From Brachyspira sp. SAP_772 (GTDB lineage: Bacteria; Spirochaetota; Brachyspiria; Brachyspirales; Brachyspiraceae): a DNA stretch of 64,000 nucleotides. The notes under the pieces are model-generated. The model saw only the letters and a list, made by a program, of their open reading frames with translations. It was not told the DNA's origin and did no database searches. Location of the stretch: positions 826,044-890,043 of the forward strand of contig NZ_VYIX01000001.1 in NCBI RefSeq assembly GCF_009755885.1. Direction: 5' to 3'. How positions within the stretch are numbered: position 1 is the stretch's first letter; every line of letters begins with the position of its first letter. The position numbers and the translations under genes are program-made. Of this stretch, positions 1-64,000 are shown piece after piece.

Positions 1-714
1 AAAATACCGCTAACAGAACCGCCTGCGGCAAGCAGATTGAGCAAAGAAATAACAGATATGCTCTCAGCATTTAGAATAAATGATTATGTTGGATATGAAC
101 CTAGATTAATGGATTTGCTTGGAGTAAGATATATATTAAGCCCTACATATTTAGATAACTCTATGATTGCTAATGATATAACAAAAATAACAGAGTATCG
201 GGATTCTTTTTCTGCTGCGGTGTTGTATGAACTTAATGGATATAGAAATAAATATGAATTTGTAAATAGCGTATATAATGCAAAAGATTTTAACGATGGC
301 CTTGGCAGAATGAGAATACCTAATTTTAATTTGGCAAAAGAGGCTATTATAACCGATAATTCTAATAATATAGTTTTGAATATAAGCAACTCTATAAACA
401 AAGTAGAAATGGTTGAATATAGCAACAACAAAGTAGTATTTAATGTTCAAACACCAGATGATGGAATATTAGTATTAAAAGAGAGATATAGCCCAGATTG
501 GACTGTAAGCATTAATGGAGAGAAAAAAGAACTGCTTAAAGCTAATTTATTATTTAGAGGGGTTTATGTTGAAGCTGGAGATAACAATATTGTATTTGAG
601 TTTACCCCTACAATGAAATATGCCTACATTACAATAATTTGTTGGGTAATATTAATTATAGTTACTATAGTATCTATAATATTTAAAAAGAAAAATATTG
701 TAAATGAAAAATAA
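1..714 (+). CDS. YfhO-family membrane protein, C-terminal part (5' end outside window)
   Basis: The reading frame is open from base 1 to the stop at 714, so 237 codons are visible and the true start lies upstream; the internal TTG at 37 is not a convincing start. The visible part has an extracytoplasmic region ending in a beta-sandwich-like segment with the pattern typical of YfhO C-termini (RYSPDWTVSINGEKK, then a NLLFRGVYVEAG stretch), followed by one final membrane helix (about residues 208-228) and a lysine-rich tail. YfhO proteins are large multi-pass proteins implicated in glycosylation of cell-wall or lipoteichoic polymers. The substrate here is unknown. The next gene overlaps its 3' end by 11 bases, so the two are probably co-transcribed. 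Confidence 0.75.
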   Translation, partial: KIPLTEPPAASRLSKEITDMLSAFRINDYVGYEPRLMDLLGVRYILSPTYLDNSMIANDITKITEYRDSFSAAVLYELNGYRNKYEFVNSVYNAKDFNDGLGRMRIPNFNLAKEAIITDNSNNIVLNISNSINKVEMVEYSNNKVVFNVQTPDDGILVLKERYSPDWTVSINGEKKELLKANLLFRGVYVEAGDNNIVFEFTPTMKYAYITIICWVILIIVTIVSIIFKKKNIVNEK

Positions 715-1126
715 ACTTATAAAATATAAAATCATATTACTAATAATGGCTTCATTATTTTTATTTTGTTTTGTAGTAATGAATTATATTAATATCACTA
801 ATATAATGAAATATAAAAAAGGAGATATTATAAAAGTTCAAGCAAATATTGAAGATTCAAGCTATTATGAATATGGATTTATAAAAAGAAAATATCCATA
901 TTTAGTTTATAGCTTTATTTATAATGATAAAAAAATTACCATAAGCAATATGATAAGCAGCAATTCTTTTACAAATAAAAAAATTATAACAATATACTAT
1001 GATAAAATAAATGATAGAGAAGTTATGCTTCCATCTATAAAAAGTTTTATATTATCTTTTATATTTTTTGTTTTAGGTATAATTATTATAATATATGCTA
1101 TAAACTTAAAAAGAATATACGCTTAA
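704..1126 (+). CDS. Small two-TM membrane protein, DUF3592-like
   Basis: This 140-residue protein has an N-terminal membrane helix (about residues 8-28), a soluble beta-rich middle and a C-terminal helix (about 112-134). The middle ends with a YYDKINDREVMLPS segment like the 'Y-(D/N)-P-x-(N/D)-P' strand of DUF3592 proteins. That layout is known for DUF3592, whose function is unknown. It overlaps the upstream YfhO-like gene by 11 bases and converges on hldD with only 5 bases between the stops. No clear Shine-Dalgarno precedes the ATG, which suggests translation coupled to the upstream gene. Confidence 0.6.
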   Translation: MKNKLIKYKIILLIMASLFLFCFVVMNYINITNIMKYKKGDIIKVQANIEDSSYYEYGFIKRKYPYLVYSFIYNDKKITISNMISSNSFTNKKIITIYYDKINDREVMLPSIKSFILSFIFFVLGIIIIIYAINLKRIYA

Positions 1127-1131
1127 AAAAA

Positions 1132-2079
1132 TTACATTAAATATCCGCTGCTCTCTTCAAGCACTTTAGCATATTTTTTTACCCCTGTATTAACATTCAT
1201 AAACTCTTTAGTGTATCCTGCTTTTCTTAAATTAGTTAAATCTGCTTGAGTATATTTTTGATATTTTCCTTTAAGAGCATCAGGGAAAGGAATATATTCA
1301 ATTTCAGAAGAAGTATATATTTCTTTTAAAGCCTTAGCAATCTCTACAAAACTTTCAGCCTTTCCAGTACCGCAATTAAATATACCAGAAATGTTTTCAT
1401 TTTCAAAGAAGAAATTATTTACACTCACAGCATCATCTACATGTATAAAATCTCTTAAGAAATTTTCACTTCCCTCAAAAATTTTCATTTTCTCTCCAGA
1501 CTTAATCTGATTAAATAAATGAAAAGCAACAGAAGCCATTCTTCCCTTATGATTCTCCTGAGGACCATATACATTAAAATATCTTAAGCCCACAACCTGA
1601 CTGTTAATCTTTTTATTTCTAAATAAAATATTAACATACCTATCAAACTGATATTTAGAAAAAGCATACACATTAAGCGGATACTCATTTTTCTCATCTT
1701 CAACAAATCCATTTTCCCCATTGCCGTAAACAGAAGCACTTGAAGCATAAAAAAATCTTACTTTATTTTCTAAACAAGCATGCAAAATATTTCTGCTATA
1801 TTCATAATTATTTTTCATCATATATTTTCCATCAGTTTCCATTGTATCAGAACAAGCCCCCTGATGAAATATAGCTTCTACTTTATTATTTTCAACAAAA
1901 GAATAAACATCAAACTCTTCTTTGTCTATATAATCTCCAAAAATAACCCTATTTAAATTCTTATGTTTTGAAGAATTTTTTAAATTATCAACAATTAATA
2001 TATCACTTATACCTAAATTGTTTAATCCTCTAACTATATTAGAGCCAATAAATCCAGCACCACCTGTTACTATAATCAT
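1132..2079 (-). CDS. hldD: ADP-L-glycero-D-manno-heptose 6-epimerase
   Basis: Short-chain dehydrogenase/epimerase of 315 residues, close to the usual 310-330 for HldD/RfaD. It has the N-terminal NAD(P)-binding glycine motif GGAGFIGSN, a catalytic ASSASVYG segment and the YAFSK (YxxxK) dyad near residues 137-141, then LRYFNVYGPQE and FIHVDDAV typical of the family. It converts ADP-D-glycero- to ADP-L-glycero-manno-heptose for the inner core of lipooligosaccharide. Its ATG has a good AGGAG site (about 2086-2090), and it lies 26 bases after murG, so it is probably the last gene of the ftsW-murG-hldD operon. Confidence 0.92.
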   Translation of the reverse strand: MIIVTGGAGFIGSNIVRGLNNLGISDILIVDNLKNSSKHKNLNRVIFGDYIDKEEFDVYSFVENNKVEAIFHQGACSDTMETDGKYMMKNNYEYSRNILHACLENKVRFFYASSASVYGNGENGFVEDEKNEYPLNVYAFSKYQFDRYVNILFRNKKINSQVVGLRYFNVYGPQENHKGRMASVAFHLFNQIKSGEKMKIFEGSENFLRDFIHVDDAVSVNNFFFENENISGIFNCGTGKAESFVEIAKALKEIYTSSEIEYIPFPDALKGKYQKYTQADLTNLRKAGYTKEFMNVNTGVKKYAKVLEESSGYLM

Positions 2080-2105
2080 ATGTATAAATCTCCTTTAATA
2101 ATTTT

Positions 2106-3188
2106 TTACTTTCTTTTAATTTCTTGCATAATATTGAGAATATCATTAACAATAGCAGTAACAGCCCTAGAAGTATAATTATTTCTAATATTCTCTCTCA
2201 TCACATCAAGCCTATCTTGATTATTTAAATTTTTTATAATAATATCTCCTAGCTGTTTAGAATCAAGATCCGCCTCATTCATTAAATAAGCCATATCCTT
2301 ATTAACTAATTCTAAAGCATTATAATATTGATGATTATCAGTAGCATAAGGAAAAGGCACTAAAAGTGAAGGTACATTAACAGCAAGTATTTCACTAATA
2401 GAACTGCTTCCAGCCCTAGACACTACAAAATCAGCCGCATTAAGCAATGTAGCCATATCTTTATAATAACTATGAACCGTTACATTTGTAATTCTTTTTT
2501 CATTAACTTTTGCTATTATATCAGCCCCCCATTTAGGTCCAGCAAGCCATACTATATGCAAATTATTTACATTATCTTTTACGTTTTTTATGCAGTCCAA
2601 AAATATATTATTTAATTTTAATGCCCCTTGAGAGCCTCCCATTACAACAAGCAATCTATCATCATCTTTTAACTTCATAATAATTCTAGCAGATTTTCTA
2701 TTTACAACAAAAAAATCATCTCTAACAGGATTTCCCATCACTTTACCCTTAGGCATATATTGTAAAGTTTTAGAAAAAGTAAGATAAGAAGCCTTAGCAT
2801 CTTTATAAAATATTTTATTAACCTTGCCCGGTATAGAGTTCTGCTCACATAAAAATATAGGTATTTTTTTAAATTTAGCCGCATACAACATAGGCATAGA
2901 AACAAATCCGCCCATTCCTATAATGCACTCAGGTTTATGCTTATTAATGATATTATTAGCCTTTAACATTGAAGGTATAAACTTAAGTAAGAAAGCTATA
3001 TTTTTTAACATATTTCCCGGAGAGTTTATCTCTAAATAATTATAATCATAATGAGCAGGTATTAAGTTATAATCTCTTGCCGCCACTACAAGCCTAGGAT
3101 TATGTCCAAGTTTTTTTAAATGGTCATATATGGAAATAGCAGGTGTTATATGACCAGCTGTACCTCCGCCAGATAAAATTATATTCAT
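2106..3188 (-). CDS. murG: UDP-GlcNAc:undecaprenyl-PP-MurNAc-pentapeptide GlcNAc transferase
   Basis: MurG attaches GlcNAc to lipid I to make lipid II on the inner face of the cytoplasmic membrane. The 360-residue protein (family usual about 355) has the N-terminal glycine-rich loop GGGTAGHITPAIS, the middle GGSQGALKLN loop and the donor-binding segment SRAGSSSISEILA followed by PFPYATDNHQYYNA. Its start overlaps the ftsW stop by 4 bases, the usual coupled arrangement in division/cell-wall clusters. Confidence 0.96.
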   Translation of the reverse strand: MNIILSGGGTAGHITPAISIYDHLKKLGHNPRLVVAARDYNLIPAHYDYNYLEINSPGNMLKNIAFLLKFIPSMLKANNIINKHKPECIIGMGGFVSMPMLYAAKFKKIPIFLCEQNSIPGKVNKIFYKDAKASYLTFSKTLQYMPKGKVMGNPVRDDFFVVNRKSARIIMKLKDDDRLLVVMGGSQGALKLNNIFLDCIKNVKDNVNNLHIVWLAGPKWGADIIAKVNEKRITNVTVHSYYKDMATLLNAADFVVSRAGSSSISEILAVNVPSLLVPFPYATDNHQYYNALELVNKDMAYLMNEADLDSKQLGDIIIKNLNNQDRLDVMRENIRNNYTSRAVTAIVNDILNIMQEIKRK

Positions 3189-4279
3189 TCTTCTCTCCTT
3201 TGAGTTATTTTTAATAAAATAGCAAACATAATCATATTAACAACTAAAGCATTCCTACCATAACTTATAAATGGTAAAGGCATACCAGTTGTAGGAAGCA
3301 TTAAAGTTGCTACCATCATATTTAAATACGCCTGTCCGCTAATAAATATATTTATACCAAAAGATATGTTTTTTAGAAACAAATCTTTTATTCTAGATGA
3401 AACTATAAAGCCTCTAATAGTGAAAGAAAAAAATAGTAATAATAGAATAATGTTGCCTACAAACCCATGTCTCTGAGCAATAGAAGCAAAAATAAAATCT
3501 GTTAAAGCTGCTGGCAAATGAGTGCTAACCTCTCTAATATCTTCATCAGGTATTCCAGTAATCCCTCCATAATTAAAAGCCCTTTTAGCCCTATTAATTT
3601 GATACATCTCTTCTTGTGATTGTGTATGAGGTGTTAAATACGAAGTTACCCTAGCTTTCATATATGGAGTATTGAGTATAAATATTATAAATATAACCCC
3701 AAGTAAAATACCTGTAACAATTAAATATCTTAATGGAATACCTCCATAAAAAAACATAGAAAAACCAACCATAGCAAATAATAATGCTGTACCAGAATCT
3801 GGTTCAAACATTATAAGTAAACATATAATTGCTAATATAAATAAAGGAGGAAGTAAACCATTTTTAACATGTTTAAGTTTATCTCCCTTATTGGCAAGCA
3901 CACTAGATAAATATAAAACTAATGTGATTTTAGCTATTTCTGAAGGCTGAATAGTAAAAGCTCCAAAAACAGATAACCATCTTTTAGCATAGCTGCCTTC
4001 AACAGATATACCAAATATTAAAACTACTATTAAAAGCAATATAGTGCCTAATAATATTGCCGGCATAAATTTATCTACTAGATTAAAAAAATCTGGAACT
4101 ATTAATATTATAACATTAACTGCTAACATCAATAATAATAATTTAAGATGATTATAAAAATAAGGTTCATTTGGTTCATGAATTGTTTGTGCTCCATATA
4201 TAGCAACTAGCCCAGCAGCAAGTAATGCTATATATATAATGAGCAAATATTTATCTGGTAACAATTTCCTTTTCAACAT
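3185..4279 (-). CDS. ftsW: SEDS-family peptidoglycan glycosyltransferase FtsW
   Basis: Polytopic SEDS protein of 364 residues with about ten predicted membrane helices. Family signatures are a conserved QPSEIAKI segment, the LPAALTDFIFA stretch and the C-terminal TTGMPLPFISYG motif. FtsW polymerises lipid II at the septum with a class B PBP; RodA does so for elongation. The direct coupling to murG favours FtsW. One small oddity is that the final motif continues GRNALV rather than the common GGSS. It lies 13 bases downstream of the preceding exported-protein gene, so it may share that gene's transcript. Confidence 0.88.
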   Translation of the reverse strand: MLKRKLLPDKYLLIIYIALLAAGLVAIYGAQTIHEPNEPYFYNHLKLLLLMLAVNVIILIVPDFFNLVDKFMPAILLGTILLLIVVLIFGISVEGSYAKRWLSVFGAFTIQPSEIAKITLVLYLSSVLANKGDKLKHVKNGLLPPLFILAIICLLIMFEPDSGTALLFAMVGFSMFFYGGIPLRYLIVTGILLGVIFIIFILNTPYMKARVTSYLTPHTQSQEEMYQINRAKRAFNYGGITGIPDEDIREVSTHLPAALTDFIFASIAQRHGFVGNIILLLLFFSFTIRGFIVSSRIKDLFLKNISFGINIFISGQAYLNMMVATLMLPTTGMPLPFISYGRNALVVNMIMFAILLKITQRREE

Positions 4280-4292
4280 AAAAACCTACACT

Positions 4293-5162
4293 CTATAAAA
4301 TTTTATAAACTAAAGAAGCTTTTGCCTCTACAAAAGTAGTGCTATCATAATATGGTAATTTTACATGCAAACCAGAAGAAGCTAATATATCAAGCGAGAG
4401 TCTATTTTGTAAAAATTTAAAACTAATAAAACCAACTATAGCTAATTTATGTGTTAGTATATTTGAGTTTACAAGATAAGTTAAAGCATAAGAAGCACCT
4501 ATATAAAAAGGGGTTATATTAGCTAATATAAAAAAATCATTCATAATTTCAAATTCACTTTTCTTATGAAGTATAGCAGTTCTTGAATCATAATAATAAT
4601 TTTTATCCCCGGCAAAAACATAATTAAAACTAGTACTATTAATAAAAACAACATGCGGTAATTTATATAAAAAATAAGGTGTTATACCAGCAATCACACT
4701 AATAGCATCTGTTTTTGACATTCCAAGTAAAGAAGCATATGAATAATCTACATCATTATTATCAAAACCCGCATATCCAAAGTTCATAATATTAAATATA
4801 TAATTAAAATAAGCATTAACCCTTATACCAAAAAAAGATAATGGTCTAATATCTGCAAACAAACCAATCATATCCGATGATAATGAAAAATTATTCTCTA
4901 TACCCAAATCAAGCTTAGTATTTTGAAATATTTTATTTGTTCTATCATCATTATAAATTGAAGTTCTGTAATATAATTTCGTTTCTGCATTAAATTTTAT
5001 AAAATTATATCCGCCAGCAAAGCTCTGTTCAAAATAAAGTTGATGTTTATTGTTTGTATTTATTACAACATCATCCATACCTATATTAAAAAGAGTATTT
5101 ATATCTGCATATATAATACTGATGTACAACAAAAAAACGATAGGAACAAATTTAATTTTCAT
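4293..5162 (-). CDS. Putative exported beta-barrel (outer-membrane-like) protein
   Basis: I choose the ATG at 5162 (289 residues), not the in-frame ATG at 5282. The longer start would place translation directly behind the glgC terminator T-tract, and the extra 40 residues are just Ile/Tyr/Lys-rich. From 5162 the protein begins with a clean signal peptide (basic MKIKF, hydrophobic core, cleavage near IIYA-D). The rest alternates polar and aromatic residues in short strands with a Tyr/Phe-rich C-terminus ending in SLVYKIL, as in outer-membrane barrels. No family is recognised. It precedes ftsW by 13 bases. Its Shine-Dalgarno is weak (AATAAG). Confidence 0.6.
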   Translation of the reverse strand: MKIKFVPIVFLLYISIIYADINTLFNIGMDDVVINTNNKHQLYFEQSFAGGYNFIKFNAETKLYYRTSIYNDDRTNKIFQNTKLDLGIENNFSLSSDMIGLFADIRPLSFFGIRVNAYFNYIFNIMNFGYAGFDNNDVDYSYASLLGMSKTDAISVIAGITPYFLYKLPHVVFINSTSFNYVFAGDKNYYYDSRTAILHKKSEFEIMNDFFILANITPFYIGASYALTYLVNSNILTHKLAIVGFISFKFLQNRLSLDILASSGLHVKLPYYDSTTFVEAKASLVYKIL

Positions 5163-5282
5163 CTTATTAACATAATCATATAATATAATTTTATAAACAT
5201 AATATATAATAACTTTATAAATTAAAAAAATCAATAGAGTTAAAAGTATTTTAAAAATTATTTTAATATAAACTATTTTCAT

Positions 5283-5313
5283 AAAAAAGGCATTGAGTAA
5301 GAACCCAATGCCT
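5283..5313 (-). terminator. Rho-independent terminator of glgC
   Basis: Inverted repeat 5288-5295/5306-5313 (AGGCATTG/CAATGCCT on the minus strand, 8 bp, 10-nt loop), followed on the minus strand by six T (5288-5283). It begins 10 bases after the glgC stop codon and ends immediately before the rejected upstream ATG at 5282. Confidence 0.85.
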
Positions 5314-5323
5314 AATTAAAAGA

Positions 5324-6610
5324 TTATATAACCGTACCACTCTTAACAATAGTGTTTTTCGGAATAATTACTATACCATCTCTAATACAGTAAAACTCAC
5401 TGTCTTGATGCTGAATTTTCTTTTTATTTGTAATGATAACATCGTTTCCTATTCTAACATTCTTATCTATGATAACATTTTTGAGTGTACATTTTTTACC
5501 TATACCAACCTTAGGCAAATGCTTAACATTTAATCTCTCAATATCCTCACTAGTTTCATAGAAGTCACTACCCATCATAATAACCTTTTCTAAAGTAGAA
5601 CCGCTTTGAATTACAGAACGAAGACCTATTACTGACTCTTTGATAGTAGCATTTTCTATTCTGCATCCATCAGCAATTATACTAGAAGTAATAGTAGCCT
5701 TTTCAACTTTTGAAGGAGACAAGTAACGGACATGTGTATATATAGGAGCATCTTCATCATAAAAATCGAAAGGAGGATTTTTGCTTCCAAAAGATATATT
5801 AGCATCAAAATAAGCTTTAATAGTACCTACATCCTCCCAATAACCTTGGAAAGCATAGCTGAATACTTTATATTTTTTAATAGCTTCAGGAATAATATCT
5901 TTACCAAAGTCTATCATTGTAACATCACTAAGAAGTTCTTTTAACACATTTCTTCTAAATGCGTATATACCCATAGAAGCCAAATATTCTTTTTTAGGAT
6001 CTTCTATTTCAAACATCTTTTTTTGCTCTTCACTCAATTTTAAAGAATCTAAAACATCATCTTCTTTAGGTTTTTCTTGGAAATTAGTAATCTGTCCTCT
6101 TTTATTAACAAGCATTACACCAAAACCTTTAGCATCTTCACGCACTACAGGAACAGTTCCAACAACTATGTCAGCACCAGTTTCAAGCATATGTCTTACC
6201 ATAACATTATAATCCATACGATAAACCTGATCTCCAGAAAGTATTAGAACATTATTAACATAATCATTGTCGAAGTGAGCAAGATTCTTTCTTACAGCAT
6301 CGGCAGTACCTTGATACCAATCTATATTAGTATCAGTTTGCTCTGCTGCCAATATACTAACATGACCGCCAGAGAAGTTGTCGAATCTATAAGCATTGTA
6401 AATGTGATTATTTAGAGAAGCACTATTGAATTGAGTAATAACATATATATTTCTAAGTCCGCTATTGATACAGTTAGAAACAGGTATGTCAATCATTCTG
6501 TAATGACCGCCCAATGATACTGCAGGTTTAGAACGATCTTTAACAAGAGGATAGAGCCTTGTACCTCTACCTCCTCCTAAAATTAAAGCTACTGTATTAT
6601 ATGACCTCAT
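5324..6610 (-). CDS. glgC: Glucose-1-phosphate adenylyltransferase
   Basis: Makes ADP-glucose from glucose-1-phosphate and ATP, the first committed step of glycogen synthesis. The start at 6610 gives 428 residues, close to the family's usual 400-430. It has a GGAG site at 6621-6624 and begins MRSYNTVALILGGGRGTRLYPL, the expected nucleotide-binding loop. The in-frame ATG at 6682 lies inside the promoter and adds an unlikely hydrophobic leader. Further marks are KPAVSLGG, WYQGTADAVR and a C-terminal left-handed beta-helix with hexapeptide-like repeats. It stands alone, with its own promoter and terminator; no other glg gene is in the window. Confidence 0.95.
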   Translation of the reverse strand: MRSYNTVALILGGGRGTRLYPLVKDRSKPAVSLGGHYRMIDIPVSNCINSGLRNIYVITQFNSASLNNHIYNAYRFDNFSGGHVSILAAEQTDTNIDWYQGTADAVRKNLAHFDNDYVNNVLILSGDQVYRMDYNVMVRHMLETGADIVVGTVPVVREDAKGFGVMLVNKRGQITNFQEKPKEDDVLDSLKLSEEQKKMFEIEDPKKEYLASMGIYAFRRNVLKELLSDVTMIDFGKDIIPEAIKKYKVFSYAFQGYWEDVGTIKAYFDANISFGSKNPPFDFYDEDAPIYTHVRYLSPSKVEKATITSSIIADGCRIENATIKESVIGLRSVIQSGSTLEKVIMMGSDFYETSEDIERLNVKHLPKVGIGKKCTLKNVIIDKNVRIGNDVIITNKKKIQHQDSEFYCIRDGIVIIPKNTIVKSGTVI

Positions 6611-6653
6611 AAAAAAAAACTCCAAACATTTTATTACTTTATTTATATAAATA

Positions 6654-6682
6654 AGTATAGTAAAAAAAAATGAAGTTTTCAA
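6654..6682 (-). promoter_or_regulatory. Promoter of glgC
   Basis: On the minus strand TTGAAA (6682-6677), a 17-bp spacer, then TATACT (6659-6654). Start of transcription is expected near 6647, giving a leader of about 37 nt containing the GGAG site. Confidence 0.6.
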
Positions 6683-6729
6683 GAAATTAACATATTGTTA
6701 TGCAGCAACACCATTATGCACTAATATTA

Positions 6730-7116
6730 TTATTGTTGATAACACAAAACATCTTTGAAAGTAGCTGACCCATCATTGAAATTAACTGTTACTTTTATAA
6801 CTGTATCAGAAATAAATTGTAAAGTACCTCCCATTACACCTGTTTGAAAATTATAATTAGGGTCCTCTCCTCTCATATCATCACCTGTAACAGTATTTTC
6901 TTTTCCATTTTGTATAGGAGTACCTATATCATCTAATGAATAATATAATTTAAATCCTCTATCAGCAGTAACTTCGATTACCAAATAAGAATCACTAGAA
7001 ACAGGTTTAGCACTAACAAATTTTCCTTGACGTTCTGGAGACAGAGGATTTGGAGCTGATTTACAAGATAAAACAACAAAAATAATTGATAGCATTATTA
7101 ATAATATTTTTTTCAT
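6730..7116 (-). CDS. Hypothetical lipoprotein (128 aa)
   Basis: The N-terminus is a lipoprotein signal peptide with a lipobox ending IFVVLSC, so Cys18 should be lipidated. The mature part is short, beta-rich and polar, with a glycine-rich NFQTGVMGGTLQF segment. No domain is recognised. A GGAG site lies about 10 bases before the ATG. A second unrelated-looking lipoprotein follows upstream on the same strand at 7175-7579 (58-base gap), so the pair may be co-transcribed. Confidence 0.7.
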   Translation of the reverse strand: MKKILLIMLSIIFVVLSCKSAPNPLSPERQGKFVSAKPVSSDSYLVIEVTADRGFKLYYSLDDIGTPIQNGKENTVTGDDMRGEDPNYNFQTGVMGGTLQFISDTVIKVTVNFNDGSATFKDVLCYQQ

Positions 7117-7174
7117 AATAATAATTACTCCATATTAATTTTTTATATTATCGGTATTATATAGTTAGAATTTA

Positions 7175-7579
7175 TTAGTTATTTACTTTATCACAAATTA
7201 TATTTTGAAGATTAAAAATACCATTACCTTTCATTGTAATTGAAGCTTGTTCATCAGAATAAAAAATTATTTTACCAGTATATTCATTGTTAGAAAAACT
7301 GTAAACATTACCATCACCTATAAAATTAATAAAAGTTATTCTTTCATCTTCATACTCTGGAATACCATTTATATCAGAATCTCCCTCTCCGCCAAAATAT
7401 GTAATTAGTCCACCGCTTCTTATATTAAGATACAAATATTTATCATATCCCTCACCAAAAAGTTTTTCTCGACTTTTAAATGTACCCATATATCTATCTG
7501 AAATACCAACATAAGCTATATCATAACAAGAATTGATACAAATAATTATAATAAAAAATAATATTATTCTCTTTATCAT
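7175..7579 (-). CDS. Hypothetical lipoprotein (134 aa)
   Basis: A hydrophobic leader with the lipobox IICINSC puts the lipidated cysteine at residue 18. The mature part alternates short strands (YLYLNIRSGGLITYFGGEG and similar) and looks like a small beta-sandwich or lipocalin-like fold. That is inference from pattern only, and no family is recognised. It is divergent from the rhodanese gene, with 184 bases between the starts. Confidence 0.65.
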   Translation of the reverse strand: MIKRIILFFIIIICINSCYDIAYVGISDRYMGTFKSREKLFGEGYDKYLYLNIRSGGLITYFGGEGDSDINGIPEYEDERITFINFIGDGNVYSFSNNEYTGKIIFYSDEQASITMKGNGIFNLQNIICDKVNN

Positions 7580-7631
7580 ACCTAATAACCAAATAATAAT
7601 TAATTATATATATTACATATTCGTCAAATAA

Positions 7632-7660
7632 TTTTTATTATATTGTAAATATAATAAAAA
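7632..7660. repeat. Perfect AT-only inverted repeat between divergent lipoprotein genes
   Basis: Arms 7632-7644 and 7648-7660 (TTTTTATTATATT and its complement) are 13 bp each with a 3-nt centre (GTA). It lies between two 5' ends, so it is not an obvious terminator for either flanking gene. It could be a regulator site, a cruciform-prone segment or chance in AT-rich DNA. Confidence 0.5.
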
Positions 7661-7700
7661 AAATAGTTTTTTATTATATAAGTAAAAATAAATAAAACAA

Positions 7701-7728
7701 TTGACTTTTTTTTTAATTATTATAATAT
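7701..7728 (+). promoter_or_regulatory. Candidate promoter of the rhodanese lipoprotein gene
   Basis: TTGACT at 7701-7706. The -10 is either TATAAT 7721-7726 (14-bp spacer) or TAATAT 7723-7728 (16-bp spacer). The ATG follows at 7764. Confidence 0.5.
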
Positions 7729-7763
7729 CATTTATATATTCTAACATATTTTAGGAAAAATAA

Positions 7764-8147
7764 ATGAAAAAAATTATAATAATTTTATCTATTTCTTTTT
7801 TATTTCTTGCCTGTTCAAATAAAGGATATAAAAATCTTAATATAGAAAAAGCAATTAAATTAGTAAATAGCTCAACAAATCTTATTATTTTAGATGTTAG
7901 AACAAGAGAAGAATATTTAGCAGGGAATATTCCAAACTCTATTAATATAGATGTATTAAGCCAAGACTTCAAATCAAAGATAGATATGTTAGATAAAAAC
8001 AAAGAATATTTAGTATATTGCAGAAGTGGAAACAGATGCACTATTGCATCTAGTATAATGTCTACAAATGGATTTATTAATATTTATAATTTACAAAACA
8101 TAACATATCAAGATTTTGCTAATGCAATGCTCACAAATAATAAATAA
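7764..8147 (+). CDS. Rhodanese-domain lipoprotein
   Basis: A 127-residue protein with a lipobox ending FLFLACS (lipidated Cys17), so it is anchored in a membrane outside the cytoplasm. A single rhodanese domain follows: ILDVRTREEYLAGNIPNSINI (residues 42-62) and the active-site loop CRSGNR with catalytic Cys86. Rhodanese domains carry a persulfide on that cysteine and transfer sulfur to thiophilic acceptors. The physiological acceptor cannot be read here. It could detoxify cyanide or sulfide or take part in extracytoplasmic sulfur chemistry. The stop codon lies inside the left arm of the inverted repeat that frames the polA promoter. Confidence 0.88.
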   Translation: MKKIIIILSISFLFLACSNKGYKNLNIEKAIKLVNSSTNLIILDVRTREEYLAGNIPNSINIDVLSQDFKSKIDMLDKNKEYLVYCRSGNRCTIASSIMSTNGFINIYNLQNITYQDFANAMLTNNK

Positions 8148-8193
8148 TAAAAACAACAAAATAATATTTTTGCATAATTTTTGTTTTTATTAT
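8144..8193. repeat. Inverted repeat spanning the rhodanese stop and polA promoter
   Basis: Perfect 13-bp arms at 8144-8156 and 8181-8193 (ATAATAAAAACAA and its complement) with a 24-nt loop. The right arm runs into the polA -10 box and the loop holds its -35 box. It may end rhodanese transcription, affect polA initiation, or both. Confidence 0.5.
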
Positions 8194-8198
8194 ATAAT
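8170..8198 (+). promoter_or_regulatory. Candidate polA promoter, placing transcription start at the ATG
   Basis: TTGCAT (8170-8175), 17-bp spacer, TATAAT (8193-8198). The ATG at 8205 is 6 bases beyond the -10 box, where initiation is expected, and there is no Shine-Dalgarno. This would give a leaderless or nearly leaderless transcript. Confidence 0.55.
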
Positions 8199-8204
8199 AA
8201 AAAA

Positions 8205-10976
8205 ATGAAAAAAACATTCCTTATTATTGATGCTTTTGGTATACTTTATAGATATCATTTTATTTTTTTGAAACGTCCTCTAATAAACTCTAAAGGTCAA
8301 AACGTTTCTTCAATTAATGGCTTTTTAAGAACATACTTTTCTTTAATCAATACCTACCCTGCTGATTACACAGCAATAGCTCTAGACAGCTCAAGACAAA
8401 CTTTTAGAAGCGAAATATATAAAGCCTACAAAGAAAATAGAGAAAGTATGCCTGATGATTTAAGAAGTCAAATACCTATATTATATAATCTTATAGATGC
8501 ACTTGGAATTACAAGGATAGTTCTTGATAATTATGAGGCTGATGACATTATAGGATGCATTGCCCAAAACAATAAAAAAGAAAATATTAAAACAATAATA
8601 TATTCTCCAGATAAAGATATACTTCAGCTTGTTGATGATAATACATCTGTAATAGCAAGTAATAAAGATAATGAATTAATTGAATATGATGCAAATATGG
8701 TGAAAGAAAAAAGAGGAGTATTTCCTAATCAAATTATAGATTTACTTTCATTAATGGGAGATGCTTCTGACAATATACCGGGCGTTAAAGGAATTGGAGA
8801 GAAAACTGCTGTAAAACTTCTTGAAGAATATGACTCATTAGATAACATCTATAAAAATATTGATTCTATAAAAGGAAAGATACAAGAAAAGCTCATTACT
8901 GATAAAGACAACGCATATATGAGTTATGAGCTAGCAACAATTAAAAGAGAAATAGAAGAATTAAATATAGATTATAAAGAAATTGAAAAAAACAAAATTA
9001 ATATAGATGAAGTTAATAAAATATTAGATGATTTGGAATTAAAACAAATAAGAGATAAGATTAATTATTACATATACGGAAGCAGCAAGAAAAAAGAAGA
9101 AAAAGTGCAAATATCTCAAACAAAAAAAGAAACTAATAATGCAGAAGATAACACAGAAAAAACTACAATAGTATCCAACTCTAAAGACAATAATGCTAAA
9201 TACTATTTAATAGAAAATGAAACAGAACTACAAAATCTTTTAAATGATATAAACTCAAAAAAACTTGTATGTATAGATTTTGAAACTACAGGGTTAGATA
9301 CTTTAACGGATGAAATAATAGGAATATCATTTGCAATAAAATCAAAAGAGGCTTTTTATTTAGACTTAAGCGGTAGAACAAATATAGATAAAGAAGCTTG
9401 CAAAAAATTAGTATTTGACACTTTAGCAAAAGAAGATATAAAAATAATAGGTCATAATTTGAAATATGAATACAAGATGATGCGTGCCATTGGTAAAAAA
9501 TTTGGAAACATATATTTTGACACAATGGTAGCTGCCTACTTGATTAACCCAAGCAGAGGCAGATACAACATGGACGACCTTGCTTTAAGTTATTTATCAT
9601 ACAACACCATAAAATATGCTGACATTACAGACAATGCTAAAAATACTTTACTAGATGTTGAATTAAAAGATGTTGTTGAGTATGCTTGTGAGGATGCTGA
9701 TATTACATTTAGATTTTACGAATATTTTGCTCCGCTTTTAAATACATATAATCTTGAGGAATTATTTTTTAATGTAGAGATGCCTCTTGTCAGTGTACTT
9801 GCCGATATGGAGTTTGATGGGGTTTATATAAGCACGGAAAAAATGAAATCTCTATCAGAAGAATATGCTTCACTTTTAGAAAAAACAAAAGCTAAAATAT
9901 ATGCAGAAGCTCATGAAGAGTTTAATTTACAATCTCCAAAGCAGCTTGAATATATACTATTTGAAAAAATGGGAATATCTCCAACTAAAAAAACTAAAAC
10001 AGGTTTCTCAACTGATGAAGAAGTATTAAAAGAACTTTCTAAAAAACATAAAATAGCAGAATATATGCTCACCTACAGAAAATACTCAAAATTAAAAAAC
10101 ACATATCTTGATGTATTTCCTACACTAGTACATAAAAAAACTAATAGAATACATGCTTTTTTCAATCAAACTGTAACAGCAACAGGACGTTTATCTTCAT
10201 CAGAACCTAATTTGCAAAATATACCAGCAAGAGGAGATGAAGGTAAAGATATTAGAAATACTTTTATAGCAGAGAAAGGAAATGTATTAATAGCAGCTGA
10301 CTACTCTCAAATAGAATTAAGACTATTAGCACATTTTAGTAATGATCCTGTGTTGGTTGAAGCTTTCAAAAATAATGATGATATACACAGAAAAACAGCA
10401 ATGAAAATATATTCTGTAAGCAAAGAGCATGTAACTCCTTCAATGAGAAACACAGCAAAAATAATTAATTTTTCTATTATATATGGTAAAACTGCTTTCG
10501 GGCTTTCAAAAGAATTAAACATAACAAGAAAAGAGGCAGATGATTTTATTAAAGGATATTTTTCAACATATTCTCAAGTAAAACCATTCTGTGAAAAGGT
10601 TATAGAAGATGTAAAAGCCAAAGGTTATGTTCGCACTATGCTTGGAAGAATTAGAGATTTATCTAAAACAATAAACTCATCGAATGCGGTTGTAAGAAAT
10701 GAAGCTGAAAGAATGGCATTAAACACTCTCATTCAAGGAAGTGCTGCCGACATGATAAAAGTAGCTATGATTGCTATACATAAAGAGTTTAAAAATCATT
10801 TCAAAACTGCTAAAATTGTTATGCAGGTGCATGATGAATTGGTTGTTGAAGTTTCTGAAAAAGAAGCTGATAAGGCTATGACTATAATGAAAGAGATAAT
10901 GGAGCATTCTGTTAAAACTAATGTTCCTATTACAGTTGATATACATAAGGGATTAAGTTGGGGAGATATTCATTAA
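8205..10976 (+). CDS. polA: DNA polymerase I
   Basis: Repair and Okazaki-fragment polymerase of 923 residues from the ATG at 8205; an in-frame TTG at 8181 lies within the promoter and is rejected. Domains in order are the 5'-3' flap nuclease (about 1-270, with DYEADDIIG-type and GDASDNIPGVKGIGEKTA motifs), a charged linker, the 3'-5' exonuclease (about 330-510) and the polymerase. The polymerase has motif A ADYSQIELRLLAHF, motif B RNTAKIINFSIIYG and motif C QVHDELV. The exonuclease keeps D358/E360 and Y493/D497 but has Glu422 where the E. coli enzyme has Asp424. A HAD phosphatase gene begins 3 bases after the stop. Confidence 0.96.
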   Translation: MKKTFLIIDAFGILYRYHFIFLKRPLINSKGQNVSSINGFLRTYFSLINTYPADYTAIALDSSRQTFRSEIYKAYKENRESMPDDLRSQIPILYNLIDALGITRIVLDNYEADDIIGCIAQNNKKENIKTIIYSPDKDILQLVDDNTSVIASNKDNELIEYDANMVKEKRGVFPNQIIDLLSLMGDASDNIPGVKGIGEKTAVKLLEEYDSLDNIYKNIDSIKGKIQEKLITDKDNAYMSYELATIKREIEELNIDYKEIEKNKINIDEVNKILDDLELKQIRDKINYYIYGSSKKKEEKVQISQTKKETNNAEDNTEKTTIVSNSKDNNAKYYLIENETELQNLLNDINSKKLVCIDFETTGLDTLTDEIIGISFAIKSKEAFYLDLSGRTNIDKEACKKLVFDTLAKEDIKIIGHNLKYEYKMMRAIGKKFGNIYFDTMVAAYLINPSRGRYNMDDLALSYLSYNTIKYADITDNAKNTLLDVELKDVVEYACEDADITFRFYEYFAPLLNTYNLEELFFNVEMPLVSVLADMEFDGVYISTEKMKSLSEEYASLLEKTKAKIYAEAHEEFNLQSPKQLEYILFEKMGISPTKKTKTGFSTDEEVLKELSKKHKIAEYMLTYRKYSKLKNTYLDVFPTLVHKKTNRIHAFFNQTVTATGRLSSSEPNLQNIPARGDEGKDIRNTFIAEKGNVLIAADYSQIELRLLAHFSNDPVLVEAFKNNDDIHRKTAMKIYSVSKEHVTPSMRNTAKIINFSIIYGKTAFGLSKELNITRKEADDFIKGYFSTYSQVKPFCEKVIEDVKAKGYVRTMLGRIRDLSKTINSSNAVVRNEAERMALNTLIQGSAADMIKVAMIAIHKEFKNHFKTAKIVMQVHDELVVEVSEKEADKAMTIMKEIMEHSVKTNVPITVDIHKGLSWGDIH

Positions 10977-10979
10977 CTT

Positions 10980-11636
10980 ATGAAGATTGCTTTTTTTGAT
11001 TTGGATAAAACTATTATAAAAAAAGATTCTATTGTTCCTTTTATGTTTTTCTACTTAAAAAAAAATCCTAAAAGTTTTATTTATTATATTAGATTAATTC
11101 CATATTTTATTTTATTTATTTTAAAAATTATAGACAACTCAAGAATTAAATATGAAATAGCTCATATTTTCACAAACATTTCTATAGAGTTTGGAGATAG
11201 TATTGGAGAGGAGTTTGCTAACACAGTTGTACCAAGCTTATATTATAATGATGCCGTCAAAGAGATAAACAAATTAAAAGAAGAAGGCTATCAGCTTGTA
11301 ATGGTTACTGCAAGTTTTGAGATATATGCAAAGTTTATAGGAAAGAACTTAGGCTTTGACAAAGTGATGGGCAGTGAATTATGGGTATTTAGAGGAAAAT
11401 ATACTGGCTTTATGTATGGAAAAAATTGTTATAATGAAGCTAAAAGGCATAGACTTTTTACAGAAGGAATTTTTAAAAAAAACATATCAGAAAATATAGT
11501 ATACAGTGATTCTATTAGCGACCTACCCTTCTTTGCTTTTGCAGCTAAAAAAGTATGCGTTAATCCTGATAAAAAATTAAGAGAATATGCTATAAACAAC
11601 AAAGAAGAAAATTTTTCTATAGTTGAATGGAAATAA
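10980..11636 (+). CDS. HAD superfamily subfamily IB phosphatase (SerB-like)
   Basis: This 218-residue hydrolase has the HAD motifs FFDLDKT (motif I, nucleophile Asp7 and Asp9), MVTAS (motif II), a lysine region and YSDSISDLPFF (motif IV). The helical cap between motifs I and II, with a hydrophobic stretch at about 22-55, fits subfamily IB, which includes phosphoserine phosphatase and lipid-phosphate phosphatases. The substrate is not predictable. The ATG is 3 bases after the polA stop, and its purine-rich site (GGGGAGA) lies inside polA, so translation is probably coupled. Confidence 0.85.
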   Translation: MKIAFFDLDKTIIKKDSIVPFMFFYLKKNPKSFIYYIRLIPYFILFILKIIDNSRIKYEIAHIFTNISIEFGDSIGEEFANTVVPSLYYNDAVKEINKLKEEGYQLVMVTASFEIYAKFIGKNLGFDKVMGSELWVFRGKYTGFMYGKNCYNEAKRHRLFTEGIFKKNISENIVYSDSISDLPFFAFAAKKVCVNPDKKLREYAINNKEENFSIVEWK

Positions 11637-11651
11637 AAATGGAGTGTTTCA

Positions 11652-12701
11652 ATGGACAATATAGAAAATGAAATTAAAGAAATAATTAAAGAGTCAAAAG
11701 AAAATATTTTAACTGCAATAAATACATTCATAGAGAAAAATAATTTAGATTATGCCAAAAAAATTGCATTACAATTAATAAATAAAGAACCTAACTACAA
11801 AGAAGGTTATTTAGTATTATCTGATATATTTTATGAAGAAGAAGATTATAAAAGTGTAATACATATTTTAGATAAGGCATTAGAATATCTTCCAAAAGAT
11901 AAGGATATATTAGAAAGCAAAATAGAAGCATTAATTAGCACCTATAAATATGAAGAAGCAAAATCTACTATAGAAGAGATAATATCTTTAGGTAATGTTA
12001 ATGCTAGTGTATATGGTCAATATGGAGTTTTACTTTCTATAGAGATGAAATACAAAGAAGCTATTGAAAAATTCAAAATGGCTATATCTTTAGACAAAGA
12101 AGATGTATTATCTATGATTAATATGTCTATAGTTTATGCTGCTATATATGAATATGATAATGCTATAGAGATATTAGAAAAAGCATTTAATATTAGTAAA
12201 GATTCTAGTATTCAAGAGAAAATCGATAATATAAAAAAACAAAAAGAAAACTCAATTTTTCATTTTTCAAAGTTTACTGTAATTAATGCTAAACCTGATA
12301 AGTTTAATTTGATTGTACCAGAGAATTTTAATGCTAGTGTAGAAAATAGTGTATTAAAAATAGAAAACAATGAAAAAACTATTTCTATACTATTAAGTTA
12401 TGATAATTCAAAATATGACGAAAAAGAAATAGCTCAAATATTAAATAATTTTAAAGCAGAAAATAAAAACCTCTATTCTATAATATCACCAGTGTCTGTT
12501 GTAAAAAGAAAAGAGCATAATGATATATTCGGCTCTATAATTTTTAATTGTAAAACTAAAAATAATAATTTATTTAATGCTATGGCAATAGCAGTAAAAG
12601 AAGAAGAGTCAATAGTACTTACTATTATCTCAACACTCGCTACAAGTAATAATTTAATATTTTTAGCTAAAGAAATAATTAACAGTTTGTATATAAAATG
12701 A
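11652..12701 (+). CDS. TPR-repeat protein with C-terminal domain of unknown function
   Basis: A 349-residue protein. Residues about 1-195 are tandem tetratricopeptide-like helices (for example LDKALEYLPKDKDILESKIE and FKMAISLDKEDVLSMINMS). Residues about 205-349 form a separate beta-rich module (FNLIVPENFNASVENSVLKI, then a strand-rich end) that I do not recognise. There is no signal peptide, so it is probably cytoplasmic. GGAGTG precedes the ATG. The stop overlaps the start of the diguanylate cyclase gene by 4 bases, suggesting the TPR protein is its partner or regulator. Confidence 0.75.
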   Translation: MDNIENEIKEIIKESKENILTAINTFIEKNNLDYAKKIALQLINKEPNYKEGYLVLSDIFYEEEDYKSVIHILDKALEYLPKDKDILESKIEALISTYKYEEAKSTIEEIISLGNVNASVYGQYGVLLSIEMKYKEAIEKFKMAISLDKEDVLSMINMSIVYAAIYEYDNAIEILEKAFNISKDSSIQEKIDNIKKQKENSIFHFSKFTVINAKPDKFNLIVPENFNASVENSVLKIENNEKTISILLSYDNSKYDEKEIAQILNNFKAENKNLYSIISPVSVVKRKEHNDIFGSIIFNCKTKNNNLFNAMAIAVKEEESIVLTIISTLATSNNLIFLAKEIINSLYIK

Positions 12702-13510
12702 TTAAAGAGATAAACAAAATAATAAAAACCTTAAACAACATACCAGAACCATTCTCTGTAGACGGCATAATAAAAACCTTTGAAAAAAGCTCTAAAAAAA
12801 TAATAAAAAACTTTGCATTATATTTTTATAAAGATAATAATTCAAATCTATGGTATTCGACTTCAAAAAATATAATAAAAGAAAATAATAATAAATATAA
12901 ATTACAAGCAAGAAATTATGAGTTTGGATATTTAATAATTGAAAGCAGCATTGAAAAAGAATATTTAGAAATACTAATAAATCATTTATCTATTATTCTT
13001 TACAGTGAAAAACTATCATTTTTGGCAAATAGAGATAAACTTACTAATTTATACAACAGAGGCTATTTATTAAAATATTTAGAAAACAAAAAAGATGAAA
13101 TATATTCTGTAATAATAATAGATTTAGATAAGTTTAAGCATTATAATGATAGTTATGGTCATAATGTAGGAGACCATGTATTAAAAATAGCTTCAAAGGT
13201 AATGAGAGAAACACTAAAACAAATAAAATACAATTCACTTCTTGCAAGATATGGTGGAGAAGAGTTTATTATAGTTATTGATACAAAGACTAAAAAAGAG
13301 CTTTTTAATATAATGGAAATAATAAGAAAGAAAATATACGAAACAGATTTTTCAACTGATGAATATTCTCTAAAAGCAACTGCTTCTTTTGGCGGAGCAA
13401 TTAAAACAGATGATAATACAATTAATAGTTTAATAGAAAAAGCAGACAAAGCATTATATGAAGCAAAAGAAACGGGAAGAAACAAAAGCATCATAGATAA
13501 TCATAATTAA
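12698..13510 (+). CDS. GGDEF-domain diguanylate cyclase
   Basis: A 270-residue protein. The N-terminal 110 residues are a small alpha/beta, GAF-like sensory region with no membrane segment. The GGDEF domain follows, with DKLTNLYNRGYL, DLDKFKHYNDSYGHNVGD and the active-site signature ARYGGEEF near residue 185. The signature is intact, so it should make cyclic di-GMP from two GTP. I see no clear RxxD inhibitory site. It is coupled to the TPR gene by a 4-base overlap, and its 3' end overlaps the convergent GT11 gene by 20 bases. Confidence 0.9.
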   Translation: MIKEINKIIKTLNNIPEPFSVDGIIKTFEKSSKKIIKNFALYFYKDNNSNLWYSTSKNIIKENNNKYKLQARNYEFGYLIIESSIEKEYLEILINHLSIILYSEKLSFLANRDKLTNLYNRGYLLKYLENKKDEIYSVIIIDLDKFKHYNDSYGHNVGDHVLKIASKVMRETLKQIKYNSLLARYGGEEFIIVIDTKTKKELFNIMEIIRKKIYETDFSTDEYSLKATASFGGAIKTDDNTINSLIEKADKALYEAKETGRNKSIIDNHN

Positions 13511-14483
13511 ATTTACAAGCTCTAATAACAATTTTATTTTCGTTATTATTAAAACGAGTAGCTAAATCTCCAAAACCACCTAAAGAAATTATATAATGTT
13601 TTGCCTTTGACATTAAATAAATATCCATATAAGGTTGGTTTTTTGAACTACTAATTTTATAAGATATACTATTATCTAATTTTTTTATTATATTTTTATT
13701 AACCCAATCTATATTATCAGAAAAAAAGAAGAAAGTAGGATTTTTCAATTCACTCAATAATTTATTTATAGATTCTATAAAATAATTAGCATATTTTTCA
13801 TAGCTACTATTAAATACTTTTTTAAAACATGACATAACATAGCTATCTCCAAGTCTAATATGTACAGCTACCGATTCTTTATCTTTCAATTCATTATATA
13901 ATACTAAATTATCTCCTTGCAAAGTATTATAATGGTATTTATCTAAATCTATATTTTTAGTTATATCACTAACATTAATATCTAAAATTCTAGGATATGA
14001 ATATAAAAATAAATTTTTATTATTTTGTAAAAAACTATTAATATCATATCCAAAATATGATTTACTTATAACAGGAAAACACGCCTTATAAAAAAATATA
14101 TCATCATAAGCAGCAATTTTAAAATCTATATCAGGACATAGTTTAAGTAATTCAAAAGGTCTTTCATCTTTACCATCAACATCTTTATGTTTATAATCAA
14201 ACCAAGTTATATCGTATTTTACAGTAAAATTATAATGTTTTTTTATAGATTCACCAAGTACATATTTCCAAAATTGATCAGATAATCCTCCTTGACATTC
14301 TATAATAACTGTACCTGAATCAGTATTATTATTCTTTTTATTGAGTTCTTGAGATATATATTCAATTTTATATAATGAATTTACAATATCGTATAATATA
14401 TTTCTTAAATTATCTCTATGTTTTTTTATAGGTATAATGCGAACTATTCTATTTATAAGATGTTCATAATTATTGTATAGCAT
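13491..14483 (-). CDS. GT11-like glycosyltransferase (alpha-1,2-fucosyltransferase family)
   Basis: A 330-residue protein with the GT11 hallmarks: an N-terminal VIIECQGGLSDQFWKY segment (GGLGNQ-type donor loop, here GGLSDQ), AVHIRLGDSY near residue 207 (HxRRGD-type motif) and FFFSDNIDWVNKNI near the C-terminal third. Members add fucose or similar sugars to surface glycans. The real donor and acceptor here are unknown. It is a lone gene without other glycan genes next to it and overlaps the diguanylate cyclase 3' end by 20 bases, so transcription of the two could interfere. Confidence 0.82.
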   Translation of the reverse strand: MLYNNYEHLINRIVRIIPIKKHRDNLRNILYDIVNSLYKIEYISQELNKKNNNTDSGTVIIECQGGLSDQFWKYVLGESIKKHYNFTVKYDITWFDYKHKDVDGKDERPFELLKLCPDIDFKIAAYDDIFFYKACFPVISKSYFGYDINSFLQNNKNLFLYSYPRILDINVSDITKNIDLDKYHYNTLQGDNLVLYNELKDKESVAVHIRLGDSYVMSCFKKVFNSSYEKYANYFIESINKLLSELKNPTFFFFSDNIDWVNKNIIKKLDNSISYKISSSKNQPYMDIYLMSKAKHYIISLGGFGDLATRFNNNENKIVIRACKFNYDYL

Positions 14484-14850
14484 AAAATGAATAAATATTT
14501 ATAATTTTTTAAATTTATTATAGCATATAAAATACTAATGTCAATATAAATCATGAAACTATATTTTAATTTTTTAAAAATTTAATTTTAATCTTTTATT
14601 TCATTATATATTTTATATCTTCTTGAAAAATTTAATCTTTCTATATGTATTTTTCAGATTTCATAGAATATACAATTAAACTCATAGTATCTATTTAAAT
14701 TAGAATGTTAGTATAAAAATTTATATTTTTTAGATGATAAGTTTTTAAAAAATATAAGCTATAACCATAATTTTAATTAAATGCAACAAAAAAGCTATAG
14801 CTTAAAAATATAGTCTATGTTTACTATATTTTTTATATATTAATATAAAA
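14484..14850. other. Intergenic region without a gene
   Basis: Upstream side of the GT11 gene and downstream side of the YczE-like gene. It is very AT-rich; no open frame, tRNA or conserved motif is apparent. The only structure seen is the inverted repeat 14755-14763/14796-14804, listed separately. Confidence 0.6.
14755..14804 (-). terminator. Possible weak terminator of the YczE-like gene
   Basis: Inverted repeat TAAGCTATA/TATAGCTTA with a 32-nt loop. On the minus strand it is followed by a T-rich tract (TATTTTTTA). It lies about 50 bases past the stop at 14851. The loop is long, so this is only a candidate. Confidence 0.35.
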
Positions 14851-15558
14851 TTATACCTCATGTTTCTTATGGAATATTTTTTTTACATATGGAATAAATT
14901 CAAATTTTTTATCAATCATTTTCCCTATAGAAGAAATAACCTTTCCCATTGTAAAAGCTGAAAGTACAGTGCCTATTCCAAGGCCTTTTATATGACCTAA
15001 AAATACAAATGTAACTACTATTGTTGTTAAAAGACAAGTTACATCAAATATTATTTTTACTTTTGCATAAGATGCTTTTATTATATTAGACAATTCTCTC
15101 GGAAATAAATCTGTAGGTATTATAGGAAGTCCGCATCTATTTGATAATGCTATTCCAAATGCCAATATAAAATAACTTATTATAAAATATATTATTCTGC
15201 TTGTCATTGTTAATGGAAGATGATTTATCCAAGCAGCATGTATGTCCACAAATTTACCAAAACAAAACCCTACAACAAAACTAAATAAATATTCTCCAAC
15301 AAACTTTTTTCTTAATATCATAAGCACTAATATGAGTAAAGTTTGAAAGATATAAGTAAAAGTTCCAAGAGATATATTATTAATAACTTCAGAAAAAGCA
15401 TAAGGCACGCTTGATATAGCGGATATGCCAGAGCCAGAATAAAGCATTAACACAACACTAAAACTATTTATAATGACAACTAAAATTAATGCTAATTCAC
15501 CGCTTATTATAAAATGTTTATTTTTACTATCTAATGAATGGTCATCTTCTGATATCAT
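14851..15558 (-). CDS. YczE/YitT-type integral membrane protein (DUF6198-like)
   Basis: A 235-residue protein with about five to six membrane helices. It has the pattern of YczE/YyaS/YitT proteins: an N-terminal helix, a glycine/serine-rich GSGISAISSVPYAFS turn, and the segment ALSNRCGLPIIPTDLFPRELS, similar to the conserved 'G.G..P.D' turn. The function of these proteins is not established; some are linked to secretion or small-molecule export. It is divergent from the sugar/polyol operon with a 408-base gap. An AAGGA site precedes the ATG. Confidence 0.7.
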   Translation of the reverse strand: MISEDDHSLDSKNKHFIISGELALILVVIINSFSVVLMLYSGSGISAISSVPYAFSEVINNISLGTFTYIFQTLLILVLMILRKKFVGEYLFSFVVGFCFGKFVDIHAAWINHLPLTMTSRIIYFIISYFILAFGIALSNRCGLPIIPTDLFPRELSNIIKASYAKVKIIFDVTCLLTTIVVTFVFLGHIKGLGIGTVLSAFTMGKVISSIGKMIDKKFEFIPYVKKIFHKKHEV

Positions 15559-15840
15559 AATATTTATCCTTATATAGTATGTATACTCATCAATTTTAAT
15601 TCATATATTATATAACTAATTATATATTAATCAAGGAATTTCTCATAAGTTATGTTTTTGTAAGTGTTCTTTATAATTTTATTTTTAAATTTTAACTTTT
15701 ATTATATAGATTATTGTAAAAAATATTTACAAAATAACTTACTATATATAGAAATATTTATAATACAACATTTGAAATTTATGATAATAACAATAAAAAC
15801 ATTGATAAAAAGATAAATTATAAAAATTTCAGGAAAAAAG

Positions 15841-15882
15841 TTTAAAAAACATATTTTTATTTTTAAAAAACAGATTTTTATT
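15841..15882 (+). repeat. Two tandem 21-bp direct repeats, probable operator
   Basis: Copies at 15841-15861 and 15862-15882 match at 20 of 21 positions (one T to G change at the 12th base). Each is TTTAAAAAACA, one variable base, then ATTTTTATT. The 21-bp period equals two helical turns, and the second copy ends on the first base of the -35 box. This fits a binding site for the DeoR-family regulator encoded at 22415-23167. Confidence 0.7.
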
Positions 15883-15910
15883 TGATTTTAAAGAAAAAAT
15901 GTACTAAAAT
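15882..15910 (+). promoter_or_regulatory. Promoter of the sugar/polyol operon
   Basis: TTGATT (15882-15887), 17-bp spacer, TAAAAT (15905-15910). Start of transcription is expected near 15917, about 50 nt before the ATG at 15967. Confidence 0.6.
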
Positions 15911-15966
15911 AAAAATATACAAAAATTAGTTTTCTATTTTATTTATTTTATGGAGGAGAACATATT

Positions 15967-17043
15967 ATGAAAGCTTTAGCTAGATTTGGTAAAGAATTTG
16001 GCGGATACAGGATGATTGATGTACCTGTGCCAGAAGTAGGTCCTGAGGACATACTATTAGAAATAAAAGCTGCTGCTATATGTGGGGCTGATATGAAACA
16101 TTTTCGCGTTGAAAATGGTTCTGATGAGTTTAACTCTATAAGAGGGCATGAATTTGCGGGTGAAATAGTAAAAGTTGGAAGTAATGTTAAAGATTGGAAA
16201 GTTGGTCAGAGGGTAGTTTCTGATAATAGCGGACATGTATGCGGAGTATGTCCTGCTTGTGAACAAGGTGATTTTTTATGCTGTGAACAAAAAGTTAATT
16301 TAGGACTTGATAATAACAGATGGGGAGGTGGTTTTACTAAATACTGTATAGTTCCCGGAGAGATTTTAAGAATTCATAAACATGCTATATGGGAAATACC
16401 TGAAAATGTAAAATATGAAGAAGCTGCTGTATTAGACCCTATATGTAATTCTTATAAAGCAATAGCTCAGCAATCTCATTTCTTACCCGGACAAGATATA
16501 GTTGTTTTCGGTACTGGTCCTTTAGGATTATTTGCGGTACAAATAGCTAGAATAATGGGAGCTGTTAATATTGTTATGGTTGGATTAGAAGAAGATACTA
16601 AAGTAAGATTTGGTGTGGCACAAGAATTAGGAGCTACACATGTAGTAAATGCTTCAAAAGAAGATGTAGTAAAACGCTGTCAAGAGATTTGCGGAAAAGA
16701 TAATTTAGGATTAGTAGTTGAATGTTCTGGAGCAAATATAGCATTAAAACAATCTATTGAAATGTTAAGACCTAATGGTGAAGTTGTAAGAGTTGGTATG
16801 GGATTTAAACCAATAGAATTCTCTATTAACGATATAACCTCTTGGAACAAAAGTATAATAGGACACATGGCATATGATTCTACATCATGGAGAAATGCTA
16901 TACGCCTATTAGCATCTGGAGCTATAAAAGTTCAGCCAATGATAACTCATAGAATAGGTCTTTCTGAATGGGAAAAAGGTTTTGAAGCTATGGCAAACAA
17001 AGAAGCAATAAAAGTTATTATTCATTATGATTTTGAAGAATAA
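15967..17043 (+). CDS. Zinc-dependent medium-chain dehydrogenase (threonine/polyol dehydrogenase-like)
   Basis: A 358-residue MDR enzyme that should oxidise a secondary alcohol with NAD(P). The catalytic-zinc site is AAICGADMKHF plus GHE. The structural-zinc loop has four cysteines (CGVCPACEQGDFLC, near residues 97-110). The nucleotide fold carries VFGTGPLGLFAVQ. The third ligand region reads AAVLDPICNS with Asp-Pro instead of Glu-Pro, as in threonine dehydrogenase-like members. It is the first gene of a six-gene operon with a strong ribosome site and a promoter with tandem operator-like repeats. The substrate is unknown; a polyol or sugar acid is most likely from context. Confidence 0.88.
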   Translation: MKALARFGKEFGGYRMIDVPVPEVGPEDILLEIKAAAICGADMKHFRVENGSDEFNSIRGHEFAGEIVKVGSNVKDWKVGQRVVSDNSGHVCGVCPACEQGDFLCCEQKVNLGLDNNRWGGGFTKYCIVPGEILRIHKHAIWEIPENVKYEEAAVLDPICNSYKAIAQQSHFLPGQDIVVFGTGPLGLFAVQIARIMGAVNIVMVGLEEDTKVRFGVAQELGATHVVNASKEDVVKRCQEICGKDNLGLVVECSGANIALKQSIEMLRPNGEVVRVGMGFKPIEFSINDITSWNKSIIGHMAYDSTSWRNAIRLLASGAIKVQPMITHRIGLSEWEKGFEAMANKEAIKVIIHYDFEE

Positions 17044-17075
17044 TATAGTTTTTAAATAATATAGGGGGTATTATA

Positions 17076-18455
17076 ATGAGTAATACAAATATTGTAAATT
17101 GCGGTCCTAGATTAGATAGACTACCAAATAATAAATGGCATTATCAAATATTTGCAATGATAGCATTTGGGTTATTAGTATGTTGGAGTAATGCTATAGG
17201 CGGATTAGTATTAGCACAGTTAGCAGAAATAGGTTGGACAAATAATGATATAAGTGCAATATTTTCATCATTAACAACAGCGGGTATGTTTTTAGGTGCT
17301 TTATTAGGAGGTATCATTGGAGATAAAATAGGACGTAAAAAAAGCATATTATTATTTGAACTAATACATATAGTATCTATGTTATTAGGTGCTTGTTCTC
17401 CAAATATGACTTATTTAATAATTTTTAGATTTATAATGGGTTTTGGTTTGGGAGCATTGCTTACAACTATGTTTGCTGGATTTACAGAGTATATGCCGGG
17501 AAGAAATAGAGGTATGTGGTCAAGCAGAGTTTCATTTATTGGAAATTGGTCTTATCCTGTATGTTCTACAATTGCTGTGTTCATATCTCCAATTTTTACA
17601 GCTAATATGAATTGGAGAATACAATTTGTAATACCTTCTGTATTATCGTTAATAGCAACATTAATAATTTGGAAAAAATTTCCTGAATCTCCTCGATGGC
17701 TTGAATCAAAAGGTTTTTATGATGAAGCAGAAAAAATAATGTCTAATATAGAAACACAAGTAGAACAAAATATAGGAAAAAAATTAGAACCCGTAGCAAC
17801 AAATTCATCAGAACAAACACAAAAAACAATAAGCATCTCTTTTGCACAATTATTTAAAGGTGCTTTATTAAAAAGAGTAATACTTGGTTCTTTTGTATTA
17901 ATTGCCATGAATGTAGTACAATATACTTTAATAAATTGGCTTCCAACAATATTTTTAGCACAAGGAATAAATTTAAAAGATTCTATATTATTAAATACAA
18001 TGAGCATGTTTGGAGCACCATTTGGTATATTTATAGCTATGCTTATTATAGATAAAATACCGCGTAAAGTGATGGGACCTGCCTTACTTATTGTAATAGC
18101 AATACTTGGTTATATATATTCAATGCAAACAAACATGACTTATATAACAATAATAGGTTTCTTTTTAATAACATTTGTATATATGTATGTATGTTACGCT
18201 TCTGCTGTATATGTACCTGAGATATGGCCTACAGAGGCAAAACTTAGAGGTTCAGGAATATCAAATGCTGTTGGACGTATAAGCGGAATTATAGCTCCAT
18301 ATGCTGTGGCAAGCCTTTTAGATACAAAAGGTCCTATGGGAGTATTTATATTATTAGGTGTTGTATCTATTATAGTTGCTATCGCTATCATTACAATCGG
18401 TATAGAAACCAGAGGTGCTTCTATCGAAGAGATTGGTAATGTTTCTAAAAAATAA
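17076..18455 (+). CDS. MFS transporter (sugar/metabolite:H+ symporter type)
   Basis: A 459-residue major facilitator with twelve predicted helices. It has GDKIGRKKS after helix 2 (the MFS loop 2-3 signature), PESPRWLESKG after helix 6, typical of sugar and aromatic-acid porters, and the central loop at about residues 205-255. It is preceded by a strong AGGGGG site 32 bases after the first dehydrogenase. It is most likely the uptake system for the compound broken down by the surrounding enzymes. Confidence 0.87.
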   Translation: MSNTNIVNCGPRLDRLPNNKWHYQIFAMIAFGLLVCWSNAIGGLVLAQLAEIGWTNNDISAIFSSLTTAGMFLGALLGGIIGDKIGRKKSILLFELIHIVSMLLGACSPNMTYLIIFRFIMGFGLGALLTTMFAGFTEYMPGRNRGMWSSRVSFIGNWSYPVCSTIAVFISPIFTANMNWRIQFVIPSVLSLIATLIIWKKFPESPRWLESKGFYDEAEKIMSNIETQVEQNIGKKLEPVATNSSEQTQKTISISFAQLFKGALLKRVILGSFVLIAMNVVQYTLINWLPTIFLAQGINLKDSILLNTMSMFGAPFGIFIAMLIIDKIPRKVMGPALLIVIAILGYIYSMQTNMTYITIIGFFLITFVYMYVCYASAVYVPEIWPTEAKLRGSGISNAVGRISGIIAPYAVASLLDTKGPMGVFILLGVVSIIVAIAIITIGIETRGASIEEIGNVSKK

Positions 18456-18479
18456 AATCATAATAAAAAGAGGTTTTAT

Positions 18480-19517
18480 ATGAAAAACACAAAAGCTATT
18501 TTAAAAGTTCCAGGAACTATGGAAATTAGAGATGCTGAATATCCTACTCCTAAAGATGATGAAGTGTTAATAAAAGTAGAATATGTTGGCATATGCGGTT
18601 CTGATATACATGGATTTGAATCAGGTCCTTTTATACCGCCTAAAGATCCAAATCAAGAGATAGGTTTAGGGCATGAATGTGCTGGTACAGTTGTAGAGGT
18701 TGGTCCAAAAGTAAAAAATTTCAAAAAAGGCGATAGAGTATGTATTGAACCCGGAGTTCCTTGCGGAAAATGCAGATTTTGTTTAGAAGGAAAATATAAT
18801 ATTTGTCCAAATGTAGACTTTATGGCAACACAGCCTAATTACAGAGGGGCATTAACTAATTATCTATGTCACCCTGAAAGTTTTGTATATCATTTGCCTG
18901 ATAACATGTCTATAATGGAAGGAGCCTTAGTTGAACCTGCTTCTGTAGGTATACATGCTGCTATGACTGCAAACGTTAAACCCGGTCATAAAGTTGCAAT
19001 ATTGGGTGCTGGTTGTATAGGGCTTATGACATTACAAGGCTGTAAAATAATGGGCTGCAATGATATTATCGTTGTAGATGTTATAGACAAACGTCTTGAT
19101 ATGGCTAAAAAATTAGGTGCTTCACAAACAATCAATGGAAAAGGTGACACTGTTTCAAAAATAAAAGAAATATTTGGAGAGCTTGGTGCTGATGTTGTGT
19201 TTGAAACAGCAGGCTCCCCTATTACGGCAAAACAGACTCAAGATATAGTAATGAGAGGCGGAAAGATAATGATAGTTGGAACTATTCCGGGAGAGACACC
19301 TATCAATTTCTTAAAAATAAATCGTGAGGTAACTATACAAACTGTATTTCGTTATGCAAACAGATATCCTGTAACTATTTCTGCTATTTCGAGCGGAAGA
19401 TTTGATGTAACTTCTATGGTAACACATCAATTTGAGTATAAAGATGTTCAAAAAGCATTTGAAGATTCTGTAAATTGTAAAAACGAAATAATAAAAAGTG
19501 TAATAAAAATAGATTAA
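18480..19517 (+). CDS. Zinc-dependent polyol (sorbitol/xylitol-type) dehydrogenase
   Basis: A 345-residue MDR enzyme close to sorbitol and xylitol dehydrogenases. It has catalytic-zinc motifs VGICGSDIHGFE, GLGHE and GALVEPASVG (Glu ligand present), a structural-zinc loop CGKCRFCLEGKYNIC, the Rossmann motif ILGAGCIGLMTLQG and the C-terminal FRYANRYPVTISAISSGR segment common in polyol dehydrogenases. It should oxidise a polyol to a ketose with NAD. It is clearly different from the first dehydrogenase of the operon, so the route may use two oxidations or an oxidation plus a reverse reduction. An AGAGG site precedes the ATG. Confidence 0.9.
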   Translation: MKNTKAILKVPGTMEIRDAEYPTPKDDEVLIKVEYVGICGSDIHGFESGPFIPPKDPNQEIGLGHECAGTVVEVGPKVKNFKKGDRVCIEPGVPCGKCRFCLEGKYNICPNVDFMATQPNYRGALTNYLCHPESFVYHLPDNMSIMEGALVEPASVGIHAAMTANVKPGHKVAILGAGCIGLMTLQGCKIMGCNDIIVVDVIDKRLDMAKKLGASQTINGKGDTVSKIKEIFGELGADVVFETAGSPITAKQTQDIVMRGGKIMIVGTIPGETPINFLKINREVTIQTVFRYANRYPVTISAISSGRFDVTSMVTHQFEYKDVQKAFEDSVNCKNEIIKSVIKID

Positions 19518-19541
19518 TAAAATTTTGAGGAGAATGTATTT

Positions 19542-20378
19542 ATGTTGGGTAATATAAAATATTGGGAAGAAAAAGCACAAAAAGGACATTATGCAATACC
19601 GCATTTTAATGTGTGGAATGCAGAAATGTTGATGGGGGTAATTGATGCTGCTGAAGAGTTAAAGGCACCAATTATAATATCATTTGGTACAGGATTTGTT
19701 GGAAATACTTCTTTTGAAGATTTTTCTAAAATGATGGTTTCTATGGCTGAAAAAGCTTCTATACCTGTAATAACACATTGGGACCATGGACGCAGTATGG
19801 AAATAGTAAAGAATGCTTATGATCATGGTATGAACTCATTAATGAGAGATGCTTCTGCATTTGAGTTTGAAGAAAATATACGTTTAACTAAAGAAGTTGT
19901 AGATTATTTTCATCCATTAGGAATACCTGTAGAAGCAGAACTTGGACATGTTGGAAATGAAACTATATATGAAGAAGCATTGGCTGCTTATAAATATACT
20001 GACCCTAATCAAGCTGCTGAATTTGTAGAGAGAACTCAGTGTGATTCTCTAGCTGTTGCTATAGGAAATCAGCATGGTGTATATACATCTGAACCACAAA
20101 TCAATTTTGATGTATTAGAAAAAGTTAGTAAAGTTGTATCTGTACCTTTAGTATTACATGGTGCTTCTGGTATAGGTGATGAGGATATTAAGAAGGCTAT
20201 TTCTTTAGGTATATCAAAAATTAATATACATACTGAATTATGTCAAGCAGCTATGGATGCTATAGTAAAAAATCAAGATAAAAGCTTTTTAGAATTAGAA
20301 AGAGCTGTAAGACAGGCAGTTAAAGAAAGAGCTATGGAAAAAATTATATTATTTGGAACAAATAAAAAGGCGGTTTGA
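19542..20378 (+). CDS. Class II ketose-(bis)phosphate aldolase
   Basis: A 278-residue zinc aldolase of the fructose/tagatose-bisphosphate family. Visible motifs are THWDHGRSME (catalytic Asp and zinc His), AELGHVGN (Glu), LVLHGASGIGDEDI (zinc His and phosphate loop) and INIHTEL. It cleaves a ketose phosphate to dihydroxyacetone phosphate and an aldehyde. The N-terminal FNVWNAE has Trp where many members have Asn, and HWDHG replaces the usual HLDHG, so substrate preference may differ. A GAGGAG site precedes the ATG. The stop overlaps the kinase start. Confidence 0.9.
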   Translation: MLGNIKYWEEKAQKGHYAIPHFNVWNAEMLMGVIDAAEELKAPIIISFGTGFVGNTSFEDFSKMMVSMAEKASIPVITHWDHGRSMEIVKNAYDHGMNSLMRDASAFEFEENIRLTKEVVDYFHPLGIPVEAELGHVGNETIYEEALAAYKYTDPNQAAEFVERTQCDSLAVAIGNQHGVYTSEPQINFDVLEKVSKVVSVPLVLHGASGIGDEDIKKAISLGISKINIHTELCQAAMDAIVKNQDKSFLELERAVRQAVKERAMEKIILFGTNKKAV

Positions 20379-21337
20379 TTTTGGATAAGAAATTAGATGT
20401 TATTTGTCTTGGAGCGGCTATTGTAGATATAATTCTTCAGCCAGTTTCAAGAAATATATTTGATATAGAATCATATCCAATAGAAAAAATAAAAATGACT
20501 ATTGGAGGAGATGCTTTAAATGAGGCTACCATTATCAGCAGGCTTGGATATAAAACAGGAGTAATAAGCTGTATAGGTATGGATGCTGCTGGAAACTTTA
20601 TTCTTGAATCTTGTAAAAATGATAATATTGATGTTGAAGGAATAAAAATAGTAAAAGAGATAGATACTTCTATTAATATAGGCTTGGTTACTGATAATGG
20701 AGAGAGAACTTTTGTTACTAATAGAAATGGAAGTTTATGGAAAACTAATATAGAACATATCAATTTTGATAAAATGAAACAGGCAAAAATTCTCTCATTA
20801 GCAAGCATCTTCAATAATCCATTATTAAATGGTAAAGCATTAGTTAATATATTTAAAATAGCCAAAGAAAATAATATGACTATTTGTGCGGATATGATTA
20901 AACCTAGGTTGGGTGAAACTTTGAATGATATAAAAGAATCTTTGCAGTTTATTGATTATTTTTTTCCTAATTATGAAGAAGCTAAACTATTAACTGGAAA
21001 AACAAAATATGATGAAATAGCTGATGTATTATTAAAATGCGGTGTAAAAAATGTAATAATCAAAACTGGAAAAGAAGGTTGTTTTATAAAGAACAATGAA
21101 AAAACTATTGTAATACCTGCTGTTAAAGGAATAAAAGCAATAGATACTACAGGGGCTGGAGATAATTTTGTTTCTGGATTTATCTCTGCTATTTTGAAAG
21201 GTAAAAATTTAGAAGAATGCGGTATTTATGCTAATGCTACAGCGGCAATATCTGTGCAGTATGTAGGTGCTACAACAGGTGTGCATAGTATTGAACAAGT
21301 AACAGAAATATTAAAAGAATATGAGGTGAATAAATAA
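20375..21337 (+). CDS. PfkB-family carbohydrate kinase
   Basis: A 320-residue ribokinase-fold enzyme. The substrate-binding segment is MTIGGDALNEATIISRLG, and the ATP/anion-hole signature DTTGAGDNFVSGF carries the catalytic Asp. No ATG fits. The start is a TTG at 20375 overlapping the aldolase stop (TTGA); a second TTG at 20381 is possible. With no second kinase in the operon, it most likely phosphorylates the ketose that the aldolase then splits. The AKR gene starts on its last base. Confidence 0.88.
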   Translation: MILDKKLDVICLGAAIVDIILQPVSRNIFDIESYPIEKIKMTIGGDALNEATIISRLGYKTGVISCIGMDAAGNFILESCKNDNIDVEGIKIVKEIDTSINIGLVTDNGERTFVTNRNGSLWKTNIEHINFDKMKQAKILSLASIFNNPLLNGKALVNIFKIAKENNMTICADMIKPRLGETLNDIKESLQFIDYFFPNYEEAKLLTGKTKYDEIADVLLKCGVKNVIIKTGKEGCFIKNNEKTIVIPAVKGIKAIDTTGAGDNFVSGFISAILKGKNLEECGIYANATAAISVQYVGATTGVHSIEQVTEILKEYEVNK

Positions 21338-22317
21338 TGGAAAAAATGAAACTTGGAAATACAAATATTGAAATATCAAGAATAGGCTTAGGTACTTGGG
21401 CTATAGGAGGAGGTCCTGCTTGGGGGGGCGATAAAGATGAGGAGGTATGTATTAATACAATTAGAAAATGCCCTGAGCTAGGTATAAATTTAATAGATAC
21501 TGCTCCCGGTTATAATTTTGGTAACAGTGAAAGAATATTAGGAAAAGCATTAGAAAAAATGAATCGTAAAGATATTATCATTATCACTAAATGCGGTATT
21601 GTATGGGAAAGAAAAGGAAGTCTTTTTAACAAAGTTGGAGATATTCAGCTTTATAAAAACTTGTCAAGAGAATCTATACTTGAAGAGATAGAAAATAGTC
21701 TTAAACGTATGCAAACAGATTACATAGATATTTATATGACTCACTGGCAAGCTGTAGAGCCTTATTTTACCCCTATTTCTGACACCATGAAAGTATTAAA
21801 TGAATTAAAAGCAAGCGGTAAAATAAGAGCTATAGGTGCTGCCAATGTTACTGTGGAACATATTGAAGAATATTTAAAATATGGAAGTTTAGATATAGTT
21901 CAAGCAAAATATAGTATATTAGACCGTGCTATAGAAAAAGATTTGATTCCTATATGTAAAGAAAATAATATTACTATTCAAGCATATTCTCCGTTAGAAC
22001 AAGGATTATTAACAGGAACATTACCTAGAGATTATACTCCAGTTGGTGCTCAATGCAATAAAAAATGGTTCCAAAAAGAAAATATGCAAAAAGCTATGGA
22101 TATGATGGATAAATGGCAGGAACTTTGCAAGAAATATAATTGTTCTATTGCTAACTTAGCTATATCTTGGATATTATCTCAAGGTAAATTTATTAATCTA
22201 TTAAGCGGGGCAAATACTGTTGCTGAAATAGAACAAAATGTTAAATCTGTACAAATAAAATTGTCTGATGAGGATATAAAATATATGCGTGAATTAGCTG
22301 AAAGTATTGATAAATAA
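21337..22317 (+). CDS. Aldo-keto reductase
   Basis: A 326-residue (beta/alpha)8 oxidoreductase. The catalytic tetrad is visible: Asp and Tyr in DTAPGYNFGNSE, Lys in IITKCG and His in YMTHWQ. The cofactor end has LSGANTVAEIEQN, which places NADPH. It overlaps the kinase stop by one base (TAATG), with GAGGTGA as ribosome site. In this operon it could reduce the aldehyde released by the aldolase or act on the starting sugar. It is the last gene of the six-gene unit. Confidence 0.9.
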   Translation: MEKMKLGNTNIEISRIGLGTWAIGGGPAWGGDKDEEVCINTIRKCPELGINLIDTAPGYNFGNSERILGKALEKMNRKDIIIITKCGIVWERKGSLFNKVGDIQLYKNLSRESILEEIENSLKRMQTDYIDIYMTHWQAVEPYFTPISDTMKVLNELKASGKIRAIGAANVTVEHIEEYLKYGSLDIVQAKYSILDRAIEKDLIPICKENNITIQAYSPLEQGLLTGTLPRDYTPVGAQCNKKWFQKENMQKAMDMMDKWQELCKKYNCSIANLAISWILSQGKFINLLSGANTVAEIEQNVKSVQIKLSDEDIKYMRELAESIDK

Positions 22318-22348
22318 ATCTCAATTCAACAATTTATTTTGCTATTTA

Positions 22349-22377
22349 TTAATAAAAAGCTTTGATATAAATATAAT
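22349..22377 (+). promoter_or_regulatory. Candidate promoter of the DeoR regulator gene
   Basis: TATAAT at 22372-22377 with a weak TTAATA 17 bp upstream (22349-22354). The ATG follows at 22415. The 21-bp operator-like repeat of the main operon does not recur here. Confidence 0.35.
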
Positions 22378-22414
22378 AAATGGTAAAATAAAGAAAAAAT
22401 TGAGGTTTTTAATA

Positions 22415-23167
22415 ATGAAAAACAGATTAGATAAAATTAAAAGTAAAATAGAAATTGATAAAAAAGTTACTGTTTCTGAATTGAGCAAAACTTTTAATGT
22501 TACAGAAGAAACAATTAGAAGGGACTTAGAAAAGTTAGAACTAGAAGGTTTTGTAACTCGTACTTTTGGAGGAGCGATATTTAATAATCAATCTCAAAAG
22601 GAGAATATGAGTTTTTATACTAGAGCTTCTATTAACATAGAAGAAAAAAGAAAAATAGCTAGTTTATTTTATAACATGATTGGAAATAAAAAAACTATAG
22701 CTGCTGATTCTAGTACTACTGTTATGGAAGCTATAAAAGCTATAAAAAACATAAATGGTTTAACTATTCTAAGTTCTTCTACTGAAATTTTTAGAGAATT
22801 ATTAGGCTCTAAAATAAATATTATTTCAATAGGAGGGACATTTAACGAAAAAACTCTTTCATTACAGGGGAATTTAGCAAAAGAAAATATAAAAAGATAT
22901 TATATGGATATTGCATTAATAAGCTGTAAAGGATTGGATATCAATAAAGGTGTTATGGATTCTAATGAAGGAGATGCTGAAATAAAAATGGAAATGATCA
23001 AACAGGCATCAGAAGTAATACTTCTCGCTGATAACACTAAATTTAATAAAAAAGCACTGGTACAGTTTTTAGATTTAAATAAGGTTGATTATATAATAAC
23101 AGATAAAAAACCTGATGATGAATGGATACACTTTTCTAGAGAGGCAAATATAAATTTGATTTATTGA
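22415..23167 (+). CDS. DeoR/GlpR-family transcriptional regulator
   Basis: From the ATG at 22415 (GAGG at 22402-22405) the protein is 250 residues, the usual DeoR length; an ATG at 22307 adds an implausible leader that overlaps the AKR gene. The N-terminal winged helix is VTVSELSKTFNVTEETIRRDLEKL, followed by GFVTRTFGGA. The C-terminal sugar-phosphate-sensing domain has AADSSTTVMEA, SIGGTFN and ADNTKFNKKA. Such regulators bind direct repeats and respond to a phosphorylated sugar intermediate. It probably controls the 15967 promoter through the tandem 21-bp repeats (inference). Confidence 0.92.
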   Translation: MKNRLDKIKSKIEIDKKVTVSELSKTFNVTEETIRRDLEKLELEGFVTRTFGGAIFNNQSQKENMSFYTRASINIEEKRKIASLFYNMIGNKKTIAADSSTTVMEAIKAIKNINGLTILSSSTEIFRELLGSKINIISIGGTFNEKTLSLQGNLAKENIKRYYMDIALISCKGLDINKGVMDSNEGDAEIKMEMIKQASEVILLADNTKFNKKALVQFLDLNKVDYIITDKKPDDEWIHFSREANINLIY

Positions 23168-23189
23168 TGTAGCAAAAATATTCCTGTTT

Positions 23190-23205
23190 GATTATCCGTA
23201 TAATC
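23190..23205. promoter_or_regulatory. Inverted repeat before the SDF symporter gene
   Basis: GATTAT, 4-nt CCGT, ATAATC: a perfect 6-bp dyad in the 58-base gap between deoR and the symporter gene, 20 bases before the ATG. It could be an operator or a weak hairpin. Confidence 0.35.
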
Positions 23206-23225
23206 GTATATAAGCGAGGGATAAA

Positions 23226-24572
23226 ATGAAAACAAAAAAACATCAAATCTCTATTGTAAAAAAAATGTTAATAGCTGTAGTACTAGGAATAATATGCGGT
23301 ATATTGTTTCTATACTTACGAGAATATTTATTATCAGTAAATAAAGAAAAAATTTGGATAATTATAAGCAGAATATTTTTTAATGATATTTCTGAAGAGA
23401 AAGGATTTTATTCCATAGGCCTCTTTTATATTATTGGTCAATTATTCATGAGATCAATACAGTTAATGATTGTTCCATTAGTTTTATCGTCTTTAGCCAT
23501 TGCATTATGCAGTATGACAGATACAAATAGGTTTGGTAAAATAGTAGGAAAAACAATTATAATATTCATCATTTTTTATATTATTGGAGCTTTATTGGCT
23601 AGTTGTTTTGCATATTTCCTTAAAAATTTAGGTGTTTTTTCAGTACAATTGCCTGAAATATATGAAAAGTCTATAGTAACAATGGAGGCATATAATCCGC
23701 TTGTAACAATTATAAATATAATACCGTATAATATAGTAGATTCTATATCTTCAAACAATAGTATACTTTCTGTTGTATTAATTGCTATAATAATCGGAAT
23801 TTGTCTTAATAAAATTGGAAAAGAATCTAACTATATTAAAGAATTATTGACTGCCATAAGTAATATAGTAAACTTATATATGAATTTTATTATTAATAAA
23901 ATAAGCCCTATAGCGATTTTCTGCATGATTACAAGAAGTTTTGCTATATACGGCATAGAATATTTAACTCCTACAATTGCTTGGATGATATCAACTATAA
24001 TTATTAGTATAGTATTGGTATTCACAATTTACCCTATTGGTATTTTTATATCTACAGGTTTAAATCCATTTATTTTTATTAAAAAGATTACAAAAGTAGG
24101 ATTATTTGCAGCAGCAACGAATTCATCAGCTGCCACACTTCCATTAAACACAAAGACATGCATAGAAGAATTAGGATGTAGTGAGGAAATTAGCAGTTTT
24201 ATTTTGCCAACTGGTATGACTATAAATATGAACGGTACTACAGTAATGCATATGATGTCAATAACTTTTATTGCTACAGCAGCTGGAATTAATTTAAGAC
24301 CTGAACATCTTGTTATAGCTGCTTTTCTATCAATATGTACAGCTATGGGAACACCTGCTATACCTGTAGCAGGAACAACTATGATATTTGTAATATTATC
24401 TGGACTTGGATTTACTTCTGATTTTTGTATGATTGGATATGCATTAGTGCTTGCAATGAATTATCCGCCAGGTATGGCAGCAATTACTTTAAATGTTGTT
24501 GGAGATGCAGCAACAAATGTAATTATAAATGAAAAAGAAAATAAATTAGATAAAGAAAAATACTATAGTTAA
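23226..24572 (+). CDS. SDF-family cation symporter (dicarboxylate/amino acid)
   Basis: A 448-residue sodium/proton:dicarboxylate or amino-acid symporter (GltP/DctA/SstT superfamily). Features are about eight helices, the serine-rich hairpin AATNSSAATLPLN and the substrate/ion segment PTGMTINMNGTTVMHM with a NMNGT core. It may import C4-dicarboxylates, glutamate/aspartate or Ser/Thr. The residues visible do not settle which. A loop between helices 3 and 4 (about residues 135-175) is unusually long. It follows deoR by 58 bases and ends in a stable hairpin. Confidence 0.87.
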   Translation: MKTKKHQISIVKKMLIAVVLGIICGILFLYLREYLLSVNKEKIWIIISRIFFNDISEEKGFYSIGLFYIIGQLFMRSIQLMIVPLVLSSLAIALCSMTDTNRFGKIVGKTIIIFIIFYIIGALLASCFAYFLKNLGVFSVQLPEIYEKSIVTMEAYNPLVTIINIIPYNIVDSISSNNSILSVVLIAIIIGICLNKIGKESNYIKELLTAISNIVNLYMNFIINKISPIAIFCMITRSFAIYGIEYLTPTIAWMISTIIISIVLVFTIYPIGIFISTGLNPFIFIKKITKVGLFAAATNSSAATLPLNTKTCIEELGCSEEISSFILPTGMTINMNGTTVMHMMSITFIATAAGINLRPEHLVIAAFLSICTAMGTPAIPVAGTTMIFVILSGLGFTSDFCMIGYALVLAMNYPPGMAAITLNVVGDAATNVIINEKENKLDKEKYYS

Positions 24573-24588
24573 TTATATTAATTTATTT

Positions 24589-24625
24589 ACAGTATGAATT
24601 AGTGTAAAATATTAATTCATACTGT
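24589..24625 (+). terminator. Terminator-like hairpin after the SDF symporter gene
   Basis: Perfect 13-bp inverted repeat ACAGTATGAATTA (24589-24601)/TAATTCATACTGT (24613-24625) with an 11-nt loop, 17 bases past the stop codon. The downstream tract is AT-rich but lacks a clean T-run. Confidence 0.6.
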
Positions 24626-24677
24626 ATAATTATTAATTCTAAAAATTATATTATCATACTAATCATTTTTAAGATTT

Positions 24678-24890
24678 ACACTACGCACGGCAAGCAAAAT
24701 TTTATATATAATAAAAAATTAAAATTAATAATTAGCATATATTTATAATTTCACTCTGCGTGCGGTAAAGGGATTTTAAATCTAAATAAAATTTGGGTGG
24801 GCTTTAGAATTGAAGAGAGTATTTTAAAGAAAAATGAAATAAAAAACAGATAGAAATTCTCAATATAGAGGGTGGGTAAGTGTAAATAGA
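24678..24890. repeat. Relatively GC-rich patch, candidate dispersed repeat
   Basis: Contains CTACGCACGGC, then CTCTGCGTGCGGTAAAGGG about 70 bases on (core CGCACG/CGTGCG in inverted orientation), then TTGGGTGGGCTTTAGAATTG and, about 75 bases later, AGGGTGGGTAAGTG. The recurring GGGTGGG cores and palindromic ends stand out sharply in this AT-rich DNA. No coding frame is intact. Confidence 0.4.
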
Positions 24891-25446
24891 TTAATAAATT
24901 AATTACAACATATACTATATATTTTATTATTTTAATTAAAAAATTATAGTTTAATTATATTAATATATACCCAATGAAATTATTCTTTAAATTTATCATT
25001 ATTTTAATTCTTATAATATACTTTATTTATAAAAAAAGTTTGTTATAAGAATGTTGCTATTGTACTAATTTATTAGGCAAGAATTAAACTAGTAAAAAGA
25101 ATATTGATAATTTAGTGAATAAAACATTAATAATATATTTATTAAACATTGAACTTTTAACATAAAAATACATATTTTAATATATAATTATTTATAAAAA
25201 ATTTAGAAAGTGGTATTTTATGTTTTTACTTATTCTTATAGCTAAAGTTTTAAAATTAGAAAATTATTATATAAATAATATGATATTATTAAATTTATTG
25301 GCATTCTATTGAATTTATATATATTATAATATGATGTATTTATAAAATGATAATAAAATATTAAGTAACACTATAAGAAAATCAAAAATTTAGAGTAGAA
25401 ATTATTATTTTATGCTTTAAATTTATTTAAAATAAAGGAGTTAAAA

Positions 25447-25629
25447 ATGAAAGAAGAAGAACCAAACCAAGAAAATGAACAAAAATGCTCTAATTCTACA
25501 TCTGATAATATAAATATTTTAAAAGCAGCTGCAGGAGGAGCATTATTTTGTAGCGGTATCGCATTATTATGGAACAGTAATATTATTAAAATATTAGTTA
25601 ATAGTATTAAAAGCTTGAATAATAACTAA
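25447..25629 (+). CDS. Small single-TM protein of unknown function (60 aa)
   Basis: A 60-codon gene with a strong AAAGGAG site 6 bases before the ATG and a strong terminator 20 bases after the stop, so it looks like a real mono-cistronic gene. The N-terminal 24 residues are acidic and polar (MKEEEPNQENEQK). Residues about 27-45 form one hydrophobic helix with a small-residue face (AAAGGALFCSGIALLW), and the tail is short and basic. No family is recognised. It could be a membrane-protein partner, a holin- or toxin-like peptide, or a Brachyspira-specific protein. Confidence 0.65.
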   Translation: MKEEEPNQENEQKCSNSTSDNINILKAAAGGALFCSGIALLWNSNIIKILVNSIKSLNNN

Positions 25630-25648
25630 TATCAAGTAGATTTCACAT

Positions 25649-25680
25649 AATGACTAATTATTATAATTAGTCATTTTTTA
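25649..25680 (+). terminator. Strong terminator of the 60-residue protein gene
   Basis: Perfect 12-bp stem AATGACTAATTA/TAATTAGTCATT (25649-25660/25664-25675) with a 3-nt loop; the T-run reaches 25679. Confidence 0.9.
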
Positions 25681-25712
25681 TTTATTAAATACTTATTAAA
25701 AAAATAAATGAA

Positions 25713-25760
25713 GAAAAAATATAATTAAGGGCGATATCTTATAAAAGATACCCCCTTAAT
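25713..25760 (-). terminator. Terminator of the alpha-2-macroglobulin gene
   Basis: Long imperfect hairpin 25724-25740/25745-25760 (ATTAAGGG...TATCTT/AAGATA...CCCTTAAT) just past the stop at 25787. On the minus strand a T-run (25718-25713) follows. A T-run on the plus side (25762-25767) makes it potentially bidirectional. Confidence 0.8.
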
Positions 25761-25786
25761 ATTTTTTAATATACTGAAACTATTTA

Positions 25787-28700
25787 TTATTTAGCTTCAA
25801 TTATAACTTTATGCTGTCCGTCATAACCAAACACCTCAGGATTATACATCTCTTCAGCCTTAGTAGCAGGAAGTAAATATTCACCAGGTGTAACAGCACG
25901 AACTACATATTTGTATATATGCTCACCCTTATCAAGAACATCAGCAAATAATAATATCTTGTCATTATAGTTTTCAGTATGATTAAATCCGCCCCACCAC
26001 CAAGTATTATTATAATTACCTGTGATATTTTTAATTTCGCTGCTTTCTGTAGCAAATGAAGAGTTTAATATTCTCATACCAGAAGCAATAGGAGTGTCAA
26101 CTACAACAAAATGTCTTTCATAAGGAACTGTAACTTTTACAACAACAACATACTCTTCGCCTTGTTTAAATTTCTCTTTAGTGAGGTCTAATACTCTGCC
26201 GTCTTTAGTTTGATACTCTCTTACAACATTTATTCCCATGTCTCTATTAACAGCCAAAGCACGAGGTGCATAAGTAAGTCTTACACCATAATAAAGTCTT
26301 CCCTCTCCAATTCTTTTAATATTTGCTATAGAAGCTCTTGTATTTAAATTGCTTAATCTCTCATTCATGAACTCACTTAAAGCATAATTTTGTGTTAAGC
26401 TAGGCTGAGTTCTTGAATTAAAGTTTTCAGCAAGTAAAGTTTTACCTTGATATATAAACTCTGCTTTGAAATTAGGTTTAACATTCTCGTATTTTTTGTA
26501 ATACATATTCATAGCAGCAAATACTGATACATTATCTTGAGTATTTAAATATCTTCCGTTTTTTCTTGATTGAACAAGCCAGCGAACCACTTTTTCATTG
26601 ATAGCATTGTCATAGCCTGTTTCAATTAAAGCATATAAAGCAACTGAAGTATCTCTTACAGATGAAGAATGTATCCAATAAAGATTTTTATATCTCTCTT
26701 CTAGTTCATAATGAGCAGTATTAGGGTCTTCTTTAATGGTGTTAAGTATATATTGTCTAACATCAGTAAATGCTTTGTTATCATATTTGTTATAATACAT
26801 AGCTCTCATTAATTGAACTTGTCCATAGAAAGGTATATTATTAACTTGAGGGTATATTCTGTCTATTATAACTTTTACATCATTAGCATTATATTCGCCC
26901 TCTGCAAGAACTGCCGCAATATAAGCTATAGATGAAAGATTAATATACTCATCAAACCAGAAGCTAGGTTTTTCAGCTTCCCCACTCTTAGCATAATTGT
27001 TAATATATTCTAATGCTAATTTTAGAGAGTTTTCATCAATAGCGTAGCCCTCTTTTTTAGCTTTAATCATAGTCTCAGCAGCATAAGCAGTAAGCCAAGG
27101 AGATATCCAAGTTTTGCTAGGATAATAAGAAAATCCTCCATTAGGGCTTTGATAAGTAGGCATAGCTTTTAAGAAACTTTTTACAGTGTTGTCTAATTCT
27201 TCTTCAGATATATCTGTAAGATTCATGTCTACTAACAATCTCTTACTTGTTATTATAGGGTACACTCTTGATAACTGCTGCTCCAAACAAAGATAAGGAT
27301 AATTTATAAGATAATTTATTCCTCCTGTAAGTTCACTGAATGCACTAGGAGACATATAAACTTCTAAACTTCCAGCACCTTTATAAGCCTCTGTAGTATT
27401 TGGCACTCTAATCATTAAATCAGTATTGTTATTTGTAGTGCTTGAAAATAAAGCAACAGATTCTGTAGTCATAGGAATATTAACTTTAAATGTTTTCTCT
27501 ACAGCATCAGTATAATCTCCGCCTTTAGCAAGTATTGTAACTTTAGCTTCTCCGCTATTTGTAGCTATAATATCAAATCTTACATCAGCATTGCCGCCTT
27601 TAGGCACAGTTATTTTTTGACTAGCATTTTGTATTAAAGCATTAGAAGCAACTGCCTGAACCTCTATTTCTAAATCTTTATCAGAATAATTATAAACTAT
27701 GCTTCCTGCTTTGAACTTATCTTCAACATAAGCAAACTCTGGCAAAGTAGGCATAAGCATAATATTTTTCTTAACCACCACAACATCATCAGAAGCACCG
27801 AAATAACCGTCTTTATTTATAGCAGAAGCCATTATTCTAAATGATGTAATATTGTCAGGCAAATTAAATGTAACAGTAGCCTTACCATTAGCATCAGTTT
27901 TTACTCTTCCTTGATAGAAAGCAGTTGTCAAGAAGTTTTTTCTTATACTGAATACGTCCATACCCATAGCCTCAGCTTTAGCCATAAGCATATTGTCTGC
28001 TCTCATACCATCTCCGCCCGGTGTGTCCCCTTTCTCACCATAGTTACGCTGACCTATTAAGTGTATTCTTGTATCGGCACTTGCCACACTCAAAGGTCTC
28101 TGTCCGTAGAAAGTATTAAACCAGTTAGGAGTTTTATAGCCTATTAAATTTAACACTCCAACATCAACAACACTTAACATAACTTCTGTTTCCATAGGCT
28201 CACTTTCTTTAGTTTCAACATATAAGTCTACTGTCATCTCATCACGAGGCTCTAAACTATCAGCAGATTTTGTTATTGTTACATTAAGCTCTTTTTCACG
28301 AGGAGATACTGAAAGCCCAGCATAACCAATCTTAAATGATGGCTTTCCTTCGTCAGTAGCATAATTAGTATAAGCTTCATTTTCAACCCTACCCTTAACA
28401 AGCGAAACACCTACATATATGTTAGGTAAATATTCAGGTTTTATAGGCACTTCTATTAAAGCAGTAGAGCCTTCAATATTTGTAACAAAAGAATCTATTA
28501 CATATTCTCTCTCAACTGTTACCAAAGCAGTAGCAGATTCATAAGGAGATTTAACCATTATTCTTGCTGTTTCATAAGGTTTATACTCTTCTTTTTCTGT
28601 GATAAGCTCAAGCAAATCATCATCAAACATAGCCCAAGGAGCATAATCTTTACCTATAACATACATATATTCATCAGCAGCAACTTCTCTATTTTTAGAG

Positions 28701-31531
28701 TCTTTTGCTCTTGCTAATATTATATAAAGTCCAGAGTTTGTAGGAGTGAAGCTATATTTAACAGGGTCTTTTGCTGTTGTAATTGTAGTAGTTTCAATAA
28801 CATCATCAATCTGTGTAGACTCCCATTCAAATCTTCCGCCTGTTATAGCCTTTCTTACAGATTCCCAATGTCTTCTTATAACTTGAACTTCTATTTTTTT
28901 GCCTTCAAGTCTGTTTCCTTCAGTATCGACTGCAATAAACTCTAACTCTGTAGGCTTATCAGTTTCTAAGAAATAACCTTGTCTTTTTATACCAATATAA
29001 TAATCGCTTCCATGAACCAATACGCTTTTAGTTGTACTTACCTTTTGAGAATCTTCACCCAACACAGTTGCCTCTATTGTAACATAAGCAGAATGTATTG
29101 AGCGGCTTGCATCAACTGTTGGACTATAAGCATATTCTCCATTTTCATCTAATGAACCAGTGCCTGTAGCTATTGTAGAATAATAATTATTATAATACTC
29201 ATCTTCAAACCAGCTTAATTTTGTGAATCTAAATCCTGCATTGTTAGGAGGAGTGAAGAATGTTTCATTCATAGATATATTATAATCAACTCTATTAGAT
29301 ATCATAGGCTCGCCGAACAAATACCAGCCAGACATTTTTATAGGCATAGTGTCGCCTAAATAATAATTTTTATCTTCAACCCAAAGTCTGCTTTCATATT
29401 CTAAAGGCTTAAACTCCTCTACCCTAAAGCTCTGTGATAAACTATAAAGTTCTTCTTCTTCATTATTAGAATTAAATACCACCCTCACGCTATAATAACC
29501 AGTAGGAGCATCAGCAGGAAGAGTAAAATCTATTAAATAAGAACCAAATTCATTTAAGCTCACATCCCCCTTATAAATCTCTTCGCCTCTTGAATTATTA
29601 ACAGTAAATGAACCATCTTTCAAATTAGTAGGTATATTCCAATTTCCAATAATATTTTCTCTTACAACACCTTTTATATGCACCTCTTCGCCTGCCTTAT
29701 AAAGCCCCCTCTCTGTAAACATAGAACCATTATACTCTTTGTCAGCAGGAGAATAATCATAACTTATATCCATTCTCCAAGGTGAAACGCCTGTTCCCCA
29801 ATCGCTGTTAATAAAAGATACATCATCACCCTTTGTAACTATTGCCCATTGTCTTGGTGTATCCCATCTGCTTGCTCTTTTTATTCCAAAACTTCTAAAA
29901 CCTTTAGTAGTAGCTATTCCGTTTTCATCGGTTGTTGCTTTTTCTAACACCCTATTAAAATCATCTCTTATCTCAACTTCCGCACCTGCAACAGGCATTC
30001 CTGTTTTTAAGTCTGTTACAAATATTGTATTTGAATCACCTGAGAACTTTCCTGTTACTCCCATAGATGTTATTTGTATTTGTGAAGATGTTGAATAATC
30101 GTACTCGCTTTGGTAACCTGTTTTAGTTTTGAACTCTATTGATAAAAGTCCATACTCTTTATTGTTCATATAATTTGTTAAATAGAGTGCTGTTGTAATG
30201 TATCTATTTCTTTCAACATTTGGAGTATATTCTGTATTATTATTGTAGCCAAATAAGTTTTTATATTGATTAGTATAATTTCTAAACTCAGCACTTTCAT
30301 CATATCTATATACTTCTCTATTTACAAACAAGAAAGGTATAATATTTTCTTTATCAACATATCTGCTTTGTATATAAATAGTATTAGGGTTCATTACCTG
30401 CACTGGAAGTTTTACGCCTTCATAAGATTCTACAACTCCCATTCCAGAAGGTATTGAAACACTAGGGTTATAATCTGTAACATTTAAAGTAATACTTTGC
30501 TCTTCGCCTAAAGTTTGTCCGTAAATATCTTTTAGGCTTCCATTAATCTTTATATTGTATGTAATATTAGGATTAAATCTAAGTGCATAGAGTGAGAAGT
30601 TTTTGGAAGACCAAGAGTTTTGCTCTATTTCTTCTTGTGTAGGAAGCTGAACCTGTGGGGTTATTTCAATATTGTTTATTAAGTCAGCCCATTCTACTCT
30701 TGTACTAAATCTTAATTCTGGAGCCTTTGGAGAGTATGAAGCTGTTACAGTTTGCTCTTCTTCACCGCTAAAATAAAAATCATCATGTGTAGAGAATTTA
30801 AAAGAGTCATTATCTGCTGTGCCTAAATCTCCATTAATGGCAGCAAGTCCCTCTTCTATATATACTGTTATTTCATCGTCTTTAGCTAAAGCATTTTTAG
30901 GTTCTATAACTAATACCTGCTCTAGCTCATATTCATTGATTTCCCATTCTCTTAAATCTTCTATTTTTGCATACCTAACATCAAAATCTATCTCTCTATA
31001 ATTGTTGCTTGCGATTAATTCTATTTTCTCTTTTGCACTTTGTAAATATATTGGCATATTGTAATAAACAACTATATTAACATCTGTAGGAAGGTCTGAT
31101 TGTCTATCATAGGGAGAAGTTTTTTGCATTATTGGTCTTAAAGTATTGAAAGTCCAAGTATAATCATTTTCTAATGTTTCTCCTGTAAGTTCGCTTTTAA
31201 TTCCCTTTTTAAGAGTAACTTCTATTTTTGTATTGTCTGGCAAGCTCTCACTAGGATAAAAAGCTAAAGTATTAACAGAAAGCCATTTGTATGTACCTTT
31301 AACATCTATATTAAAATTAAAATATTGATTGGTTACTTCTTTTATAGCTTGCAATGCAACCATTTGCTGATTGAAAGTTACTGTTATTGCTTCATAGTTA
31401 GCTCTGCTTGTATTCTCTCCAATAGGAGTAGTTCTGTCTATACTAACAGCACCAAATAAAGATAAACTGCTCATAAAAATAAATGATATAATAATATAAA
31501 ATATTTTTAGTCTTAGAATGGACTTTCCCAT
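25787..31531 (-). CDS. Bacterial alpha-2-macroglobulin (YfaS/YfhM-like), thioester type
   Basis: A 1914-residue exported protein. It has a signal peptide (MGKSILRLKIFYIIISF..., cleavage near LFGA) with no lipobox, then many beta-sandwich (macroglobulin-like) domains. The bait-like stretch around residues 1160-1190 contains GDTPGGDGMRADNMLMAK. A thioester motif PYLCLEQQLSR follows with Cys1415-Leu-Glu-Gln1418, then an alpha/alpha-toroid domain and a receptor-binding-like C-terminus. Such proteins trap proteases that attack the periplasm by covalent thioester capture. In many bacteria the partner pbpC lies next door, but here it does not. It has its own GTGGGGG ribosome site and terminator. Confidence 0.94.
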   Translation of the reverse strand: MGKSILRLKIFYIIISFIFMSSLSLFGAVSIDRTTPIGENTSRANYEAITVTFNQQMVALQAIKEVTNQYFNFNIDVKGTYKWLSVNTLAFYPSESLPDNTKIEVTLKKGIKSELTGETLENDYTWTFNTLRPIMQKTSPYDRQSDLPTDVNIVVYYNMPIYLQSAKEKIELIASNNYREIDFDVRYAKIEDLREWEINEYELEQVLVIEPKNALAKDDEITVYIEEGLAAINGDLGTADNDSFKFSTHDDFYFSGEEEQTVTASYSPKAPELRFSTRVEWADLINNIEITPQVQLPTQEEIEQNSWSSKNFSLYALRFNPNITYNIKINGSLKDIYGQTLGEEQSITLNVTDYNPSVSIPSGMGVVESYEGVKLPVQVMNPNTIYIQSRYVDKENIIPFLFVNREVYRYDESAEFRNYTNQYKNLFGYNNNTEYTPNVERNRYITTALYLTNYMNNKEYGLLSIEFKTKTGYQSEYDYSTSSQIQITSMGVTGKFSGDSNTIFVTDLKTGMPVAGAEVEIRDDFNRVLEKATTDENGIATTKGFRSFGIKRASRWDTPRQWAIVTKGDDVSFINSDWGTGVSPWRMDISYDYSPADKEYNGSMFTERGLYKAGEEVHIKGVVRENIIGNWNIPTNLKDGSFTVNNSRGEEIYKGDVSLNEFGSYLIDFTLPADAPTGYYSVRVVFNSNNEEEELYSLSQSFRVEEFKPLEYESRLWVEDKNYYLGDTMPIKMSGWYLFGEPMISNRVDYNISMNETFFTPPNNAGFRFTKLSWFEDEYYNNYYSTIATGTGSLDENGEYAYSPTVDASRSIHSAYVTIEATVLGEDSQKVSTTKSVLVHGSDYYIGIKRQGYFLETDKPTELEFIAVDTEGNRLEGKKIEVQVIRRHWESVRKAITGGRFEWESTQIDDVIETTTITTAKDPVKYSFTPTNSGLYIILARAKDSKNREVAADEYMYVIGKDYAPWAMFDDDLLELITEKEEYKPYETARIMVKSPYESATALVTVEREYVIDSFVTNIEGSTALIEVPIKPEYLPNIYVGVSLVKGRVENEAYTNYATDEGKPSFKIGYAGLSVSPREKELNVTITKSADSLEPRDEMTVDLYVETKESEPMETEVMLSVVDVGVLNLIGYKTPNWFNTFYGQRPLSVASADTRIHLIGQRNYGEKGDTPGGDGMRADNMLMAKAEAMGMDVFSIRKNFLTTAFYQGRVKTDANGKATVTFNLPDNITSFRIMASAINKDGYFGASDDVVVVKKNIMLMPTLPEFAYVEDKFKAGSIVYNYSDKDLEIEVQAVASNALIQNASQKITVPKGGNADVRFDIIATNSGEAKVTILAKGGDYTDAVEKTFKVNIPMTTESVALFSSTTNNNTDLMIRVPNTTEAYKGAGSLEVYMSPSAFSELTGGINYLINYPYLCLEQQLSRVYPIITSKRLLVDMNLTDISEEELDNTVKSFLKAMPTYQSPNGGFSYYPSKTWISPWLTAYAAETMIKAKKEGYAIDENSLKLALEYINNYAKSGEAEKPSFWFDEYINLSSIAYIAAVLAEGEYNANDVKVIIDRIYPQVNNIPFYGQVQLMRAMYYNKYDNKAFTDVRQYILNTIKEDPNTAHYELEERYKNLYWIHSSSVRDTSVALYALIETGYDNAINEKVVRWLVQSRKNGRYLNTQDNVSVFAAMNMYYKKYENVKPNFKAEFIYQGKTLLAENFNSRTQPSLTQNYALSEFMNERLSNLNTRASIANIKRIGEGRLYYGVRLTYAPRALAVNRDMGINVVREYQTKDGRVLDLTKEKFKQGEEYVVVVKVTVPYERHFVVVDTPIASGMRILNSSFATESSEIKNITGNYNNTWWWGGFNHTENYNDKILLFADVLDKGEHIYKYVVRAVTPGEYLLPATKAEEMYNPEVFGYDGQHKVIIEAK

Positions 31532-31615
31532 AATACCCCCACAAATATTTTGTTATTAATGTTATATCATAAATATTTTTAAAGTAAATAATAAATTGAC
31601 ATATTTTTAATAAAA

Positions 31616-31951
31616 TTAACTATCTATATTTGAAACACTGATTACGCTAATTTTTTTTAATTCGCTATATTCTTTTAGAAAATATTTTTTTAATAGCCTT
31701 TTATTTTGTATAAACATAGTTTTTATTTTTTTGTCTTGCTTTTTTATATAATGCTCTATCTTTAAAGCAATGCTTATATTTTCAACCTTCCAAGCTGATA
31801 ATATTTTTATGGGTTTATGGCTTTTAGTGTATTTTGCCCCCTTGCCTTCACTATGCTTTATAAATCTCTCTTTTAAATTGTTTGTTGTCCCTGTATAATA
31901 ACTCCCATCTTCACAGAGAAGTATATAAACATAATAAAACTCATTTTCCAT
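31616..31951 (-). CDS. GIY-YIG nuclease-domain protein (UPF0213-like)
   Basis: A 111-residue single-domain protein. FYYVYILLCEDGSYYTGTTNNLKERFIKH carries the GIY-YIG motif as YVY...YTG with the conserved Arg. Then come KYTKSHKP and the KIEHYIKK catalytic Glu region. Stand-alone proteins of this kind (YhbQ-like) are thought to act on damaged or branched DNA; the role is not well defined. Its start lies inside the last 11 bases of the cytidylyltransferase gene, so the two are probably translated together. Confidence 0.88.
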   Translation of the reverse strand: MENEFYYVYILLCEDGSYYTGTTNNLKERFIKHSEGKGAKYTKSHKPIKILSAWKVENISIALKIEHYIKKQDKKIKTMFIQNKRLLKKYFLKEYSELKKISVISVSNIDS

Positions 31952-32621
31952 TTTTTATGTCTCTTATAATATCATCAATATCAACATATATATCATTATT
32001 ATATTTTGTAAAAATAGCACATACATTATTATAATCTTCTACTGTATCTACCGTAGTTCTTAACTCAGGCATTCTAAAACTCTCTTCAACTTTTGGATTT
32101 TCTATTTTAAATTTGTTAGGATTTCTATAATGATACTGAGTAATATGTTCATGTTCAAAAGAATCATTAGAATTATCATTAGCATATTTTAAAGCCTCAT
32201 AATTAATAACTTCAACACCGCTGCCATATGGAAGTAAATCATAATGACTTAAATCTGCTTTTGTTTTTATATGATAATCTATTATAGAGTCTAATGCCTT
32301 TACACTCACCAAAGGATTATCCCCAGTAGCACGCACTATAATATCTCCGTCAAACTTCTCTGCCGCTTTCACATATCTATCTAAAACATTCTCTTCGCTT
32401 CCTACAAAATAATTGCACTCAAGATTTTCAAAAATTTTGCTAAACTCATTATAAGATTTCTCCTCAGTAGCAACTATAACATCATTAGCCATCTTAGAAC
32501 TTCTTAGCCTTTTTATAATAAGCTCAAGCATACTGTCGCAATTAGCCATAGGTTTTAATGCCTTTCTTGGAAGCCTTGTAGAGCCAACCCTCGAAGCAAG
32601 TATAATAATTATATTTTTCAT
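31941..32621 (-). CDS. SpsF-like cytidylyltransferase
   Basis: A 226-residue nucleotidyltransferase of the CMP-sugar synthetase superfamily. The N-terminal IILASRVGSTRLPRKALKPM loop binds CTP. IVRATGDNPLV and the conserved YGSGVEVINYEAL and HEHITQYHYRNPNKF segments match the SpsF/NeuA-like subgroup, which activates acidic or amino sugars for surface glycans. The sugar is unknown. AGAGGAA precedes the ATG. It sits between truB (30 bases upstream) and the GIY-YIG gene, with no other glycan gene near. Confidence 0.85.
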   Translation of the reverse strand: MKNIIIILASRVGSTRLPRKALKPMANCDSMLELIIKRLRSSKMANDVIVATEEKSYNEFSKIFENLECNYFVGSEENVLDRYVKAAEKFDGDIIVRATGDNPLVSVKALDSIIDYHIKTKADLSHYDLLPYGSGVEVINYEALKYANDNSNDSFEHEHITQYHYRNPNKFKIENPKVEESFRMPELRTTVDTVEDYNNVCAIFTKYNNDIYVDIDDIIRDIKNGK

Positions 32622-32651
32622 TTTTTTTAATTCCTCTTATAAATTAAATAA

Positions 32652-33512
32652 TTACACATCTATAAAAGAGTATCTATTAGAATTATTAATATTGTTTATA
32701 ATAGCTAATAAATTATTATCTCTATCCACTAAAGCTAAATATTTGTTTTTTATGTTTATATTTTCTATTAGTTTTGTGTTTCCAGAGAGTATTTGCTTTA
32801 TGTCTTTTTCATCTTCTATGAGTAACTTATCAAAGTTTTTAAACATATCAAAAAAAGAAATGATGCTATCAGAATTTATATTTTCTAAATTAATAGACTT
32901 ATCAATATTATAATCTCCAATAGAACTTCTTATTAAATCTTTTGTATATGCCAAATTATTAGTAATCTTACCAATATCTCTCACTATTGCCCTAATATAA
33001 GTACCCTTACTCACAGAAGTTTTAATTGTAAAATAAGGATAATCATATTCTAATAATTCTATATTATTTATAAAAACATTCACGCTATTTAATTGAAAGT
33101 CTTTATTTTCTCTAGCTAAATCATAAGCCCTTTTTCCATCAATTTTTTTAGCACTATATATTGGGGGCTTTTGCAAGATATTTCCTAAAAAATTATTTTT
33201 TATTAACGTTTCTAATTCATTAAAACTTAGTATATTTTCATTTTTTGATTTCTCTAAAACTTTTCCTTCTACATCATCAGTATCTCTGCTCTCTCCAAAA
33301 ACTCCTCTTGCAATATACTCTTTATATAAATCATCAAACAAAAAAAATAACTTAGTATATCTTCCCAAAGCAATTATTAATACCCCAGAAGCAAATGGAT
33401 CAAGTGTGCCAACATGACCTATTCTTTTTTCTTTTAATATAGGTTTTAATTTTCTTATAACATCAAAAGAGGTAATGCCTTTGGGTTTATTTACTATTAG
33501 AAATCCTTTCAT
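32652..33512 (-). CDS. truB: tRNA pseudouridine-55 synthase
   Basis: Makes the universally conserved pseudouridine 55 in the T-loop of tRNA. The 286-residue protein (usual about 290-310) starts MKGFLIVNKPKGITSFDV and has catalytic Asp38 in HVGTLDPFASGVL, then the RDTDDVEG and KGTYIRAIVRDIG motifs. The C-terminal part is short and divergent, probably lacking a complete PUA domain. No rbfA or ribF lies beside it, unlike many bacteria. Confidence 0.94.
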   Translation of the reverse strand: MKGFLIVNKPKGITSFDVIRKLKPILKEKRIGHVGTLDPFASGVLIIALGRYTKLFFLFDDLYKEYIARGVFGESRDTDDVEGKVLEKSKNENILSFNELETLIKNNFLGNILQKPPIYSAKKIDGKRAYDLARENKDFQLNSVNVFINNIELLEYDYPYFTIKTSVSKGTYIRAIVRDIGKITNNLAYTKDLIRSSIGDYNIDKSINLENINSDSIISFFDMFKNFDKLLIEDEKDIKQILSGNTKLIENINIKNKYLALVDRDNNLLAIINNINNSNRYSFIDV

Positions 33513-33540
33513 AAATATTTACACTCAATAACAAACAAAA

Positions 33541-34278
33541 TTAAGTAACTATTATTTGAAGAGAATTAAAATATATATTAATAATATTAGCTGATATGTT
33601 TGGAATATCAGTATATTTTTTATTTGATATATTATTTCCTATAGCAAGCACCAAATCCGAAATAGTATTCATATTATGTCTTAAAGCTTCTATTTGCTGT
33701 GCAGTTAAACCTAATAATTGAATATTGCTTCTGTCAAATTCTTTTAATGAATTTTTTACAGCAGAATCCAAAAGCTGATAAACTACTATAAGCCTATTTT
33801 CTTCTGTTTCTGTAAGCACTGTAGTATTAAGCCCATATATCTTTGAAAGTTCATTCATTCTATTAGCTGTTTTATATATGGCATTAATATTATCCACAAA
33901 CCAATTAATATTATTTCTCTTTCTCATATCTGATAATACATATTTAATATCATGTAGTATTGAATATCCCGCACTTTCATCCTCCCCGCTTGCTATATAA
34001 TAATGCGATCGTATTAAAATATCTTGCAAACTATCAAAATCAGCTTTCCATTGTGGGTCTTCGCTATTAGCATTATAATACTTCTTCTTAAATGCATTCC
34101 AATCTATTATAAATCTCTCTATACTTTCTTTTCTATTTTGATTATTGATGTTTGCAGTATAAAGCAATGTTCTTATATAAGACTTATCAAGTAATGCCAT
34201 GTCTTCAAGCAAAGTATTTTCTTTTTTACCGCAAGAAATTAACAACAACAAAATAATTAAATATATTCTATTTTTCAA
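33541..34278 (-). CDS. Hypothetical lipoprotein, helix-rich (245 aa)
   Basis: The signal peptide ends in a lipobox LLISC (lipidated Cys16). The mature protein is almost wholly alpha-helical with charged, heptad-like segments (IERFIIDWNAFKKKY, NINAIYKTANRMNELSKIYG, EALRHNMNTISDLVLAIGN). This resembles helical-bundle lipoproteins, but I recognise no family. It is divergent from the lipoprotein/ExbB pair with 62 bases between the starts, and 28 bases before truB on the same strand. Confidence 0.7.
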   Translation of the reverse strand: MKNRIYLIILLLLISCGKKENTLLEDMALLDKSYIRTLLYTANINNQNRKESIERFIIDWNAFKKKYYNANSEDPQWKADFDSLQDILIRSHYYIASGEDESAGYSILHDIKYVLSDMRKRNNINWFVDNINAIYKTANRMNELSKIYGLNTTVLTETEENRLIVVYQLLDSAVKNSLKEFDRSNIQLLGLTAQQIEALRHNMNTISDLVLAIGNNISNKKYTDIPNISANIINIYFNSLQIIVT

Positions 34279-34306
34279 TTAACTATTCCCACTATTTTTT
34301 TATTTA

Positions 34307-34335
34307 TTGATTAATATATTAAAATAATGTAATAT
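34307..34335 (+). promoter_or_regulatory. Candidate promoter at the 34341 lipoprotein start
   Basis: TTGATT (34307-34312), 17-bp spacer, TAATAT (34330-34335). The ATG at 34341 begins 5 bases beyond the -10 box with no Shine-Dalgarno, so the transcript may be leaderless. Confidence 0.5.
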
Positions 34336-34340
34336 AAATT

Positions 34341-34964
34341 ATGGAAAAAAACAAGATATATTTTTTAATATTATTATTAACTATTGTTTCATGCAAAAAA
34401 AATAATATAGAAAAAGGAATATTATATTCTACTGGATATAGTGATTTAAGTTATGAAGCAAGTAAAACAAAAGCAATAGAAAATATGTATTATTATATAG
34501 CCGAAAAAACTGCTCTAAGCATCAATAGAAGCGATTACAATGTTGTTGGAGTATTTTTAAAAGATTCTAATATAATAGACTTTAATAATAAAGAAATAAC
34601 AAAAATAAAAAATTATAAAAAAAATGACAATTATTATACAGATATAAAAGTGGAAGATGCCTCTATATATACAAACTCTCTGCAAGCTTTAAGTAAGATA
34701 GTGAGAGAAGGAAAAATAGAAGGCAACATTTTTAGAGCAAATGCTTCTATACAATTAACAGAAAATGCAAAATTAAGCCCATATACAAGGCAAATACTCA
34801 CACAAAATGCCTTAAAAAGAGCTTACGAATCTTTATATTATATGTTATTAAAAGAAGGAATAGATGTTAATGAAGTTGTAAAATTAACTAACAATGCTTA
34901 TATTTCAGAAGAGAGTTATAGCGAAAATGAATATAATGTTGTAATAGAAACAGAAATAAATTAG
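34341..34964 (+). CDS. Lipoprotein with LPP20-like region (207 aa)
   Basis: The lipobox LLTIVSC (lipidated Cys18) is followed by a mixed alpha/beta domain. The segment SDLSYEASKTKAIENMYYYIAEKTALSI resembles the helix that opens LPP20/FlgT-type domains, where alanine-rich helices precede paired strands, but the match is by eye only. A second similar helix (QILTQNALKRAYESLYYMLLKEG) lies near residues 152-174, hinting at two related half-domains. It is followed after 57 bases by the proton-channel gene. Confidence 0.65.
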   Translation: MEKNKIYFLILLLTIVSCKKNNIEKGILYSTGYSDLSYEASKTKAIENMYYYIAEKTALSINRSDYNVVGVFLKDSNIIDFNNKEITKIKNYKKNDNYYTDIKVEDASIYTNSLQALSKIVREGKIEGNIFRANASIQLTENAKLSPYTRQILTQNALKRAYESLYYMLLKEGIDVNEVVKLTNNAYISEESYSENEYNVVIETEIN

Positions 34965-35021
34965 TAATTATTGATTTTTTATATATATACAATTATAATT
35001 ATTAGAGATGGAGAATATCAA

Positions 35022-35654
35022 ATGAATAATGTTATAAATGGAATTTTTGGGGCTACTTCTTTACTTAATGTTGCTATGATACTGTGCTGGGTGGCTTTAC
35101 TATTATGTTCTCTAACAGCTCTAACCGCAATAGTTGATAGATTTATATATTTTAATAAAGTGAAAGCACAAGATGAAGCATTAGCACCGAAGCTTAATGC
35201 TCTTATAAAAGATAATGATATAAAAACAGCAATAGCATTATGCGAAACAAGCAACTCTCCATTATCAAATATAGTGTTAGAAGGTTTAAAAAACACAGAA
35301 ATAATAAAAGAATCAATGATAATGCAATCAAATAAAGAACTCCCAAAATTGGAAAGATTTATTTCAACACTCTCTACAATATCAACGGTAGCACCATTAT
35401 TAGGACTTTTAGGTACAATACTAGGTATGATACAATCTTTCGGAGTGATGGCATCTGTTGGAAGCGGTAACCCTATAGCCCTTGCAAGCGGTATAGCGAA
35501 TGCATTACTTACAACTGCAGCGGGTCTTGTTATAGCAATACCTACAGTTGTTTTTTATAACTATTTTGTAAACGCTCTAAACTCAAGAATAAGCTTTATG
35601 GAAAATGTTTCTAATGAGATTTCAGATTATTTAGGCAAAAAAGATAATAAATAA
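35022..35654 (+). CDS. MotA/TolQ/ExbB-family proton channel
   Basis: From the ATG at 35022 (GGAG about 9 bases before; the in-frame TTG at 34971 is rejected) the protein has 210 residues. It shows three membrane helices: about 13-38 and two in the C-terminal half around the conserved TISTVAPLLGLLGTILGMIQSF and ANALLTTAAGLVIAIPTVVFYNYF segments. This is the ExbB/TolQ pattern, a proton channel that drives a TonB- or TolA-like partner through ExbD/TolR. No ExbD, TonB or Tol gene is next to it; the following bases hold a terminator. Confidence 0.9.
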   Translation: MNNVINGIFGATSLLNVAMILCWVALLLCSLTALTAIVDRFIYFNKVKAQDEALAPKLNALIKDNDIKTAIALCETSNSPLSNIVLEGLKNTEIIKESMIMQSNKELPKLERFISTLSTISTVAPLLGLLGTILGMIQSFGVMASVGSGNPIALASGIANALLTTAAGLVIAIPTVVFYNYFVNALNSRISFMENVSNEISDYLGKKDNK

Positions 35655-35690
35655 TTTTTGATTATAAAGTTTGATTACAAATTTTAAAAT

Positions 35691-35728
35691 AAAAAAAGAG
35701 ACTTATAAAAATTATAAGCCTCTTTTTT
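35691..35728. terminator. Bidirectional terminator between exbB-like gene and trpS
   Basis: Stem 35698-35708/35712-35722 (GAG, one A-C mismatch, CTTATAA/TTATAAG, CTC) with A-run 35691-35697 on the left and T-run 35723-35728 on the right. It serves both convergent genes. Confidence 0.88.
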
Positions 35729-35745
35729 GTTTATTAATTTAATTA

Positions 35746-36744
35746 TTATTTTCTTTTGCTGTCATTAAGCCCCATCAAATCACGCACTTCATAAAGAGTC
35801 TTTTCAGCTACTTCTGAAGCATTCTTTGCCCCCTCTTTAAGAACATCATAAACATAATCTAAATCATTAGAATATTTATTTATATTCTCTCTTATAGGAG
35901 CTAATTCTTTATTCACATTCGCTGCTAACATTTTTTTACATTGTACGCATCCAATAGAAGCATTTTTACAGCCTTCGCAAATTTCTTTTTGCTCATCTTC
36001 ACTTGAGAAAATTTTATGATAAGAATAAACATTACATATATCAGGATTACCCTTATCTGTTTTTAATTTTCTGTTAGTGTCTGTCATAGCTTTTTGCATT
36101 ATTGCTTTTTCTGTTTCTTCAGCTGTGAGAGATAAAGCTATATGGTTGTTTAATGATTTACTCATTTTGTTTACGCCATCAAGACCTAATATTCTTAAAA
36201 CCTTCCCATGATAAGTGTCTGGTTCTTTAAAATATTCTCCAAATCTATTATTAAACTTTCTTACTATCATTCTTGTAAGTTCAACGTGCTGCTCTTGGTC
36301 TTCACCAACAGGCACTATATCTGGGTGATAAAGCAAAATATCTGCTGCCATTAATGATGGATATGTAAGCAAAGCTGCATTAATATTTTCAACATTCTTT
36401 CTAGATTTATCTTTATACTGCGTCATTCTTTCTAATTCTGCTACAGGTATAATAGAATTAAATATCCAAGCAAGTTCAGTATGAGCTCTTACATCAGACT
36501 GCACGAATATAGAACATTTTTTTGGGTCAAGTCCGCAAGCTAAATATTCTACAGCAGCATTAATTATTCTTTTTTGCATCTCTTTTATATCATATTCTAT
36601 AGTAATAGCATGATAATCAACTATACAAAAAAAGCCATAATACTCATCAAGTATATCAACCCAATTCTTCAAAGCTCCAAGATAATTTCCTATATGAAGC
36701 GAACCTGTAGGCTGTATTCCGCTTAACATTATTTTTTTATTCAT
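35746..36744 (-). CDS. trpS: Tryptophanyl-tRNA synthetase with predicted [4Fe-4S] site
   Basis: Class I synthetase of 332 residues that charges tRNA-Trp. It has HIGN in GSLHIGNYLGALKNW, the SVPVGEDQ-type segment DIVPVGEDQEQH and the KMSKS loop NKMSKSLNNH. The C-terminal part has cysteines 237, 256, 259, 266 and 269. Four of them (237, 259, 266, 269) give C-x21-C-x6-C-x2-C, nearly the C-x22-C-x6-C-x2-C set that binds a [4Fe-4S] cluster near the anticodon site in Thermotoga TrpRS. It lies 25 bases after the ricT-like gene, with GGAG before its ATG. Confidence 0.95.
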   Translation of the reverse strand: MNKKIMLSGIQPTGSLHIGNYLGALKNWVDILDEYYGFFCIVDYHAITIEYDIKEMQKRIINAAVEYLACGLDPKKCSIFVQSDVRAHTELAWIFNSIIPVAELERMTQYKDKSRKNVENINAALLTYPSLMAADILLYHPDIVPVGEDQEQHVELTRMIVRKFNNRFGEYFKEPDTYHGKVLRILGLDGVNKMSKSLNNHIALSLTAEETEKAIMQKAMTDTNRKLKTDKGNPDICNVYSYHKIFSSEDEQKEICEGCKNASIGCVQCKKMLAANVNKELAPIRENINKYSNDLDYVYDVLKEGAKNASEVAEKTLYEVRDLMGLNDSKRK

Positions 36745-36769
36745 AGCTATAACTCCAAATTATTAATCA

Positions 36770-37723
36770 TTACTCTGCTTTTATATTAGCAACCAAAACA
36801 CCATTTTGATTTTCTAATTCAGCAGCGTTTATATAAAATAATCTCTTATCCTCTGTTTCTACTAATAAAGTTTTATTTAAAGGATTTAAATCTTTTATAG
36901 AAGCAGGAGTATTATTAAATATTAATTTAGTTCCTACCTTTGGTAAATCCTTTTTAAGAGCACAATAGGCTTTATATTCATGAGCCAAACAGCACATAAG
37001 CCTTCCGCATTGCCCCGATATTTTCATTGTATTTAAAAGCATACTCTGCTCTTTTGCCATTTTTATAGTAATAGTTTCAAACTTGCCGTTTTTTACTCTG
37101 CAGCATAATTCTCTTCCACATATTCCACATCCTCCTATAGCCCTTGCCTCGTCTCTAACTCCAATTTGCCTAAGTTCTATGCGTGTCTTAAAATGAGCAG
37201 CTAAATCTTTTACTAGTTCCCTAAAGTCAATTCTCTCCTCTGCTATAAACTCAAATAATAACTTAGCCCTATCCAAAAAATAATAAGAACTAATAAGCTT
37301 CAAATCTAAATTATGATTATTAACTTTCTCTTTGCAAATTCTAAAAGCTTCTACAGCATCTTCTTTGTTCTTACTATGCTGCTTCAAATCATCTTCTGTT
37401 GCTTTTCTTACTATATTAAATATTTTATTTTTTTTAGGTTTTACTATATGAGCTTCATCATCTACCATCTCTTTTATTTCTTCAGATATCTCTTCGTCAG
37501 TTGTATTATCTTCTGATGTATTTTCTTGACAATTATCTTCTACACTACTATTGTTAAATGCTTCTATATCTATATCTTCAAAATTAACAATATATCCCAA
37601 CTCAATTCCCTCATCAGTCTCCACAATACAAGCATCTTTTATGTTTATGTTTTCTATATGTGCATGTTCAAACTTGCCAAAATTGGAATCTCTAAACTTT
37701 ACATGAGCTACATTTTTTATCAT
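36770..37723 (-). CDS. PSP1-domain protein (RicT/YaaT-like)
   Basis: A 317-residue protein whose core (about 170-290) is the PSP1 domain: LRQIGVRDEARAIGGCGICGRELCC, then ISGQCGRLMCCLAHEY. The paired cysteines (GGCGICG, ELCC, GQCG, LMCC) match those of the RicT protein, which in Bacillus binds Fe-S clusters with RicA/RicF and aids RNase Y-dependent RNA processing. The N-terminal acidic insert (about 60-100, Glu/Asp-rich) is unusual. It is upstream of trpS on one transcript with its own promoter. No RicA or RicF homolog is in the window. Confidence 0.88.
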   Translation of the reverse strand: MIKNVAHVKFRDSNFGKFEHAHIENINIKDACIVETDEGIELGYIVNFEDIDIEAFNNSSVEDNCQENTSEDNTTDEEISEEIKEMVDDEAHIVKPKKNKIFNIVRKATEDDLKQHSKNKEDAVEAFRICKEKVNNHNLDLKLISSYYFLDRAKLLFEFIAEERIDFRELVKDLAAHFKTRIELRQIGVRDEARAIGGCGICGRELCCRVKNGKFETITIKMAKEQSMLLNTMKISGQCGRLMCCLAHEYKAYCALKKDLPKVGTKLIFNNTPASIKDLNPLNKTLLVETEDKRLFYINAAELENQNGVLVANIKAE

Positions 37724-37771
37724 CTATAAACCTCTATTTTTATATTATCAATTAAAAATAAATTATTAAAT

Positions 37772-37800
37772 ATTTTATTTTCAAGTTAATATAATTGCAA
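37772..37800 (-). promoter_or_regulatory. Candidate promoter of the ricT-like/trpS operon
   Basis: Minus strand TTGCAA (37800-37795), 17-bp spacer, TAAAAT (37777-37772). Leader about 42 nt with an AGAGG site before the ATG at 37723. It begins 5 bases beyond the nadE stop. Confidence 0.5.
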
Positions 37801-37804
37801 GTAT

Positions 37805-39688
37805 TTATTTATTTAATATTTCATTCTTTAATTGTAAATATCTTGCAGTATAATAAACACCATTCTGAGCTTCTTTGCTTCCATTTCCAAAAGCCCTTTT
37901 ACTAATAGAAAGTATAGGAGGTGCCTGTATTCTTTTTGAAACAGCCATTCCATTATATTGCTTCCACCACTTCTCTAAATCCTCTATAAACTCAATATCA
38001 GTTTTAAAATATTTTTTTAATAATCCTTTTTTACATCCAATCTTCTCTTCCAAAACTCCATCAATATACCACTCTAAAATATCTTCAGGTATGATTTTTT
38101 TCCAAGATTCAAACATAGTCTTAAATAAATAATCATGATAATCATATTTTACAGGGTCGCCCTTACCTTCATCTACAGCCTGCTCTGTTGAAAGCTCAGC
38201 ACTTGGAACTATATTTATTGTACCCTCTGGAATAACTTCTCTTTTAAAAACTTTATCATTAACATATTTTGCAAGTCCATATATTTGATACTTCCACAAA
38301 TCCCCTAAACAAGCAAAAAAACCAGCATTATCGCCATACAAAGTAGAATAACCAATTATAGTTTCTGTTTTGTTTGCATTACAAGTAAATACGCCTCCAA
38401 AGCTTGCAGCTATAGCAGCTAGTATTCTTGAAGAGCGATCTCTTGCCTGTATGTTTTCTGTAACAAATGATGATACCTTTAAGAAACTCTCTTTTCCATT
38501 TTTTATTATAGGAGAGCTTTCAAGCTGTTTTATAGTATAATCAACAGACTCTTGTATAGGCATTACCATATAAGCACAGCCTAAATTATCAGATAAACTC
38601 TTTGCAAGGTTTTTAGTTGTATTAGAATTAAACTTACTAGGCATATTCACTAGTAAAACATTATCAGCACCCAAAGCACTAACGTACATTGCAGATGATA
38701 ATGCCGAATCAATTCCTCCAGATACCCCTATAACTACCCTATTCATTCCAATAGATCTCATGAACTTTCTTATACCGTAAATAACTGTGTCGTATATGAG
38801 TTTGTATTCATTTTCTTCTTTAACTGTTATCTCTTCTTTTGCTTTTTTATTATCATCAAGCTCTATATAATATACTTCCTCTTTATATCTATCTCCTTTT
38901 AAAAGAAGTTTACCTTTTTCATCATAAACTCTGCTGCTTCCGTCAAAAGTAAAAACATTCGTACCATTGTTTTGAATACCAACATTGTTAGCATATATTA
39001 ATGGCTTATTATATTTTTTTGCTATATCAGAAAACATATTATTCTTTTTTTCTTCATCTTCTAACATATAAAAAGAACTAGATATATTAATAAACATATC
39101 AACATCATCTTTCATTATTTCCATAGGGTTTACATTATAATTTTTAGCCCACATATCTTCGCATATAGTTAAGCCAAGTTTTATTTTTTGTTTATTAATT
39201 TCTATCTCTAATGGTTTTAAATATTTTTTTATGCTTACATCATTTTCTAAAGCCAAATCTTTTAAGCTATAAAAATGTCTGCTGTCATCAAACTCTTTAT
39301 AATTTGGAAGAAGAGTTTTTATAAAGAAATTATATTCTGTTGTATTGTTGTCTATTAGTTTTCCGTCTCTTGCTACAAACAATGCATTATATTTTCTCAC
39401 TCTTCCGTCAAAGTTTTTTTTCTTTTTATCTAAAGCAATATTTCCAAAAATGACATATATATCTTTGGAAGCTTTTATAATCTCTTCTCCAAGTTTCTCG
39501 CATTCTCTTACAAATGACTCACTCTCCCACATATCTCCAACCATATATCCAGAAACAGAAAGCTCTGGAAAAACTATAATATCTGCATTATTCCCCCTTG
39601 CCTCTTCAATATATTTAATCATTTTACTAGCATTTACAATTGGCATAGAAGGTATTATTTCAAATTGGCATATAGCTATCTTCATCAT
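37805..39688 (-). CDS. nadE: Glutamine-dependent NAD+ synthetase
   Basis: Final step of NAD synthesis: amidates deamido-NAD using ammonia released from glutamine. The start at 39688 (GGAG 8 bases before; 627 residues) is preferred to the ATG at 39766, which lies within the promoter. The N-terminal nitrilase-type glutaminase (about 1-270) has Glu in FPELSVSGYMVGD, the Lys region and Cys in TICEDMW. The C-terminal synthetase has the pyrophosphatase loop GVSGGIDSALS near residue 323. The two-domain length matches the family. Confidence 0.94.
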   Translation of the reverse strand: MMKIAICQFEIIPSMPIVNASKMIKYIEEARGNNADIIVFPELSVSGYMVGDMWESESFVRECEKLGEEIIKASKDIYVIFGNIALDKKKKNFDGRVRKYNALFVARDGKLIDNNTTEYNFFIKTLLPNYKEFDDSRHFYSLKDLALENDVSIKKYLKPLEIEINKQKIKLGLTICEDMWAKNYNVNPMEIMKDDVDMFINISSSFYMLEDEEKKNNMFSDIAKKYNKPLIYANNVGIQNNGTNVFTFDGSSRVYDEKGKLLLKGDRYKEEVYYIELDDNKKAKEEITVKEENEYKLIYDTVIYGIRKFMRSIGMNRVVIGVSGGIDSALSSAMYVSALGADNVLLVNMPSKFNSNTTKNLAKSLSDNLGCAYMVMPIQESVDYTIKQLESSPIIKNGKESFLKVSSFVTENIQARDRSSRILAAIAASFGGVFTCNANKTETIIGYSTLYGDNAGFFACLGDLWKYQIYGLAKYVNDKVFKREVIPEGTINIVPSAELSTEQAVDEGKGDPVKYDYHDYLFKTMFESWKKIIPEDILEWYIDGVLEEKIGCKKGLLKKYFKTDIEFIEDLEKWWKQYNGMAVSKRIQAPPILSISKRAFGNGSKEAQNGVYYTARYLQLKNEILNK

Positions 39689-39737
39689 AAGTAACACTCC
39701 AACTTTTAAAATAAAATTAAATAAAATATTGACTAAT

Positions 39738-39788
39738 ATAATATAAGAAAATAAATAATTTGTCAAAACATATATAGTATGATATAAT
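39738..39788. promoter_or_regulatory. Divergent promoters sharing one -35 element (nadE and flavin-protein gene)
   Basis: Plus strand: TTGTCA (39760-39765), 17 bp, TATAAT (39783-39788). Minus strand: TTGACA (39766-39761), 17 bp, TATTAT (39743-39738). The two -35 hexamers occupy the same seven base pairs, so the promoters must exclude each other. Confidence 0.6.
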
Positions 39789-39817
39789 TACTATTTATTA
39801 TAATAAGGCAGCAAAAA

Positions 39818-40411
39818 ATGAGAAGAAAAGAGTTTGATTTTAATGATATAAAGAAAATAGAAAATATGCTGAACACTATAGAATACGGAGTTATGGCATT
39901 ACCAGATAAAATACCATATTGCGTTCCTATAAGTTTTTGCTATAAAAACAATGAAATATATTTTCACGGAGCCCCAACTGGAAGAAAATACGAAATATTA
40001 AAAACTAATCCGAAAGCATCTTTTACAGCTTCAAAAGTATATTCATACATACCATCAACATTTAATAATAACACAATGATACCAACACAATTTTTCTTTT
40101 CAGTTTATATTGAAGGCGAAGTTAATCTAATAAGCACAAGCGAATCCCAAAAAAGAAAAAATATATTATATGAATTGGTAAAAAAATATGAAAAAGATAA
40201 TACTAACCTTTCAATAGAAAGTAAAATGTTTGAATATGCAAAAAATTCTATGATGGTAGGAGTTATAAAAATAGAAAACATCACAGCAAAAGCAAAATTT
40301 GGGCAAAACATGGGTGATGAAGAAATAAATATAATAATAAATGACTTAGAAAAAAGAGGAGAAAAATTAGACTTAGAAACAATAGAAATAATAAAAAAAA
40401 TGAGAAAATAA
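39818..40411 (+). CDS. Pyridoxamine 5'-phosphate oxidase-like flavin-binding protein
   Basis: A 197-residue split-barrel protein resembling NimA/PNPOx-like families. It opens MRRKEFDFNDIKKIENMLNT, then a barrel strand YGVMALPDKIPYCVPISFCY and the NIYFHGA-type segment EIYFHGAPTGRKYE, which contacts FMN. Members reduce nitro compounds or bind flavin; some give 5-nitroimidazole resistance. The specific role is not readable. It has a strong promoter divergent from nadE. Confidence 0.82.
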   Translation: MRRKEFDFNDIKKIENMLNTIEYGVMALPDKIPYCVPISFCYKNNEIYFHGAPTGRKYEILKTNPKASFTASKVYSYIPSTFNNNTMIPTQFFFSVYIEGEVNLISTSESQKRKNILYELVKKYEKDNTNLSIESKMFEYAKNSMMVGVIKIENITAKAKFGQNMGDEEINIIINDLEKRGEKLDLETIEIIKKMRK

Positions 40412-40442
40412 TGAATATCTTATGTAAAGTTCAGAAAATAAC

Positions 40443-40471
40443 TTGAAATATTTTTTGCTTTGTTGTATAAT
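40443..40471 (+). promoter_or_regulatory. Promoter of gmk-rpoZ-miaA
   Basis: TTGAAA (40443-40448), 17-bp spacer, TATAAT (40466-40471). Start expected near 40478, so the leader before the gmk ATG is about 26 nt and holds no clear Shine-Dalgarno. Confidence 0.65.
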
Positions 40472-40503
40472 TGATAAAACTATCTATTGGGTATCTTTTT
40501 TAT

Positions 40504-41055
40504 ATGAATAATATAGTGGTAATAACGGCTCCATCGGCAGCTGGTAAAACAACCTTAATTAAAAAATATATGTCAAAACACTCAAATGCTATGTTCAGTG
40601 TCTCTCATACCACTAGAAATATTAGAGAAGGCGAAGTTGACGGCAAAGATTACTACTTTATAGATAAAGATACTTTTCAAAAAATGATAGATAATGGGGA
40701 CTTTATTGAATGGGCTAATGTTCATGATAATTATTACGGCACCTCTTTTAAAGAATTAGAAAAAGCTAATGATGAAAAAGTTATATTAATATTGGATATA
40801 GACATACAAGGAGCTTTATTCTTAAAAGAAAAAGGAATACATGCCAATTATATATTTATAGAGCCTCCTTCAATAGATGATTTGAAAGCGAGATTACAGG
40901 CAAGAGGTACTGAATCTGAAGAAAGCATGAAAATTAGAATACAAAATGCTAAAAGAGAATTGGAATATAAAAACAAATTTGATATTATTATAAAAAATGA
41001 TGAAATTGATGTAGCTTATAAACAGTTAGAAGAAGCTATAAATTCAAAATTATAA
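40504..41055 (+). CDS. gmk: Guanylate kinase
   Basis: Phosphorylates GMP to GDP with ATP. The start at 40504 gives 183 residues (usual about 200); the in-frame TTG at 40471 lies on the -10 box. It has a P-loop ITAPSAAGKTTL, GMP-binding VSHTTRNIREGEVDGKDYYFI and the lid motif ARGTESEESMKIR. It has an Ala in the P-loop where most have Gly-Ser-Gly (GPSGVGK type); the loop otherwise keeps GKT. First gene of gmk-rpoZ-miaA, an order common in spirochaetes and Firmicutes. Confidence 0.94.
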   Translation: MNNIVVITAPSAAGKTTLIKKYMSKHSNAMFSVSHTTRNIREGEVDGKDYYFIDKDTFQKMIDNGDFIEWANVHDNYYGTSFKELEKANDEKVILILDIDIQGALFLKEKGIHANYIFIEPPSIDDLKARLQARGTESEESMKIRIQNAKRELEYKNKFDIIIKNDEIDVAYKQLEEAINSKL

Positions 41056-41074
41056 TAAATGGAGTATTTATATT

Positions 41075-41485
41075 ATGGGCATAATACCACTTAAAAAACT
41101 TATTGAATATAAAGGCAATCGTTATGAACTTAGTAAGGCTATGATAGAACTTGCTAAATCTGGCGAAAAATTATTAAAAGCTGAAACTAAATATAGAAAT
41201 GGTAAATATATACCTACAGTAATAAAAAATATACTTGATGGTAATATTAAATATGAATACGAAAAAGATACTGATATGACAGTAGATGAAGAAGCACCTT
41301 TCAAACATACTGAAGCTACATATAATGATGCTGAATACATTACTGATGATGAGGTTGAAGAAGTAGAAGAAGCAGTTATGGAAGACATTGATGACGATGA
41401 TGAAGAAATAACTGATAATTTTGAAGAAGAAGAAGAAGAAGAAAAGCCAAAAAGAAAAAAAAGAGCATCTAAAAAATCTGAATAA
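41075..41485 (+). CDS. rpoZ: RNA polymerase omega subunit-like protein with long charged tail
   Basis: A 136-residue protein. The N-terminal IPLKKLIEYKGNRYELSKAMIELAKSGEK part fits omega (NRYELxxAxxxxAK pattern), and it sits right after gmk as rpoZ usually does. Omega helps assemble the beta' subunit. The protein is longer than typical omega because of a very acidic tract (about 95-125, Glu/Asp runs) closing with a basic KPKRKKRASKKSE end. Assignment rests on motif and position. GGAG precedes the ATG. Confidence 0.72.
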   Translation: MGIIPLKKLIEYKGNRYELSKAMIELAKSGEKLLKAETKYRNGKYIPTVIKNILDGNIKYEYEKDTDMTVDEEAPFKHTEATYNDAEYITDDEVEEVEEAVMEDIDDDDEEITDNFEEEEEEEKPKRKKRASKKSE

Positions 41486-41495
41486 TTATTAAATT

Positions 41496-42434
41496 GTGAA
41501 AAAAATAGTTTTTATATCCGGAGCTACTGCCTCTGGAAAAAGTGATTTTACACATAAACTTATAGATAACTATTTCAATAATGCCGCCATATTATCTATA
41601 GACTCTATACAGGTTTATAGATATATGGATATAGGCTCTGCTAAACCTTCCAAAGAAGAAATACAAAAATATAATTACAAAATGGTAAACTTAATTGAGC
41701 CTTCAGTTAATTTTAATGTTAATAACTATCTTGATATATTAAAAGAGACTGTAGATAATATAGAAAACACACCCATGTTTGGAGTTGGGGGTACTGGTTT
41801 TTATATTGATTCTATAAAATACGGGATTTTTGAAGAAGAAAATGAAGATAAAGAAAAAGCTATAAAAATAAGAAAAGAACTTTATGAGAAAATAGAAAAA
41901 GATGGATTAGAAAGTTTGTATTTGGATTTACTTAATATAGACAAAGAAGCCGCTTTAACTATAGACAGATTCAATTCGAGAAGAGTAGTTCGTGCTTTAG
42001 AAGTTTATTATAATACTGGAAAAAAGTTTTCTGAATTAAAAAAACAGAGAAAAAGAAAATTGGATATTGAATATATTAGCTATATTATAGATATTGAAAG
42101 AGAAGAGCTTTATAATAATATAAACAAAAGAGTTGATAATATGTTTGATAAAGGTCTTCTTGATGAAGTAAAATATATTATAAATAATTACAATGTAGAT
42201 AAAACAAACACTTCAATACAAGCTATAGGCTATAAAGAATGTTATGATTATATAGTTAATAATGCTATGAGTTTAGATGAGCTTAAAGAATTAATAAAGA
42301 AAAACACTCGCAACTTTGCTAAAAGGCAATTAACTTGGTTTAGAAAAGATGAAAAATTAGAAAGCATAAAAAGAATAAAACCAACAGATTTAGAAAATAC
42401 CGCAAAAGAGATAATGGATTTTTATAATCAATGA
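41496..42434 (+). CDS. miaA: tRNA dimethylallyltransferase
   Basis: Adds a dimethylallyl group to adenosine 37 of tRNAs that read U-starting codons. It has 312 residues and starts at GTG 41496, giving MKKIVFISGATASGKSDF with the P-loop. Further motifs are SIDSIQVYRYMDIGSAKP and GGTGFYIDSIKYG; FNSRRVVRALEVYYNTGK and the C-terminal IQAIGYKE segment are also present. No Shine-Dalgarno is visible before GTG, so it may rely on coupling to rpoZ (10-base gap). It overlaps the next gene by 4 bases. Confidence 0.95.
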   Translation: MKKIVFISGATASGKSDFTHKLIDNYFNNAAILSIDSIQVYRYMDIGSAKPSKEEIQKYNYKMVNLIEPSVNFNVNNYLDILKETVDNIENTPMFGVGGTGFYIDSIKYGIFEEENEDKEKAIKIRKELYEKIEKDGLESLYLDLLNIDKEAALTIDRFNSRRVVRALEVYYNTGKKFSELKKQRKRKLDIEYISYIIDIEREELYNNINKRVDNMFDKGLLDEVKYIINNYNVDKTNTSIQAIGYKECYDYIVNNAMSLDELKELIKKNTRNFAKRQLTWFRKDEKLESIKRIKPTDLENTAKEIMDFYNQ

Positions 42435-43045
42435 AAAAAATAATTTATAAATTAATAATAATTATATTAGGCTTATTTGCTGTAATTAGCGGGCTTATAA
42501 CAGCAGACAAAAAAATAGATATAGAAACATTATATTATTTTACATATCAAAGCAATATTTTAGTGATAGTTTATTTTATTATAGACATAGTGTATTTAAT
42601 GAAAAAACAAAAAACATTTATGCCAAGATTAAAAGGCACTATTACAATGTCTATCACAGTTACATTTTTAATATATCATTTTCTGCTTAGCGGAGGATAC
42701 GAAAATATATTTGATATAATAAGAAGCACAATACTTCATTATATAGTGCCTATTATGACTATAGTTGATTATATTTTATTCGACAAAAAAGGAATATATA
42801 AAAATATTGACCCTATACTATGGCTTGTAATACCTCTTATTTACTTTTTATTTATATTTATAAGAGCAAAAGTTGGAGGTGAATTATCTAATGGCAGTTA
42901 TTATCCGTACTTCTTTATAGATATAAACAAATACGGAATAAAAACCGTATTAAAAAATGCATTCTTTATCACTATAGCTTTTATAATATTAGGATATATT
43001 GAACTTTTTATAGACAGACTTATATTAAAACTATCTAAAAAATAA
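42431..43045 (+). CDS. Pr6Pr-family integral membrane protein
   Basis: A 204-residue protein with about six membrane helices. It matches Pr6Pr (bacterial FAR-17a/AIG1-like) proteins in the YFTYQSNILVIVYF segment after helix 1, HYIVPIMTIVDYILFDKKG in the middle and YPYFFIDINKYG before the last helices. Function is unknown. It is translationally coupled to miaA (ATGA overlap) and converges on kdsA with 3 bases between the stops. Confidence 0.78.
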   Translation: MKKIIYKLIIIILGLFAVISGLITADKKIDIETLYYFTYQSNILVIVYFIIDIVYLMKKQKTFMPRLKGTITMSITVTFLIYHFLLSGGYENIFDIIRSTILHYIVPIMTIVDYILFDKKGIYKNIDPILWLVIPLIYFLFIFIRAKVGGELSNGSYYPYFFIDINKYGIKTVLKNAFFITIAFIILGYIELFIDRLILKLSKK

Positions 43046-43048
43046 TAA

Positions 43049-43864
43049 TCACATATTTTTTACAAGTTCATTTATTTTTAATACATCTCTCCACAAATCT
43101 TCAACTTTATCAAGTTCAAATATAGTATTGGAATCTGAAAGACTTTCTTTAGGATTAGGATGCACTTCCATAAATATGCCGTCAATAGACAAAGCAACAG
43201 CCGATTTTAATAAAGCAGGTATAAACTCCCTAGCCCCACCAGAAACACCATTAGCAGCAGAAGGCATTTGCAAAGAATGTGTAGCATCATAAACCACAGG
43301 AGCATAGTTTTTCATTATTTCCATATTCTTCATATCAACAACTAAATTGCCATATCCAAACATAGTACCTCTTTCGCAAAGTAAAAGCCTTTTTTCTTCT
43401 ATTGCATCAGCACATTTATCTGATATATACTTACAATCATAACCACTTATAAACTGCCCTTTTTTTACATTAACAGCCTTTTTAGTTTCGCAAGCAGCTC
43501 TAAGCATATCCGTCTGTCTGCATAAAAATGCTGGTATCTGAAGAAAATCAACATACTTAGCAGCAACTTCAGCTTCTGTTGGCACATGTATATCTGTAAT
43601 AGTTAAAAGCCCAAGCTCTTTTCCTATGTTTTGCAATATCTCAAGCCCCTCTTTCATTCCTAATCCTCTATATGAAGATAATGAAGTTCTATTAGCTTTA
43701 TCGTAACTAGCTTTAAATATTAATTGTATATTGAGTTTATCTTTTATCTCTTTTAATTTTTTAGCAATATTCATAGTCATCTCTTCACTTTCTATAACGC
43801 AAGGACCTGCTATAAATATTAATTCTTTATTTTTATTTGTAATACCTTTATAATCAAAAATCAT
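43049..43864 (-). CDS. kdsA: 3-deoxy-D-manno-octulosonate-8-phosphate synthase
   Basis: Condenses arabinose-5-phosphate with phosphoenolpyruvate to KDO-8-phosphate for lipooligosaccharide. The 271-residue (beta/alpha)8 protein has IAGPCVIES, FKASYDKANRTSLSSYRG, TDIHVPTEAE and MEVHPNPKESLSD. The Cys in GPCVIES is the ligand of the metal-dependent class, where E. coli-type metal-free enzymes have Asn. With hldD it shows that the organism makes a KDO/heptose core. It has its own divergent promoter. Confidence 0.95.
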   Translation of the reverse strand: MIFDYKGITNKNKELIFIAGPCVIESEEMTMNIAKKLKEIKDKLNIQLIFKASYDKANRTSLSSYRGLGMKEGLEILQNIGKELGLLTITDIHVPTEAEVAAKYVDFLQIPAFLCRQTDMLRAACETKKAVNVKKGQFISGYDCKYISDKCADAIEEKRLLLCERGTMFGYGNLVVDMKNMEIMKNYAPVVYDATHSLQMPSAANGVSGGAREFIPALLKSAVALSIDGIFMEVHPNPKESLSDSNTIFELDKVEDLWRDVLKINELVKNM

Positions 43865-43894
43865 ATTTTAACCCTTTTAATATTTTATAACTAA

Positions 43895-43922
43895 ATAATA
43901 CATTAATAATAATTAAAGTCAA
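43895..43922 (-). promoter_or_regulatory. Candidate promoter of kdsA
   Basis: Minus strand TTGACT (43922-43917), 16-bp spacer, TATTAT (43900-43895). Leader about 24 nt with an AAAGGG site. Confidence 0.5.
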
Positions 43923-44022
43923 TTATTAAATATGAGTAGTAATTTTTATTATTTAGAGTTATTATATTATAGAAATAATTAGTTTTTGTAAAAATAAATT
44001 TTTATATTTACTAGTTTGCTTT

Positions 44023-44100
44023 AATTTTTTTATTTGCACTTTTTGGTTCTTTGACGAAGTCCGCACAGCGAAGGCGGGAAAAAGAACAATAAAAAAAATT
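44023..44100. repeat. Palindromic, relatively GC-rich intergenic element
   Basis: Nested inverted repeats: outer AATTTTTTTATT (44023-44034) with AATAAAAAAAATT (44088-44100), middle GTTCTTT (44046-44052) with AAAGAAC (44081-44087), inner CCGC (44061-44064) with GCGG (44074-44077). The core ACGAAGTCCGCACAGCG stands out in composition. It lies between divergent kdsA and murF, so it is not simply a terminator of either gene. A REP/MITE-like dispersed element or a structured RNA is possible. Confidence 0.55.
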
Positions 44101-44141
44101 AGAAATATATATTTTCTAATAAGCACAAGGACTTAAGTAAC

Positions 44142-45488
44142 ATGGGACAAACTTCTCTAAAAGATATAATGAAAATAGCAAAAGAAACTAATTCAAAATA
44201 TATATTCAACTCTACTAATGAAAATAAAAACTTAGAAATATCCACAGACAGCAGAGAAGATTTTAATGAAAATAAATTGTTCTTAGCTATAAAAGGCGAT
44301 AAGTTTAACGGCAATGATTTTGCTTTAGATACATACAATAAAGGATGCAGATTTTTTATACTTTCAGAAAATATCAATATGCCGGAAGATGCTAATGTAG
44401 TTTATACTAATGACAGTGTATTATTTTTTATAAAGTTAGCTAGAGAATATAGAAGAAGATTTAATATAAAAGTAGTATCAATTACAGGAAGCTGCGGAAA
44501 AACTACTACAAAAGAATTAACGGCATTATTCTTAAGCACAAAATATAAAACATTAAAAACAGAAGGCAATTTTAATAATGAAATAGGAGTGCCAAAAACA
44601 ATATTTAATTTAGATGACAGTTATGAAATAGCAGTAATAGAAGCTGGAATGAATCATAAAAATGAACTCTTAAGAATATCTGAGGCTATAGAGGCTGATA
44701 CTGTTATAATTAATAATGTTGAGCCTGTGCATATTGCTTTTTTGGGTTCTTTAGAAAATATAGCTTTTGCTAAAAGTGAATTATTTAACAATGCAAAAGA
44801 AAATGCTATTATAAATAAAAACACAAACAAAGTAGATATATTATTAAATGAAGCAAAAAACAAAAAAATAAAAAACATTATAGAAGTAGATATAGAAGAA
44901 ATAAAAAAGATAGATGATAATAGTTTTGTTTATAAGGGCGTAACATTTAGCCATAATTTAATTGGAGATTTTAATTTACAAAATATATTAATGGCTTTAA
45001 AAGCAGCAGAGCTTTATAACGTAGATTTAGAAGAATGTGCAAAAGTGCTCACTAATTATCAAAATCAAAAAAACAGAATGCAAATAATAAAAATAAATAA
45101 CTGCTCTATCATAAATGATTGCTACAATTCAAACCCTACAGCATTAAAAAATATGCTTATATATTTATCTAAAAGAGAAGAAAAAAGAAAAATAGCCATT
45201 ATTGGGGACATGCTTGAAACAGAAACTGAAAACTCTTCCTTTCATAAAGATATAGGAACATTTATAAACTCATTAAAAAATATAGATGAAGTTATTACAG
45301 TTGGAGATAATTCAGAGAAAATAGATAATGAAGTTACATGCTCTAAGATGCATTTTAAAAAAGTAGAAGAGAGTATAAATACTATAATTGATATCATAAA
45401 AAACTGTAATGAAGAGACAGTAATTTTAATAAAAGCTTCATTAGGTATGCGTTTTAATATGATAATAGAAGCAGTAAATAATATATAA
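44142..45488 (+). CDS. murF: UDP-MurNAc-tripeptide--D-Ala-D-Ala ligase
   Basis: Adds D-Ala-D-Ala to complete the UDP-MurNAc-pentapeptide. The 448-residue Mur ligase has the N-terminal substrate domain (ISTDSREDFNENKLFLAIKGDKFNGNDF), the ATP-binding loop ITGSCGKTTTKEL, GNFNNEIGVPKT, VIEAGMNHKNE and the C-terminal NDCYNSNPTALKN and GDMLE motifs. AAGGA precedes the ATG. No other mur gene is adjacent. The palindromic element described above is in its upstream region. Confidence 0.95.
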   Translation: MGQTSLKDIMKIAKETNSKYIFNSTNENKNLEISTDSREDFNENKLFLAIKGDKFNGNDFALDTYNKGCRFFILSENINMPEDANVVYTNDSVLFFIKLAREYRRRFNIKVVSITGSCGKTTTKELTALFLSTKYKTLKTEGNFNNEIGVPKTIFNLDDSYEIAVIEAGMNHKNELLRISEAIEADTVIINNVEPVHIAFLGSLENIAFAKSELFNNAKENAIINKNTNKVDILLNEAKNKKIKNIIEVDIEEIKKIDDNSFVYKGVTFSHNLIGDFNLQNILMALKAAELYNVDLEECAKVLTNYQNQKNRMQIIKINNCSIINDCYNSNPTALKNMLIYLSKREEKRKIAIIGDMLETETENSSFHKDIGTFINSLKNIDEVITVGDNSEKIDNEVTCSKMHFKKVEESINTIIDIIKNCNEETVILIKASLGMRFNMIIEAVNNI

Positions 45489-45505
45489 TTTTTTATTTTA
45501 TTCTA

Positions 45506-46312
45506 TTACATGCCAAACATACCAAGTATTGAAACTAATAGATAGTCTGTTATAAGTATTAGCATGAAACTATAAACCACGCTAATAGTAGTAGCTTTAC
45601 CAACACCTTCAGCACCGCCATTAGTTCTAAAACCATAGAAACAAGAAATCAAAATAACTTCAGCACCAAAAATGGTAGATTTTATTAAACTTCCAATAAA
45701 GTCCCCAAGTGAAATAACAGAAATAGCCCTATTAAAATAAATAGCAGGGTCATTATTAAGCACAAACACAGTAACAACAGCCCCTCCAAGTACCCCTATA
45801 ATGTCAGCAGAAACAGTAAGCATAGGAAGCGATATAACAGCAGCCCAAAATCTAGGCACAGCAACATATTCTATTGGGTTAGTGTATAATGTCTTTAGAG
45901 CGTCCAATTGTTCACTTACCTGCATAGTACCAATCTCAGCAGTAACAGAACTTCCCACCCTACCTGCAAATATTAAAGCAAGAAGCATAGGAGATAATTC
46001 CTTAACCATAGCCTTACCAACCATAGAACCAACAAATTGCGATATACCTTTTAATACACTATCCAAAACAACCGCTATTTGAAGTGACATTACCATTCCA
46101 GTACAAAGCACAGTTACAGCAGCAACAATAAAAGACTCTACACCCATCCTTACTATTTGATCGGTTAAAAGTTTGAAAGAAAAACTAGGCCTAAAAGTAT
46201 ATTTAAATATTTGTATAAGTAAAGAAGCAAACTCACCTAATGTATCAAGTAAAATGATGATTTTATTTTTTATACCCTTTCTAACTTCTATCTTAACATC
46301 AAATAGTTCCAT
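45506..46312 (-). CDS. mlaE: MlaE/YrbE-type ABC transporter permease
   Basis: From the ATG at 46312 (AAGGA 9 bases before) 268 residues with about five to six helices. The MlaE signature is visible as AGRVGSSVTAEIGTMQVSEQLDALKTL and later CFYGFRTNGGAEGVGKATT. MlaE forms the membrane part of the MlaFEDB system, which moves phospholipids between inner and outer membranes. The ATPase (mlaF) and MCE protein (mlaD) genes usual beside it are absent. Instead it follows dnaB by 14 bases. Confidence 0.9.
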   Translation of the reverse strand: MELFDVKIEVRKGIKNKIIILLDTLGEFASLLIQIFKYTFRPSFSFKLLTDQIVRMGVESFIVAAVTVLCTGMVMSLQIAVVLDSVLKGISQFVGSMVGKAMVKELSPMLLALIFAGRVGSSVTAEIGTMQVSEQLDALKTLYTNPIEYVAVPRFWAAVISLPMLTVSADIIGVLGGAVVTVFVLNNDPAIYFNRAISVISLGDFIGSLIKSTIFGAEVILISCFYGFRTNGGAEGVGKATTISVVYSFMLILITDYLLVSILGMFGM

Positions 46313-46329
46313 CAATAAAAGTCCTTCTT

Positions 46330-47727
46330 TTAATTATTATTAACATTAATATTTTCAAATCTAGTCTGATCAGCAATAAAATTAAGAGGTAACCCTTCAA
46401 GTATAGCACCATTTCTGTGTTTTGCAAGTATTACTTCAACTTGATTATTTCTCTCATCAATCACTTCTTCATCTTTATCTTCTTTGTTTGGCTTTTGTCT
46501 ATGAAGAAACATAACAATATCAGCATCTTGCTCTATAGAACCAGACTCACGCAAATCAGAAAGCCTTGGTTTATCTTGTCTTTGTTCAACTGCCCTTGAT
46601 AACTGTGCTAATGCTATAACAGGCACATTTAACTCTTTTGCTAATGCTTTAAGTCCTCTTGATATATCTGCAATCTCTTGTTCTCTTGTACCATTTCTTC
46701 TAGTGTTTGCATTAGAATGAATAAGCTGTAAATAATCAACTACTATTAATTTTAAATCTATTGGTTTTCCTGTGGTTTTAGCTATTTCAGCAAATTTATA
46801 TTTCATCTGCCTAGCTTTACCTCTTATCTCCATAATAGTTAATTGGCTGGAATCATCTATTAATAAATTAGCCTGCGATAAGCTATTAAAAGTCTGCCCT
46901 AATTTAGTCCACTCTGGTCTCTCCAAATCTCCAGACCTTACACGAGATAAACTAATCCTTGCCTTACTAGCAATAAGCCTCTCTACAAGCTGCATACTAC
47001 TCATTTCTAAAGAGAAAAAGCCTATACCATAATTCATAGATTCAATATTAGTGATAACATGCTCTACTATATTTAGAGCAAAGCTAGTTTTACCAACTGA
47101 AGGACGAGCAGCAAGTATAATTAAATCTGAAGGTTGAAAACCATGTGTAACCTTATCAAGCCCAATAAAACCAGAAGGCACGCCAGTAACAGTGCCTTTA
47201 TGTTTTTTTCTATTTTCTATTGTGGTTAATGCTTCATAAAGCAAATCTCTTATATGTATAAAGTCATTATCAAGTCTTCTTTGAGTAACTTCAAATATTC
47301 TTTTTTCTGCAAAATCTGCAACTTCTTTAGTTTCAGAGTCTTTAGCTTCGTAGGCTGAGTTTTGTATATCTTGAGTGGCTGTTATTAAATCTCTTAATAA
47401 AGATTTTTCAGCTATGATATCTGCATAATATTTGGCATTTTGATGAAAAGGACTTCCGTCTATTATCTTGTTTAAATATACTTCATCATTTTGAATTATT
47501 TTATCGAAAAGACCATTTTCTTTAAGATACCTTAAAGTAGTTTCAGCATTAACAGCAATTCCTCTATTATGCATTTCGAGAATACATTCATAAAGTAATC
47601 TATTTCTTTCACTATAAAAATCTTTTGATACTATTTTAGAAATTGCTGCAGATATGGCCTGAGAGTTTTGAAGCATCGCTCCAAGTAGAGACTCTTCAGC
47701 CTCTATGGAGCATGGAGTATTATTCAT
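46330..47727 (-). CDS. dnaB: Replicative DNA helicase
   Basis: A 465-residue hexameric helicase. The N-terminal domain starts PCSIEAEESLLGAMLQN. The RecA-type domain has the Walker A loop ARPSVGKTSFALN, FSLEMSS, Walker B VVDYLQLI and the arginine-finger region SDLRESGSIEQDADIVMFLHR. It overlaps the rplI stop by one base, giving the rplI-dnaB order found in many bacteria. It is not preceded by rpsF-ssb-rpsR in this window. Confidence 0.96.
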   Translation of the reverse strand: MNNTPCSIEAEESLLGAMLQNSQAISAAISKIVSKDFYSERNRLLYECILEMHNRGIAVNAETTLRYLKENGLFDKIIQNDEVYLNKIIDGSPFHQNAKYYADIIAEKSLLRDLITATQDIQNSAYEAKDSETKEVADFAEKRIFEVTQRRLDNDFIHIRDLLYEALTTIENRKKHKGTVTGVPSGFIGLDKVTHGFQPSDLIILAARPSVGKTSFALNIVEHVITNIESMNYGIGFFSLEMSSMQLVERLIASKARISLSRVRSGDLERPEWTKLGQTFNSLSQANLLIDDSSQLTIMEIRGKARQMKYKFAEIAKTTGKPIDLKLIVVDYLQLIHSNANTRRNGTREQEIADISRGLKALAKELNVPVIALAQLSRAVEQRQDKPRLSDLRESGSIEQDADIVMFLHRQKPNKEDKDEEVIDERNNQVEVILAKHRNGAILEGLPLNFIADQTRFENINVNNN

Positions 47728-48248
47728 TAATTATTTTCTTCTGTTGTATTAGCAACTTCAGTATTTTCTGTATTAGCTTCAACAGTATTAATGCTATCAA
47801 CGTTGTCAATATTAACAACTTTAATTTTGATATTAGCATTAACACTGTGATATAATTTTATTTCAACATCATATTCGCCAAGTTCTTTAATATGTTTTTC
47901 CATATGAACATCGCGTTTATTGATATCTATCTCTTTTTCTTTTAAAGCATCAACTATTGTCTGTTGACTAACAGAACCATATAATTTACCATTATCAGCA
48001 ACTTTAGCAGGTATTACAACACTTATATCAACAATTTTTCCTTTAAGTATTTCTGCTTCCATTTTTCTTTTGGCTCTTTTTTTCTCTAAGCTTTTTTGCA
48101 TTTGAGCTAAAGTTTTTAAATTAGCAGCATTTTTTACTACAGCTATTCCTCTTGGTATAAGGAAATTTCTTGCATAACCATTTTTTACTTTACATATATC
48201 GCCTTCATAGCCAAGTGATATAAAATCTTTCTTTAAGATGATTTCCAT
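47727..48248 (-). CDS. rplI: 50S ribosomal protein L9
   Basis: A 173-residue protein. The rRNA-binding N-domain starts MEIILKKDFISLGYEGDICKVKNGYARNFLIPRG, the L9 signature. A lysine-rich connecting helix (MQKSLEKKRAKRKMEAEIL) and the C-domain follow. It is about 25 residues longer than the usual 148 because of an acidic Asn/Thr/Glu-rich tail after residue 150. It is the first gene of rplI-dnaB-mlaE, with a GGGAG site and its own promoter. Confidence 0.95.
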   Translation of the reverse strand: MEIILKKDFISLGYEGDICKVKNGYARNFLIPRGIAVVKNAANLKTLAQMQKSLEKKRAKRKMEAEILKGKIVDISVVIPAKVADNGKLYGSVSQQTIVDALKEKEIDINKRDVHMEKHIKELGEYDVEIKLYHSVNANIKIKVVNIDNVDSINTVEANTENTEVANTTEENN

Positions 48249-48306
48249 TGATAAAACTCCCTATCATTTACTATATTTTACACATTCTATAATTTTTAAT
48301 TCATTA

Positions 48307-48335
48307 ATTATAACATATTATAAATATTATATCAA
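48307..48335 (-). promoter_or_regulatory. Promoter of rplI-dnaB-mlaE
   Basis: Minus strand TTGATA (48335-48330), 17-bp spacer, TATAAT (48312-48307) with an extended -10 (TGT before TATAAT). Leader about 50 nt. Confidence 0.7.
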
Positions 48336-48354
48336 TACTTTACATATTATTTAA

Positions 48355-49221
48355 CTAGTGAAAATTCACACTCCTAGTAAGCACTACACTCTTATCATCA
48401 AAATCTGTAACCTCAGCTCTAAAAACATATTTGCCTCGCTTAGGTATAAAAGTGCCTCCCCTATAATAATGAGAATCAACCCCATAAACATCTTCAAACC
48501 TATAATTTGGTGATATATAATAAACATTATTCTGCTTGATAAAATAAGTAAAATCATAATCTCTAAGCAAATCATCATTCATATATATTTTTACCCTCTT
48601 AAGCCCCATAGGAATACTTCCAAGTAAATCATAAGCCTTAACAAATAATCTTATCTCATCATTATACCTTATAGACATATTATCTTTTATCTGTATCAAT
48701 CTATTTTCTGTTCTTAAATATATACCATGTATGAGAGGAGATTGATCAGAGCCTTTATTCATATCAAGATAAGCAAGAGGGTCTATAACAAGCCCTTTCC
48801 TCATGTCTTCTATTGTAAGATGCAAATGAGCACCACCAGAACGTCCAGTATTGCCTGTTAAAGCAAGAATATCATTTTCTGTAACTTTGGCATAATTTTT
48901 CTCTATGCTTCCATCATCTATATGATAATAATAACTTCTAATGCCTTCAGAATGCTCTACTATTAGAGTATTGCCTACTCCATATACTGGTCTTGTAGGG
49001 TCTTCATCAAAATCAGAATAATGCACTATCTCCCCATCTGCTATAGGATATATAGGCATTCTATTTCCTCCAAAATCTACCCCATTATGAAAATGGTCTG
49101 TTCTAAACTCACCAAATGTACTTGTTATCCTAATCTTATTTTCATCAATAGGAATCCTAGCAAAAACTATTGCTTGAATAAATAAAATAAATATTAAAAC
49201 AAAAAAACTTTTTTTTATCAT
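48355..49221 (-). CDS. M23-family (LytM-like) peptidase, exported
   Basis: A 288-residue protein with a signal peptide ending near FVLIFILFIQAIVFA. The M23 peptidase domain keeps its zinc ligands: His and Asp in DHFHNGVDFGG and His in the HLHL motif of GRSGGAHLHLTIED. A C-terminal beta region follows (about 165-288). With ligands intact, it may cut peptidoglycan cross-links or stems; a scaffold role is still possible. Last gene of a four-gene unit; it overlaps the membrane-anchored repeat protein gene by 4 bases. Confidence 0.88.
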   Translation of the reverse strand: MIKKSFFVLIFILFIQAIVFARIPIDENKIRITSTFGEFRTDHFHNGVDFGGNRMPIYPIADGEIVHYSDFDEDPTRPVYGVGNTLIVEHSEGIRSYYYHIDDGSIEKNYAKVTENDILALTGNTGRSGGAHLHLTIEDMRKGLVIDPLAYLDMNKGSDQSPLIHGIYLRTENRLIQIKDNMSIRYNDEIRLFVKAYDLLGSIPMGLKRVKIYMNDDLLRDYDFTYFIKQNNVYYISPNYRFEDVYGVDSHYYRGGTFIPKRGKYVFRAEVTDFDDKSVVLTRSVNFH

Positions 49222-50387
49222 AACTTCACTCTCTTATAAGCATATATCATTTTATCGCTTACTATCATATATTCATTATACTCTGTGGATATATCAACAT
49301 AATAAACCCAAGCATTTATATTTTTTTCAAATATAATCTCTTCAAGTTTATTGTCATATATAAGCACCTCACTATTTCCAGCTTTAGAAACACTCATTAT
49401 AGTGGAATTAGTTTCCGCATTAAGCTTCATATTAACAGCATTAAGCATATTATATTTTTCTATATTTATTCTGTTAATCTCTTTGCCATTGTTTAGAGAA
49501 TATATTATAATGTCTCTGTCTGCAAGCATAAAAGCACGCATAGATTTTTCACTCACATAAGAAGATACATGCTTTCTTCTGTTTAAAGTTGTATCTAAAT
49601 ACCATAATGATTTGCCCTTAGAATCATACAAAGTAATATACTCTGGTCTAATGCCGCTAATAGATAAAGCAAAACTTCCATACTCGCTTAAAGCAACAGA
49701 TTTTACTATATTTATTTCGCTAAGTATTGTAGATATGCTGTAATCCATCTGCCCATTTCTATTTATATACGCTATATCACCACTTGAAAAACCAGATATA
49801 TAATCTCCCGTATATGAAGCAAAAGCACCATCTGTAATAATTTCTCCATATTGTATATGTTTGCTTAGAGGGTTATTATCATAATCAAACATCTGCACTT
49901 TAGAGTTATCGCTTGAATGATAAATGCTCCTATTCGCATAAGGCGACATCTCTGGGTATATAGAAGTATTAGTACGCCATAAAATATCTCCGCTGCTGTT
50001 GTAGCATTCTATAACATTGCCGTATCTTTTATACTTGATAAAATATCCATTATTTAATGAAGCTAATTCACCAGCAGATAAATTAGTGTAGTAAAAAGTT
50101 CTGCCTTTAGAATCAAAATAGTGAATTATACCCTCAGGTTTTGAAAAGAAATTATGCTTAAAAGTGCCCTCTATAGTATAGTTATTATCATTAACAGGAT
50201 CTAATGTAGAAGTTATTTCTTTATTCCATACATTAATTATGTTATATTCTTCATTAAGCCTATTAGTGCCGAATATAAATATAAACAATAAAACTAAAAT
50301 AAAAGCACTTATTAAAGTTAAATATCTAATAACAAAAGGTTCAGCATTATGTATATTTTTTACATCTATAGTTTTAAAATCGCTCAT
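49218..50387 (-). CDS. Membrane-anchored beta-propeller-like protein of unknown function
   Basis: A 389-residue protein with a short cytoplasmic N-terminus (about 20), one membrane helix (about 23-42) and a long outside domain. The domain has repeated strand units that each contain a Trp or Tyr strand and a short turn (NSSGDILWRTNTS, DSKGKSLWYLDTT, IYSLNNGKEINRINI), suggesting a PQQ/WD-like propeller of about six to seven blades. No enzyme motif is seen. It sits between two M23 peptidase genes and overlaps the downstream one by 4 bases; it could be a sensor or scaffold for them. Confidence 0.7.
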   Translation of the reverse strand: MSDFKTIDVKNIHNAEPFVIRYLTLISAFILVLLFIFIFGTNRLNEEYNIINVWNKEITSTLDPVNDNNYTIEGTFKHNFFSKPEGIIHYFDSKGRTFYYTNLSAGELASLNNGYFIKYKRYGNVIECYNSSGDILWRTNTSIYPEMSPYANRSIYHSSDNSKVQMFDYDNNPLSKHIQYGEIITDGAFASYTGDYISGFSSGDIAYINRNGQMDYSISTILSEINIVKSVALSEYGSFALSISGIRPEYITLYDSKGKSLWYLDTTLNRRKHVSSYVSEKSMRAFMLADRDIIIYSLNNGKEINRINIEKYNMLNAVNMKLNAETNSTIMSVSKAGNSEVLIYDNKLEEIIFEKNINAWVYYVDISTEYNEYMIVSDKMIYAYKRVKL

Positions 50388-50395
50388 TAAAAAAA

Positions 50396-51577
50396 TTACT
50401 TTAACTCCGTTAAAACTTTTACATTAAATTTAGTAGGCTTATCTAATATACTCAAAGGGTCAAAAGTCATGTTCCCTGCTCTCATCTCCCAATGGCAATG
50501 AGGCCCTGTAGACATACCAGTAGAACCTATAAGCCCAATAATATCACCTTTTTTTACATACTGCCCCTCTTTAGCTATAAGCTTAGACATGTGAAAATAA
50601 CTGCTGTAAACACCCTGTCCATGATCTATAACAACGCAATTTCCTCTTACAAATAATTCTCTAGATACTCTAACAACTCCATTGTTAGCAGCAATTATTG
50701 GAGTACCGTTGGTGTTTGCAATATCAAAGCCTTGATGGTATCTAGCATAATCTTTAGTATATCCTCTAAAAGCACCAAATGCAGAAGAATATCTTCCTTG
50801 TGCAGGCATTATATAAACACTGTCTGCATAATTTGTTGGTGTATAGCTTATATAAATTTTTCCGTTAAGAAGCTCTCTTTCTTCTTTGGATTTTTGAGGG
50901 TTACTTATAATATTTTTCATAGTACTTGTAACGCCCGGTATCTGTTTAGGTTTTGGAGGAGGAGGCGTAAAATCTAAATCAATATCTAAAGCCACTGTAG
51001 CTATAGTTTTATCTTTAAGTTCAACATTTGATTGAAACTGATATTTCTTATCTTGAGAGCCTACATATATTCCAAACACACTCTTATAAACTTTCATATT
51101 ATCACTTGCATCTTCTAATTCAAAAAATTTTACTATAGGTCTTGCACTTCCCATAAGTTTTGCATTTTTTATTTTTACATCATCTTTGGAAGTTACATAA
51201 ATAGTAGAAACTTTACCAGCATAAAACGGATAAGGATCAACATAAACTTTTAAATCTTTGTCATAATTTTTAAAATCATTGATAGAGTCAAATTGATTAG
51301 CTCTAGTATAATAAACACCATTAACTAAATTAATCTCTCCTCCGTCTTTTATAGAAATAGATGTACTGTCTGATAAATAATAATATTTATTTTTTATTTT
51401 TATCTCAGCAAAAGCATTTTTTGAAGTTTTAATAGTGTCTCCATCATAAACTTTATTGCTAAAACTAGTATTTTTACCATCTCTCAAAACTTCTATCTTT
51501 CCAGCATATTTCAAATCATACTGAGAATATAATGATAAAGATAATAAAAAAACAAAAAACACTATATAATTTTTCAT
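50396..51577 (-). CDS. M23-family peptidase with N-terminal FecR-like region
   Basis: A 393-residue exported protein (signal peptide MKNYIVFFVFLLSLSLYSQ). Residues about 25-105 match the FecR-like pattern (KIEVLRDGKNTSF, VYDGDTIKTSKNAFAEIKI, GGEINLVNGVYYTR). A middle beta region (about 105-210) and the M23 domain (about 245-385) follow. Zinc ligands are present (HQGFDIAN and HCHWEM with GSTGMSTGP), so it is probably active. Fusion of a FecR-type module to a peptidase is uncommon. Its stop is 8 bases before the repeat-protein gene start. Confidence 0.85.
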   Translation of the reverse strand: MKNYIVFFVFLLSLSLYSQYDLKYAGKIEVLRDGKNTSFSNKVYDGDTIKTSKNAFAEIKIKNKYYYLSDSTSISIKDGGEINLVNGVYYTRANQFDSINDFKNYDKDLKVYVDPYPFYAGKVSTIYVTSKDDVKIKNAKLMGSARPIVKFFELEDASDNMKVYKSVFGIYVGSQDKKYQFQSNVELKDKTIATVALDIDLDFTPPPPKPKQIPGVTSTMKNIISNPQKSKEERELLNGKIYISYTPTNYADSVYIMPAQGRYSSAFGAFRGYTKDYARYHQGFDIANTNGTPIIAANNGVVRVSRELFVRGNCVVIDHGQGVYSSYFHMSKLIAKEGQYVKKGDIIGLIGSTGMSTGPHCHWEMRAGNMTFDPLSILDKPTKFNVKVLTELK

Positions 51578-51600
51578 AAATATTAAACCTCCAAAAAATA

Positions 51601-52284
51601 TTACATCTTATAATTGTCAAGCTGCAAAAGATGTTCTTTTATATCTTTATTAGAAGGAGCCATCTCAAATGCTTTAGTAAGATAATTTTTAGCATTAGTA
51701 ATATCTTTTTTCTTAAAATAAGCCCAGCCTAAAGAATCTAAATATGCAGGATTGGAAGGATCTTTCTGTAATGCTTTTTTTATCTCTTCTATTCCTTCAT
51801 CTATATTAATATCACTATCAACCAATATAAACCCTAATGAGTTTCTAGCATTTGGACTTTCTCCATCTAAAGCGAGAGCCTTTCTTAAATACTCTATAGC
51901 TTTTCTAGAATTTTTTTTCTTGTAATAAACATACCCAAGCACAGAATAAATTTGAGTATTTTCTATATCATAAGATAAAGCATCAAGAAGTTCAAACTCA
52001 GCCAAATCATACATTTCTCTAATAGCATATATATAACCAACAATAACATGTGCCTGCATCATTCTAAGAGGATTATCAAGTCTTCTTAAAATCTTATCAA
52101 AAACTTCAAGTGTCTTATCATAATCTTGCATCTGAGCATAAGATAAAGCAAGGTGGTATCCAGATTCTACATCATTGTTTTCAGCAAATATCTTTTCTAA
52201 AGACTCTATTGCCTCTTTATAGTTCTCGTTTCTAAATAGTTTTATACCCTCTTCTAATTCTACTTTTCCAGAACCTATACTCAT
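51601..52284 (-). CDS. TPR-repeat protein
   Basis: From the ATG at 52284 (GGAG 5 bases before; the GTG at 52290 sits on that site) 227 residues. It has about five to six tetratricopeptide repeats in a row (EAIESLEKIFAENNDVESGY, YDKTLEVFDKILRR, AEFELLDALSYDIENTQIYS, AIEYLRKALALDGESPNARN, NAKNYLTKAFEMAPSN). There is no signal peptide, so it is cytoplasmic or peripheral. First gene of the unit with the two M23 peptidases and the membrane repeat protein. Confidence 0.85.
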   Translation of the reverse strand: MSIGSGKVELEEGIKLFRNENYKEAIESLEKIFAENNDVESGYHLALSYAQMQDYDKTLEVFDKILRRLDNPLRMMQAHVIVGYIYAIREMYDLAEFELLDALSYDIENTQIYSVLGYVYYKKKNSRKAIEYLRKALALDGESPNARNSLGFILVDSDINIDEGIEEIKKALQKDPSNPAYLDSLGWAYFKKKDITNAKNYLTKAFEMAPSNKDIKEHLLQLDNYKM

Positions 52285-52313
52285 ATACACTCCTATTGTT
52301 TTGTTATCATATT

Positions 52314-52342
52314 ATTTTATATTTATAATGAAAAAATCTCAA
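52314..52342 (-). promoter_or_regulatory. Promoter of the TPR/M23 operon
   Basis: Minus strand TTGAGA (52342-52337), 17-bp spacer, TAAAAT (52319-52314). Leader about 24 nt including the GGAG site. Confidence 0.6.
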
Positions 52343-52448
52343 TATATTTACAAAAAAAGTTAACATATTTAAATAAATATATCATCAATACATAATTTTA
52401 TAAAAAACAAAATTATTATATTCTAGTATGTTATAATTTATTAAAACC

Positions 52449-52476
52449 TTGATAAAATATATACTTTTGTTATAAT
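52449..52476 (+). promoter_or_regulatory. Promoter of parA
   Basis: TTGATA (52449-52454), 16-bp spacer, TATAAT (52471-52476). Leader about 20 nt with AAGGG before the ATG at 52502. Confidence 0.65.
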
Positions 52477-52501
52477 ATAATAATTTTAAGGGTTATTTTA
52501 T

Positions 52502-53266
52502 ATGTCTAAAATTATATCAATAGTAAATCAAAAAGGCGGCGTTGGCAAAACAACAACAGCTGTTAATTTAAGTTCTATAGTAGCATCTATGGGATATAAA
52601 ACTTTATTAATCGATATAGACCCGCAAGCTAATGCCTGTTTGGGTATAGGTGTTACAAGAGATAAAATGGAATATGGCATATACGACATTTTAATCGGAG
52701 AAGCTGATATAGAACAAGTAATAATAAAAACATATCAAGAAAATCTTTATCTCATACCATCAGATTCTGATTTAGTAGGTGCTCAAATAGAATTAGTAAG
52801 TGAAATAGGAAGAGAATACAAATTAAAAAAAGCTTTAGAAAATATAAGAAATGATTATGATTATATATTTATTGATTGTCCTCCTACTTTAGGTATTCTC
52901 ACTTTAAATGCTCTCACTGCATGTGATTCTGTACTTATACCAATACAATGCGAGTTTTATGCTTTAGACGGAGTTGGCGAACTTAATAATACTATATCTT
53001 TAGTGAAAGAAAATTTAAACCAAAATCTAGATATAGAAGGCGTATTATTAACAATGTATGACGGAAGAACTAATCTTAGCAATGATGTTGTTAGAGAGGT
53101 TGTCAATTATTTTAAAGATAAAACTTATAAGACTATGATACCTAGAAATGTGCGTTTGAGTGAGGCTCCATCTTATGGAAAAGCTATTACTGATTATGAT
53201 AAAGAATGTATTGGTGCTAGGAGCTATAAAGAGTTTGCAAAAGAGTTTATAGAAAGGGCTAAATAA
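52502..53266 (+). CDS. parA: Chromosome-partitioning ATPase ParA/Soj
   Basis: A 254-residue deviant Walker ATPase. It opens with IISIVNQKGGVGKTTTAVNLS, then LLIDIDPQANACLG, YIFIDCPPTLGILTLNAL and IPIQCEFYALDG. It lacks the extra N-terminal helix-turn-helix of plasmid ParA proteins, so it is of the chromosomal Soj type. It acts on the nucleoid with ParB to move origin regions. parB follows after an inserted acetyltransferase gene. Confidence 0.95.
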   Translation: MSKIISIVNQKGGVGKTTTAVNLSSIVASMGYKTLLIDIDPQANACLGIGVTRDKMEYGIYDILIGEADIEQVIIKTYQENLYLIPSDSDLVGAQIELVSEIGREYKLKKALENIRNDYDYIFIDCPPTLGILTLNALTACDSVLIPIQCEFYALDGVGELNNTISLVKENLNQNLDIEGVLLTMYDGRTNLSNDVVREVVNYFKDKTYKTMIPRNVRLSEAPSYGKAITDYDKECIGARSYKEFAKEFIERAK

Positions 53267-53295
53267 TTATATTTTTTAGTATTAGGAATTACTAT

Positions 53296-53802
53296 ATGAA
53301 TGATATTGTTTTGGAAAATTTAAAAGAAGAAGATATTTGTATGTTTAAAAATAAATTACAGGAATCTTTTATATTTGGTGCCAAAAAGTATTTTGAAGAA
53401 AATATATCAAATAAAATTCCTCAAGAGAAAGTTATTGATGAAGTATTAAATTTAGAAGGAGTACATTCTTATCATTTAGTTCTTAATAATGAAAAAATTG
53501 GAGGAGCTATAGTAGAAATAAATAATGAAACTAATAATAATAAACTTCATTTCTTTTTTATATATCCAGAACACCAAAATAAAAAAATAGGATATTTATC
53601 TTGGAAAGCTATAGAAAATAAATATCCAAATACAAAAACTTGGACATGTTATACTCCATATTTTAACAAACATAATATTAATTTTTATATAAATAAATGC
53701 GGTTTTTATATAGTTGCTTTTTATAATCAATATAATAAACTTGAAGGAATGGATGGCGGTCCTAAAGAGTTTTTTAAATTTGAAAAAGCTGTAAATAACT
53801 AA
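53296..53802 (+). CDS. GNAT-family N-acetyltransferase inserted between parA and parB
   Basis: A 168-residue protein. The GNAT core is visible as VHSYHLVLNNEKIGGAIVEIN, KLHFFFIYPEHQNKKIGYLSWKAIE (acetyl-CoA loop region; QNKKIGY in place of the common Q/RxxGxG/A) and NFYINKCGFYIVAF. The strict acetyl-CoA loop glycine pattern is weak. Substrate unknown. It lies 29 bases after parA and 37 before parB on the same strand. Confidence 0.8.
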   Translation: MNDIVLENLKEEDICMFKNKLQESFIFGAKKYFEENISNKIPQEKVIDEVLNLEGVHSYHLVLNNEKIGGAIVEINNETNNNKLHFFFIYPEHQNKKIGYLSWKAIENKYPNTKTWTCYTPYFNKHNINFYINKCGFYIVAFYNQYNKLEGMDGGPKEFFKFEKAVNN

Positions 53803-53839
53803 TATAATTTATTAGTTAAATAAAATTAAAAGGATTTAT

Positions 53840-54787
53840 ATGAGCAGAAAAGGCGGACTTGGCGGTCAGGGTATGAATGCCTTAATAAAATCTACCGATA
53901 AAGAAATAAAAAAAGCTGTTGAAGAAGCTGAAAAAAATGGAATATTAGAAATAGATATATCACTTATAGATGTTAATCCAGATCAGCCTAGAAAGGTTTT
54001 TAATGAAGAAGAAATTAAAGGGCTTGCTGAATCTATAAAAGAAAATGGGCTTATAAACCCTGTTACATTAAGAGAAAAAGATGGGAAATATCAAATAATA
54101 TCTGGGGAGAGAAGATTTAGAGCATTTAAATATCTAAATAAAGATAAAGTACCAGCATTAGTATTAAAAAATATACCAGACTCCAAAATGCTCGAACTTA
54201 CACTTGTAGAAAATATTCAAAGAGCAGATTTAAACGCAATAGAAATAGCAAGAAGCTACAAAAAATTAATATATGATTTAAATATCAAACAAGAAGAATT
54301 GGCTAATAGAGTTGGTAAAAGCAGAAGCACTATTTCAAACTCTATGAGAATATTAGAGTTAAATGAAAATATACAAAACTTAATATTAGAAAACAAACTT
54401 ACAGAAGGACATGCTAGAACAATACTTTCTTTTAGTGACAATGATGAAGAGAGAGATTTATTTGCAAAAGAAATAATAGAAAAAGGATATTCTGTAAGAG
54501 AATGTGAAAAAATAGTAAAAGAAAAAAAAGAAGTAGTAAAAGATAATAATGATACTCAAAATCAAAATGTAAAAAAAGAACATAAAAAAGACCCTAATAT
54601 AAAAAAATTAGAAAATGATTTGGAGAAAATATTTTCTACAAAAGTTAATGTAATAGATAAAGAAGGCAAAGAAGGTAAAATTATAATAGAATATTATAGT
54701 GCTGATGATTTATCTAGAATAATGGATATACTCGATAATGTTCATAATATTAATACCAACTCTATTAAGCATACTATAGAATATTAG
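53840..54787 (+). CDS. parB: Chromosome-partitioning protein ParB
   Basis: A 315-residue protein. It has the N-terminal GLGGQGMNALI tail, ISLIDVNPDQPRKVFNEEEI, the CTP-binding ISGERRFRAFKYL box with LTLVENIQRADLNAIE, the HTH QEELANRVGKSRSTISNSMRIL and a C-terminal dimerisation region. It binds parS sites and spreads as a CTP-loaded clamp. I saw no canonical 16-bp parS palindrome in the window by eye. The DUF4384 gene follows after 10 bases. Confidence 0.95.
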   Translation: MSRKGGLGGQGMNALIKSTDKEIKKAVEEAEKNGILEIDISLIDVNPDQPRKVFNEEEIKGLAESIKENGLINPVTLREKDGKYQIISGERRFRAFKYLNKDKVPALVLKNIPDSKMLELTLVENIQRADLNAIEIARSYKKLIYDLNIKQEELANRVGKSRSTISNSMRILELNENIQNLILENKLTEGHARTILSFSDNDEERDLFAKEIIEKGYSVRECEKIVKEKKEVVKDNNDTQNQNVKKEHKKDPNIKKLENDLEKIFSTKVNVIDKEGKEGKIIIEYYSADDLSRIMDILDNVHNINTNSIKHTIEY

Positions 54788-54797
54788 GAGATATTTT

Positions 54798-55982
54798 TTG
54801 AAATTAAAAGTTCTAATTATATTGCTGTTAAATATATTTTGTTTATATTCAAGAGAACAATTAAAAATATCTATAGTAGATTTGAACTATGAATTAAAAA
54901 ATAACTCTCCTTTAAGAAAAGATATTGTAAGAACACTAAATCGTTTTGCCTACCTAAAACACCCCTACACTATCACAGTAGATAGAGCTAAAAAACGCTT
55001 ATTCAAAACAGATGAATTAACATTAGAGCAGGGGCTCACTGTAGCATCAAATTTAAAAGTGAATGTTGCAATTATAATGGACAGCGAACTAAAACTAAAA
55101 AATACTAATAATATATCAACTAATAATTTAGCTACAAACAATATAACAAATATATTACTAACAAATGAAAATATTCAATCTTACTCTAATGAAATATCAA
55201 ATGCATTAGATAAAATAAATGATTCAGAAAAAAAAGAATTAAATGATATAATAGAAGAAAAATTAGGAGACCCTTCAAACACTAATAACACAGCAACAAA
55301 TCAGTATGAACTTTTTTATAACTTCACAGTAATAGATATAACAAAAAATGAAACTCTAAAAGAATATAAGTCTATAGCATCAAATCAGGCTAATTCTAAA
55401 GTTAATGAAATTGGAACTTATTTAGAATTTTATTTTGCCAAAAGCTTATTAGATTCCATTACCAATGAAAATAGTGATATTAATTTAAACTTTGAAATAG
55501 AGAGAATTACATCAAGCAATGAAAGTATTATTATAAAAAATAGCGGTGAAATAATAGAAAATGAAACATTTAAAATAAAATTTAATTCAACAGAGGATGG
55601 TTATTTATATATATTAGCCTTACAAAATGACGGCAATATTATCTTAATGCATCCTAATGATTTTAATAATTATGTAGAAAACAATAATGTTCAAAAAAAC
55701 AATATTGATTCTAATATAGAATATACCATTCCTCCAGAAGATTCTATTTTTAAAATGGTTGTTTCTGCTCCGTTTGGTTTGGATAGTTTTTACGCTATAT
55801 TTTTGAAAAATGAAGCTATATGGTTAGAAGAGCAATATTTTAGCGGAGAAGGGTTTAAATCTGGAAATAAAACTAGACTTGCTGAAATGGTGACAAAATT
55901 AAAATCTTCTCTCAAATTAAAACTTTCTAATGATTGGCAAATATCTAAAATATATATTACTTCTAAACCAGAAATTCAATAA
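54798..55982 (+). CDS. Exported DUF4384-domain protein
   Basis: A 394-residue protein starting at TTG 54798 with GGAG 7 bases before. A signal peptide (MKLKVLIILLLNIFCLYS) is followed by an N-terminal alpha/beta region, a low-complexity Asn/Thr/Ser-rich linker (about 105-175) and a C-terminal DUF4384 domain (about 245-370: ETFKIKFNSTEDGYLYILALQNDGNIILMHPN...). DUF4384 domains occur in exported proteins and kinase or peptidase fusions; the function is unknown. Co-directional and tightly spaced with parB. Confidence 0.75.
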   Translation: MKLKVLIILLLNIFCLYSREQLKISIVDLNYELKNNSPLRKDIVRTLNRFAYLKHPYTITVDRAKKRLFKTDELTLEQGLTVASNLKVNVAIIMDSELKLKNTNNISTNNLATNNITNILLTNENIQSYSNEISNALDKINDSEKKELNDIIEEKLGDPSNTNNTATNQYELFYNFTVIDITKNETLKEYKSIASNQANSKVNEIGTYLEFYFAKSLLDSITNENSDINLNFEIERITSSNESIIIKNSGEIIENETFKIKFNSTEDGYLYILALQNDGNIILMHPNDFNNYVENNNVQKNNIDSNIEYTIPPEDSIFKMVVSAPFGLDSFYAIFLKNEAIWLEEQYFSGEGFKSGNKTRLAEMVTKLKSSLKLKLSNDWQISKIYITSKPEIQ

Positions 55983-55984
55983 AT

Positions 55985-56012
55985 TTGCATTTTTTCATAT
56001 CTGTATTATAAT
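55985..56012 (+). promoter_or_regulatory. Promoter of the chemoreceptor gene
   Basis: TTGCAT (55985-55990), 16-bp spacer, TATAAT (56007-56012). The ATG is at 56043, leader about 24 nt. It starts right after the DUF4384 stop. Confidence 0.55.
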
Positions 56013-56042
56013 TTCATAATATTTTTAATTTTAGGATTTGCA

Positions 56043-57839
56043 ATGAAAAAAGGTTTAATGTTTAAGTTTATTTTAACTTTTTCAATATTTTTATTTACAT
56101 CATTTATATTAATATATATTATTTATAAACCAATATATATAAATAAATTTTTAAAAGAAAAACATTTTCAAACCCTAAACTTAAAAAATATAACTGAAGG
56201 ACAAATTAACGAAATAAAAAACACAGTAAACACAGTAGTAAATAACCTCGAAGCAAACCCTAATATAGAAACCATAGGAAACTTTTTTACCAATATTGCT
56301 AAATCACATACAGGTTATTTAAATGTATATTATGGTGAAACAGTTCCATATTCTCAAGGCGGTATTTTTATTAATACATTAACCGAATATGATCGCTCTT
56401 ATGATCAAACTTCAAGAGATTGGTATAAAAGTGCTGTTTTAACTAATGATGTTTATATAAGCGAACCTTATATAGATTTTATAGTAAATGAACTTACTGT
56501 TACATTTAGTAAGGCTGCTTATACTAATAATTCTTTAGTTGGGGTATTTGCTATAGATTTTACAGATATTAATGGAATAGTTGAAAATGCAAAAAGCAAT
56601 TTTGATGGTGAATGTAATATAGTATCAAAAGAAGGAATTTATATAACGCATGATGACAAGAACTATTTATTAAATAAAGACAATAATTTATTTACAGACC
56701 CATTATTTACTGATTTTAAAGACAATTTTTCTTCACACTTCAATGAGATAAAAATATACAAAAATCAATGGTACAGCATACAAACTCTCTCTAACGCTCC
56801 TTGGATAATTGTTTTTAAGGGAGATGCTAGAAGTATTAATATTCAATTTCATTTAATAATGCTTATTATACTATTAATTATGATAGCTTTAATTATTATT
56901 GAAGCTTTACTTATATCAAAAGTAATTAAGCCTTTAAATCATTCTATAGAAATAATAGACTTAATGAAAGAAGGCAATTTTAATAGTAACTTCAATAAAA
57001 AAGATTTAGCATTAAAAGATGAGTCAGGCCATTTAACTAATTCTTTAAATGATATGCAAGACAAAATTTCTCAAATAGTCTATGGCATAAAATCACATAT
57101 GGACGGCATTAAAAACTCTACAGCTCAAATATCTGACGGTATTTATAATTTATCTGATAGAACTTCATCTCAGGCTGCTGCTATAGAGGAAATAACAAGT
57201 TCTATAGAAAGCCTTTTTAACTCAATATCTGAAACATCAAAACATAGCAATTTAGCAAAAGATATGGGTATAAAAGTAGCAGATTATTCAAAAAGCGGAG
57301 TTGAAGCAGTAAATAAAATATCTAATAATATGTATGATATATCATCTTCAAGCAAAGAGATTTCAAATATTACAAAACTTATACAAGACATTGCCTTACA
57401 AACAAATATTTTAGCATTAAATGCCGCAGTAGAAGCAGCCCGTGCTGGTGAACAAGGTAAGGGATTTGCTGTAGTTGCTTTAGAAATTAGAAACTTAGCT
57501 AATAATGTTAATGAGGCAGCAGGTAATATAACCAACATTATAGAAAAAACTTTATCTAAAATAGATGTAGGATATGAATCTGTTACACACTCTTTAGAGA
57601 TACTTTCAAAAATAGAAAACTCAGCTAATGAAGTATCTAATATTCTTTTGGAAGTATATAATTCTGTATCTACAGAAGAGAACAGTGTAAAAGAAATTAA
57701 TTTAGCTATGAATGAATTAAATACTATAACTCAAGAAAACTCACAGCTTGTTCATCAAAGTTCTATTTTGGGCAAAGAAGTAGCAGATGATACTTTAAAT
57801 GTGCATAATAAGTTAGAGTATTTTAAATTAAAGCCTTAA
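56043..57839 (+). CDS. Methyl-accepting chemotaxis protein (dCache sensor)
   Basis: A 598-residue transducer. Helix 1 (about 9-31) is followed by an extracytoplasmic double-Cache domain (about 40-275, with [13 protein letters not shown] near the ligand pocket), helix 2 (about 276-298), HAMP and a signalling domain. The highly conserved tip is intact ([21 protein letters not shown], near residue 450, then [17 protein letters not shown]). It binds CheA/CheW in the receptor array. The DWYK motif is typical of dCache domains that sense amino acids and other small ligands; the ligand is unknown. Confidence 0.95.
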
Positions 57840-57843
57840 ACAT

Positions 57844-58881
57844 TTACTCTTTACTAAGATAAACTGTTGTTGAAGGGAATGCAAAGTTAGCATTAATCTT
57901 AGCAAACTCTTCTACTAGTTTATAGTTAATGCTTTCTACAACTTTTACAAATTCAGCATAGTCTGAAACATTAACATAATATATAACTTCAAAATTTAAT
58001 GAGGAATCAGCAAACTCTACAAATCTTGCACTAGAAAATGTGGTAGAGCTTTCACTTTCAATAATACTTTTAACTAAATCAGGTATTTTTTTCAGTGTTT
58101 CTAATGGAGTGGAATATTCAACCCCCAATACCATATATTTTCTTCTTCTTTCTAATACCCTATAGTTTTGTATTCTTGAAGCTAGTAAATTAGTATTAGA
58201 TATTAAAAGCTGCTCTCCTGTGTTTCTTCTTATACGAGTAGATTTTATTCCAATATACTCAACAGTACCTAAATCTTGGTCAATCTGTATAAAATCACCT
58301 TTCAAAAAAGGTTTATCAAAAACTATAACAAAATAATTGAATAAGTCAGCTATTATACTCTGAGCAGCAAATGCAACAGCCACACCGCCAATACCAAGAC
58401 CAGTAATAAATGTAGTAACATTAACTCCCACATTTGAAAGTATAGTTAAAATACCAACTATCCATACTACAACTTTTGTTAAAGTAATTATACCGTCAGA
58501 TAAAATAACATTTTTTCTCTGCGATAAATAATTATCTGTAAAATTGGTTATAACATCACATATAAATAATACAGAGAAAACAATTATACATACAGCTAAT
58601 ATTTTACCCCAATATCCTCCTAATACCTTAGGCAATACTAATGTAGATTTTGCTATAGCTAAAGAAGCCACCAATATAACAGGTAAACTTCTCTTTCTTA
58701 CACTTCTTGCTAAAGCGAAAAAAAATGAATTCTGAAATTTAACATTTACCTTTAATAATAGTCTTACTAAAATTAGAAGGCTAATTCTCATTATAGCAAA
58801 ACTTCCAATAAATAATGCCAAAGAAATTAAATATTTAAATAAGCTGTTTCCATAAAAAACTGTCTCTTTTAGGTATTCCAT
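57844..58881 (-). CDS. MscS-type mechanosensitive channel
   Basis: A 345-residue small-conductance channel that releases solutes under osmotic down-shift. It has about four to five helices in the first half. The pore-lining helix is GLGIGGVAVAFAAQSIIADLF with Gly/Ala packing, followed by the beta-domain start VFDKPFLKGDFIQIDQDLGTVEYIG and the alpha/beta cage. GGAG precedes the ATG. The last codons are 4 bases from the chemoreceptor stop (convergent). Confidence 0.93.
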   Translation of the reverse strand: MEYLKETVFYGNSLFKYLISLALFIGSFAIMRISLLILVRLLLKVNVKFQNSFFFALARSVRKRSLPVILVASLAIAKSTLVLPKVLGGYWGKILAVCIIVFSVLFICDVITNFTDNYLSQRKNVILSDGIITLTKVVVWIVGILTILSNVGVNVTTFITGLGIGGVAVAFAAQSIIADLFNYFVIVFDKPFLKGDFIQIDQDLGTVEYIGIKSTRIRRNTGEQLLISNTNLLASRIQNYRVLERRRKYMVLGVEYSTPLETLKKIPDLVKSIIESESSTTFSSARFVEFADSSLNFEVIYYVNVSDYAEFVKVVESINYKLVEEFAKINANFAFPSTTVYLSKE

Positions 58882-58960
58882 TAGAACTCCAAACTAATTG
58901 TTTTCATCATATTATATATGTATTTTTAAATATTTAAATATTAAAATATAAAAAATATAA

Positions 58961-60901
58961 TTAATGATTATGCCCACAGTCACAGCTTGTTACTTTTATA
59001 TCTATATTTTTAGCACTTACATTTTCAATATTTGATTTCTCACCTATTGGATAAAGAAGCCTCAAAGCATTAAGTACAACTATAACTGTAACACCAGTAT
59101 CAGCAAATATCGCAAGAGCTATAGAAGCAAGCCCAAAAGCTCCTAATATTATAGCACCAAATTTAATTACTAAAGCAAGCAATATATTTTCTAAAACAAC
59201 AATATGATTCTTTTTAGCAAGTTTAATAATAGCAGCAACTTTTGAAGGCTTATCATCCATTATAATAACATCAGCATTTTCTATAGCAGCATCAGAGCCA
59301 AGCCCGCCCATAGCAATACCAATATCAGCACGTGCCAAAGAAGGAGCATCGTTTATACCGTCACCTACAAATATTGAAACTTTACTCTCTTTCATCATAC
59401 CTTCTAATACATTTACTTTCTCTTCAGGTAAACAACCTCCATTAAATGATTGTATATTATTCTCTTTTGCAAATGAGCTAACACGTTCTATATTATCGCC
59501 GCTAATTAATGCAGTTTCTATATTCATAGAGTTTAATAAATCAATAGCCTCTTTAGTATCTTCTTTTATAATATCATCAATATAAAAAGCACCCGCATAT
59601 TTACCATCTATTGAAAGATAAACATTAAATTTATTGTTAATATCATCTGGAAGATTTATATTATTTTGTTTTAATAAATCAAGCTTTCCTATTAAAATAT
59701 TTTTGCCTTCAATAATTGATGCTGAGCCTTTACCTCTAATATCTTTATGTGATGTTATTAGGCTTTCATTTATATTATGATTTTTTTTGTAATGCTCTAC
59801 TATAGATATTGCTATAGGGTGAGAAGAGCCTATTTCTGCCAAAGCAGCATATTTAATTAATGTATCATCATCATATATACCAGCATTCTCTATCTCTCTT
59901 ATATAAAACTTACCTTTAGTGAGAGTTCCTGTTTTGTCAAATATTACCTTTTTAGTTTGAGCAAGCAAATCTAAAAATACTCCGCCTTTAACCATTATAC
60001 CAAATTTAGAAGCTCGTCCTATAGAAGCAAAATATGTTAAAGGAATACCAACCATAAAAGCACAAGGACAAGAAACTACAAGTAATGTAAGCGAACGGGC
60101 AAACCAATCATTAAAAAACTCTCTTCCATATACTATAGTAGGTATTATAGTAAGCAAAATAGCACCAAATACAACTATAGGAGTATATATTCCAGCAAAC
60201 TTTGTAATGAATTGTTCTATGTTAGCTTTTCTATTTTGAGATTCTTGAACTAATTTTAGTATTTTTGCTATTGAAGACTCTGCATACACTCTAATTACTT
60301 TTGCTTTTATACTGCTTTCTCCGTTTATAGTGCCAGCTAAAATTTCATCATTAACCTTTACATCTTTTGGCATGCTCTCTCCGGTTAAAGCTTTAGTATC
60401 AAGCCAGCTTTCCCCTTCATAAATAACAGCATCTAAAGGCACTTTCTCAAAAGGATTAATCAATATATTGTCATTTATATTAACTTTTGAAATATCAACT
60501 TTTTGTATACTTCCGTCTTCTTTTATGATATTAGCAAAATCTGCCCTTATGGACATAAGTGCTGCTATTGTTCTTTTAGATTTATCAACTGCCATATCTT
60601 CAAAATATTCACCTATTCTGTAGAAAAGAAGTACTGCCAAAGCTTCAGGTAATTGATGAAGTATTATAGCACCAACTGTAGCAATGCTCATAAGAAAACT
60701 CTCTCTCATAAACTTGCCCTTAACAAAATCTAATACAGCATTTTTAAAAACTTCTCTGCCTAAAATAAAATAAGGTATAAAAAATATTATATATTCTACT
60801 ACACCATGAATTTTATTATGCAAAGCATTAAGTAAAACTAAAACAACTAATGAAATAGTAATTTCACTAATAAATAAAATTTTTTCTTTATTCTTTAACA
60901 T
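58961..60901 (-). CDS. CPx-type heavy-metal (Zn/Cd/Pb) exporting P-type ATPase
   Basis: Started at 60901 (646 residues), because GGGGG lies 7 bases before this ATG; earlier in-frame ATGs at 60907 and 60919 sit on or upstream of that site. Motifs: LTGES, SCPCA in the transport helix, DKTGTLTKG (phosphorylated Asp), SSHPIA and GDGINDAPSLARADIG. The SPC/CPC motif points to Zn(II)/Cd(II)/Pb(II) export. It lacks the usual N-terminal CxxC metal-binding domain but has a C-terminal TSCDCGHNH tail. It overlaps its regulator gene by 14 bases. Confidence 0.93.
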   Translation of the reverse strand: MLKNKEKILFISEITISLVVLVLLNALHNKIHGVVEYIIFFIPYFILGREVFKNAVLDFVKGKFMRESFLMSIATVGAIILHQLPEALAVLLFYRIGEYFEDMAVDKSKRTIAALMSIRADFANIIKEDGSIQKVDISKVNINDNILINPFEKVPLDAVIYEGESWLDTKALTGESMPKDVKVNDEILAGTINGESSIKAKVIRVYAESSIAKILKLVQESQNRKANIEQFITKFAGIYTPIVVFGAILLTIIPTIVYGREFFNDWFARSLTLLVVSCPCAFMVGIPLTYFASIGRASKFGIMVKGGVFLDLLAQTKKVIFDKTGTLTKGKFYIREIENAGIYDDDTLIKYAALAEIGSSHPIAISIVEHYKKNHNINESLITSHKDIRGKGSASIIEGKNILIGKLDLLKQNNINLPDDINNKFNVYLSIDGKYAGAFYIDDIIKEDTKEAIDLLNSMNIETALISGDNIERVSSFAKENNIQSFNGGCLPEEKVNVLEGMMKESKVSIFVGDGINDAPSLARADIGIAMGGLGSDAAIENADVIIMDDKPSKVAAIIKLAKKNHIVVLENILLALVIKFGAIILGAFGLASIALAIFADTGVTVIVVLNALRLLYPIGEKSNIENVSAKNIDIKVTSCDCGHNH

Positions 60902-61271
60902 GCTCATACCCCCAAGCATAAATTTTTTCTATATGTTCATCATCAAGCCTATAAAATACATGAAGCCCAATTTTTCTTTTTTTCACTACCCTAGCCTGCC
61001 ATAACATCTTTAAATGCTGAGACACAGAAGGCTGCTTCATATCAAGCAAAGATACTAATTCATGAACGCATAACTCCTTTTCACTTAAAACAGATATTAT
61101 TTTCAGCCTAGTAGGGTCAGAAAATACGGAAAAGAAATTAGCTAAAACCGAAAACTCATCATCATTTGGAAGTTTTGGTATAAAAGAAGATATATTCTCT
61201 TCTTTTGTGTTAATTTCACAATTATCTTCATAGCTTTCTATAAAGTTTTGTTGTTTATTATTTTTTTTCAT
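60888..61271 (-). CDS. ArsR/SmtB-family metal-sensing repressor
   Basis: A 127-residue winged-helix regulator. The core is FFSVFSDPTRLKIISVLSEKELCVHELVSLLDMKQPSVSQHLKML. Cys-Val-His in ELCVHEL is at the alpha-3 metal site (CVC in ArsR/CadC proteins). The N-terminal extension holds one further Cys (NCEIN). The C-terminal helix with DEHIEKIY and HVKE gives possible alpha-5 ligands. It should repress the ATPase operon until Zn/Cd/Pb binds. Confidence 0.9.
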   Translation of the reverse strand: MKKNNKQQNFIESYEDNCEINTKEENISSFIPKLPNDDEFSVLANFFSVFSDPTRLKIISVLSEKELCVHELVSLLDMKQPSVSQHLKMLWQARVVKKRKIGLHVFYRLDDEHIEKIYAWGYEHVKE

Positions 61272-61292
61272 AAAAACCTATCTCTATATAAC

Positions 61293-61334
61293 TATATTAT
61301 AATATAATAATATACTTATATAAAAAAATGTCAA
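61293..61334 (-). promoter_or_regulatory. Promoter and possible operator of the metal-export operon
   Basis: Minus strand TTGACA (61334-61329), 16-bp spacer, TATTAT (61312-61307). Immediately downstream a perfect 14-bp palindrome TATATTATAATATA (61293-61306) covers the expected start site, a plausible ArsR-type operator. Being AT-only, the palindrome could be chance. Confidence 0.5.
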
Positions 61335-61345
61335 TACCTAAATAT

Positions 61346-61377
61346 AAAAAAAGGAGAGTATAATATCTATACTCCCC
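61346..61377 (-). terminator. Terminator of the SNF symporter gene
   Basis: Stem 61353-61362/61368-61377 (one A-C mismatch, 5-nt loop), then a seven-T run on the minus strand (61352-61346). It also shields the metal-export promoter from readthrough. Confidence 0.85.
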
Positions 61378-61436
61378 AAAAAAATTGTCTATTGTTTTTA
61401 TGTATCAGCTTATTTAATATTCATAAACTAATTTGT

Positions 61437-62819
61437 TCAAGAAAACTTAACAATATAGTTAATTATAAATATTATAAAGATTATTACAGGAAGAACATAA
61501 GTTATATAAACTCTTGTAAATTGAGGAAATTTAATCCCCATACCCATATCAGCTTCCTTTATAAAATTATCCCATCCCCAACCATACTTAGAAACACAAA
61601 ATATTATTATATATATTCCTCCAAGCTCAACTAAATTATATGTAACAATGAAGTCATATAAATCTAAAAAACTAGTTCCATTTCCCATAGGTTGTATAAA
61701 AGATAATACATTAAAGCCTAATGCCGTAGTAGAACCTAAAACAAATACTACAATACCAACTATCACTGAAGATATATTTCTTTTTAAGTTAAACTCAGAC
61801 ATAGTAAAAGCAATCAAGTTTTCAAATACAGTTATAACAGTAGTAAGTGCCGCCATTGATAAAAATACAAAGAAGAGTACTCCCCAAACTCTAGATAAAG
61901 GCATAGAATTAAATATATTAGGTAAAGTAACAAAAGCAAGCCCCGGTCCCTCTCCCGGATTAACCCCAAAAGCAAAACTTGCAGGAAATATAACCAAACC
62001 AGACAAGAAAGCAATCAAAGTATCCAATACTACTATTATAAGAGTTTCATTTGTTATAGTCCTTTCTTTTCCTATATAGCTTCCAAAAATAGTCATACTT
62101 CCTATACCAATACCCAAAGTAAAAAATGCCTGCCCAACAGCTGCATAAACCACTTCAAAAAAGTTTTCTATTCCGCCGTCAAATATTTTACCCAAGTCTG
62201 GAAGCAGGTAGAATTTAACCCCCTCAATAGCATTAGGTAAAGTAACAGCCCTTATTATAAGTATCACTACTATTATAAATAAAGAAGACATCATAAACTT
62301 AGAGTATTTTTCAACTCCCTTCTGAAGCCCAATAAAACATATTATAGTAGCTAATAAAACCGTTACAAATAAACCAGCAACACTAATATAAGGATTAGAA
62401 ATAGTAGCCCCAAAAAGCTCTCCAACCCCTTCGGCACTAAGATTATCTACCCTTCCAACTAACATATAAAAAGCGTATATTATGCTCCAACCTGCAACCG
62501 TAGTATAAAACATCATAAGTATTAAACAGCCTATTATTTGTACATAACCAATTATATGCCATTTATGCCCATCCTTCTCTAATACCTTATAAGACCCCGC
62601 AATATCTCTCTCTCCAGCACGCCCTATACTAAACTCCATTATAAGTATTGGAATACCTACTACTAATAATGATATTATATATATTATAACAAAAGCAGCT
62701 CCGCCATATTTTCCAGTGATGTAGGGAAATCGCCATACATTGCCAAGTCCTATAGCACATCCAGCTGATACAAGCAAAAAACCTAATCTACTTGACAATC
62801 TCTCCCTTTTGGTATCCAT
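61437..62819 (-). CDS. Sodium:neurotransmitter-type (SNF) amino-acid symporter
   Basis: From the ATG at 62819 (GGAG 7 bases before) a 460-residue LeuT-fold transporter. Signatures are SRLGFLLVSAGCAIGLGNVWRFPYITGKYGGAAF (helix 1, with the unwound GNVWRFPY centre) and the conserved GVNPGEGPGLAFVTLPN and TVFENLIAFTMSE segments. It has about eleven to twelve helices. It imports amino acids or tryptophan-like compounds with sodium. It lies alone, with its own terminator. Confidence 0.93.
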   Translation of the reverse strand: MDTKRERLSSRLGFLLVSAGCAIGLGNVWRFPYITGKYGGAAFVIIYIISLLVVGIPILIMEFSIGRAGERDIAGSYKVLEKDGHKWHIIGYVQIIGCLILMMFYTTVAGWSIIYAFYMLVGRVDNLSAEGVGELFGATISNPYISVAGLFVTVLLATIICFIGLQKGVEKYSKFMMSSLFIIVVILIIRAVTLPNAIEGVKFYLLPDLGKIFDGGIENFFEVVYAAVGQAFFTLGIGIGSMTIFGSYIGKERTITNETLIIVVLDTLIAFLSGLVIFPASFAFGVNPGEGPGLAFVTLPNIFNSMPLSRVWGVLFFVFLSMAALTTVITVFENLIAFTMSEFNLKRNISSVIVGIVVFVLGSTTALGFNVLSFIQPMGNGTSFLDLYDFIVTYNLVELGGIYIIIFCVSKYGWGWDNFIKEADMGMGIKFPQFTRVYITYVLPVIIFIIFIINYIVKFS

Positions 62820-62970
62820 CAAAAAACTCCTTTAATAAAATATTGAATGCTATTATACAACATTACAAAATTACTTCAAGTAGTAATTAAGACTTTTTAA
62901 ATAAAATTAAAAATAAATAAAGCATTTTTTTTAAAATACGACACTTATTATGTTGCTATTTTTCGTGATA

Positions 62971-63007
62971 TATGTTAGGTTAACATAATATTATTTTAGT
63001 TAACATA
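62971..63007. promoter_or_regulatory. Palindrome plus repeated half-site upstream of the DUF327 gene
   Basis: TATGTTA (62971-62977), 3-nt GGT, TAACATA (62981-62987) is a perfect 7-bp dyad, and TAACATA recurs at 63001-63007, 20 bp farther on. It has the look of a regulator site near the 63025 start; no clear sigma-70 promoter could be fitted beside it. Confidence 0.5.
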
Positions 63008-63024
63008 ACTCAAAGGATTTTATT

Positions 63025-63471
63025 ATGAGAGTACAAGAGAGAAGAAATACAGACATAAACTTAAATAATATATTAATGCATCCCGAAACCACATCTGTAA
63101 AAGTTGCAACATCATCTTCTTCTTTTGCTGCTATGCTTGAAGAAGAGAGAGAAATTAGAAAATATTCATTAGAATTAGATGAACTAAAAAGACAAATTTA
63201 TGATGCTGGAAATGCATTAGAAAGAAGTGCTGATATTAAGGATTTTTATAAATTTAGGGATTTAATAACATCTCTTGTAGAAAAATTAATAAAAGATTCA
63301 TATAAAGTAAGAACCGTATTCTCAAACTTAAAAAGATTCCAAGTAATATCAAAAATAAATGAAGAATTAGATGCTCTATATAGAGAAATTATGAAAGAAC
63401 AAAAGAATCATATGGCAATAGCAAACAATATGATGAGACTTAAAGGTTTAGTATTAAATTTAATGTCATGA
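63025..63471 (+). CDS. DUF327 (YaaR-like) protein
   Basis: A 148-residue cytoplasmic helix-rich protein. The C-terminal half (NALERSADIKDFYKFRDLITSLVEKLIKDSYKVRTVFSNLKRFQVISKINEELDALYREIM) is the DUF327 signature. The N-terminal 45 residues are Ser/Thr-rich and look disordered. Function unknown; members often sit near DNA-replication or flagellar genes in Firmicutes and spirochaetes. AAAGGA precedes the ATG. It overlaps tsaB by 4 bases. Confidence 0.82.
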   Translation: MRVQERRNTDINLNNILMHPETTSVKVATSSSSFAAMLEEEREIRKYSLELDELKRQIYDAGNALERSADIKDFYKFRDLITSLVEKLIKDSYKVRTVFSNLKRFQVISKINEELDALYREIMKEQKNHMAIANNMMRLKGLVLNLMS

Positions 63472-64000
63472 GTAATATATTAGCATTCGACACCGTATCA
63501 TCAAGCTTTTCTATAGCATTAAAAAAAAATGATGATAGTATAATAGAAATAAATAAAGAAAACATAAAAAACCATAATGAAGAATTACTTCCTATATTAA
63601 GTAGTTTTTTAGAGGATAATAAAATATCATTAAATGAAATTGATTGCATAGTAATGGGGATAGGACCGGGCTCATTTACAGCAATTAGAATAGCATTTTC
63701 CACAATAAAGACAATATGTTATGCAAAAAACATACCAATTATAGGAGTATCAAGCTTAGACACATTATATCAAAATATAGCATCATATAATGGTGTAAAA
63801 TTATCCATGATAGATGCAAGAAAAGGAAGTATTTACGCTAATATATATAAAGATAATACAAAAATAAAAGAAAATCTAGATTTAACATATGAAGAAGCAA
63901 CAAATTTAATAAAAGATATATCAACAAAAGATGATTCTATCACATTATGCGGAGATGGTTTTTCAAAAAATGAATCTTATTTTCTAGAAAATTTGAAAGA
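63468..64000 (+). CDS. tsaB: TsaB, tRNA threonylcarbamoyladenosine protein (3' end outside window)
   Basis: An open frame runs from ATG 63468 to the window end without a stop, 177 codons visible (full length usually about 210-240). The start is LAFDTVSSSFSIAL (ASKHA phosphate-1 motif), then VMGIGPGSFTAIRIAFSTIKTI, the strongly conserved TsaB segment, and MIDARKGSIYANIY. TsaB partners TsaD and TsaE in making t6A at position 37 of ANN-decoding tRNAs. The ATG overlaps the DUF327 stop (ATGA). Confidence 0.9.
   Translation, partial: MSNILAFDTVSSSFSIALKKNDDSIIEINKENIKNHNEELLPILSSFLEDNKISLNEIDCIVMGIGPGSFTAIRIAFSTIKTICYAKNIPIIGVSSLDTLYQNIASYNGVKLSMIDARKGSIYANIYKDNTKIKENLDLTYEEATNLIKDISTKDDSITLCGDGFSKNESYFLENLK

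Follow-up and report, generated by a model that had tools for sequence, protein, structure and literature searches.

A probable horizontally acquired ydj operon in Brachyspira sp. SAP_772, with a proposed mechanism for long-chain acidic sugar catabolism

The closest described system is the ydjLKJIHG-ydjF(-ydjE) cluster of Escherichia coli K-12 (b1776-b1769). Two of its products carry substrate-specific names in RefSeq, YdjH being listed as L-glycero-L-galacto-octuluronate kinase and YdjI as L-glycero-L-galacto-octuluronate-1-phosphate aldolase, and both proteins have solved structures. According to the excerpted text of PMC11194214, E. coli YdjI makes or cleaves octuluronate-1-phosphate, with dihydroxyacetone phosphate (DHAP) and L-arabinuronate on the other side of the reaction. 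Excerpts of PMC9602453 report that the E. coli ydj enzymes show a preference for long-chain monosaccharides ending in a carboxylate, and say that their best in vitro substrate has no natural abundance; therefore, the true substrate may fall outside the set that was tested. Kinase and aldolase activity on carboxylate-ended C7-C9 ketoses, by way of the 1-phosphate, is published for E. coli according to these two papers. For the E. coli enzymology, both texts, as excerpted, cite Huddleston et al. 2019 and Huddleston and Raushel 2019.

We analyzed a 64,000-nucleotide stretch of the genome of Brachyspira sp. SAP_772 (the window). Six tightly packed open reading frames (ORFs), all on the + strand and free of internal stops, occupy positions 15967-22317, with spacings of 32, 24, 24, -4 and -1 nt, and in this respect the first-pass annotation was accurate. 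As judged from sequence, the locus is a collinear ortholog of E. coli K-12 ydjLKJIHG followed by ydjF, i.e., a complete ydj operon. In pairwise comparisons, the first ORF (15967..17043, +) codes for a zinc medium-chain dehydrogenase with 82% identity to E. coli YdjL over 358 aa. It is followed by an MFS transporter (17076..18455, +; Pfam MFS_1/Sugar_tr) that is 70% identical to YdjK and 46% to YdjE, and by a second zinc medium-chain dehydrogenase (18480..19517, +) with 76% identity to YdjJ over 345 aa. The next three ORFs code for a class II aldolase (19542..20378, +; 81% to YdjI), which by orthology would be a higher ketulosonate-1-phosphate aldolase, a PfkB-family sugar kinase with a TTG start (20375..21337, +; 67% to YdjH) and an aldo-keto reductase (21337..22317, +; 63% to YdjG). 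The six genes had been taken as the whole unit. The unit is, however, eight genes long, since a DeoR-family regulator orthologous to YdjF (22415..23167, +; 55% over 249 aa, Pfam HTH_DeoR and DeoRC) and an SDF-family (sodium:dicarboxylate symporter) transporter (23226..24572, +; Pfam SDF, 269 bits) belong to it.

The seven ydj families have the same order and orientation as in E. coli K-12, and the spacing is similarly tight, although the intergenic gaps and overlaps differ slightly. The main difference lies after ydjF, where E. coli carries a second MFS transporter gene, ydjE; this gene is absent at the window locus, and the SDF-family carrier stands in its place. Because the slot after ydjF varies among relatives, ydjE is not treated as defining for a ydj operon. 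A search of gene neighbourhoods, which had been proposed as a check, found the same order in E. coli K-12 and in dozens of other genomes, and a recurrence of this kind is far beyond chance. A near-DNA search for the operon among E. coli genomes gave no match, as expected from a protein identity of 63-82%. The gene set is thus already known, and the locus is a further ydj operon with one swapped transporter. As to whether the set has also been assigned to a substrate, a possibility raised in the first-pass annotation, the RefSeq octuluronate names speak for such an assignment, and the natural abundance that the best in vitro substrate is said to lack (PMC9602453, as excerpted) speaks against it. 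In our view, this is likely a ydj operon gained by horizontal transfer, made up of ydjLKJIHG-ydjF and the SDF-family transporter gene, with a probable mechanism for the catabolism of long-chain acidic sugars.

The family assignments made from the ORF translations (two zinc dehydrogenases, an MFS importer, a class II aldolase, a PfkB kinase and an aldo-keto reductase) proved right when checked against Pfam, NCBIfam and PDB matches and motifs. The best PDB match of the aldolase is E. coli YdjI (6OFU) with 503 bits, the next best scoring 181, and that of the kinase is E. coli YdjH (3H49/3IN1) with 463 bits, followed by a match of 109. The kinase carries the motif DTTGAGD at residue 257. With the YdjG equivalog model NF049922, the aldo-keto reductase scores 623 bits, above the cut-off of 550, and both dehydrogenases have the GHE and the four-cysteine CxxCxxCx7C zinc motif.

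With the fructose- and tagatose-bisphosphate class II aldolases (FBA, GatY/KbaY), the window aldolase has in common the fold family, HxDH and the zinc-histidine motifs. It differs from them in reading FNVWNAE, HWDHGR, MRDAS and LGHVGNE where those enzymes have FNxxN, HLDHG or HLDHH, MIDxS and LGxxGG. The Trp of FNVWNAE and the HWDHG motif had been noted as a possible local peculiarity. In an alignment of 49 YdjI orthologs, in which 147 of the 278 positions are invariant, FNVWNAE, HWDHGR and MRDAS are unchanged in all 49, and the Trp and HWDHG are also present in the solved E. coli structure 6OFU. On this alignment, these residues are a mark of the whole YdjI family rather than of the window locus. 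Of the aldolase models compared, only the broad subfamily TIGR00167 is passed; GatY (251 bits, cut-off 383), KbaY (191 bits, cut-off 542) and FBA (TIGR01859; 250 bits, cut-off 343) were rejected. The same applies to the second dehydrogenase as a galactitol-1-P dehydrogenase (166 bits, cut-off 550) or an L-idonate dehydrogenase (169 bits, cut-off 469), and to the kinase as a tagatose kinase (90 bits, cut-off 420).

Based on these data, we propose the following mechanism. The YdjK MFS transporter, the SDF-type carrier or both would bring in a long-chain sugar or sugar alcohol that is hydroxylated and probably acidic, and its hydroxyls would be oxidized by YdjL and YdjJ, as NAD(P)-dependent zinc dehydrogenases, to give a 2-ketose of the ketulosonate type. 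The YdjH kinase would phosphorylate the 2-ketose to the 1-phosphate, which the YdjI zinc aldolase would then cleave to DHAP, for entry into glycolysis, and a shorter aldehyde (a sugar-acid semialdehyde, e.g., L-arabinuronate). This aldehyde, or a related one, may be reduced by YdjG, and the DeoR-type regulator YdjF may respond to a phosphorylated intermediate in controlling the operon. The kinase and aldolase steps are transferred from the published E. coli enzymology at 67-81% identity, whereas import, oxidation, the aldo-keto reductase step, regulation by YdjF and the natural substrate are what we infer. The sequence of import, oxidation, phosphorylation, cleavage and aldehyde reduction read from the ORFs alone is supported by orthology. 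The preference for a ketose-1-phosphate over a bisphosphate route likewise appears sound, given that E. coli YdjI acts on octuluronate-1-phosphate (PMC11194214, as excerpted). A bisphosphate route with a second kinase was rejected: the genome has eight PfkB-family matches, and only the YdjH ortholog lies inside the operon.

The polyol or rare-sugar substrate first suggested fares less well, and by analogy with the E. coli enzymes the substrate likely belongs to the higher sugar acids and not to the simple polyols. An operon for a simple polyol, pentose or hexose (of the sorbitol, galactitol, tagatose or L-sorbose type) would convert polyol to ketose, ketose phosphate, and finally DHAP plus an aldehyde, and both medium-chain dehydrogenases do resemble sorbitol, threonine and iditol dehydrogenases, while the aldolase shares a broad superfamily with GatY/KbaY. 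Such an operon nevertheless seems quite unlikely here: the curated polyol equivalog models (galactitol-1-P dehydrogenase, GatY, KbaY, tagatose kinase) all stay far below their cut-offs, the FBA and tagatose-bisphosphate aldolase residues are replaced by YdjI-specific ones, and the E. coli orthologs prefer carboxylate-ended long sugars in the excerpted account (PMC9602453).

The swapped transporter was compared with characterized members of its family. In an alignment, TM8 of the carrier reads GMAAITLNVVGD where GltTk has DMGRTMVNVTGD, with a D to G and an R to A replacement; we take these positions to be the equivalents of GltPh D394 and R397. The general TM8 motif is common to the 39 carrier homologs aligned, and the DctA and GltP equivalog cut-offs are not reached. 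Because the TM8 Asp and Arg are replaced by Gly and Ala, the carrier is unlikely to be a standard transporter of aspartate, glutamate or succinate. Within the genus, only genome G015 has it (96% identity); the other Brachyspira genomes carry distant paralogs, at most about 30% identical, or 37% over a fragment.

Outside the genus, the ydj cluster is patchy and was found in Lachnospiraceae and in Enterobacterales/Pasteurellaceae. A close YdjI is present in 9 of 397 Lachnospiraceae genomes in a broad sample, and in 3 of 395 genomes sampled from the order of Necropsobacter. The ydj-like clusters of Lachnospiraceae and Oscillospiraceae (L010-L063) and that of Necropsobacter rosorum (L038) have the core, the DeoR gene and, as here, the same SDF-type carrier downstream, mostly at 55-65% identity; carrier homologs in this range follow the DeoR gene in most Lachnospiraceae ydj-like loci. 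Most of the L010-L063 clusters differ from the window operon in two ways: YdjL and the MFS gene are separated by a gene for an AlsE-like 3-epimerase, and the MFS itself is less closely related (about 52-56%), whereas the window operon has no epimerase gene and an E. coli-type MFS. The N. rosorum cluster also has no epimerase gene. The window and G015 proteins form a pair in the aldolase tree, outside a well-supported Firmicutes clade of 32 rows, among remaining rows that include E. coli YdjI and some Lachnospiraceae. Since the forks near this pair are poorly resolved, the donor cannot be named. The locus indicates that a well-studied, substrate-orphan E. coli operon is transferred whole among Firmicutes, Enterobacteria and a spirochaete.

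The genes that accompany the core in other lineages offer leads on the substrate. Of 54 related loci, 37 have the additional gene that separates YdjL from the MFS gene (e.g., L062 6761-7456); the product of this gene is a member of Ribul_P_3_epim that is nearest to D-allulose-6-phosphate 3-epimerase (243 bits, cut-off 271). The gene is absent from both the window operon and the E. coli K-12 cluster; therefore, the pathways may differ between clades. We rejected the idea that the missing epimerase is encoded elsewhere: the single Ribul_P_3_epim gene of the genome lies far from the operon and is presumably a housekeeping enzyme. The third transporter slot holds an MFS, an SDF or a LivKHMGF-type ABC system, depending on the lineage. 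Two Anaerostipes genomes (L039/L041) have an RraA-like gene and an aminotransferase gene within the operon itself; next to the core, L025/L028/L036 and L117 carry aminotransferase, RraA, pxpB, pxpC and pxpA genes, and pxp genes are also found in L013/L014. The pxp and aminotransferase names, which we assigned by reading the sequences, are presumptive; Pfam support comes from one check of the pxpA family (PF03746) and from RraA-like matches. Given that pxpA occurs 39 times per 200 Lachnospiraceae genomes, the ~0.98 Mb of loci examined should contain about 0.06 copies; 6 were seen, a post hoc count that comes from about two lineages. In five loci (L060 9675-11633, L049, L051, L026 and L063), a class III fructose-1,6-bisphosphatase (FBPase_2) gene adjoins the cluster.

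The AlsE-like epimerase, the three alternative transporter types and the amino-acid-catabolism neighbours narrow the natural compounds worth testing for the ydj pathway. On the boldest reading, which we hold to be unlikely, the ydj family as a whole would be a pathway that moves among gut bacteria and acts on an unrecognised higher sugar of natural origin, acidic and possibly nitrogen-linked, and the substrate could be deduced from its lineage-specific accessories, namely the epimerase, the non-canonical SDF and LivKHMGF carriers and the aminotransferase/RraA/pxpABC neighbours. A related alternative is that the ydj core breaks down the sugar moiety of an acidic compound that contains nitrogen (a sugar-amino-acid conjugate or similar), and that the aminotransferase, RraA-type and 5-oxoprolinase neighbours handle the amino-acid part in some lineages. 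The RraA-like and aminotransferase genes in and beside the core, the excess of pxpA, and a third transporter slot filled by SDF or LivKHMGF systems, both from families whose substrates are amino or carboxylic acids, would fit it. We consider it very unlikely, however, as the lead was found post hoc among many families in loci that are not independent, the extra genes are missing from the window operon and the E. coli K-12 cluster, and the L028-type pxp genes come after a LysR gene and may form a separate operon. That the locus detoxifies aldehydes under carbonyl stress, the reductase and the aldolase removing reactive aldehydes by condensation with DHAP, is hardly credible: YdjG is annotated as an NADH-dependent methylglyoxal reductase, and excerpts of PMC9602453 report E. 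coli ydj genes to be over-represented in acid-resistant isolates, but the presence of two transporters and a kinase alongside two polyol-type dehydrogenases is in keeping with uptake and catabolism, and the patchy distribution is like that of a nutrient-use island.

The reading of the locus as an acquired ydj operon was compared with the corresponding site in relatives. By blastn, the window up to 15731 and from 24668 matches positions 5463 and 5487 of the G007 locus (L098), so that the flanks are ~24 bases apart in G007; hence, one segment with all eight genes (15731..24668, approximate because of the AT-rich edges) is present here and absent there. The aldolase was found in only one other of 26 genus genomes, G015, in which all eight genes are 95-99% identical to those of the window and the right-hand neighbour is the same. 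The G+C content of the six ORFs is 0.29-0.35, as compared with 0.278 for the window. Acquisition of the segment in an ancestor of the window genome and G015 is a simpler reading than loss everywhere else, although G007 may instead have lost the segment. Upstream of the operon, two 21-bp direct repeats (TTTAAAAAACAKATTTTTATT; 15841..15883, +; TRF, 21 bp x2, 95%) mark a candidate operator/promoter region and abut a promoter-like TTGATT-17-TAAAAT (site 15882-15910), a kind of site of which the scan of this AT-rich DNA found 100 with 82 expected. The second repeat and the promoter-like stretch are the same in G015, although the flanking DNA differs. An 18-pair inverted repeat lacking a good T run (24588-24626) lies directly 3′ of the SDF carrier gene, and could be the operon terminator.

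The site is variable, as its interval contains other genes in G004 and G013. It extends over 15558-25787, between a YczE-like gene and a macroglobulin gene, and holds the ydj operon here, nothing in G007, and repeat-rich (WNTSNV...) proteins with other genes in G004 and G013 (L100 4001-9450 and L101 4621-11930). Its right-hand neighbour (25787-31531, -), conserved in the relatives examined, codes for a predicted alpha-2-macroglobulin-like protein of 1914 aa with what reads as a CLEQ thioester-type motif. To the left, at 13491-14483 (-), there is a putative fucosyltransferase-like glycosyltransferase gene (GT11-style HIRLGD) that has an 89% match in G007 but none in the part of G015 that was read. 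An AT-rich intergenic element with CGCACGG/GCGTGCGG motifs (24668-24936), which lies at the insertion's right edge, has two matching places in the G004 locus and two in the G013 locus. It is possibly a small repeated element, and its 24-base core was detected, with up to 3 mismatches, in 11 of the 26 genus genomes.
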